Of a stretch of DNA of 38,526 nt, positions 1 through 38,526 are shown piece after piece; position 1 is the first letter of the stretch, and every line of letters begins with the position of its first letter. The notes under the pieces are model-generated. The model was not told where the DNA came from, searched no databases, and saw only the letters and a list, made by a program, of their open reading frames with translations. Source of the DNA: Acidobacteriota bacterium (GTDB lineage Bacteria > Acidobacteriota > Terriglobia > Bryobacterales > Bryobacteraceae); contig JACOTZ010000219.1 of the NCBI GenBank assembly GCA_016178155.1, positions 1 through 38,526 of the forward strand. Direction: 5' to 3'. Position numbers and translations under genes: made by a program.

Positions 1-222
1 GATACGTCGCTGCTTGATACCCAGCCGGACGCGCGCAATCGCCCGGCCGGAGAGACGGCCGCGCCGCAAACCGGCTCGGGCGAGGCCGCCCAACCCAATC
101 CACAGGCATCCCCCCAGGCGCAAGCCGATGGCTCGCAGGCCCAGCTCTCCGCCGACAAGCAGCGCAAGGCCGACAAAAACAAGAAGAAGGAAAACAACAA
201 GAAGAAGAAGAAGAGCGAATAG
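1..222 (+). CDS. 3' end of an unidentified protein with a Pro/Gln/Ala-rich, then Lys-rich C-terminus (...KNKKKENNKKKKKSE*)
   Basis: Frame 1 is open from base 1 to TAG at 220-222; the start lies outside the window. Confidence 0.55.
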   Translation, partial: DTSLLDTQPDARNRPAGETAAPQTGSGEAAQPNPQASPQAQADGSQAQLSADKQRKADKNKKKENNKKKKKSE

Positions 223-472
223 GCGCTTTGAGGCGAAACTCCTGGGCGGCTTCCGGTTCTTAAATGGCCGGTAACGGATCTCCGCCAATCGCTCCGAGGG
301 GTCGCGGCTCGGAACGGCGATCGTGCGGGAGCAGTGGGGGGGTGGCGAATACGCAGCCATATTTGCGCAACAATGTACATAGCCATGGCTGCTTGCCAGG
401 CGTCGCGAGCCCAGCCCAGGCGCCGCGCACCCGCAGTAGAACGCCGTGAGGAATGCGGGTAGACTAGACGGC

Positions 473-1087
473 ATGAGCCGCATCCTCCTGGCCGACGACA
501 GCCCTCACGCCCAACGCATGGGTGAGCGTATCCTGCGCGAGGAGGGCTTCGAGGTGGTGACTGTCACCGACGGGCATAGCGCCATGATCCGGCTCGCCGA
601 CGTCGATCCCGACGTCGTTTTCGCCGATATCTCGCTGCCGAGCAAGTCGGGTTACGAGATCTGCCGCGAGCTCAAATCAGACCCCCGCTTCGGGCATGTC
701 CGGGTCGTCCTCACCGCCGGCCTGCTCGAGCCCTTCGACGATGAGGAGGCCCGCGCCGTTCGCTGCGATGGCATCTTGAAGAAGCCCTTCGAAGCCTCCG
801 TGGTAGTTGAGACGATCCGCCCGCTGGTTGAAGCCGCGCAGCAGGCGCGCGCCGAAGCGCCGCCCGCGGTGGAGCACCTTCCGGTCGTGCGCACGCAGGC
901 GGTTGCGCCTTCCAGCGCCGCCGTGCCCGTACGGGTGGTGGCCGAAACACCCCCGCCCGCCTCCGAACCGTCCGGCGACATCGACCCCGAGCGCGTCCGC
1001 GCCGCTGTCACGCTCGCTTTGGACGCCGCCATGCCTTCCATGATCGACAAAATCACCGAGCAGGTTCTGATCGCGCTCGGGCATTAG
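473..1087 (+). CDS. Response regulator with CheY-like receiver domain and variable C-terminal tail
   Basis: MSRILLADDSPHAQRMGERILREEGFEVVTVTDG...DVVFADISLP...GILKKPFE: receiver acidic pair, phosphoacceptor Asp and K-P motif. The ORF track starts at 446; an internal ATG at 473 fits the domain start better. Confidence 0.9.
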   Translation: MSRILLADDSPHAQRMGERILREEGFEVVTVTDGHSAMIRLADVDPDVVFADISLPSKSGYEICRELKSDPRFGHVRVVLTAGLLEPFDDEEARAVRCDGILKKPFEASVVVETIRPLVEAAQQARAEAPPAVEHLPVVRTQAVAPSSAAVPVRVVAETPPPASEPSGDIDPERVRAAVTLALDAAMPSMIDKITEQVLIALGH

Positions 1088-1096
1088 ACCGCGGAT

Positions 1097-1591
1097 ATGG
1101 AATCCTTTGACATCGTCTCCAAAATCGACCTCAACGAGGTCCACAACGCCATCCAGCAGGTGGAGAAAGAGCTGCACACCCGCTACGATCTGAAGAACTC
1201 GAAGTCCTCCATTGCGCTCAACCAGAAGGAATACAAGATCACTCTGCAGAGCCAGGATGAGTTCAAGCTAAAGGCCGTCATCGACATCCTCGAGCAGAAG
1301 CTGGTGAAACGCCACGTCCCGCTCAAGGGCCTCACCTTCGGCGCCATCCAGCCGGCCGCGCAGTCCACCGTCCGCCAGGAAATCACGCTGCAGCAGGGCA
1401 TTCCGAACGAGAAAGCCCGCGAGATCGTCAGGACCATCAAGGACAGCAAGAAGCGGGTGCAGTCCTCGATCCAGGGCGACCTGGTCCGCGTCAGCGGCAA
1501 AGACCGCGATACGCTCCAGGAAATCATTACCCTGCTGCGTGCCGCCGACTTCGGCATCGACATGCAGTTCACGAATTACCGGTCAAATTGA
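1097..1591 (+). CDS. yajQ: YajQ family (cyclic-di-GMP/nucleotide-binding) protein
   Basis: MESFDIVSKIDLNEVHNAIQQVEKELHTRYDLKNSKSSI...: characteristic YajQ N-terminus, full length. Confidence 0.95.
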   Translation: MESFDIVSKIDLNEVHNAIQQVEKELHTRYDLKNSKSSIALNQKEYKITLQSQDEFKLKAVIDILEQKLVKRHVPLKGLTFGAIQPAAQSTVRQEITLQQGIPNEKAREIVRTIKDSKKRVQSSIQGDLVRVSGKDRDTLQEIITLLRAADFGIDMQFTNYRSN

Positions 1592-1681
1592 GTCCATCCA
1601 CCGCGGAGCACGCCGGATCGAATGGGAGCGTTACAGCTCTGCTTGTTGGCGTCTCAAGTGATCCTGCGACCGAAGAGGTAA

Positions 1682-1892
1682 CCAAGGTTCGTCACCACCA
1701 CTCCTGACGGTCGTGGCTCAGAACGCTTCCGCTGATTTGACGGCACTTACTGAGCCGCGCGCGTCAGAAGGTGTGAAATATTCGAAAAAACCATTTCCGG
1801 CCTCCAATGTTTGCATTCGGTTAGCCTGTGGAAAAGAGGCCCGAAATCAATTTTTTCACACCTTCTCAGGGAGTGGTGGTGACGAACCTCGG
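1682..1892. repeat. MITE-like element, copy 1 (about 211 bp) with terminal inverted repeats
   Basis: Left end CCAAGGTTCGTCACCACCACTCCTGA; right end TCAGGGAGTGGTGGTGACGAACCTCGG, whose reverse complement is CCGAGGTTCGTCACCACCACTCCCTGA. An inner inverted repeat AGAAGGTGTGAAA...TTTCACACCTTCT is also present. Confidence 0.75.
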
Positions 1893-2119
1893 CTAGGCGC
1901 TTCCTGGCGCACAGTTCCATTCACTTACGATCAGCCCTTTCTAACCCGTGGATCCGAAATGAGGCACGGCGTCAGTGAGCGGGGGGCGTCTGCCCGCCCG
2001 TCATTGCCGGAAGTGAAATCAGTCCTCGTGTGGGGTGGCTCGCGACCCCCGGCGTGGTGTCCTGCTGGGTTCGCAAGCGGTATGCGGGGCGGCCGTCAGA
2101 GCCGCGTAACCGCGCCCTG

Positions 2120-2638
2120 TTAGTAGCGGTGCGCCCAGACGAGCGCGTAGAGCGCTACGGCGTAGAAGATCCAGCCGACCGAGCAGACTGCGACGGCCCG
2201 GGGCATGCTTCGGTAGTCGAGCGCGTGCTCGACCGCGACCGCGAAGGCGGCCAGCATCCAGAGGCTGGCGACCACGACGATGAATCCCGCGAGCTCTTCG
2301 GCGGCGCCGAGGTAGCCGATCAGTCCGGGCGCGGTGGCGAAGCCGGTCGTGCGCAGCAGTTCACCCCAATCGGCCCGGGTTTCGGGAGTCGGAAACAGAC
2401 GCGTGCCGACCAGCCAGACGATGAAGGCCCATAGCGCCCAGCCTCCAAAAGCGGCCGCGGCCGCCGACGCCAGAGTGATCGCGGGCGCGGGACCCTCCAG
2501 GCCGATCGCAATGCCCAGGCTGGAGAAGAACACAACGATTACGGCCTGGACCAGGGCCGGCCAGTCGGCCTCGATCTCCTCGTAGATGCTGCCGTCGAGC
2601 TTCGCTGCTCCGACGATTCGCCGAAAGAAGGTGGTCAT
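2120..2638 (-). CDS. Yip1 domain-type integral membrane protein
   Basis: Several hydrophobic helices and the layout MTTFFRRIVGAAKLDGSIYEEIEADW...GALLRTTGFATAPGLIGYLG-like region typical of Yip1-domain bacterial proteins. Confidence 0.65.
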   Translation of the reverse strand: MTTFFRRIVGAAKLDGSIYEEIEADWPALVQAVIVVFFSSLGIAIGLEGPAPAITLASAAAAAFGGWALWAFIVWLVGTRLFPTPETRADWGELLRTTGFATAPGLIGYLGAAEELAGFIVVVASLWMLAAFAVAVEHALDYRSMPRAVAVCSVGWIFYAVALYALVWAHRY

Positions 2639-2746
2639 CCCCTACCAAGATGACGGAATCTCGAGCCGGATAGTAATGCGGCTGTGTTCCCGCTGTGAGC
2701 GTTGGTGCGGCGTCATGGACACGGCTGTGCGGCGCCTGCCCGGTCT

Positions 2747-4501
2747 CTAGACCAGTTCCTTCACCTTGTCTTCCACCACCGTGAGCGCGATTTTCTTGCG
2801 GTTCGGCTCGCCCTTGGCGAGCGATTCGGCGAATTTCATGGCCTGGTCCATGGTGACCTTCGCCGGCATGGGCGGCTCAAACGGATCCACGACCGCCTCG
2901 ATCAGCGCCGGGCCGTTGTGCGCGAGCGCTTCCTCGATGATGCCGCCGCAGGAGTTGGGATTCTGAATGGTGAAGCCGGCGGCGCCGCAGGCGCGCGCAA
3001 CCGCGGCGAAGTCGATCGGCTGCAAGTCGCACCCGTACTCGGGGTTGCCGAGGAAAACCATCTGCTCCCATTTGATCTGCCCGAGCGTATTGTTCTTGAT
3101 CACGAACACCTTGATGGGCAGTTTGTACTTCACGGCGGTCGCCAGCTCGGCCATGAGCATGGAGCAGCCGCCGTCGCCGATGAAAGCGACGCACTGGCGA
3201 TTCGGATACGCGACCTGCGCGGCAATGCTGTAGGGAAGCCCGCAGGCCATGGTGGCGAGATTGCCGGAGCAGGAATACATCTGCCCGCGCTGTGCTTTGA
3301 TGTGGCGCGCCCACCAGGTGGTGATGGTTCCGGAATCCGAGGAGACGATGGCGTCGGCCCGCAGCCGCTTGCCCAGCTCCCACGCCAGCACCTGCGGCTT
3401 CATGGGCATATCGGTTCGCGTGCCCTGTGTCTCCATGACCGCCCACCATTGCTTCATACCTTTCTGCGCGTCATCGAGAAAGCCGCGGTACCGGTTGCGC
3501 TGGAGCATCGGAACCAGCTCCTGCAGCGTCCGGCGGCTGTCGCCCACCAGTCCCACCTCGACGGGATAGCGCAGGCCCACGCGCTTCGGGTCGAGCTCAA
3601 TCTGCACGCCGCGCACCTTGCCCGGCTCGGGATAGAACTCGATGTAAGGGAACGAAGCACCGATGATGAGCAGGGTGTCGCAGTTCTCCATGGCCTCCTG
3701 CGACGGTTTCGTGCCGAGCAGGCCGATGCCGCCGGTGGTGTACGGGCTTTCGTCCGGCACCACTGCCTTGCCCAGGAGGGGTTTGATGATGGGCGCGCCG
3801 AGGATCTCTGCTGTCTCCTCCAGCAGATCGCCCGCTTTGAGGGCCCCCTGTCCCGCGAGAATCACGATCTTCTTGCCCGCGTTCAGCAGGTCCGCGGCGC
3901 GGCGCAAGTCCTCCATGGGCGCAAGCCGCACGCCGAATGCGCACACGTCGGACGTATGGTGCGGGACATTGCGTTTCGACGCCTTGCGGCGGTCGATCTC
4001 GCGCTCCTGCAGGTCCACCGGGAACGCGAGGTGCGCGACACCGCGTTCGCTGTACGCGGTCCGGCACGCCTGGTCGGCGAGGTGCTCGACGTGGTTTGGT
4101 CCCATGACGCGCTGGTTGAATACGGCGACATCCATGAAAACCTTATCCAGCTCGACATCCTGCTGGGCGAGCGTGCCGATCAGGTCATGGTAGTGCATGC
4201 CGGTGAGCGCGAGCACCGGGGCGCCATCGAGTTTCGCGTCATAGAGACCATTCAGCAGGTGCAGCCCGCCCGGTCCCGAGGTTGCCAGGCACACTCCGAG
4301 CCTGCCGGTGTACTTGGCATATGCGCAGGCCATGAAGGCCGCGGATTCCTCGTGCCGGACCTGAATGAAACGAATCTTGTCCTGGCGCAGGCGCAGCGCC
4401 TCCATGAGGCCGTTGATGCCGTCCCCGGGAAGTCCGAAGACGACGTTCACACCCCAATCGTGAATGGTATCGATCAGTACGTCCGCGGCGGTTTTCGCCA
4501 T
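2747..4501 (-). CDS. Thiamine-pyrophosphate-dependent enzyme, pyruvate oxidase/pyruvate:quinone dehydrogenase-like (PoxB-like)
   Basis: MAKTAADVLIDTIHDWGVNVVFGLPGDGINGLMEAL...IRHEESAAFMACAYAKYTGRLGVCLATSGPGG...; TPP-binding region GDGGCSMLMAELATA. Confidence 0.9.
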   Translation of the reverse strand: MAKTAADVLIDTIHDWGVNVVFGLPGDGINGLMEALRLRQDKIRFIQVRHEESAAFMACAYAKYTGRLGVCLATSGPGGLHLLNGLYDAKLDGAPVLALTGMHYHDLIGTLAQQDVELDKVFMDVAVFNQRVMGPNHVEHLADQACRTAYSERGVAHLAFPVDLQEREIDRRKASKRNVPHHTSDVCAFGVRLAPMEDLRRAADLLNAGKKIVILAGQGALKAGDLLEETAEILGAPIIKPLLGKAVVPDESPYTTGGIGLLGTKPSQEAMENCDTLLIIGASFPYIEFYPEPGKVRGVQIELDPKRVGLRYPVEVGLVGDSRRTLQELVPMLQRNRYRGFLDDAQKGMKQWWAVMETQGTRTDMPMKPQVLAWELGKRLRADAIVSSDSGTITTWWARHIKAQRGQMYSCSGNLATMACGLPYSIAAQVAYPNRQCVAFIGDGGCSMLMAELATAVKYKLPIKVFVIKNNTLGQIKWEQMVFLGNPEYGCDLQPIDFAAVARACGAAGFTIQNPNSCGGIIEEALAHNGPALIEAVVDPFEPPMPAKVTMDQAMKFAESLAKGEPNRKKIALTVVEDKVKELV

Positions 4502-4518
4502 ATGAGTTCCTCCTCTGG

Positions 4519-4974
4519 TCAGGAATAAACCGACTGACTCTCGTCAATGTCGATGAGCGTAAGCCCGGTGGCCGGATCGTAGCGTTTCCTGAGGCCCCGC
4601 GGCGCATCGCGCAGGATGACTTCGAGCGTCGGCCGCACGTGCGCCGCGAGCAGGTGGCCGCCATGAGCCGTCCCGTCGGACTTGCCGACGACCACATGCG
4701 CATGGACCTTCGGCTCGCCCTGATAAACCGCTACGTCGCCGGTGAGCGCCAGCACCTCCACCTGCTCGTTTATGTCGATCTCCTTGTACTTCTTGGTCTG
4801 CCAGTCCAGGTAGCCGACCTTTACATCGCGGAATGCGCCGATGGCGGTGAACTGGCCGGCCGAGAGTTTCTGCCGGCGCGCAAAATCGGCCAGCAGCGAG
4901 CCGACCTCGTCGCCCTCGTCGAAGACGAGCACATACGTCTTCTCGCCGCCGTCCTCGATGCGCTGCCACTTCAT
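4519..4974 (-). CDS. PPC/DUF296 domain protein (putative DNA-binding)
   Basis: MKWQRIEDGGEKTYVLVFDEGDEVGSLLADFARRQKLSAGQFTAIGAFRDVKVGYLDWQTKKYKEIDINEQVEVLALTGDVA...VHAHVVVGKSDG: PPC fold motifs. Start (ATG at 4974) overlaps the upstream stop by 4 nt. Confidence 0.85.
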   Translation of the reverse strand: MKWQRIEDGGEKTYVLVFDEGDEVGSLLADFARRQKLSAGQFTAIGAFRDVKVGYLDWQTKKYKEIDINEQVEVLALTGDVAVYQGEPKVHAHVVVGKSDGTAHGGHLLAAHVRPTLEVILRDAPRGLRKRYDPATGLTLIDIDESQSVYS

Positions 4975-7900
4975 CGCGTCCGGCTCCTCGTTTTGAGCAG
5001 CGTGCCCGCCCCGGCGAGCAGCGCGCCCGCGCCGAGCAGGCCGGCGGTTTGCGCGAACACTGCCTGCGCCGGGGTGACCTCGCGGATTGGCGCGGATTCC
5101 GGCAGCGGGCGCGCCTGTTCGATGGCCATCTGCATGGCCTCGGCCAGGTGCAGCGCCCGGCGGCCGGTCAGTTGCGAGATCTGCTCGCGGCAACTGAAGC
5201 CGTCGGCGAGGATGAGGGTATCCTCGGCCGCGCCGCGGACGGCCGGCAGCAGCACGCGTTCGCCGCACGCGACCGAGACCCGGTATGGCTCGCCCGCCTC
5301 GTAGCCGAAGCCGCCCGCCATGCCGCAGCAGCCCGAATCGAGCACCTGGAAATCGAGTCCAAGCTTGCGCAGCACCGACTCCTCAGCCTCGAGCTTGAGC
5401 ACTGCCTTGTGATGGCAATGCCCGTGCACCAGGGCCTTGCGGCGCAAGGGCGGCGGCCGGTAGCCGCCGGCGTGGTGCTCGAGGAATTCGCTGAGATGCC
5501 ACGTCTGCCGGGAGAGCTGCGCGGCGTCTTCATCGCCGCTGAGCAGGTCCGGCAGCTCGTCGCGAAACACAGAGACACAGCTCGGCTCCAGGCCGACGAC
5601 AGGTATTCCCTGGCGGATCGCGGGCCGGAGCGTATCGAGAATTTTGTGCAGCAGCCGCCTGGCCGTGCCCAGCATGCCGTAGTCGTAAAGCGGGCGGCCG
5701 CAGCACAGGCTCGCCCGCGGGACCTTCACCTCGAAGCCGGCATGTTCCAGCACCTCGACGGCGGCGATACCCACGGCCGGCTGGAAGAAGTTCGTAAAAG
5801 TATCCGGCCACAGGATTACGCGCGGCCGGCCTGGATTGTTCCGAGCACGCGTGCGAAACCACTCTTTGAACGGCTGATGCGCGAAAGCGGGCAGACGCCG
5901 CTCCGGCGCGTAGCCCGCCAGGAGTTTCGCCAGAGACGCGAGTAGCGGCGATTGTGTGAAGAAATTCGCCAGGCGCGGCGCATGCGAGGCCGCGCGCGCG
6001 CTCCAGAAGATCAGCCCGGAAGCGTAAGCATGCCTCGGCCGCAGCCTGCCGGCGTAGTAATGCGAGAGGAACTCCGCTTTATACGCCGCCATATCGACGT
6101 TGACCGGGCAATCGGCCTTGCACCCCTTGCACGACAGGCAGAGGTCGAGCGCGTCCTTGACTTCCTCGCTGCGCCAGCCGCCGGAGAGCGGGTTGGCCTC
6201 GAGCATCTCGAACAGCAGTCGCGCGCGGCCGCGGGTCGAGTGCTTTTCCTCGCGGGTCACCATGTAGCTCGGGCACATGGTCCCGTGCTCGAGTCGGCGG
6301 CACTCACCGACGCCGACGCAACGCTCCGCTGCCCGGGCGAAGCTGCCCCGGTCCTGGACGAAATGGAAATGCGTCCGCGGCTCGGGCGGATCGTAGCCGG
6401 CGCCGAGCCGCAGGTTCTCGTCGATGCGGTTGGGCCGGACGATCTTGCCCGGATTCATCTTCCAGCCGGGGTCCCAGATCGACTTGAACTCCTCGAAGGC
6501 GCGCACCAGCTCGGCGCCGAACATGCGCGGCAGGAACTCGGCGCGCGACTGGCCGTCGCCGTGCTCGCCGGAAAACGAACCGCCGTGGCGGAGCACCAGG
6601 TCGACCGCCTCCGAGATGAACGACCGGAACTTGCGGATGCCGGGCTCGCTCTTGAGGTCGAAGTCGATGCGGGTATGAACGCAGCCGTCGCCGAAGTGGC
6701 CGTACAACGAGCAGGCGTACTCATATCGGCTGAGCAGGGCGCGAAGATCCCGCAGGTAATCGCCGAGCCGCTCGGGAGGCACGGCTGAGTCTTCCCAGCC
6801 CTCCCAGGTATCCTTTTTGCCGGGGACAAGCGCGGTCGCGCCCAGCCCGGATTCGCGCACCTGCCAGACCTTGTGCTGCTCGGCCGCATCTTCGAGGATT
6901 TTCGCTTGCGGACCACCGTTCCGGCGGATTGAATGCGCGGCTTCGCGGGCACGCTCGAGCGCTTCCCCGGGGCTCTCGCCGCCGAATTCGACGAGCAGCC
7001 ATCCGCCGCCCTCGGGCAGCAGGCTGAGCTTGTCGGAGTGCAGCCCCTTCTTGCGCATGTCGCGTACGAACACGTCGTCGATGCCCTCGAGACCGATAGG
7101 ACCGTGCTCGAGAATGTGCGGCACGTGCCGCCCGGCTTCGTAGACATCCGGGTAGCCGAACACCAGCAGCACACGATAGGGCGGGCTGTGTACCAGCCTG
7201 AGGGTGGCTTCGAGCACGGTGACACACGTGCCTTCGGATCCGACCAGGGCGCGGGCCACATGGAAGCCGTTCTCGGGCAGGAGCTGAGTCAGGTTATAGC
7301 CGGATACGCGGCGCGGGATTTGCGGGAAGCGCTCGCGGATCAGACCGCCGTAGCGATCAATCAGCGTCTTCAGCCGCGCATAGATCTCGCCCTGGCGGCC
7401 GCCCTGGGCGATGCCATGCTCGATCTGCCCGGGTGCAGTGGCGCCCACGCGCATCCGCGTGCCGTCATACAGCAGGATCTCGAGCTCTTCGATGTTCTCG
7501 CTGGTCCGCCCGGCCATGACGGAATGCACGCCGCAGGAGTTGTTCCCGATCATGCCGCCGAGAGTGCAATGAGAATGCGTCGCCGGATCGGGTCCGAAGG
7601 CGAGGTGGTGGCCGGCGGTGGCGTTCTGCAGTGAGTCGAGCACGATTCCGGGCTGCACACGCGCGCGCGCCGCGGCCGGATCGAGCTCCACGACGCGGTG
7701 CATGTACTTGCTGAAGTCGAGGACGACCGCGACATTACAGCACTGGCCGGCCAAGCTCGTGCCGCCGCCGCGAGGCGGCACCGGTGCGCCGAAAGCACGA
7801 CATACCGCGACGGTTTCCACCACGTCGCCGCCGTCGCGCGGGAGCACGACGCCGATCGGCGCCTGCCGGTAGTTCGATGCATCGGTGGCATAGAGGGCGC

Positions 7901-8027
7901 GACTGCCGCCGTCAAACCGCACCTCACCTTGAATTTTGCGGCGCAGCGCGGCTGCGATCGCGCGCGCGTCCGCGTCCGGCCAGGACACGGATTGCCGGCG
8001 GTACGGCTGGCCGACGATGGCTGCCAT
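4971..8027 (-). CDS. Fused FAD-linked oxidase and Fe-S (GlpC/GlcF-like) protein; D-lactate/2-hydroxyacid dehydrogenase family, 1018 aa
   Basis: FAD-binding PCMH motif PRGGGTSLAGQCCNVAVVLDFSKYMHRV, FAD-oxidase C region (YGHFGDGCVHTRIDFD), 4Fe-4S motif CLSCKGCKADCPVNVDMAAYKAEFL, and C-terminal CCG domains (CCGRPLYDYG, CCGMAGGFGYE). Confidence 0.9.
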   Translation of the reverse strand: MAAIVGQPYRRQSVSWPDADARAIAAALRRKIQGEVRFDGGSRALYATDASNYRQAPIGVVLPRDGGDVVETVAVCRAFGAPVPPRGGGTSLAGQCCNVAVVLDFSKYMHRVVELDPAAARARVQPGIVLDSLQNATAGHHLAFGPDPATHSHCTLGGMIGNNSCGVHSVMAGRTSENIEELEILLYDGTRMRVGATAPGQIEHGIAQGGRQGEIYARLKTLIDRYGGLIRERFPQIPRRVSGYNLTQLLPENGFHVARALVGSEGTCVTVLEATLRLVHSPPYRVLLVFGYPDVYEAGRHVPHILEHGPIGLEGIDDVFVRDMRKKGLHSDKLSLLPEGGGWLLVEFGGESPGEALERAREAAHSIRRNGGPQAKILEDAAEQHKVWQVRESGLGATALVPGKKDTWEGWEDSAVPPERLGDYLRDLRALLSRYEYACSLYGHFGDGCVHTRIDFDLKSEPGIRKFRSFISEAVDLVLRHGGSFSGEHGDGQSRAEFLPRMFGAELVRAFEEFKSIWDPGWKMNPGKIVRPNRIDENLRLGAGYDPPEPRTHFHFVQDRGSFARAAERCVGVGECRRLEHGTMCPSYMVTREEKHSTRGRARLLFEMLEANPLSGGWRSEEVKDALDLCLSCKGCKADCPVNVDMAAYKAEFLSHYYAGRLRPRHAYASGLIFWSARAASHAPRLANFFTQSPLLASLAKLLAGYAPERRLPAFAHQPFKEWFRTRARNNPGRPRVILWPDTFTNFFQPAVGIAAVEVLEHAGFEVKVPRASLCCGRPLYDYGMLGTARRLLHKILDTLRPAIRQGIPVVGLEPSCVSVFRDELPDLLSGDEDAAQLSRQTWHLSEFLEHHAGGYRPPPLRRKALVHGHCHHKAVLKLEAEESVLRKLGLDFQVLDSGCCGMAGGFGYEAGEPYRVSVACGERVLLPAVRGAAEDTLILADGFSCREQISQLTGRRALHLAEAMQMAIEQARPLPESAPIREVTPAQAVFAQTAGLLGAGALLAGAGTLLKTRSRTR

Positions 8028-8129
8028 CCTGGAATCCCCATGTGTCGGACTGAAAATCCGCGGCTACTGTTACGGCTCGGCGCATCCATTTATCGAAATC
8101 GGCCCGCGCACCGGTAACGGTGACTGACC

Positions 8130-9402
8130 ATGCGTATCGAATTTTCCTACCCCGGCTACGAAAACATTCCGCCCGCGGATGTCTCGAACGAGAGCCTGAT
8201 GGGAATTTACGCTCCGGCCGCGATGGTGGGCATCGATGAGGAAGCGGTCTTGCGCAAAGGGTTTGCCAACCCGATCGGGGCGCCGCGGCTCTGCGACGCG
8301 GTGCGCGGCCGCGGGCGCCTGATCGTGCTCGTGGATGACGGCACGCGGGGCACTCCCATCGCGCGACTGCTGCGGCACGTGGATGAAGAGTTCCGGGCCG
8401 CGGCCATTCGCGATGAAGCGGTCACCATCCTCACGGCGCCGGGCACGCACCGCGAGATGACGGAGAATGAGCTGCGGCGGAAGCTCGGAGCGTTTTACGG
8501 CCGCTACCGCGTCCGACAGCACCACTGGTTGGAGCAAGACGAGCTGCATGAATTCGGACACACCAGTGACGGCGTCCCTGTCACGGCGAACCGGCTGCTC
8601 GCCGGAGCGGATTTTGTGCTCGGCCTGGGGGCGATCGTGCCGCACCGGGTGAAAGGGTTTTCCGGGGGGCGCCAAGATCGTGTTCCCCGGCGTCTCCGGC
8701 CCTGAGATGATGGAGCGGAACCAGTGGGAGGCGTCGCTGCGGATGTCGAAAACTGTTATGGGGGTGGCGGAGAATCCGATGCGGCTGCGCATGGAGGAAG
8801 CCGCGCGGATGACGGGCCTGAAGCAGATCGTCAACGTGGTCACGGACCGCGACGGCAGGATTGCCGGCTGTTTCGCCGGCGACCCGGTGCAGGCGCACCG
8901 CCGCGGCGCCGAGTTGTCACGCGGCATCCATGCGGCCCGCCTGCCCCGGCGCGCTGACATCGTGCTCGCTGACGCGCATCCGGCGGACCGCGACTTCTGG
9001 CAATCGGCGAAAGGAATGTACGCGGGCACGATGGCGGTGCGTCCCGGTGGGACGCTGATCTGCGTAGCGCCCAATCCCGAAGGCGTCGCGAGCAATCATC
9101 CCATGCTCATGGAGCTGGGATACCGGCCGCATGCGGAGCTGATCGGGATGGTGAACCGGGGCGAGGTGAAGGATATCGTGGGCGCCGCGATTCTCGCCGA
9201 CATCGCCCAGATCATCGACCGGGCTGACTGCATCATGGCTTCGCCGGGCATATCGAGGCAGGAGACGGAGCGCCTCGGGATGCGCTGGGCAGCGACCCCG
9301 CAGCAGGCGCTCGAGATGGCGTTCGAGCGGCAGGGGCGGCTGGCGAGTCTCGCGGTACTGCGTCACGGCGGCCACATCCTGCCATTGGTGGAGGGCGAGT
9401 GA
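8130..9402 (+). pseudogene. Lactate racemase-family protein (LarA/DUF2088), split by a +1 frameshift
   Basis: ORF 8130-8705 (VDDGTRGTPIARLL, APGTHREMTENELRRKLG, LGAIVPHRVKGFSGG) continues in another frame from about 8670 (AKIVFPGVSGPEMM...; listed ORF 8680-9402). Removing one G from the GGGGGG run at 8664-8669 restores the reading frame. Confidence 0.8.
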
Positions 9403-9501
9403 GAATCAGCACCGCTGCCGCTCTTGGCCAGGCGCCCGCCCGCCGGTGACCGCATGCGATGCGCTCTTTGCGTACTCCTTCGATCTTCGCCCTGGGATGG
9501 A

Positions 9502-9598
9502 CGCGGCCTGTCGGGGCCTGCGGAGGGGCGGAAGTCCAGGAAGTCAGGGGCTAACCGCAGGGCAGGCCGCGGTTACGTCGAAGCAGGGACGTTCCGCC
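9502..9598. ncRNA. Candidate structured RNA or complex bidirectional terminator in a convergent intergenic region
   Basis: CGCGGCCTG (9502-9510) pairs with CAGGCCGCG (9563-9571); CCTGCGG (9517-9523) with CCGCAGG (9555-9561); alternative helices GGCGGAA/TTCCGCC (9527-9533/9592-9598), TAACCGC/GCGGTTA (9552-9558/9569-9575) and ACGTC/GACGT (9575-9579/9588-9592). Confidence 0.35.
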
Positions 9599-9619
9599 GG
9601 GCGTAGCGGTCTAATGCAG

Positions 9620-10618
9620 CTATTGCAGGACGCGCAGCAACGGCGCCGGTTCCGGATGCCGTCCTATCGCGTTACCAATGCGTGCCGAGGCGCGGAAGAT
9701 CTCGCCTACGGGGATCAGCCCAGCCAGCCGGTAGTTGCCGATAGAGGCGAGCCCCATGGAGGCGATGCAGCCGCACTGTGCGCAGTCGGGATCGCCGCCG
9801 AACTGGCAGGGCGTGATGCGGGTCATCAGGTCCGCCGAGATGGTCTCGGTGGTCTGCGCAAAAATGCACTCGGCGGGCGACTGCGGCGGCTTCGCCAGTT
9901 CTTTTATCAGGCCCTCGCGCATATCGACCTTCGCGTACACCCGACGCAAGCGCAGCAGCTCGGCGACCGCGGCCCGGCGCTCGCGCGAGGTCAGGATCTC
10001 GTCTGCTTCCGCCCCGCGCTGCGGAGTAAAGAGGCTGAACCAGAGCCGCCTCACGTCCGGGCAGGCACTCCAGAAGGCGGTGAATTCTTCAAGGTAGCCG
10101 TGGCGCTTCATCATCTGGCCGGTGATGGTGCAATGCACGGTTACGTGCTGGCCGGCGATGTGCCTCAGGATGCGACTGTAGGTGGCCGGTGCGCGCCGCG
10201 CATTGTGTTCCGGCTCCAACCCGTCGATCGAGACGACCACGGTCAGCCGCGGGTAGCCGGCCCATTGCGGCGAGAGCGGCCGGAACGCGCTGGTCACAAG
10301 CTGCACGTGCACGCCCCGCCCGGTTAGCTCCGGTAGAATACGATCGAGCTCGCGGTAGCGGACAAGCGGGTCGCCACCGACCAGAGATACGTGCAGCGGC
10401 CGCAGACGTTCGACCAGCTCGATCACGCCACGCACCAGGTCGTCTCCCCTGAAGTCATGCAACTGGCGCAGCGTCGCGGCGCCGCCCAGATGGCCGGGCT
10501 CGTAGGCATAGCAGCCCGGACAGTGTAGCGGACACTCCCTGGTGATCTCGATCGAAAGTGAGGGTCTCCGTCCGGCGAGGATCTGCCACCACGCCCGCAG
10601 GATGTCGGTGGTTCGCAT
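9620..10618 (-). CDS. Radical SAM protein with C-terminal Cys cluster
   Basis: SLSIEITRECPLHCPGCYAYEPGHLG (CxxxCxxC), VSLVGGDPLVR, and C-terminal CQFGGDPDCAQCGCIAS. The start was moved to the internal ATG at 10618 (MRTTDILRAWWQ). Confidence 0.85.
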   Translation of the reverse strand: MRTTDILRAWWQILAGRRPSLSIEITRECPLHCPGCYAYEPGHLGGAATLRQLHDFRGDDLVRGVIELVERLRPLHVSLVGGDPLVRYRELDRILPELTGRGVHVQLVTSAFRPLSPQWAGYPRLTVVVSIDGLEPEHNARRAPATYSRILRHIAGQHVTVHCTITGQMMKRHGYLEEFTAFWSACPDVRRLWFSLFTPQRGAEADEILTSRERRAAVAELLRLRRVYAKVDMREGLIKELAKPPQSPAECIFAQTTETISADLMTRITPCQFGGDPDCAQCGCIASMGLASIGNYRLAGLIPVGEIFRASARIGNAIGRHPEPAPLLRVLQ

Positions 10619-10971
10619 ATGTCTTTCCTGGGACGCGAGCACTTCACCGCTCGCTACAAAAAAACTTGCTTCCCCCCGCGTCCCGCCCGGAAAGCGATAC
10701 CACAAATGTGAGGCCGTCAATACCGCCGGCTAAAGATTTTGCGACGGCCAGCCGCCCCGGCCGAAACATTCGCCCTCGTGGCCGATTTTAACCGCAGCTG
10801 CGCCCGTGACGCAATGGTAGCACCTGCCTCACCTTCGGCAAGAATTGCGGGCCGGCGCAGCCCCGGTGTGTCAAACGCGCGGCGGCGCTTGAAATCGTCC
10901 CGCAGGGGGAACTTCACCTTGGCGCCCGCCGCGACCTGCGGCAGAGGACGGCACGTGCTCCTGTTATTCTG

Positions 10972-11910
10972 TTGGGCGACCCCGTGCCATCCACGCGCCT
11001 CGAGACCGAACTCTGCGGAGTACGTTTGCGGAACCCTGTGCTCGCGGCTTCGGGTACGTTCGGCTACGGCATCGAGTTTGCGCGTGTGGTCGATCTCACT
11101 CTTTTGGGCGGCTTCGTCGTGAAGGGGCTTTCGCGCGAGCCTATGGACGGCAACCCCCCTCCCCGCGTGTGGGAAACCGAGGGCGGGATGATCAACTCGA
11201 TCGGGCTTCAGAACATCGGCGTGCGCGCCTTCGTGCGCGCCAAGGCTCCGGCGCTGCGTCTGATCAACACCCCTTATTTCGTGAATGTGTTCGGCTACGC
11301 GCCCGAGGATTACGTGGAAGTCGTGCGCGCTCTGGAGGACACCGACGGGCCGGCCGGCTACGAGCTGAATGTCTCGTGCCCGAATACGAAACATGGCGGC
11401 ATCTTTTTTTCGAGCGACCCCGGCCTGCTCGCCGAAGTGGTCCGTTCGGTGAAGACGGTGGCCCGCCGGCCAGTGATCGTCAAGCTGTCGCCGAACGTCT
11501 CGCGCATCGAGCCGCTCGCTCGGGCCGCCGAGGACGCAGGCGCCGATGCACTGTCCCTCGTGAACACCTTCATCGCCCTGGCGGTTGATGCCCGCGCTCG
11601 CAGACCGCGCATCGGCGGCGGGTTCGGTGGACTTTCCGGGCCGGCGATCAAGCCGATCGCGTTACGGCTCGTTTATGAAACGGCGCGATCCGTGAAGCTC
11701 CCGGTCATCGGCCTGGGCGGGGTCGCGAGCGGCGAGGACGCAGCCGAATTCCTCGTCGCGGGCGCGACTGTCGTTCAGGTAGGAACGGCAACATTCTGGG
11801 ATCCGCAGTCGCCCGCGCGCATCGCGCGCGAACTAGACCACTTCTTACAGGAGGAGAACGTCGCCAGCGTGCGCGACCTCACCGGCACGCTGCGCTTCGA
11901 CCCGCAATGA
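10972..11910 (+). CDS. pyrD: Dihydroorotate dehydrogenase, class 1B catalytic subunit-like
   Basis: LRNPVLAASGTFGYG...GGFVVKGLS...NSIGLQNIGV...ELNVSCPNTKHGG...VKLSPNV...GGGFGGLSGPAIKPIALRLVYE...GLGGVASGEDAAEFLVAGATVVQVGTA. TTG start. Confidence 0.93.
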   Translation: MGDPVPSTRLETELCGVRLRNPVLAASGTFGYGIEFARVVDLTLLGGFVVKGLSREPMDGNPPPRVWETEGGMINSIGLQNIGVRAFVRAKAPALRLINTPYFVNVFGYAPEDYVEVVRALEDTDGPAGYELNVSCPNTKHGGIFFSSDPGLLAEVVRSVKTVARRPVIVKLSPNVSRIEPLARAAEDAGADALSLVNTFIALAVDARARRPRIGGGFGGLSGPAIKPIALRLVYETARSVKLPVIGLGGVASGEDAAEFLVAGATVVQVGTATFWDPQSPARIARELDHFLQEENVASVRDLTGTLRFDPQ

Positions 11911-12293
11911 AGCAAATCATTTCGACCACTCATGCGCCGAAGGCGATCGGACCTTACTCGCAGGCGGTCGCTTTCGAGAACCTGGTTTTCGTGAGCGGCC
12001 AGATTCCAATCGACCCGGCCACCAATCAGCTCATCGAGGGCGATGTGGCCGCACAAACCGAGCGTGTGCTGGGGAACGTGAAGGCCGTGCTCGAGGCGGC
12101 CGGATCGAGCCTTGAGAACGTACTCAAAACCACGGTGTATCTCCGCAACATGGATGATTTCCCGCGTGTCAACGAGGTCTACGCGCGCTACTTCGGGGCG
12201 AACTCGCCCGCGCGGGCGACGGTGGAAGCGGCCAGGCTGCCGCGCGACGTGCAGGTGGAAATCGAGGCCATCGCGTTTGCCCGGCGTAGCTGA
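11907..12293 (+). CDS. ridA: RidA (YjgF/YER057c/UK114) family protein
   Basis: MKQIISTTHAPKAIGPYSQAVAFENLVFVSGQIPIDPATNQ...KTTVYLRNMDDFPRVNEVYARYF...PARATVEAARLPRDVQVEIEAIA. Overlaps the pyrD stop by 4 nt. Confidence 0.95.
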   Translation: MKQIISTTHAPKAIGPYSQAVAFENLVFVSGQIPIDPATNQLIEGDVAAQTERVLGNVKAVLEAAGSSLENVLKTTVYLRNMDDFPRVNEVYARYFGANSPARATVEAARLPRDVQVEIEAIAFARRS

Positions 12294-12330
12294 CCGGCCT
12301 ACGAATTGTAGGCAGCCTCACATCTAATTG

Positions 12331-12536
12331 CCGCGAGTCGGCGGTTCTCCACCGGCTCGCGGCGCGGGGCCGACGGTTGATCCCAGGTCGAGCCGGGGAT
12401 CGGGAACGGGTAGGCTTCAGGAGTACTACCAGGCTCGCCTTTCCTAGGACCAAGCTTGGGATTCAGTCTAGTACTTACCCGCTTTTGGTCCGTCGGGTGA
12501 TCCCCACCTGAATTTAAGCACTCCACCCGATTGGAG
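12331..12536. ncRNA. Hairpin-dense intergenic region, candidate structured RNA
   Basis: CCGCGAG...CTCGCGG (12331-12362), GATCCC...GGGATC (12379-12401), CGGGTAGG...CTTACCCG (12407-12481), TCGGGTG...CACCCGA (12493-12530). Confidence 0.3.
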
Positions 12537-12580
12537 GGAGTACCTCGCCCGTCCTACAATGTCATTGAAAGATTCCGGAG

Positions 12581-12802
12581 ATGGTGAGCCGCCCAATGAT
12601 ATTTTCGAAGATGCCCAAAGCACAGTACACGGAGGCCGAGGCGGCGGAACTTCTGGGAGTCTCGGTGGAACAACTCCGAGCCTTGGTGCAGAGCCACATC
12701 ACCCGGGGTGAGCAGGATCTGGACAGCTCGCTCACATTCCAGGCTTCAGACTTGCTGGTGCTGCGTGTTCTGGCGGGTCTGCCGATCTCGGCTGTTGGCT
12801 GA
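12581..12802 (+). CDS. Small helix-turn-helix (MerR/excisionase-like) protein
   Basis: MPKAQYTEAEAAELLGVSVEQLRALVQSHI...TFQASDLLVLRVLAG: winged-HTH-like N-terminus; short ORF with plausible codon usage. Confidence 0.55.
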   Translation: MVSRPMIFSKMPKAQYTEAEAAELLGVSVEQLRALVQSHITRGEQDLDSSLTFQASDLLVLRVLAGLPISAVG

Positions 12803-13135
12803 TAGGAGCGTATCTCTCCCTACAATCTGCAGGCGATGACCCCTGGCGACGGGGTCTTTGCCCTTGGTGGCTACGGCGAATGCTCTACAGAAATCTGGAT
12901 TCCACACATCGTGAGCCGGAGAACCACCCGCAAAGTGGTCACTTTCCGAATTCGGTAGAGACCGATCAGCCGACTCGAGGTGGGCGGAGGGAGGCTCCCC
13001 TGGCACTGCGAATCACGGGTAATCGGTTCATCGACAACGTCTTACACGCAATGCAGCCACCAGATCGACGTGTCAGAGAGGGAGCTGCATTTTTTCCTTG
13101 CATTTCCGGATTCAGTATTCTAAAATTGGAATTAA

Positions 13136-13347
13136 GCCGGGGAGGCAACTCCCACCAAAGCGAGACTAACCTCATAGAAAGACCCCTGAAGCAACCCCTC
13201 CCCGGCGCCCGCAAGGGTCAGTCTTTCAAAGCCAACCAAGCCTAAGCAGCTCAGATCCTCATCGCACCACCGAAAGCATGGGTAGAAGACTGTACCCGTA
13301 CCGCTGGCCCTGACCGAGTCACTTCGAGGGGTCGGTACCGCGATGAG
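13136..13347. ncRNA. Candidate structured RNA/leader upstream of the PIG-L gene
   Basis: GCCGGGGAGG (13136-13145) pairs with CCTCCCCGGC (13197-13206); CTCATCGC (13258-13265) pairs with GCGATGAG (13340-13347), enclosing GGGTA/TACCC. Confidence 0.3.
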
Positions 13348-13414
13348 CCTCAAACCACACACCTGCAGCGAGTGCAAGTGATAGAGTGGCACCGATACGC
13401 CGACACTCGCCGGC

Positions 13415-14404
13415 ATGGAGGTGAACTTGCGCAGGAGACGATTCATTCAATCCACGGTATTTGCAGGAGCGGTGCAGGGGGCGGCCCAAACGCCGCGACC
13501 GTCCCGGGAAGTCGAAGCGGGCGGGACGGGGAGCACTGCCTACCAGGTGGAGACGACGATCGAACGGCGACAGGCTGGGAAGCCTCACAAAGGTAAAGTG
13601 CTGATCGGAATTCAGCCCCACTGCGACGACATTCCCATTTTCGCCGGCGGGACCTTCTTGAAGCTCGTCGACGAGGGCTACACAGGGTACCTCATCACAA
13701 TGTCCGATGACTCGATGGCGGGCTCGGGCACGTCCTACGGGGACATCATATTGAAGAATGAGCGTGACACGGTCGAGGTTGCGAAGCGCCTGGGATGCAA
13801 CGACTCGTTCTTCCTGAAATACCCCAACCACAGCATGGATGCCTGGCCGATCGTCGAGATGCGGGCGCGGCTGGTCTTCCTGTTCCGGCTGCTGAAGGCG
13901 GACACTGTGATGGTCTACGACCCGTCGGCTTTATATGAGCGCAATCCGGATCACTACGTGACGGCGCGGGCGGTGGAATGGGCGGCGGCGATCGCGGGCA
14001 CGCGCTGGGACTATCCGGAGCACTTCAAGGCCGGCCTGACGCCTCATGCACCCAAGGAACGGTACTACTTTGCCCGGGGCCCGCAACTGGTGAACCGTGT
14101 CGTGGATATTTCCCAGTTCATCGACCAGAAGGCGTATGTGAACATGGCCAACGTCACCCAAGGACCGGCGGGAAACACCGGCGCGCGCCTGCGCCGGCGT
14201 CTGGCCGAGCAGGGCAGGCGGCTTCCATTACTGGGGAATGACGACGACACCGCGAACCGGCTGTACACCAAGCATTTCGCCCTGTCGCGCGACCGGGTTC
14301 GGGGCCAGGCGCACGGTCTCGATTATGCGGAATACTTCCACTACATAGGGCCGGACGAATCGGATGTGCAGGCTTATGTCGAGAAATACAGCGTTCCGCT
14401 CTAG
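13415..14404 (+). CDS. PIG-L/LmbE family deacetylase with Tat-like signal
   Basis: N-terminal RRRRFIQSTVFAGAV; QPHCDDIPIFAGGTFLKLVDEGY (variant of PHPDD...GGT); YPNHSMDAWPIVEMRARLVFLFR; DHYVTARAVEWA. Confidence 0.85.
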   Translation: MEVNLRRRRFIQSTVFAGAVQGAAQTPRPSREVEAGGTGSTAYQVETTIERRQAGKPHKGKVLIGIQPHCDDIPIFAGGTFLKLVDEGYTGYLITMSDDSMAGSGTSYGDIILKNERDTVEVAKRLGCNDSFFLKYPNHSMDAWPIVEMRARLVFLFRLLKADTVMVYDPSALYERNPDHYVTARAVEWAAAIAGTRWDYPEHFKAGLTPHAPKERYYFARGPQLVNRVVDISQFIDQKAYVNMANVTQGPAGNTGARLRRRLAEQGRRLPLLGNDDDTANRLYTKHFALSRDRVRGQAHGLDYAEYFHYIGPDESDVQAYVEKYSVPL

Positions 14405-14513
14405 GGCGGGATCGCCGAAGTGAGCGTCACATCCACGGCCGCTTCGGCCGCACCTGTACGGGCGCGCAATCTCGCGGGACGAGCCGAATGCCGCGTCGAA
14501 AAACCGCAGCGAG

Positions 14514-14552
14514 GCGGGGCGCCGCCGATGCGGCCGGTTGGAGGCGCCCCGC
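14514..14552. terminator. Strong GC hairpin, possible terminator (no canonical T-tract on the + strand)
   Basis: Perfect 10-bp inverted repeat GCGGGGCGCC...GGCGCCCCGC between two same-strand genes. Confidence 0.3.
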
Positions 14553-14669
14553 GGCGATGTTCCTGTATCGGCTGCCGCTACCGTCTCCGGTGCCGCAAAT
14601 GATCAGCGCCGCACCTCCCGGACCGTCGAAACTGCCGTATGATGCTCGTAGGGCTCAGAGGGGAGCATA

Positions 14670-15875
14670 ATGATTCGTATCACGTTTTTCGCCGCGATGT
14701 CGGTCTCCGCTGCCTGCGCGTATGCTGCGCCCACTTTTACCAAAGATGTCGCTCCCATCCTGAATCGCCGGTGTGTGGAGTGTCACCGGCGGGGAGAAGC
14801 GGCGCCGATGGCCTTCACGTCCTACAAGGAAGTCCGGCCTTGGGCCAAGGCCATCCGTGAGGCGGTGCTGCTCAGCCGCATGCCAGTGTGGCTCGCCGAT
14901 CCTGCGCATGGCCAGTTCAAGAACGAGCGCCGGCTCACACAGGCAGAGAAAGACACCATCGCCCGCTGGGTGGACGAAGGCGCGCCCGAGGGCGATCCGA
15001 AGCACCTGCCGGACGCGCCGCAGTTCGTCGAGGGCTGGAACATCGGCAAACCCGACGTGGTATTCGACATTGGCGCCGACTATGAAGTGCCGGCCAGCGG
15101 CGTGGTCCCATACCGGTACTTCGACGTGCCGTCAAACTTCACGGAAGACACCTGGGTGGAGGCGGCCGAGATCCGGCCCAATCAGCGCCAGGTTGTGCAT
15201 CACGTCATCGTGTTCATGCGCGATGCCGCGGGCAAGCAGATCGCGAAGGAAGGCGGCGATCTCCTGGTGGGCTGGGCGCCCGGCGAAGAGCCGCTGATCT
15301 TAGAGCCCGGCACAGCCAAGCTGGTCAAAGCAGGCACGCGCTTTCGCATCCAGATGCATTACACGCCGGCGGGCAAGCCGGTGAAGGACCGGACGTATTT
15401 CGGGCTGCGCTTCGCCAGGAAGCCGCCCGGGCGGCAGGCGATCGTCGGCCGCGCTCTCAATGCGCGCTTCCGCATCCCGCCGCTGGATCCCAACCACGAA
15501 GTCCGCGCGGACTGGAAATTCGACGAGCCGGTGGAGATCTACGGTTTCATGCCGCACATGCACCTGCGCGGCAAGGATTTCAAGTACACGCTGGTGTATC
15601 CGGACGGGCGCGAACAGGTGGTGCTGAACGTACCCCGCTACGATTTCAACTGGCAGTTGAATTACGTCCTGAAGGAGCCGCTTCGAGTGCCCGCCGGAAG
15701 CCGGCTCGATTGTGTCGCGCATTTCGACAATTCGAGGAACAACAAGGCGAACCCCGATCCCGCCAAGGAGGTCCGGTGGGGCGACCAGACCTGGGAGGAG
15801 ATGATGATCGGCTGGTTCAGCTACACCCTGCCGGCAGGGCGCGATCGAATCCAGGCACGGGCTGCGGAGCGGTAG
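14670..15875 (+). CDS. Secreted protein with c-type heme motif and copper type II ascorbate-dependent monooxygenase-like C-terminal region
   Basis: Signal peptide; [27 protein letters not shown] (CxxCH); [55 protein letters not shown]. Confidence 0.8.
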
Positions 15876-15876
15876 C

Positions 15877-17418
15877 ATGTGGGTCCGCAAGGTGACTCGG
15901 GACCGCCGCAAGGGCGTCGATTCGCCCTTTCCCACGCAAGTGGTCTCAAACGAAGAGTTCATCCCGCGGCGGCAGACGAGCCGCCAGCAGCAGGTCGAGC
16001 ACCTGATCGGCGAGATGTCGGAAGCGCGCGCCAGGAAGCTCGGCATGGACCGCCGGGACTTCATGCGCAGCAGCATGGGTCTCGCGACCTGCTTTCTCGC
16101 GGCGAATACGGTATACGGCCAGGCGTTTGCCGTCGAGGAAGCGGAAACCTGGGAAGCAGCCCCCGGCGGGAAGAAGCACCCCAAGGGCGAGTATTTCATC
16201 GTGGACGCGCAGGCGCACTTCACCAACGGCGTCGCGCTCGATTTTCGTAACAACCCGATCATTCAGGGCATGGGGTTCAAGCTCAAGAACGACGCGGATG
16301 CCTATAGCTTCCACAACTTCGTCAAAGAGATGTTCTTTGACAGCGAGACCGAGATGGTGATCCTCTCGGGCGTGCCGGGCCGCGAGCGGGACAAGGACGA
16401 GCGTGGGAACAAGCTCGAGGGCCGCGCGCGCGGTGGGGGCATCCTGCCAAGCTGGCTGATGTCGCAAGCGGCAAGGGAAATCAACGGGCTCTCCGGCTCG
16501 GTGCGGGCACTCAACCAGGGCAATCTCGCGCCCAATCATTACTGGGACAGGGCGGGGAAGCGGCCCGACCGCCAGGCCACGATCGAGCAGATGGAGCGCG
16601 AGATCAAGCAGTACGGCATCAGCTCCTGGAAGTGGTACTGCCACACCGACCCCGGGCGTACGGGCGGAGGCTTCCAGCTCGATGATGACAACGCGCAGTG
16701 GTTCTATGAGGAATCGAAAAAGCGCGGCGTGAAGCTGTTCAGCGTGCACAAGGGCTTTTCCTACCAGTCGCGCACGCTCGGCCACCTGGCGAATCCCAAG
16801 GATGTGGAGAAGGCCGCGCTGCGCAATCCCGATATCAACTTCGTCATCTACCACTCGGCGCTCGAGCACGGCCCTAACGAGCCTGAATTCAAGGACCCCA
16901 GGAAGGTCGATCCCACGACCGGGGACATGAGCTGGCACAACCTGCTCATCGAGATCCGCAAGCGAAACCCGCAAATGCGAAACGTGTATCCGGAACTCGG
17001 CAGCTTCTTCAACGTATTGGTCATCACCGACCCGGTGCTCGCGATGCACGGGGTGGGAAAGAACGTCAAGTATTACGGCTCCGACCATGTCGTCTGGGGG
17101 ACAGACTGCCTGTGGTGGGGCTCGCCGCAGTGGTGCATCGAAGCCTTTAAGCGCTTCCAGATCAGCGACGATCTGTGCGAGCGCTTCGGCTATCAGAAGC
17201 TCAGCCGGGAAGACAAGGCGAGGATTCTCGGGGTGAACGTGGCGCGGCTGTACGGAATCGACGTGAAGGCGAACCGCAAGGCCTTGCCGGCCGATGCCCT
17301 CTCGCGCTTGAAGACGGCGTATACCGGCCTGGGAGGACAGCGCGAGAACGCGGCATATGGCTGGGTGCGGGCGGACGACGAGCCTCTTCCTTCAGATAAT
17401 CTTCCTTCGTCACGGTGA
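15877..17418 (+). CDS. Amidohydrolase family (Amidohydro_2-like) protein with internal Tat motif
   Basis: [19 protein letters not shown] Tat-like motif about 57 residues in; [54 protein letters not shown]. Confidence 0.8.
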
Positions 17419-17490
17419 ACATCCTACGGACCGCATTATCGAATCGTTCAGCCTCGGTGCTGCCGGGGACATTGGGCGGGGGTGCGGGTC

Positions 17491-17811
17491 TCACGTCAGG
17501 TATCCCCCGGCGATTTCGTCGAAAGTGCTGTCTTCTTGTATCCAGAGTAGTAATACACGTTCGGTGTCCTTCTCTTCATCCAGTATTTCAAAAACGATCC
17601 TAAACGTCGGGATCGTGAGACCAAGAGAATCACTTCTCGCAAGACGCCACTTTCCAATCGTCCGATTGAACGATTGCGGACTTCGCGCGATGCCATCAAG
17701 CAGTCCCGTAAGAACCGGGTCGATAACGTCCCTAGAGTGATGCTGTACTACGTCGTCGAATTGTGCGGTAAACTCCGGCGTTTGGAGTAGTTCTCTTCTT
17801 CGTTCGGGCAT
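17491..17811 (-). CDS. RelE/ParE-superfamily-like toxin (putative)
   Basis: MPERRRELLQTPEFTAQFDDVVQHHSRDVIDPVLTGLLDGIARSPQSFNRTIGKWRLARSDSLGLTIPTFRIVFEILDEEKDTERVLLLWIQ; immediately downstream of a Panacea-like antitoxin. Confidence 0.65.
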   Translation of the reverse strand: MPERRRELLQTPEFTAQFDDVVQHHSRDVIDPVLTGLLDGIARSPQSFNRTIGKWRLARSDSLGLTIPTFRIVFEILDEEKDTERVLLLWIQEDSTFDEIAGGYLT

Positions 17812-17824
17812 GGCGCATGCGGCT

Positions 17825-18421
17825 TTATAATTTCCAACCGTATTTCTCGGCCAAAGCCTTAACCATGTCCACTTCGTCAAACGTCACTGGGTCATCAGAA
17901 ATAAAAACAGACTCATACGGAATGAGCCCACCTGCCTCTGCTATCTTCCATGCCATGCCGTGCGAATACTCGCTAACGTACTTCGCGGACTGATTCCAAA
18001 AGAATTGTATCCAGCGATTGACGATGGATGTATCGCGAGCCGTCAGATACTGGAAGGTTGGCTCTTGTAGCGGGAAGAGACGTTGACTCGTAAAATCGTG
18101 GACTCTATGCCGGTGGATGTGGATCTGATGATCCCTAATCATCTCCTGTTGAATGCGCGAAAAGTTCGCTGGACATGGCCCATACGGCAACTTCCTGTAC
18201 GGCACGCCAGTGATCGGCTGCCGGTGAATGCCGAACGATTCAAAATCTGCATGGAACGAAATTTTTAGCAGCTTGATCTTAGAATAGGTCGGATCGCTAA
18301 CGCAGGCATCCGCCACATAGAGTACCAGTTCCTTGAACCGCGCCTCCTTATTCTCCAGCGGAAACTCGTAGTGAAGATTGGACGGGTCCAGGAGCTCCTT
18401 CAGCGTGGGCTTATCGTTCAT
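17825..18421 (-). CDS. Panacea/SocA-like (formerly DUF4065) domain antitoxin
   Basis: YSKIKLLKISFHADFESFGIHRQPITGVPYRKLPYGPCPANFSRIQQEM matches the KLQKLLYFA...G.PITG..Y.K..YGP pattern of Panacea domains. ATG at 18421; a GTG start at 18430 is possible. Confidence 0.75.
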   Translation of the reverse strand: MNDKPTLKELLDPSNLHYEFPLENKEARFKELVLYVADACVSDPTYSKIKLLKISFHADFESFGIHRQPITGVPYRKLPYGPCPANFSRIQQEMIRDHQIHIHRHRVHDFTSQRLFPLQEPTFQYLTARDTSIVNRWIQFFWNQSAKYVSEYSHGMAWKIAEAGGLIPYESVFISDDPVTFDEVDMVKALAEKYGWKL

Positions 18422-18430
18422 GGAAGCCAC

Positions 18431-18436
18431 ATTATA
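18431..18436 (-). promoter_or_regulatory. Putative -10 box (TATAAT) of the toxin-antitoxin operon
   Basis: Minus-strand TATAAT 9 nt upstream of the antitoxin ATG; no clear -35 seen. Confidence 0.35.
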
Positions 18437-18486
18437 CCGGTTTGGCCCGACGCTTCCCGCGCGATGGCTTCGGATATCGAAGTGTT

Positions 18487-19425
18487 CACGTTTGAGCCTC
18501 CACCGTCTTGCCCGTTAACTGATCAAACGTCAGCCGCTTCCCGACGATGCCTTTCACGGCCATGCTGAACCGCTCCGCATCCCGTCAACTTACGATTGTT
18601 GAAGCGATATGCCTGTTCATCGAGGTATCGAAACAAATGGTACGGTTCGACGGAAACGTAGGTACCATGCAGCCCACGTTTGAGCAGGCTCCAGAAGTTT
18701 TCCAGCCCGTTGGTGTGGACTTCGCCGTTCACATACGAAACCGCGTGGTCGATGACTGCGTGCTGGAATTCATCGAGGCCATTGTAGGATTGAAGTGCAT
18801 CGGTGAAGATCGTGGAACCGGCGAGGACACGCTCACGCAATTCCCCCTGGAGCGCTTTCTTCCGCGTGTTGTCTACAACCTTAGTCCGAACGTTGCCGCC
18901 ACGCTTAAGGATTCCCATTACGGCAACTTTGTCTTTGCCGCCTGTACCCGTGATCTTCACGGCTCGCCTGTCCTTGTGCATGTTTCGCGCCTTGCCGCCG
19001 ATGTAGGTCTCGTCCGCTTCGATCTGACCGGAGAGCTTGTTGCCAGGCCCCATGCCCAGTGCAAACCGAATCCGGTGATCGAGAAACCATGCCGACTTCT
19101 GGGTGATCCCGATAGCCCGGTGAACTTCGCATGAACTGATACCGTTCTTGGAGTTCACAATCTGCCACATAGCGGTAAGCCACTTGTCGAGGCCGATGGG
19201 GGAATCTTCCATAACGGTTGCCGTCTTGAGGGTGAACTGCGGAGCGGCGTGGCCTTGCCGACAGTGCCAGCGATTGTACTTCTCCAGGAACAGAACATTC
19301 AGGTTCCCGCAACGCGGGCAGGTGACGCCCTTCGGCCAGCGACGCGCCACCAGATACTCACGGCAGTTCGCAGGTTTCGAGAAGTAGATTATCGCTTCCT
19401 GGAGTGTCGTGGGCTCTTGTTCCAT
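18487..19425 (-). mobile_element. IS1595 (ISXO2-like) family transposase; C-terminus frameshifted (listed ORF 18523-19425)
   Basis: CPRCGNLNVLFLEKYNRWHCRQGHAAPQFTLKTATVMEDSPIGLDKWLTAMW...; IEADETYIGGKARNMH; DHAVSYVNGEVHTNGLENFWSLLKRGLHGTYVSVEPYHLFRYLDEQAYRFNNRK; removing one G gives RKLTDAERFSMAVKGIVGKRLTFDQLTGKTVEAQT* ending at 18487. Confidence 0.9.
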
Positions 19426-19460
19426 GCTTTAATCTTAGCTGGAATCGGCCATTTTGTCAA

Positions 19461-19772
19461 CTATATAATTACCCTTATTTGCGCACCCTCAAACGACGGG
19501 CGCATATGGTCGCGGTACCGGATCGCGGCTGACAGCACCGCACGATACTCGCTGACGTCGATATCGCGTTCCGAGCACGGCAGCAGCAGCTTGCCTTCGT
19601 CGGTAAAATTCCCGTCCCACTCGATCAGGCGCTCGTCGGTCCACTCGGGGCGATACTGCCGCATCTTCTGGTCCGGCATGCGGTCGAAGTAGGCGCGCAG
19701 ATTGACGCTGGTTTCGTCGCCACGGTCGGCAGGGAATTGCTCGAAATTCCAGACGGGTTGTTGGAATTCCAC
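19461..19772 (-). CDS. Hypothetical protein, probably 3'-truncated at the IS end
   Basis: GTG start; MEFQQPVWNFEQFPADRGDETSVNLRAYFDRMPDQKMRQYRPEWTDERLIEWDGNFTDEGKLLLPCSERDIDVSEYRAVLSAAIRYRDHMRPSFEGA, then AT-rich sequence adjoining the transposase region. Confidence 0.4.
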   Translation of the reverse strand: MEFQQPVWNFEQFPADRGDETSVNLRAYFDRMPDQKMRQYRPEWTDERLIEWDGNFTDEGKLLLPCSERDIDVSEYRAVLSAAIRYRDHMRPSFEGAQIRVII

Positions 19773-20007
19773 GACCTATGAGTGTATCCTGCACGCGTCC
19801 GCTGCAGAGCATTGGCGTGCTGCTGCATCATGGCGATCGGTTGGGTCAGCGCGCCAGCCAACGCATCGCTCTGCGTCAGGTGGCTGACGAATGTGCGATT
19901 GCGCCGGTTCCCGCTCGCGGTTGTACTCCTATTCCCCCCGGTATACAATGGCCGCAATCAGGTTGGGTGAAGGGGTGCCCCGCCTGACGAGCAGTCAAGG
20001 GGGTCAA

Positions 20008-23000
20008 ATGTTGCGGGGTTTTATCTTGCGAGGTTTTGCAGCCGTCGCGCTGTGCACGGTCCTCTCGTTCGCGCAGGACTTCAGAGCCACCATCCTCGGC
20101 CAGGTCACGGATCCAACGGGTGCGGCGATTCCGCACGCCACCGTCAAGGCTGTCAAGACCGGCACCAATGAGACCAAGGAGACGACCACGAATGCGGCCG
20201 GCATCTATACGCTGCCGTATCTCGATCCCGGCGACTACACGGTGATCGCCAGCGCCACCGGATTCTCCGAGCTGCGCCGCACGGGCATTTCCGTGCGCGT
20301 AGCCGACAAGCTGAATCTGCCGCTCAAGCTCGAGCTGGGGCAGGTGGCCGAATCGGTTACCGTCACCGGCGAAGCCGAGCTGATTCAGACGGCAACGGCG
20401 TCGCGCGGGCTGGTGTTCGATCCCATTAAGGTGCAGGAGTATCCCCTGAACGGGCGGCAGAGCTATATGCTCATGATGCTCACGCCGGGCGTGATGTTCA
20501 CGCAACGCACGTTCGGCTCGTCGGGATTTTCCGGCACGCGGGCGTGGGACATGAACGGCAATTACACGATGAACGGCGGACGGACGGGCACCAACCAGTT
20601 TCTGCTCAACGGCGCGCCGGTCAGCACGACCGGATCGTGGCAGCTCGCGCCCAACGTCGAGGCCATCCAGGAATTCAAGGTGATGGTCAACACGTATGAC
20701 GCGGCGTACGGGCGGTCGGGCGGCGGGCACGTGAACACGACCATCAAATCGGGCACGAACGCCGTCCACGGCTCGGTCTTCGATTTCTGGCGCAACACCA
20801 TCCTCGATGCCAACAATACACAGAACAACCGCCAAGGGGCCGGACGCGGCAAGCGCAACCAGCACCAGTTCGGCGGCGCGGTTGGACTGCCGATCCGCAA
20901 GGACAAAGATTTTCTGTTCTTCAGCTTCGAAGGCTGGCGCGAGATCGTCCCCTTTCCAGTGGTTTCGAGCGCTCCGCCCGCCGCCATGCGCACCGGCGAT
21001 GGCTTCACGCTTTTCGGCCAACGCATCTACGATCCCTTGACGTCGCGCACGTGCGTGGCCGGCGTGGACGCGCCGAGCTGCCTCGCCAATGGACAGTACA
21101 TCCGCGCGCCGTTCCCCGAAAACCGGATCCCGGCAAGTCGCATCCATCCGGTCGGCAAGCGCATTCTCGATTTATATCCGCTGCCCAACCAGGTGGGCAG
21201 GCTGACGCTGAATCAGAATTTCTTCGCCACCGAAAGCGTCGGCCGCTACCGGTACGAGCAGCCGATGGTCCGCTACGACAAGGTCATCAGCGACAAGGAC
21301 CGGTTGTACGGACTGTTTTATTTTCAGGATGGCTCCGAGTTCCGCAACCAGAACGGGTTTGACCCGCCCGCCCGCACCGGCAACATGCATTCGGTGCGCA
21401 CGCTCTGGGGAGTAGTGGTGGATTACACGCGTGTCATATCCTCCACCACCGTGCTCGACGTGCGCGGCTCGCTGACGCGCTTCTGGTCCAATTTCCCGGA
21501 TGTCTCGGACTACGAGTTCACCTGGGACAAGCTCGGCATCAAGCAAATCCCCGAGGTGGCGAATTTCCAGAACCGGCTGGCGCCGCGGGTGACGGTAAGC
21601 GATTACAACGCAATTCTCGGCAACCAGCGCATCAACTGGAGCGCTCAGGACCAGCTCACGTTGTCGCCAAGTCTCTCGCAGACCCGGGGGCGCCACAGCA
21701 CCAAGTACGGTTTCGAATGGGCCGTAATTCAGCGTCCGAGCAGATCCGAGGGACGTTCCAGCGGCGAGCTCGGCTTCGACCGGGTCTGGACCCGCCGTTA
21801 TTCCGGGCGCGCCGAGCCCGGCCGCGGCAATACCGACGGCAGCGGCATTGCGAGCCTGCTGCTCGGACTACCGACCAGCGGTTCCATCGCCTATAACGAC
21901 ACCTTCCTGCGGCGCGATCCGTACGTCGCCTGGTACGTGCAGGACGACTGGAAGGTGTCCAACCGCCTGACGCTGAATCTCGGGCTGCGGTACGACTTCC
22001 AGTTCCCGTTCACCGAAATGCATGACCGCACCAACTCCGGCTTCGATTTCGACGCCAAGAACCCGCTGAGCGATCAGGTGCTGGCGCGATGGCGGCAACT
22101 GAAGACCGAATACGACGCGCGCAATCCGCGCTACCCGTACCCAGAGCCGCCGGCCGAGCTCAAGGGAGGTTTGCTGTTCGCCGGAGTTGGCGGACAGCCG
22201 CGCCGCATCTATGACTTCGACTTCACGACGGTGCAGCCGCGCGCCGGCGTCGCCTGGCAGTTCATGGAGAAGACTGTCCTGCGAGCCGGCTTCGGGATCT
22301 TTCACCGGTTCGAGAGTCAGACGGGCATCGCCACCGGCTTCAGCCAATCGACCCCCTACCAGCGCTCGCTCGATGGGGACCGCACGCCTTCGGCCGGGGC
22401 TACGGGCCCGTACTCCCTCGAGAACCCATGGCCGCAGGGAGTGATCGCGCCCTCCGGATCCTCGCTCGGACTGCTCACCAACGTGGGCCGTGGCGTTACT
22501 TTCCATTCCCGCAAGCGCGAAATCCCTCGCACCTATCAGTATTCGTTCGGTCTCGAGCGCGAGTTGCCGGGGCAGATGGTGCTCGAGGCGTCCTACGTCG
22601 GCAGCCGCACCTATCATGAGCCGATCACGCTGCAGCTCTCCGAAATGAGTTGGGAGCAGCGGCTGAAGTTCATTGCGGATACAAACAATCTGAATGTTCC
22701 GCTGCCGAACCCTTACTACGGGATTCTCCCGGCGGCCGGGGGACTGGGCGCCGCCCCCGTGATCAACGCGCGCGAGCTGTACCGGCGGATTCCGCTTTTC
22801 CCCGGCGTCAGCCAGGGGCTCGTGCCCTGGGGAGCTGTCTGGTACAACGCGTTGCAGATCCGGTTCGAGAAGCGCGCCTTCTCAAACCGTACCGCCGGTG
22901 CGCTCACCTGGGTGCTCTCTTATACGTTCGCCAAGCAGATGGAGCGCAGCCTGATCAACAACTGGAACTTCGAAAACGAGAAGCAGATCTCGCAGTTGAC

Positions 23001-23523
23001 CTCCATTGACCGGCCGCAGCAGTTCTCTTTCAGCGGTGTCTGGGACTTGCCGTTCGGAAAGGGGCGTCACTTCGGGATCGACAACCCGTTGCTGAACGCG
23101 CTCGCCGGCGGCTGGAACTACAACTGGATCCTGACGTACTACGCGGGTCCTCCCACCGGTTTTCCGGATGCAATCTTCACCTGCGGAAGCTACGTGGTGA
23201 CGGATCGCGCGCCGGAGCGGTGGTTCAATAATGACCGGGGCTGCTACACGGACCGTGCGCCCTTCAGCCGCCGCGAGGTGGAATCGAGATTTCCGAGCAT
23301 CCGCGATCCTGCCATGCCGCAGCTCAGCATGGCCATTGCCAAGAAGTTCCGCTTTACGGAGCGCTACACGCTCGAGGCGCGCGGCGAGGCGTTCAATGCA
23401 ACCAACACGCCAATTCTCAAGGGTCCGAACACGAATTTCCGAAGCCCGGACTTCGGCCGGCTACCGATTCAGCAGGATAATTTCCCGCGGAACATTCAGC
23501 TCGGGCTGCGTCTGAGCTTCTAG
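20008..23523 (+). CDS. TonB-dependent receptor (Oar-like) with N-terminal carboxypeptidase-regulatory-like domain
   Basis: Signal peptide; ILGQVTDPTGAAIPHATVKAVKTGTNETKETTTNAAGIYTLPYLDPGDYTVIASATGF; plug and barrel motifs (PLNGRQSYMLMMLTPGV, WYVQDDWKVSNRLTLNLGLRYD); C-terminal QLGLRLSF. Confidence 0.93.
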   Translation: MLRGFILRGFAAVALCTVLSFAQDFRATILGQVTDPTGAAIPHATVKAVKTGTNETKETTTNAAGIYTLPYLDPGDYTVIASATGFSELRRTGISVRVADKLNLPLKLELGQVAESVTVTGEAELIQTATASRGLVFDPIKVQEYPLNGRQSYMLMMLTPGVMFTQRTFGSSGFSGTRAWDMNGNYTMNGGRTGTNQFLLNGAPVSTTGSWQLAPNVEAIQEFKVMVNTYDAAYGRSGGGHVNTTIKSGTNAVHGSVFDFWRNTILDANNTQNNRQGAGRGKRNQHQFGGAVGLPIRKDKDFLFFSFEGWREIVPFPVVSSAPPAAMRTGDGFTLFGQRIYDPLTSRTCVAGVDAPSCLANGQYIRAPFPENRIPASRIHPVGKRILDLYPLPNQVGRLTLNQNFFATESVGRYRYEQPMVRYDKVISDKDRLYGLFYFQDGSEFRNQNGFDPPARTGNMHSVRTLWGVVVDYTRVISSTTVLDVRGSLTRFWSNFPDVSDYEFTWDKLGIKQIPEVANFQNRLAPRVTVSDYNAILGNQRINWSAQDQLTLSPSLSQTRGRHSTKYGFEWAVIQRPSRSEGRSSGELGFDRVWTRRYSGRAEPGRGNTDGSGIASLLLGLPTSGSIAYNDTFLRRDPYVAWYVQDDWKVSNRLTLNLGLRYDFQFPFTEMHDRTNSGFDFDAKNPLSDQVLARWRQLKTEYDARNPRYPYPEPPAELKGGLLFAGVGGQPRRIYDFDFTTVQPRAGVAWQFMEKTVLRAGFGIFHRFESQTGIATGFSQSTPYQRSLDGDRTPSAGATGPYSLENPWPQGVIAPSGSSLGLLTNVGRGVTFHSRKREIPRTYQYSFGLERELPGQMVLEASYVGSRTYHEPITLQLSEMSWEQRLKFIADTNNLNVPLPNPYYGILPAAGGLGAAPVINARELYRRIPLFPGVSQGLVPWGAVWYNALQIRFEKRAFSNRTAGALTWVLSYTFAKQMERSLINNWNFENEKQISQLTSIDRPQQFSFSGVWDLPFGKGRHFGIDNPLLNALAGGWNYNWILTYYAGPPTGFPDAIFTCGSYVVTDRAPERWFNNDRGCYTDRAPFSRREVESRFPSIRDPAMPQLSMAIAKKFRFTERYTLEARGEAFNATNTPILKGPNTNFRSPDFGRLPIQQDNFPRNIQLGLRLSF

Positions 23524-23529
23524 TCTAGT

Positions 23530-23648
23530 CCGAAGTTCGTCACCGACAGGATTTCGAACCGCTTGCTGACGCGCGCGGCTCAGTAAGTGCCGTCAAATCA
23601 GCGGAAGCGTTCTGAGCCACGACCGTCAGTGGTGGTGACGAACCTCGG
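23530..23648. repeat. MITE-like element, copy 2 (about 119 bp), inverted relative to copy 1 and flanked by CTAGT direct repeats
   Basis: Reverse complement of 23566-23648 matches 1682-1767 almost exactly (CCGAGGTTCGTCACCACCACTGACGGTCGTGGCTCAGAACGCTTCCGCTGATTTGACGGCACTTACTGAGCCGCGCGCGTCAG). CTAGT at 23525-23529 and 23649-23653. Confidence 0.75.
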
Positions 23649-23739
23649 CTAGTCCGCACTCCATCGGGTCGCGAGCGCAACCCGGCAGATGCGCCCCGGC
23701 CACGGCTGTGGTGAGGCGCTCGCTGTCCGCCCCAGCCGG

Positions 23740-24237
23740 TCAGCGCACGGTACGCGCGCGGCTGCCGGTTTTCAGCGCATAGTTGGAGAACGCCATGATA
23801 TGCCCGCCGTGGCCCTGCACGAAACGGGTGGCGGCGGCTGCGGACGCAAACGCGATGGCGCTCGGAGCGCAGCGATCGTAGTGGCTGTCGAGCGCGTGCT
23901 TGTGCTCGTCCACCCGTACTGGGCCCCGGGCACAGTAGTTCACATCGCTGCCGTGGACGATGTATGCGGATGCGGGGGAGATCATCGCACCCGACGCGTA
24001 ATCGGTGAGCGAGACCACGTTGACATCGTTTCCAGTTTGCCGGCTATGCGAGTTCAGGCAGGCGGGGCAGCAGAAGAGCACCTTGTGTCCACCGATGGTG
24101 GCAAAGGTCGCCGTGCGCTCCGACACCGGACGCCGGCAGGCGGTGCATTCCTCGTGCCCAGCCGCGCGGTAGACGAGAAAGCCGGCCAGAACGGCCACAG
24201 TCACCGCCGCGGGCAGCAGCACTTTCCTCCAAGACAT
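23740..24237 (-). CDS. NosL-like membrane-anchored protein with extra Cys motifs
   Basis: N-terminal TM helix; EECTACRRPV...VLFCCPACLNSH; then AYIVHGSDVNYCARG...YDRCAPSAIAFASAAAATRFVQGHGGHIMAFSNY, resembling NosL. Confidence 0.65.
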   Translation of the reverse strand: MSWRKVLLPAAVTVAVLAGFLVYRAAGHEECTACRRPVSERTATFATIGGHKVLFCCPACLNSHSRQTGNDVNVVSLTDYASGAMISPASAYIVHGSDVNYCARGPVRVDEHKHALDSHYDRCAPSAIAFASAAAATRFVQGHGGHIMAFSNYALKTGSRARTVR

Positions 24238-24402
24238 CGGAGCCCCTCAAACTCCATGGTACTCCCACCGGGGCGGGAGATGGGGCGGCCGTTCGCCGCA
24301 CCGGCAAGCCTACGCGGCTGTCCGCCTGTTTCTAGGGAACGTGCGGCGGCCGCCAGCGAAGCAAGACCTGGATGGCTGGGAGCAGGCTTTCGGGATACCG
24401 GA

Positions 24403-24927
24403 TCACTCGTCCGGTTTCTCGTGGTCCTTGCAGGCGTAAAGCAGCGCGTCAAGTATATCCGCGTATCCGTCCGCCCCGGCGCCCCGGCATTGTGCCGCCG
24501 CTCGCCGCAGCCAGTGGATGAGGTGCCGTTCCATGAACTCGCGCTGGGCGGTGCGCAGCGACTGGCCGTCGTTGCCCGCATCGATGCAGTGCTCCAGCCA
24601 GCTCAAAAACTCAAGCTGGGTCAGCAGGTGGTCCGCCGGAGCCTGCGAGAGCAGTTGCAGGCCGAAATGCTTGTAGAACAGCTTGTTCTCGAGCACCACT
24701 TCACCGGGCGCGCGGCTGTCCACGTAGGCGCTCTCGAGCAGCGGGCATTTCGGCTGCGGCAGGCCCGCCTCGAACAGCGACAGGTATTGCGCGCGGAGAT
24801 CGTCCAGACTGCCAGGGGCCTCGTCCCAGATCTCGCGGAAGCGCTCGAGATGCCACTCATCCGGATAGGCGAGCAGCCGCCGGAAAGTCGCGTACAAATT
24901 GATGTCGCTTATTGCAGCCTGTGCCAT
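24403..24927 (-). CDS. TorD/DmsD/NarJ-type molybdoenzyme chaperone
   Basis: LYATFRRLLAYPDEWHLERF...AQYLSLFEAGLPQPKCPLLESAYVDSR...LFYKHFGLQL...DHLLTQLEFLSWLE; ATG at 24927 overlaps the gamma-subunit stop. Confidence 0.82.
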   Translation of the reverse strand: MAQAAISDINLYATFRRLLAYPDEWHLERFREIWDEAPGSLDDLRAQYLSLFEAGLPQPKCPLLESAYVDSRAPGEVVLENKLFYKHFGLQLLSQAPADHLLTQLEFLSWLEHCIDAGNDGQSLRTAQREFMERHLIHWLRRAAAQCRGAGADGYADILDALLYACKDHEKPDE

Positions 24928-25592
24928 ACGCTGAAATACTTCCGGCCGTCCCGGTCCTGCTGCCCGCCATTCCACACGGCGACCGAGAGCGGCGTTCCTG
25001 CCGCAACCTCGGGCAGCTCCAACACGATCGTCCAGTTGCCGCCCGCCCACGTTGCGCGCGCCGGGAACTTCCGGCCCGTCCGCTTCGTGGTGCCGCGGCC
25101 CGCGGCTTCCATGACCTCGGCCCCGCGCGCCGCGTCGTAGTAATAGATGAGCACGGGATGCAGCGCGTCGCCCATCTGCAGCGATGGAAACAGGTCGTTG
25201 GCCACCGGCTGAGCGGGGAGCATCACCGCGCAGCCATCGAAGAACCGATTGGTTGCCGCCGATTGCCTTACCAGCCCTTCGCTCTGCCACATCTTCTTCG
25301 GCTTGTCGAGCGACGCGGTCTCGGCCGACGGGTCCGGCCAGGCAAGCCGTACCCAGGTCTTGCCCGCGCCGCGAATCACCTTGACCTCGACCGACGCGAT
25401 TTCGAGCGCCGACGGCGGCTCGGTCGCATACTGCGGCGGCGTGCGGTGCAGCGCCAGCTTGGAGGCCTCGACTGCCTGCCACACCGCGCCGGCGGGATTG
25501 AGGTCTCCCGTGACGCCCGAACGCGCGCCCACGGTCAACTCCGCCGCGACGGCGGCGCCGATCACGAAAGCGAAACCCAGTAGACTTCTCAT
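24909..25592 (-). CDS. Type II DMSO-reductase-family gamma (heme b-binding, ethylbenzene dehydrogenase-like) subunit
   Basis: Signal peptide; VWQAVEASKLALHRTPPQ...VEVKVIRGAGKTWVRLAWPDPS...RFFDGCAVMLPA...GNWTIVLELPE...SVAVWNGGQQDRDGRKYFSVWHRLQ; position within operon. Confidence 0.78.
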   Translation of the reverse strand: MRSLLGFAFVIGAAVAAELTVGARSGVTGDLNPAGAVWQAVEASKLALHRTPPQYATEPPSALEIASVEVKVIRGAGKTWVRLAWPDPSAETASLDKPKKMWQSEGLVRQSAATNRFFDGCAVMLPAQPVANDLFPSLQMGDALHPVLIYYYDAARGAEVMEAAGRGTTKRTGRKFPARATWAGGNWTIVLELPEVAAGTPLSVAVWNGGQQDRDGRKYFSVWHRLQ

Positions 25593-26605
25593 GCGTGCCT
25601 CGCCGGCTGAATCTGGACCAAATCTTCGCGTTGCGCGATCTGATAACGCACGCCGGCGTCGCGGCCGATCAGCAATTGCAGGACCTCGCTGCGCCCGCCG
25701 CTCTGTGCAACTTTTAGTTCCGCTTCGAGACGCCGGATCACCTCCACGACCTCCTCGCCGAACAGGTAAATCAGATAATCGAGCGGTAGCCGCGGATCTT
25801 CGAGGATGCTCTTGCCGTAGTTTCCCGTCCGCGGCGGATTGAAAGGCGGCACGTAGAACACGTTGGGGTCCGTCCCCTTTTCCGGGAACAGGCCGAGCGC
25901 GACCTTGTGCACCTTGACCAGCTTGTGCACGGTCGAATGCGGATCATCGAGCAGCCCCACGAACCGGATGCGCCCGGGACACTGCTTGGCGCACGCATTC
26001 ACGTCGCCTTTCTCGAGCCGCGGATAGCAGAAGATGCACTTCTGCGACTTGCCGAGCAGCTCGTTGAAATAGATCTTCTTGTACGGGCACGCCTGGATGC
26101 AGTGGCGGTAGCCTTCGCACCGCTCCTGATCGATCAGGACGATCCCGTCCTCCTCGCGCTTGTAGATGGCGCTGCGCGGACACGCGGCCAGGCAGGCCGG
26201 ATTCGTGCAGTGGTTGCAGATGCGCGGCAGATAGAAATAGTAATTCTCGCCCAGCATCAGCGCGCCGACGTCTTCATCCCAATTGGGCGTGTTGCGCACT
26301 TCCTGGTGCGGCTGGGCCGATGCCGCGCCCCCATACATGCGCGCTTCGTAGTTGTACTCGAACGTCTGGCCGTAATCTTCCTTGGTCGGGATCTCGCTGG
26401 GACGGAGCTGGCCGCGGTCGAATCCGCCGCCCATCTCGTCCCACTTGCGCGGATACCCCTGGCCGGGCCGTGTCTCGACGTTGTTCCAGTACATGTAATC
26501 CATGCCGTCGCCGTCGGTCCACATTTTCTTGCACGCCATGGTGCAGGTCTGGCAGCCGAGACACTTGTTCAGGTCGAGCACCATCGAGTACTGGTGTCGG
26601 GACAT
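25589..26605 (-). CDS. Type II DMSO-reductase-family beta subunit with four Fe-S clusters (NarH/Nxr/Ebd-like)
   Basis: CLGCQTCTMACKK, YMYWNNVETRPGQGYP, CNHCTNPACLAACP, CEGYRHCIQACPYKKIYFNELLGKSQKCIFCYPRLEKGDVNACAKQCPGRIRFVG. Confidence 0.92.
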   Translation of the reverse strand: MSRHQYSMVLDLNKCLGCQTCTMACKKMWTDGDGMDYMYWNNVETRPGQGYPRKWDEMGGGFDRGQLRPSEIPTKEDYGQTFEYNYEARMYGGAASAQPHQEVRNTPNWDEDVGALMLGENYYFYLPRICNHCTNPACLAACPRSAIYKREEDGIVLIDQERCEGYRHCIQACPYKKIYFNELLGKSQKCIFCYPRLEKGDVNACAKQCPGRIRFVGLLDDPHSTVHKLVKVHKVALGLFPEKGTDPNVFYVPPFNPPRTGNYGKSILEDPRLPLDYLIYLFGEEVVEVIRRLEAELKVAQSGGRSEVLQLLIGRDAGVRYQIAQREDLVQIQPARHA

Positions 26606-26608
26606 GGC

Positions 26609-29374
26609 CTATGCCTTCCTCTCGCCGTTCCAGCGCATGGCCCGCAGGTCCGCCTCTGTCGGCGTGTACTTCATCACATCCACCCTCAGGTCGCGGTTGT
26701 TGCCGGTCGGGCCCCAGTAGTTGAGCTTGAAATTGACGTGGCCGTAGCCGCCCACGAGTTGCGTCGGCTTGATCTTGATGTATGTGGGCGACTGCCAACT
26801 ACCCTGCAGGAACCCGAGGTAGCGCTCCCAGCCGTGATACATCGTCAGCCGCTTGCGCTTCTCGCCCGGCAGGATCTGGACTTTGCTCACGAACGCGCCC
26901 TGGTTGTTAAAGACCTTGACCCAATCGTTATCCTCGATGCCCTTCTCTTTCGCATCGTCGGGATGCATGTAGACGATCGGGACGCCACGCTGCAGGCGCA
27001 ACTGGTAGCGCGCGTCCCGCCAGGTCGAGTGGATCGACCAGCGGCCGTGCGGCGTGTTCCAGAAAAACGGATATTTCGCGTCTTCCTCGAGCGGGACCTT
27101 GTACGCCGGCAGTTGCTCGTCGAAATCGAGGTACCAGGGGTGGTCGATATAGAACTGCTGCCGGCCCGTGAGCGTGCGCCAGGGGCGTTTCTTCACCAGC
27201 TGGTGCTTGAACGGCGTGTACGCGACTCCCTGTTCGATATCGCTGTTCCAGGCCTCCCAATCCGTGGCAACGAACCGCTTGGGCCCGGAGGCGAGCTGGC
27301 TGTACTGCATCCCCTTGGTCTCCGGCGAGTGCTCGAGGATGAAGTTCGCCGCCTCTTCATCGCGGGCCAGCTTGCCGTGCGCGCACCAGAGGTCGTGCGT
27401 TTTGGTGAAGTCGCGCTCCCAGTTGAACTGCGCGTCGAGGTACGGCTTCAGCCCGCGCTTCGCTGCCACTTCGGAGATCTTCTTCGCCAGTGCGCCGAAA
27501 ACGTCCCAGTCGGGTTTCGAGTCATAGAGAGGATCAAGAACCTTACTGAACGGGTGAATGTAGCTGTGGCAGTCGGTTGAGTTCAGGTCGGTCTTCTCGT
27601 AGTAACTCGAGGCCGGCAGCACGACGTCCGAATGCAGCGCCGTCGTGTCCATCCGGTAGTTGACGTCTACGATCAGATCCAGGTCTTTCCACAGTGATTC
27701 GAGAATGTGTTCGTTGCCCTTGGCCTGATTGAGGTAATTCGCCCGCCAGACGATCAGCGCCCGCGGCTTCTGATCGCGCTTCTTCGGATACAGCGGCATC
27801 CAGCCGTTCTTCACGCTGGCCTCGATGTAGTGCTCGATCGGCTTGCCGTTGTAGAGATGCCTGTCCTGGTTGGACGAATGGACGTAACTCCACAGCGTCA
27901 TATTTTGGAAGCGCTGCTTTTTCGGCCCCTCGGGGAAGGCGAGCGTCTTGAAGCCGTGTTCGGGCCAGATACGCTCCTGCCCCACGTAGTGGTTGAAGCC
28001 ACCGCCGTTCTTGCCGACGTTGCCCGTCAGCGCGACCAGCAGAATCAGCGCCCGGTTGATCAGGTCGTTGTGGAACCAGTGGTTCAGGCCGGCGCCGTGG
28101 ATAATCATGGCGGGCTTGCGCGTGCCCATCTCGTGCGCGAACTGCCGAATATCGTTGGCCGGAAGGCCGGTGACGGATGCGGCGTATTCGAGCGTGTACT
28201 TCGCCAGCCGCTCCCGCAGCAACTCGAATACGGTGACGACTTCCTTGCCCTCGTGCGTGAAGCGGGCGTGCAGGTCGGGCTGGACGCCGCCCAGTCCGAT
28301 CGACTGCACCTTGGAGCCCATCGTGCCTGGCGCTTCCAGCACGCGGCCCGTCTTCGCGTCGCGCCAGAGGAAGCGGTCGTCTGCCCCCGGCGGACGCAGG
28401 AAACGGCCCGTCCGGCGTTCCACCAAAAGCGGCAGATCGGTCTGCTCCTGGACGTAGGGCTCGTCGTACAGCTTGTTCTCGATGATGTAGTTCGCCGCGA
28501 ACAGCGCCAGCGCCGCGTCCGTGCCGGGCTGGATCGGCAGGTAGAGGTCGGCGTGCATACAGCTCGAATTGAAATCGGGCGAGATGGCGACCAGCTTCGC
28601 GCCGTTGTAGCGCGCCTCGTAGGCGAAGTGGGCGTCCGGGATGCGGGTCTGCGAGATATTCGAGCCCCAGAGAACGATGTACTTGGAGTTGAACCAGTCG
28701 GCGCACTCACACGATTCCGTCTGCACGCCCCAGGTCAGAGGCTCGCCCGGAGGCAGGTCGCAGTACCAGTCGTAGAAGGAGCAGAAAACGCCGCCGATGT
28801 AGTGCGCCAGCCGCGACCCCGCGCAGAACGACACCGGGCTCATCGCCGGAATCACGCTGAAGAACGTGTTGGTATCCGGCCCGTATTCATAGATATTGTC
28901 GAGCAGCTTGTTTGCGATCAGCGTGAGCGCCTCGTCCCAGCTCGCTTTGCGCCATTTGCCTTCGCCGCGCGCCCCGGTGCGGATCAGGGGCGACTTCAGA
29001 CGCTGCGGCCCGTAGACGTACTCGACGAAGCATGCCCCCTTCTGGCAGCCGCGTGGGTTGTAGTCGGGCAGGTCCTCGTTAATGCGCGGATAGTCCGCCG
29101 CCTGCTCCTCGCGTACCATCACGCCGTCGCGCACGTATACTTTCCAACTGCACGACCCGGTGCAGTTGGCCGAGTGCGTCGACCGCACCACCTTGTCCCA
29201 GGTCCACTGCTTGCGGTATAGGTCTTCCCAGGAGCGATAGGGATAACTGCGCAGCGGGTCGAACTCGCCGGTAAAGCTTTCGAGCGCCGGCATCTCCTTT
29301 TTCTTGCAGCCCGGGATCGTCTGCGCCAGCGCCGCGAGTCCGGCGAGCTTCAACAGGTCACGTCGGCTCTTCAT
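26609..29374 (-). CDS. Type II DMSO-reductase-family catalytic alpha subunit (NarG/Nxr/Ebd-like molybdopterin oxidoreductase), Tat-exported
   Basis: [27 protein letters not shown] Tat motif; [20 protein letters not shown]...[35 protein letters not shown] (Asp-type Mo ligand region); [15 protein letters not shown]. Confidence 0.92.
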
Positions 29375-29489
29375 ATCCTTCTCTCCTGCGAATCCTGCGA
29401 GCGGCGCCGGGCGCGACCGCCTCGGTTGGTTCCACCAGCAGCCGCGGCCCGCCCGGCCGCTAGCCGCTCTCCTGTTTGCACGATCGGCT

Positions 29490-30977
29490 TCACCGTTCCT
29501 CGCTCCCGGCAACCTGGTCTCGCTCCGGAGCACGCCCGTAGCTTCTCGCCTGCCGCACCGGCTGCGCGAGCGACCGGATGTAGGCGAGCAGATCGCCGAT
29601 TTCCTGCTGGCCCAGGCCGGCGCGCCCGAACGACGGCATCGGCGTGTTGCCTCGGCCGTTGCGAATCGTCTCCGCGATGAAGGCGTCAGTCGCGGCCTTT
29701 TGGAACACCGCGTTGGCCAGAGCCGGTGCGAAACCGTTCTTGCCGCCCACGCCGTGGCAGCCCGCGCAGTTCATGGTGAACAGCCTGTGGCCCCGCTCGG
29801 CCGACCCCCGGGCGGGCGCCGGCGGCAGCGCCGTGAATTTCGTTTCGCCGCGCAGGTACTCTACGATCGCCTGGATCTCTGCTTCGCGCAGCCCGCCCGC
29901 CTTCGGACCCCAGCCCGGCATCTCGGTGCCCGGGCGGCCTTCCAGAATGTTCTCGGCCAGGCATTCATCGTCTTCGAGCCGCAGAAACGCCTGGTTGCGG
30001 ATCGCCGGGATAAAGCGCTTGAAATTCTTCGACCAGCGCGCATACAGGCCGGTGTCGTGGCAATGCGAGCAATACTTGGCGTAAAGCGCCTCGCCCTTGG
30101 GCGCGGCCGGATGAAGCTTCGCGTACTTCTCCTCGATCTTGTCGTTCGCGAGATATGCCTCCGGCAGGTCGCGCTTGCGTAGCGACAGGATGTATACCGT
30201 GAGCGCTTCCCGCTCGGCCGCCGTAAGCCCGACGCTCGGCATTTTGGTGCCCGGCACCAGGCCCCCGGGGTCGCGCAGGTGCTCGCTATGCCAGTTCCAC
30301 GTCGTCTGCGAGCCGCTCAGGTGCGCCCGCATGAATTGGTGCTTTGTCTTGAGGCCAACGTTATCGAGCGCCGGCCCGAGCGATCCGCCCTTGCCCTCGA
30401 TCTTGTGGCACGACGCGCAGCCCTTAACGTCAAAAAGCTCCATGCCGCGCACCAGCTTCGCCGCCGAGCCGCGGGATAACGCCCTGGGGTCGTGACAGGT
30501 GGCGCAGGTCGCTTCCGTGAGCGCGGCCGGCAGCAGCGGGTAGTCCCAGAACGCCTCCTCACCCTTGGCGTCGTTGAACGTCAGCGCCAGCCCCTGGCCC
30601 TGGTGGCAGGTGGTGCAGCCGAATTTCGCCACCGGGTGCCACTTCAGCAGTTCTTGGGAATGCGTGCGGTGGGGCTGGCTCTGGTCTGCCATGCGCCCGT
30701 CCTCGATGCCGTTGTGACAACTGACGCAGCGGTCCACCACCTTCAAGGCGGGCACGGTCACTTGCCGGATTTCGATCGAAAACGCTTCGGCACGCCGCCG
30801 TGCGACCGCGTCCGCCGACTTGGCGAGCAGGATCGTCTTGTACTCCCGCTGCACGCCTTTCCATTCCGCCGCGACATTCTCGCGGATGGCTGCCGCGGCC
30901 AGGAACACGATCGAAAGAACGCTGGACACAAGCAGCGCCCATTTCGAGAGCCGAGCGGGGTCAGAGTTGGGATGCAT
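29490..30977 (-). CDS. Membrane-anchored hexaheme c-type cytochrome
   Basis: Six CxxCH motifs (CVSCH, CTTCH, CATCH, CASCH, CSHCH, CAGCH) after an N-terminal TM helix; start at ATG 30977 (MHPNSDPARLSKWALLVSSVLSIVFLAAAA) inside a longer listed ORF. Confidence 0.9.
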   Translation of the reverse strand: MHPNSDPARLSKWALLVSSVLSIVFLAAAAIRENVAAEWKGVQREYKTILLAKSADAVARRRAEAFSIEIRQVTVPALKVVDRCVSCHNGIEDGRMADQSQPHRTHSQELLKWHPVAKFGCTTCHQGQGLALTFNDAKGEEAFWDYPLLPAALTEATCATCHDPRALSRGSAAKLVRGMELFDVKGCASCHKIEGKGGSLGPALDNVGLKTKHQFMRAHLSGSQTTWNWHSEHLRDPGGLVPGTKMPSVGLTAAEREALTVYILSLRKRDLPEAYLANDKIEEKYAKLHPAAPKGEALYAKYCSHCHDTGLYARWSKNFKRFIPAIRNQAFLRLEDDECLAENILEGRPGTEMPGWGPKAGGLREAEIQAIVEYLRGETKFTALPPAPARGSAERGHRLFTMNCAGCHGVGGKNGFAPALANAVFQKAATDAFIAETIRNGRGNTPMPSFGRAGLGQQEIGDLLAYIRSLAQPVRQARSYGRAPERDQVAGSEER

Positions 30978-30994
30978 GAGGGACCTTCTCCTTT

Positions 30995-32530
30995 TCAATG
31001 CACCGGCCACTGGCTCGGCCACCAGTAGAACTGCCAGTTGGGGCCCCGAAAAACCGTGCCCATCAGCGTCAGCACCACGAACCCCATCTGGAAACAGGTG
31101 AACAGGGCGATAGCGGCCAGGCGCGGCGAACCAGTCCGCTTCACCACCCACAGCGACCATGCCATGTAAATCCCTACGATCACCGTGCCGGGATTGACGG
31201 CGGTGATCATGAGCTGCGGAATTTTCGGATACCAGTCGCGAAGCCAGCCCAACTGGACCGTGAATACCAGGAGCGAGATCACGCTCGCCAGCCCGAACAG
31301 CGCCGACTTCCAGGCGACGCGCCTGCCCTCGGGTCCGCCGAACCATTGGCCGGTGCCCCGCGGGTCGCGATCCAGGTAGGGGATGAGCGCAAGCCCGAGC
31401 AGCACGATGGTTGGAATGCCCACGCCGCCCATGAACGCCGAATACGAAACCAGTTCCTGCAGCCCGAGGAAGTACCAGGGGGCCTTGGCGGGATTCTCCG
31501 GAATCGCGGGATTCGCCATCTCCTTGAGTGGCGCATCCGACAGCAGCGAGAGCCCGAGACTCACCGCGACCGTGAACATCAGTGCCGCCCCATAGGCCCA
31601 TAACAGGTTCGGCCAGCTCGGGACGGTGCCGTCGGGACCGCGGCCCACCGCGGGCGTGCGTCCCCGTACGATCGCCATCAGCCCATAGGTCTTGCTCGGG
31701 CTGGTTTGAAACACATGCATGCTGCGGCCCAGCACGCTGGCGGGCGGCGCATCTTTCGTCAGGTCCCGCGACAGCCCGCCATCCTTGCGCACGCGCCAGA
31801 AGTGGAGGCCCATGAAGGCGCCGCACAGAAGCGGCAGCAGCACGATGTGCAACACGTAAAACCGGATCAGCGCCTCTTCGCCGACATAGGTGGCGCCGAG
31901 CAGCAACTGCTTCTGGAAGCCGCCCATGTCGAACCACCTCGTGATCCCGAGCGCGTCGGTGACCTCCCGCGGCGAGTTGGCGATATTGGCGCCGATCGTG
32001 ATCGCCCAGAATGCGAGCTGATCCCAGGGCAGCAGATATCCGGTAAAACTCAAGGCCAGCGTCAGAACCAGCAGCGCCAGGCCGATCAGCCAATTGAACT
32101 CGCGCGGCTTTTTGTATGAGCCCGTGTAGAACACTCGCGCCATATGCAGAAACACCGCGAACACCATCAAGTGCGCCGACCAGCGGTGAATGTTGCGGAT
32201 GAACCGGCCCGCGGGCACCACGTAGTGGATGTCTTTGATCGAGTTATAGGCCAGCTCGGTTGACGGCTTGTAATAGACCATCAGCAGAATTCCGGTGATC
32301 GTCAGCACGACGAAGGACGCGGTCAGGATCAGGCCCAAGCCGAGCGAGTAGGCGAAGCGGAGCGAGTTGCGGTGAACGCGCACGCTCTGCAGGTGCAGAA
32401 AAAAGTTGTGAAAGGTGGCCTGCGAGCGCTCGCGATCCGACTGGGGCGGCTTGCCCAGCCGCAGCCAGGATGCCCGCAGGTTCCTGGGAGTATCTTTCAG
32501 GTTCTGGATGAATTCGCGTGTGTCCGCCAT
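30995..32530 (-). CDS. Cytochrome b of a bc/b6f-type quinol oxidoreductase (full length)
   Basis: [38 protein letters not shown]...[30 protein letters not shown] (14-residue His spacing); [19 protein letters not shown]. Confidence 0.93.
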
Positions 32531-32534
32531 GGAT

Positions 32535-32996
32535 TTACGCCCGGAACTTCGTGCCGCGCGGAACCTCGGCTTCCGCGTTCAGCTGCAGTTGTCCTTCCAC
32601 GGAGAGGGAAATCTCGAGCCATGGCAGTCCGGTCGGCGCCGGACCGCCCACCACCTCGCCGCTTTCGCTAAAACGCGACCCGTGACACGGACAGGCAAAC
32701 CCGCCTTGCTCCTGCACCGCGATAATGCAGCCGAGGTGAGTGCATATGGTGGAAATGGCGTGAAAGCCCTGCTCGTCGCGGAACAGGCAGCACTGCTCGG
32801 TTTCGAGCTTCACCCGCGTGCCCACCGCGAACTGCTCGGGATCGCCCAGCTTGTAGATCCGCTGCGGGCCCGGCAGCACCGCCGGCTTGGGCAGTCGGAT
32901 GATGCCCGCCAGCGCCGTGCCGATCGCGGCGCAGAAACTCGAGATCGCGGCCCAGCTCAGGAAACTGCGACGGCTTCCCCGACGGTGCTCGTGCAT
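32535..32996 (-). CDS. Rieske [2Fe-2S] protein with Tat-like signal
   Basis: [28 protein letters not shown]...[24 protein letters not shown]. Confidence 0.93.
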
Positions 32997-34882
32997 GGGT
33001 GGTACTCCTCCCGAAATTGAAATCGCTCCATGGTGATGGCGTGCGTGGGACAGCGCTGCGCACACAACGCGCAGCGGATACAGCGGTCTTCGTCCTTGAT
33101 CACGGCGCTCCAGCCGGCCTGCACCTCGAGGCGTTGCAACAGGCTTTCGATCTCAGGGCTCGGCTCCAGCTCCTCGATGCCGACAAGCTTGAGACACAGC
33201 GTCGGGCACACGTCGACGCAGCCCCCGCACAGGATGCATCGCTCGCCGTCGAAGATCGTGTTGACGCCGCAGTCCAGGCAGCGCCCGGCTTCCGCGCGCG
33301 CCTGGGTCTCCGTGTAGCCCTTCTCTACCAGCGCGCGCGCGTCCGCCAGTCTCTCCGACGCGCCGAGCGCCGGCACCGCCAGCCGATGCCGCCGCTCGTA
33401 TCCCGTCTCGCGCCGGTACCCCTCGATTTCGAAGTGGAGCTGGGTCTCGTCAGTGCGGATCTCGGTGCCCGTCAGGTACGCGTAGACCGATCGCGCCGCC
33501 TTCTTGCCGCTGGCCACCGCATCGATGATCAACTTGGCGCCGTAGGCGACGTCACCAGCGACGAACACGCCCTCGGCCGTGGTCTCGAGCGTCTCCAGGC
33601 TCGACTGGATCTGCCAGGGCGATTTCAACTGCACCTCGCCGTCCGCTTCGAGGAACGTCAGATCCGGCACCTGCCCGACCGAGAGCAACACCGTGTCGGC
33701 CGTCATCTCGACGATGTCGTTGTCGTCGTACACCGGCGAGAAACGGCCGTTCTCGTCGAACACCGAGAGGACACGGCGGAAGCGGACCCCTGTGACACGC
33801 TTCCGCCCGCCCTCCGTGCGATAGAGGAACTCCTTCGGCCCGAGCCGGTTGTGCCGGCGGATGCCCTCCTCTTCGCCTTCGATGATCTCGACTTCGTCGG
33901 CCGGCATCTCCTCGCGCGACTCCAGGCAGACCAGGTTCACCTCGCGCACGCCCGGCTGACGTAAAGCAATGCGCGACACGTCGCTCTCGGTCTGCCGGTC
34001 GACCAGCCTCGCCGCGTCGTCTTCGCCGGGATTGCTGTGGCGCAGCGCCGAGCGCGACACGTCGTAGGCCACGTTGCCCCCGCCGATGACGATCACGCGC
34101 AGCCCCAGGCGGACCGGCTCGCCGAGCGAGGCGGCGCGCAGGAAGTCGACGCCTCCCACGATGCCCTCGGCATCGCCGCCCGGCAGCGCCAGCATGCGCG
34201 CGCGCTTCGCGCCGACCGCGATGATCACGGCCGCAAAATCGCGGCGCAGCGCGGCCAAGGAGACGTCGCGGCCCACCTTCACCCCGCAGCGGAACTCCAC
34301 GCCGAGCGCGCGCACCAGCTCGATCTCGGCATCGATGAGCTCCCGCGGCAGACGGTAAGCCGGGATGCCGGTGTAAAGCATCCCCGCCGGCACCGGCTCC
34401 ATCTCGAACACCACGGGACGGAAGCCGAGCAGCGCCAGGTCGTGCGCCGCTGCCAGGCCCGCCGGTCCCGAACCGATGATTGCCACCCGCTTGCCTTCCG
34501 GCCTGCGGTACTCGCGGGACGCCAGGAAGCGCGCCATTTGCACCATCTCGTCCAGGCCGTCGCAGGCGTCTTCCGGAAACTCCCCCGCGGGACGCCAGCG
34601 CCCGCCGAAGACGTCGGTGACGAAACGCTTCAGCGCACGGATCGAAATCGGCTCATCGATGTTGCGCCGCCGGCAGGCGACTTCACAGGGCGCGCCGCAC
34701 ACGCGGCCGCAAATGGAGGCGAGCGGGTTGGGACCACGCGCTATCAGGTAGGCCCGCTCGTAGTCGCCTTCCGCGATGGCCCGGATGTACCCACGCGCAT
34801 CCGTGTGCACCGGACACGCATACTGACACTTGATCTGTCTGCGCCAGTATTCCTGGTCCGGTACAACTGCGCGATACTCCAT
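32957..34882 (-). CDS. FAD-dependent pyridine nucleotide-disulfide oxidoreductase (GltD/NfnL-like) with C-terminal ferredoxin domains
   Basis: [91 protein letters not shown]-terminal [16 protein letters not shown] and [16 protein letters not shown]. Confidence 0.9.
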
Positions 34883-35228
34883 CTCCCGTCAGGCTCTGCA
34901 CGGAGGGTTCCATTCTCCCGATCCTTTCCAAGCCCACCTGACCGTCCCATGGCCCGCGAGCGCAGACCCCGTGCGCGATATCCCCCGGTAGCCGGGCCAG
35001 TGCGATTTGCCGCAGGCTCTCCCGCGCGATCACGCACACGCGAGGCGCAGGGCAACATGGTAGACGCGTTCCGTGAAACCTTTCTCCGCGGGCGTAGCTT
35101 AACCTGCGTCGCGGATCACACTGAGGGCCATGCACTTATGCGAGCGCGCATCGCAAGCTACAGACGAACATCCCCACCGGCCGCCGCTCTTGGCAGCTCG
35201 ATTGCAACGCCAACCGCCAAAATGGACT

Positions 35229-35795
35229 ATGCCTGCCCGATTCCCAGTTGATGTACTCATGCAGGAGCACCGTGTGATCGAGAAGGTCCTGGATGCCCTC
35301 GGGGCCGGTCTCAAGGACATCGACCGCGGCGCCTTTCCCGGCGCCATGATCGATGACGCCCTCGATTTCCTGGACAATTTCGCAGACGCCTGCCACCACG
35401 CCAAGGAGGAAGTCCTGCTGTTCCCGGCGATGAATGAGCGCGGCTTGCCGCGCGAAGCCGGCCCGGTGGCGGTGATGCTGTCTGAACACTCGCGCGGACG
35501 GGCCCAACTGGCCATGATCCAAGACCACCTCGCCGACGCCAAGGCGGGCTCGACTGGGGCTGTCGCCGTCGTGCGCCGCAACCTGGCTGACTATATCTGG
35601 CTCCTGCGCGAGCACATCGCCAAGGAGGACCAGGTGCTGTTCCAGATTGCGCGGAACATCTTCTCGGAAGAGGACAACGAGCGCTTGCAGGGTAAGTTCG
35701 ATGAGTTCGAAGCCGCCAGGGGCCGGCAGTTACACGAGAAGTACGAAGCGGTCGCCAACCGTCTGGCTGCCGCTATTAACATCGTTTCCGCCTGA
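35229..35795 (+). CDS. Hemerythrin HHE cation-binding domain protein
   Basis: MQEHRVIEKVLDAL...DACHHAKEEVLLFPAM...LSEHSRGRAQLA...LLREHIAKEDQVLFQIA. Confidence 0.9.
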   Translation: MPARFPVDVLMQEHRVIEKVLDALGAGLKDIDRGAFPGAMIDDALDFLDNFADACHHAKEEVLLFPAMNERGLPREAGPVAVMLSEHSRGRAQLAMIQDHLADAKAGSTGAVAVVRRNLADYIWLLREHIAKEDQVLFQIARNIFSEEDNERLQGKFDEFEAARGRQLHEKYEAVANRLAAAINIVSA

Positions 35796-35834
35796 GGCGG
35801 CACGGGCGCGTCGTCGCGCGCATCCTCGCGAGCT

Positions 35835-36689
35835 CTACCCACCCCCTGGGATACTCAGTCCGAGAGCAACGATCGCGGCAAACACAACTGACAGAATCAG
35901 CTCGCGCACGCCCACTCTTTGCAGCCGTGTGCGCAGGAATTCGGCATTCCCCAGCCGCGAAAGATCAGCGAAGTGAACGGCCGCCGAGAGCGCCAGGGCG
36001 CCCGCAATCCACCACTCGCGCCACACCACCGCCCCCCCGGCGAGTACAAACAGGAGGACTTGCGCCCAGGTCGCCCGGCGGCGCATTGCCTTGAGCTCGC
36101 GCCGGCTCGCCGTCGCCACACGCGCTTCCAGCCGCGCGTGCACCGCCAGCACGGAAGCCGCGCTGTGCGCAAACAACAGGCCCCAAATCAGCCAGGCCTG
36201 CGGCTCCAGCCGCGGGCGTACGCACAGCCAGGCGGGCAGCGCTGAAGCATTTAATCCCGCCGCGCTCACCAACTGCAGTAGCAGCGAGCGCTGGCGGTTC
36301 TGGACCACCAGGTAGACCGCGATCACGGTCAGAACGGCCGCCGCCAGCCCCATCGCCAGCACCGGAAGCCGCGGTAATCGCCACAGCAGCACCAGACCGC
36401 ACACCGACGTTACCATTCCATACACCAACAGCGACTTCCGCGCGCTCTCCCGCTCACCCGGCCGTCCTTGCCCGCGCTTCGCCAAGCGGGCCAGCACCAC
36501 CAGCGGCTCGCGGACCAGGAAGACGCCCACCACGCCGAGCAGCGCCGGAACCGCCAGCCAGCTCATGGCACGAGCCACCAGCAACGCCGCCACAAACGGC
36601 AACAGCAGCATCGCCCAAGCGCCGTGCTCGCGGGGAATCAGCCATCGTACGCGCCCGCTATCGCCGGCCTGTGTGATAGGTTGTGACAT
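35835..36689 (-). CDS. YwiC-like multi-pass membrane protein
   Basis: IPREHGAWAMLLLPFVAALL...FLVREPLVVLAR...; YwiC-like N-terminal motif and many TM helices. Confidence 0.78.
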   Translation of the reverse strand: MSQPITQAGDSGRVRWLIPREHGAWAMLLLPFVAALLVARAMSWLAVPALLGVVGVFLVREPLVVLARLAKRGQGRPGERESARKSLLVYGMVTSVCGLVLLWRLPRLPVLAMGLAAAVLTVIAVYLVVQNRQRSLLLQLVSAAGLNASALPAWLCVRPRLEPQAWLIWGLLFAHSAASVLAVHARLEARVATASRRELKAMRRRATWAQVLLFVLAGGAVVWREWWIAGALALSAAVHFADLSRLGNAEFLRTRLQRVGVRELILSVVFAAIVALGLSIPGGG

Positions 36690-36993
36690 TGCCCTGAACT
36701 TTCACCTCTTCATACGCTATTTCACCCATCTTTGAGCGTAAACACGCAGCCCGGCCTTCCGCCAGCCCCGGTGGTTCTTTGTATGCGCGCTTGCAGAAGA
36801 CCCTCCCGGCCTTGGGTACGGGTGTTCGCAATCGCGGCAGAGCGGCGCCGGTCTGGTTGTCGTAGAAGAGCCGATGAAAATGCGCGATCTGACTGCGCAA
36901 TTCGGCTTCGGCCGTCGCATCTCCGGGTTCTTCTCCAAAAGCGTCCCAAGCGATCTTTCCAACCGCCCACGTCGATCGCCGGTTTCCATCAGC

Positions 36994-37213
36994 TCATGGC
37001 AGCACCAGATGCTCAGGCGCACCTGCTCGACCTACCTGGCGCAGCTGACCACCGTCAAGGACGTGTAAGCTCATCTCCGCCACACGAACGCCAAGACCAG
37101 GTTGGAGCACTACATTTAAGTCGGTTCCTGAGGTCGTTTGGGTTGCTGTCGAATCGCCGGATCATCTGCTAAAATCAAAACCGGAAGCAGTCGAGGGCGG
37201 GAAGGCCAATTGA
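36994..37213 (+). pseudogene. C-terminal remnant of a tyrosine recombinase/phage-type integrase
   Basis: WQHQMLRRTCSTYLAQLTTVKDV*AHLRHTNAKTRLEHYI(+1)KSVPEVVWVAVESPDHLLKSKPEAVEGGKAN*: HxLRRT, HLRHTN and catalytic-Tyr motifs with an in-frame TAA (37066-37068) and a T insertion (37115-37117). Confidence 0.75.
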
Positions 37214-37262
37214 ATCCAACTTCCTCTTGGCGACTCCCGCAAGTTGTTCAAAATAAAGATAG

Positions 37263-37338
37263 GCCACCCTAGCTCAGCTGGTAGAGCGGCTGATTCGTAA
37301 TCAGCAGGTCGCCGGTTCGATCCCGGCGGGTGGCTCCA
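37263..37338 (+). tRNA. tRNA-Thr (anticodon CGT), CCA encoded
   Basis: GCCACCC TA GCTC AGCTGGTA GAGC G GCTGA TTCGTAA TCAGC AGGTC GCCGG TTCGATC CCGGC GGGTGGC T CCA: complete cloverleaf. Confidence 0.96.
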
Positions 37339-37446
37339 GTTTTTCAACCACTTCCAGACAAAGAAATCTCCTGGTTTTGGCACAGGGAAGCTGATTTCCC
37401 TCGCTCTTTTGGCTCACTGTGCCACAATCCGTAGCCTGCTCAGGAA

Positions 37447-37794
37447 TTGCAGGATGCGTTTCAAACAGAAATGACCTGGTGGACGGACTGGCGCAACCTA
37501 GCATCCCGGATATCTGGCATGTGGCCGGTAAGAAGCGAGTGCTCCGGCGGGATCTCGATTTCAAACAGCAAGTCCTGCTTGCTCTGCTATCAGGAACCGG
37601 ACAACGCAGTCCTACAAGAAGACCTTTTCGCGTGGGTGGAGCACTCCAACTTCACGGTCTTCAAACGGAGCGTGCTGGAACCACTTCATAAGAAGCGACT
37701 GATCGAGTATGACAAGAGCGCGGACACGGTAACGATTTCCCCGCTTGGCATCAAAGAAGTTGAACATCGGATCTTGAAGCCAGCAGTCAATTGA
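37447..37794 (+). CDS. Hypothetical protein with C-terminal winged-helix-like segment
   Basis: C-terminus FTVFKRSVLEPLHKKRLIEYDKSADTVTISPLGIKEVEHRIL looks like a real domain; the N-terminal part is less convincing. Confidence 0.5.
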   Translation: MQDAFQTEMTWWTDWRNLASRISGMWPVRSECSGGISISNSKSCLLCYQEPDNAVLQEDLFAWVEHSNFTVFKRSVLEPLHKKRLIEYDKSADTVTISPLGIKEVEHRILKPAVN

Positions 37795-37938
37795 ATGGAC
37801 CAGACTTCGACTCCTCCTCTGAGGGTCATCGATTGTTGAATCCGCCCGGCTTCCCATCTTCGACGTGCATGGCGGCGGGACATCATTCAGCAAAGAGAAG
37901 GAAGGTTGCGGCAAGCTCTGGGATAATTTTGAGACGGC

Positions 37939-38382
37939 ATGAAAGTTTACCTCGACGCCTGCTGTCTGAATCGCCTCACCGATGATCAGACGCAGCTTCG
38001 AATCCGGCAAGAGGCCGAGGCCGTTGAGCAGATCCTCAGACGGATGCAGGCCGGCGAGATTCAGTGGATCTCCAGCGATGCACTGGTTGATGAGATCGCC
38101 AGAAATCCGGACGTCGAAAGGAGACTGGAGAATGCCGCCCTGCTGTCCATCGCGTCCCAGAACGTCGAACTTGACGATCTCATTGCCAGCCGCGCCGCAG
38201 ATCTGCAGATTGCCGGCTACGGCGCCTACGACGCGTTACACTTCGCCTGCGCAGAAGCAGCGCGGGTGGACGTTCTTCTTACTACAGACGACGGATTCAT
38301 TCACAGGGCTTCACGCCGGGACGGCAAACCCCTTGTTGCCGTCCTGAATCCGCTATTCTGGAGTAAAGAGAATTTGACATAA
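37939..38382 (+). CDS. PIN-domain protein (VapC-like toxin)
   Basis: MKVYLDACCLNRLTDDQTQLRIRQEAEAV...WISSDALVDEIARNP...GYGAYDALHFACAEAARVDVLLTTDDGFIHRA: PIN acidic residues. Confidence 0.82.
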   Translation: MKVYLDACCLNRLTDDQTQLRIRQEAEAVEQILRRMQAGEIQWISSDALVDEIARNPDVERRLENAALLSIASQNVELDDLIASRAADLQIAGYGAYDALHFACAEAARVDVLLTTDDGFIHRASRRDGKPLVAVLNPLFWSKENLT

Positions 38383-38396
38383 GTGGCCTTGAAACG

Positions 38397-38526
38397 ATGA
38401 CCGACGAACAATTTGAACGGCACGCTCTGGAGATCCTCCGCCGTGAACTGGGTGTCGACGGATTGGCGCGTTTCCTACGATTGGATCGATCCGGCCCCGG
38501 CGACTACACAAAAGACCGGATGCATT
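38397..38526 (+). CDS. 5' end of a small protein, putative partner (antitoxin) of the PIN protein; truncated by window end
   Basis: MTDEQFERHALEILRRELGVDGLARFLRLDRSGPGDYTKDRMH..., starting 14 nt after the PIN stop. Confidence 0.55.
   Translation, partial: MTDEQFERHALEILRRELGVDGLARFLRLDRSGPGDYTKDRMH

Follow-up and report, generated by a model that had tools for sequence, protein, structure and literature searches.

The 38,526-nt stretch of DNA analyzed here (the window), from an uncultured acidobacterium, carries a run of genes in which a FAD/Fe-S oxidoreductase, Rieske and cytochrome b proteins and a multiheme cytochrome c lie next to a molybdoenzyme. The question that this locus raises is whether these genes specify one electron-transfer chain and, if so, from which donor, to which substrate and in which direction the electrons would run. 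The features of the locus were as follows:

32957..34882, minus strand: FAD/Fe-S NAD(P) oxidoreductase, 641 aa (Pfam Fer4_20, Pyr_redox_2, Fer4)
32535..32996, minus strand: Rieske [2Fe-2S] protein, 153 aa (PF00355; start and motif)
30995..32530, minus strand: cytochrome b, b6-type half fused to a subunit-IV-like half
29490..30977, minus strand: membrane-anchored hexaheme cytochrome c (hexC), 495 aa (six CxxCH, invariant columns, Pfam, hydropathy)
26609..29374, minus strand: Mo-bisPGD catalytic alpha subunit, 921 aa, with a Tat lipoprotein signal (TIGR03479, trees, residues)
25589..26605, minus strand: beta subunit, four Fe-S clusters (Fer4_11, TIGR03478)
24909..25592, minus strand: gamma subunit, secreted heme b protein of the EB_dh family (PF09459 and TIGR03477, both below cut-off; ligand alignment)
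24403..24927, minus strand: TorD/NarJ-type assembly chaperone, delta (PF02613, TIGR03482)
23740..24237, minus strand: NosL/TRASH-like membrane-anchored protein, a local neighbour (PF05573, weak)
35130..35795, plus strand: hemerythrin-domain protein, a divergent neighbour (PF01814)

The order of the nine minus-strand ORFs is the one described in an earlier note on this DNA, and so are the hexaheme count and the tight packing: the FAD and Rieske genes overlap by 40 nt (FAD end 32957, Rieske start 32996), beta and gamma by 4 nt (25592/25589) and gamma and torD by 19 nt (24927/24909), and a 3-nt gap separates alpha from beta (alpha end 26609, beta start 26605). The start of alpha was revised to the ATG at 29374, which yields a Tat signal with a lipobox and is probably the true start; the gap between hexC and alpha would then be 115 nt. 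A promoter scan found no promoter-like sites within the cluster and terminator-like sites did not exceed the expected number, so that these scans set no boundary to the operon.

The proposal of a nine-gene cluster held for the eight genes from FAD/Fe-S to TorD (i.e., FAD/Fe-S, Rieske, cytochrome b, hexaheme c, alpha, beta, gamma and TorD), which form a conserved unit; the NosL-like gene, 165 nt past torD, lies outside it, and no counterpart was detected in the relatives examined. When synteny was analyzed, as the earlier note had suggested, the eight-gene order was identical in all 20 of the fetched relative loci long enough to span it and was present in three further genomes, with representatives in Acidobacteriota, Planctomycetota, Myxococcota, Omnitrophota and others. 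Furthermore, the distances between loci for each of the seven partners followed those for alpha (Mantel r 0.90-0.94, and 0.68 for gamma; 0 of 2000 permutations for each partner). Since the order recurs and the partner distances follow alpha, the cluster is real and a chance arrangement is ruled out, and the linked membrane electron-transfer chain that the note had envisaged is borne out by this conserved unit. All clade loci with a named origin are MAGs.

We then analyzed the catalytic subunit. Alpha scored 1116 bits against TIGR03479 (curated cut-off 984.75) and carries the Mo ligand D206 and the HxxxCxxxC FS0 ligands H67, C71, C75 and C110, in agreement with its previous assignment to the type II DMSO reductase family. 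In two trees it fell in a clade of its own, outside every characterised one (98/100 and 100/100; the later tree was built from full-length rows, and the support covers the clade and not its exact sister). The alpha phylogeny that had been proposed as a check thus did not place the subunit firmly in a characterised clade whose operons already contain all nine genes. In 21 clade members, the window included, the His-Cys3 FS0, Asn70, Trp77, the Phe200/Tyr201 gate, Asp206, His432 and Glu467 are invariant. At the catalytic and gate positions compared, alpha matches NarG, with Lys112 for Arg as the sole exception, whereas PcrA has His and Trp at the positions of Trp77 and Glu467, NXR has Cys/Asp instead of His/Cys as FS0 ligands, and the gate residues of Ebd/Clr are unlike those of alpha (residues compared after PMC8301774 and PMC8387239). 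The earlier note held that the substrate could not be read from sequence; the active site, which matches nitrate reductases and not Pcr, Nxr, Ebd or Clr, restricts the choice, and nitrate is the most likely substrate.

Membership of alpha in known groups was rejected in each case: in NarGHI on the narG score (TIGR01580, 643 bits, cut-off 1084), the Tat signal and a cluster without NarI; in the haloarchaeal pNar clade on the separate clades in both trees and on His432, where haloarchaea have Asp; in perchlorate reductases on Glu467 and Trp77 in place of the Trp gate and the FS0 His; in NXR on the FS0 ligands and the large distance in the tree, the comparison being with the Nitrospira/anammox type; and in the Ebd/Clr group on trees and active site.

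Beta scored 473.6 bits against TIGR03478, slightly below the cut-off of 480.7, and gamma scored 28.1 bits against PF09459 (gathering score 33.3) and a likewise sub-cut-off 76.7 bits against TIGR03477; the Met and Lys heme ligands of gamma align with those of KsNXR-C and EbdC. The neighbours in relatives are of the denitrification type (NnrS, Crp/Fnr, ScdA/RIC, hemerythrin, MobA/B and MoaA), a relative of the hemerythrin protein lies immediately upstream of the cluster in two loci (L018 and L044, phmmer), and no Cld was found among the neighbour genes scanned. In the window's own genome (87% complete), neither NirK above the cut-off nor NrfA was found. NrfA was present in 9 of 30 cluster genomes and in 93 of 396 background genomes, with no clear enrichment, and NrfA/NirK co-occurrence was dropped as support for nitrate respiration.

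The Rieske protein has a Tat-type signal (GSRRSFLSW), an N-terminal helix and the motif CTHLGC...CPCHGSRF, and its second-sphere Ser/Phe pair is that of Kustd1480, an anammox Rieske protein with a potential of +335 mV (PMC12954380). Cytochrome b consists of a b6-type half with four TM segments and two HxnH pairs for hemes bP and bN, and a subunit-IV-like half with five TM segments; hydropathy at a lower threshold gave 4 + 5 segments, and an AF2 model agreed at low confidence (pLDDT 56). It carries KAPWYF in place of PEWY. In the alignment, no cytochrome b of the window clade has a heme cN cysteine, whereas the anammox proteins have WCMGG; this cysteine is a feature of b6f and anammox complexes. 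Window residues H46 and R248-K249, which are conserved, align with the His and Arg proposed for a central heme b in the anammox proteins (Kuste4571 His43/Arg247; Kustd1481 His62/Arg266-Lys267), and the anammox sequences recovered here reproduce exactly those published numbers. However, planctomycete genomes in which no FAD subunit was matched (G433, G457) have b6-like cytochromes with H46 and RKDGG as well, and this control led us to reject them as a marker of NAD(P) coupling. The Arg of a CIRC motif did not fit the numbering of the published Arg511/Arg550. The hexaheme protein has three NrfB/MtrC-like hemes followed by three class I cytochrome c domains with invariant Met residues (M246, M353 and M447); its AF2 model (pLDDT 73) gave only partial class I matches with Foldseek, among them cyt cc of bcc complexes.

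The FAD subunit combines an N-terminal DPD-type Fe-S domain, a GltD-like FAD and NAD(P) Rossmann core and a C-terminal 2[4Fe-4S] ferredoxin, with conserved Fe-S cysteines and with NfnA/NfnI/GltD as PDB relatives. No signal peptide was seen in it, so that it is probably cytoplasmic. End to end it is 35-39% identical to the NAD(P) oxidoreductases of anammox Rieske/b (R/b) complexes. The combination of genes had been called unusual, which it is, but GltD-like subunits of this kind also occur elsewhere. Among 396 Acidobacteriota, all 29 genomes with a close FAD subunit carry a Nar-type (5) or NXR-type (24) enzyme (p ~1e-37).

From these data we propose, with about even confidence, a periplasmic quinol:nitrate oxidoreductase with a low-potential branch serving NAD(P)+. 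Cytochrome b would oxidise quinol at its p-side Q site. From there, one electron would travel by way of the Rieske cluster, the membrane-anchored hexaheme c, the heme b of gamma and the Fe-S chain of beta to the Mo site and reduce nitrate to nitrite, while the second would cross hemes bP and bN and reach NAD(P)+ via the Fe-S/FAD subunit, which faces the cytoplasm. That nitrate is the substrate and that quinol is the donor via the Rieske/b complex is, taken jointly, probable. A role of the FAD branch in NAD(P)H formation through quinol bifurcation, instead of feeding electrons in or serving assembly, is suggested by homology and falls somewhat short of an even chance; the anammox homologue is proposed to form NAD(P)H with the low-potential electrons it receives (PMC12954380), and bifurcation is a proposal there too. 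The absent heme cN cysteine counts against this reading, as does the lack of NirK and NrfA matches in the window's own genome. With potentials of -320 mV for NAD(P), -70 mV for menaquinone (PMC12954380) and ~+420 to +433 mV for nitrate (PMC8387239, PMC10100899), such a bifurcation would be exergonic.

The earlier note had drawn a linear chain from NAD(P)H/quinol to the Mo enzyme. The linkage stands, but the direction now becomes a rival, since the FAD subunit is homologous to anammox subunits proposed to make NAD(P)H. In that chain the FAD/Fe-S protein would oxidise NAD(P)H, electrons would enter at heme bN or at an n-side quinone site and then travel by way of quinol, Rieske and hexaheme c to Nar, giving a self-contained NAD(P)H:nitrate oxidoreductase. 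GltD/NfnL-like enzymes run both ways and gene linkage fits either direction equally, but the chain would skip the proton-pumping complex I and waste energy, a point raised for the anammox homologues (PMC12954380), and we consider it rather unlikely. It is less probable still that the Rieske/b-hexaheme chain feeds Nar while the FAD protein, off the electron path, serves in assembly, repair or regulation. FAD relatives nearer than the anammox ones occur in cbb3-oxidase clusters (L159-L161) without any Rieske/b complex, and given these the subunit may have a role other than the NAD(P) branch; against this stand the 40 nt that the FAD and Rieske genes share, the constant place of the FAD gene in all loci that span the cluster, FAD distances that track alpha, the retained Fe-S cysteines and the co-migration of the anammox homologues with their complex (PMC12954380).

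The Rieske/b and FAD module also adjoins NXR-type enzymes in other Acidobacteriota (~6% of those sampled) and in two planctomycetes. This pairing, together with a periplasmic orientation like that of Nitrospira-type NXR, would fit an enzyme running oxidatively as a nitrite oxidoreductase, with the module making NAD(P)H by reverse electron flow, but the NAR-type FS0 ligation and gate, which are not those of the Asp-ligated NXR (PMC8387239), and the distance of alpha from NXR of the Nitrospira/anammox type make this improbable. Least likely of all is that the true substrate is an oxyanion other than nitrate, be it (per)chlorate, selenate, bromate or iodate, since, although PcrA is the nearest solved structure (919.5 bits) and haloarchaeal relatives reduce chlorate, and do so well (PMC8301774), every clade member has the Glu gate and FS0 Trp and the neighbours are nitrosative-stress and Fnr-type, not chlorate, genes.

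The two halves of the quinol:nitrate oxidoreductase proposed here are known separately, as haloarchaeal-type Nar with Rieske/b proteins and as anammox R/b complexes with an NAD(P) oxidoreductase. In this cluster they are combined into one inherited unit outside anammox bacteria, in several phyla and in common soil and groundwater lineages; a Rieske/b complex with its own NAD(P)H-reactive subunit has so far been described for anammox bacteria. Should NAD(P)H indeed be produced by the FAD branch, quinol bifurcation at an R/b complex would be a bioenergetic strategy of general use instead of a peculiarity of anammox, and one that could be studied without growing anammox bacteria. More tentatively, the Rieske/b and FAD module might be a movable unit, distributed over several phyla, that bifurcates quinol to generate NAD(P)H and is attached to NarG-type (window), NXR-type (Acidobacteriota) and HAO-like (anammox) enzymes, in which case nitrate/nitrite chemistry outside the cell would drive NAD(P)+ reduction inside without reversal of complex I. 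In addition, because alpha scores under the narG cut-off, searches with narG models alone miss or misname nitrate-reduction potential in Acidobacteriota and relatives, and, in view of the linked NXR-type operons, one may ask whether Acidobacteriota oxidise nitrite.

When compared with known systems, the window enzyme shares with NarGHI the catalytic and gate residues tested, bar Lys112, but it is exported and not cytoplasmic, lacks NarI, stays below the narG cut-off and forms a separate clade. PcrAB (4ydd/5e7o) is the closest solved alpha and has the same Lys at the FS0-Moco relay position, but its Trp gate and FS0 His are missing from the window alpha, which again lies in a separate clade. 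NxrABC (Kuenenia 7b04 type) is also a p-side type II enzyme with an EB_dh-type gamma and Met/Lys heme, and in other Acidobacteriota the R/b module accompanies relatives of Kuenenia-type NXR; however, the window alpha reaches only 213 bits to NxrA, has 921 aa against ~1150 and differs in its FS0 ligands (His/Cys vs Cys/Asp). The architecture of haloarchaeal pNar operons (e.g., of Haloferax), named in the earlier note, was recovered on three haloarchaeal plasmids as the common order Rieske-cytb-alpha-beta-EB_dh gamma-TorD, with a type II alpha ~48% identical and with the Glu gate and FS0 Trp in both, whereas the haloarchaeal systems lack both the FAD subunit and hexaheme c and have Asp in place of His432, a separate alpha clade and a different cytochrome b without the N-terminal His and RKDGG. 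The anammox complexes R/b-2 (kustd1480-85) and R/b-3 (kuste4569-74) differ from the window in the heme cN Cys, which the window lacks, in the fusion of b6 and SUIV in the window, in gene order, in an HAO-like protein where the window has a Nar enzyme, and in the separate clade of the FAD subunit. They share with it an NAD(P) oxidoreductase with FAD and Fe-S encoded alongside, the second-sphere Ser of the Rieske protein, a b6-type cytochrome b with a five-TM SUIV, and a multiheme c, the hexC profile matching the R/b-2 octaheme c at 190-198 bits.

The window makes up contig C440 in a genome bin of 5.6 Mb, and a scan of genome contigs with the alpha subunit found its closest relatives (77-80% identical) in Bryobacteraceae, Solibacteraceae and other Terriglobia MAGs, which places the bin with the Acidobacteriota. 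When the ORFs were re-read in the window, the order, strand, overlaps and gaps of the nine genes matched those of the earlier note, and Pfam and NCBIfam concurred with its family assignments; the alpha start is best put at 29374, because a Tat signal and a lipobox are found there. The single scan with alpha gave 45 loci, whose ORFs were searched with the window proteins. The order FAD/Fe-S NAD(P) oxidoreductase (FAD subunit)-Rieske-cytochrome b-hexaheme c-alpha-beta-gamma-TorD, on one strand, was identical in every one of the 20 loci that span it; it recurred, truncated by contig ends, in about 15 further loci, and whole-genome searches added three complete eight-gene copies. By record title the loci, MAGs throughout, belong to Acidobacteriota, Armatimonadota, Omnitrophota, Phycisphaerae, Myxococcota and proteobacteria. 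The cluster had been described as a nine-gene one, and eight of its genes recur in order, but the NosL-like gene was seen only in the window, with no counterpart found in the relatives; the conserved unit is thus of eight genes. The pairwise distances of seven partner proteins correlated with those of alpha (r 0.90-0.94; gamma, r 0.68), which supports joint inheritance, is not proof of contact and also includes shared species history. The alpha clade is rare (5 of 396 Acidobacteriota genomes at no less than 73% identity, the window's own genome counted).

Outside the cluster, the window carries:
18523-19425, IS1595-type transposase, between the cluster and the remaining contig
19891-23523, large ORF, candidate TonB-dependent (Oar-like) receptor by eye only, also between the cluster and the remaining contig
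35835-36689, YwiC-like membrane protein (PF14256), adjoining a divergent hemerythrin gene

The neighbours in the relatives (NnrS, Crp/Fnr, ScdA/RIC, hemerythrin, MobA/B and MoaA) would be consistent with nitrate respiration under nitrosative stress. Nitrite reductases showed no special enrichment in cluster genomes versus background genomes. An Alginate_exp-type outer-membrane beta-barrel gene, possibly a porin for the substrate, lies upstream of the cluster in several relatives (L009 3052-4590, L030 3105-4658 and L036 2963-4255).

Alpha passed the type II DMSO reductase model and fell below the cut-off of the narG model. The nearest solved structure was perchlorate reductase (919.5 bits), and the nearest annotated genes were haloarchaeal plasmid nitrate reductases (48%). 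The window clade was distinct in both trees (support 98/100 with 21 rows; 100/100 with 11 rows plus full-length references), and PcrA, haloarchaeal pNar, Ebd/Clr, NarG and NXR all fell outside it. At functional positions taken from PMC8301774 and PMC8387239, all 21 clade members carry the His/Cys FS0 ligands, Asn, Trp, the Phe-Tyr gate, the Asp Mo ligand, His and the Glu gate. Bacterial NarG has the same set save Arg for the clade's Lys, whereas PcrA has His and Trp where the clade has Trp and Glu, and NXR-type enzymes have Cys/Asp FS0 ligands. On these residues, nitrate is the best-supported substrate. The Haloferax enzyme reduces chlorate as a side reaction (PMC8301774), and by analogy the window enzyme probably does so too. 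In a Rhodocyclaceae MAG (L033 6508-9543), an alpha that clusters with PcrA (100/100) and shares its Trp gate and FS0 His is probably a perchlorate reductase. Two other loci (L085 4907-10167 and L086 8533-13965) hold Nar-like alpha-beta-gamma-TorD genes with no Rieske/b module beside them; the alpha shares 52-54% identity with that of the window. Their genomes additionally contain anammox-type Rieske/b loci.

Gamma scored weakly, under the curated Pfam and NCBIfam cut-offs, and retains both heme ligands (Met of AVMLP and Lys of DGRKYFS), which align with KsNXR-C and EbdC. The hexaheme c has one membrane helix, six CxxCH motifs invariant among relatives, and three invariant Met that fit its three class I domains at the C-terminal end; its predicted model (pLDDT 73) gave only partial structure matches, including cytochrome cc of actinobacterial bcc complexes.

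The FAD subunit was also found, at 880-937 bits, in 24 more of the 396 Acidobacteriota genomes searched. All 24 carry an NXR-type alpha at least 70% identical to one reference alpha (on the same contig as the FAD gene in 20), and this reference matches Kuenenia NxrA end to end (867 bits). Six acidobacterial loci (L152, L153, L155, L156, L157 and L158) read FAD-Rieske-cytochrome b-seven-heme c-NXR alpha-beta-gamma-TorD, and two planctomycete genomes (L133 and L134) have a largely similar arrangement. The NXR-type enzyme is missing from all five Nar-type genomes. A Nar-type or NXR-type enzyme thus accompanies the close FAD subunit in 29/29 genomes, against a background of 36/396 (hypergeometric p ~1e-37, which overstates independence because the genomes are related). 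The FAD proteins of both types, L134 excepted, group together with support of 100/99, and the cbb3-oxidase-linked and anammox relatives fall outside this clade. The module of Rieske/b genes and FAD subunit is portable.

In the NXR-paired modules of these eight loci the multiheme c has 7-9 hemes, and alpha (~1150 aa) has a CAPND...C FS0 motif. A close NXR-type alpha occurs in ~31/396 Acidobacteriota genomes; the Acidobacteriota and Planctomycetota with such operons may oxidise nitrite, as yet unrecognised, or reduce nitrate with the NXR-type enzyme. An FAD relative (~690-700 bits) lies within clusters with CcoN-, FixO- and CcoP-like cbb3 oxidase genes (L159, L160 and L161), and L162 (genome G171, 7539-12555) has an FAD-Rieske-cytochrome b-hexaheme c unit without an adjacent molybdoenzyme.

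Rieske/b complexes oxidise quinol and split its two electrons between the Rieske side and the b hemes. In the window, the high-potential electron would pass hexaheme c, then gamma, beta and alpha, on its way to nitrate, and the low-potential electron would reach the FAD subunit, where the sequence fits either direction of flow. Given the published potentials of NAD(P) (-320 mV), menaquinone (-70 mV; PMC12954380) and nitrate (+420 to +433 mV; PMC8387239, PMC10100899), the energy for NAD(P)+ reduction could come from the reduction of nitrate. The presence of its relatives in cbb3-oxidase clusters leaves room for an accessory role of the FAD subunit. The evidence, which establishes the composition, residues and co-inheritance of the cluster, allows that NAD(P)+ reduction here may be one case of a general device in which nitrogen oxides drive NAD(P)H formation.

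No paper describing this gene combination was found in the open-access literature searched; subscription literature lay outside the search, and an earlier description there is possible. Caldithrix pairs Nap with Rieske/b (PMC5317091), Methanoperedens has Nar alongside a separate multiheme Rieske/b complex (PMC4683180), and NAD(P)-linked Rieske/b complexes have been described in anammox bacteria (PMC12954380). For the Kuenenia complexes, production of NAD(P)H via quinol bifurcation was proposed (Hauser et al. 2025, PMC12954380). Besides Rieske, these complexes contain a cytochrome b of the b6 type, a subunit IV with five helices, a cytochrome c with six or eight hemes and a putative NAD(P) oxidoreductase. 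Loci of this kind were retrieved from the anammox-like genomes G678, G573 and G490; their b6 proteins have His43/Arg247 and His62/Arg266, the numbering published for Kuste4571 and Kustd1481, which identifies them as the loci of those complexes. The window FAD subunit is 35-39% identical to the anammox proteins over ~566 residues and retains the Fe-S cysteine groups, but its clade stands apart from theirs in the tree. The Ser/Phe pair of the window Rieske is that of Kustd1480, for which a potential of +335 mV was measured (PMC12954380). The window cytochrome b has nine TM segments, and its H46 and R248-K249 align with the anammox His/Arg positions; unlike the anammox proteins, it lacks the heme cN cysteine and has b6 and subunit IV fused. 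Planctomycete genomes with no FAD hit also encode b6-like cytochromes that carry H46 and RKDGG; these features are thus family traits. Both are absent from haloarchaeal NarC, so the window module is not merely the haloarchaeal one plus extras; with the differences given above, it is of the anammox kind.
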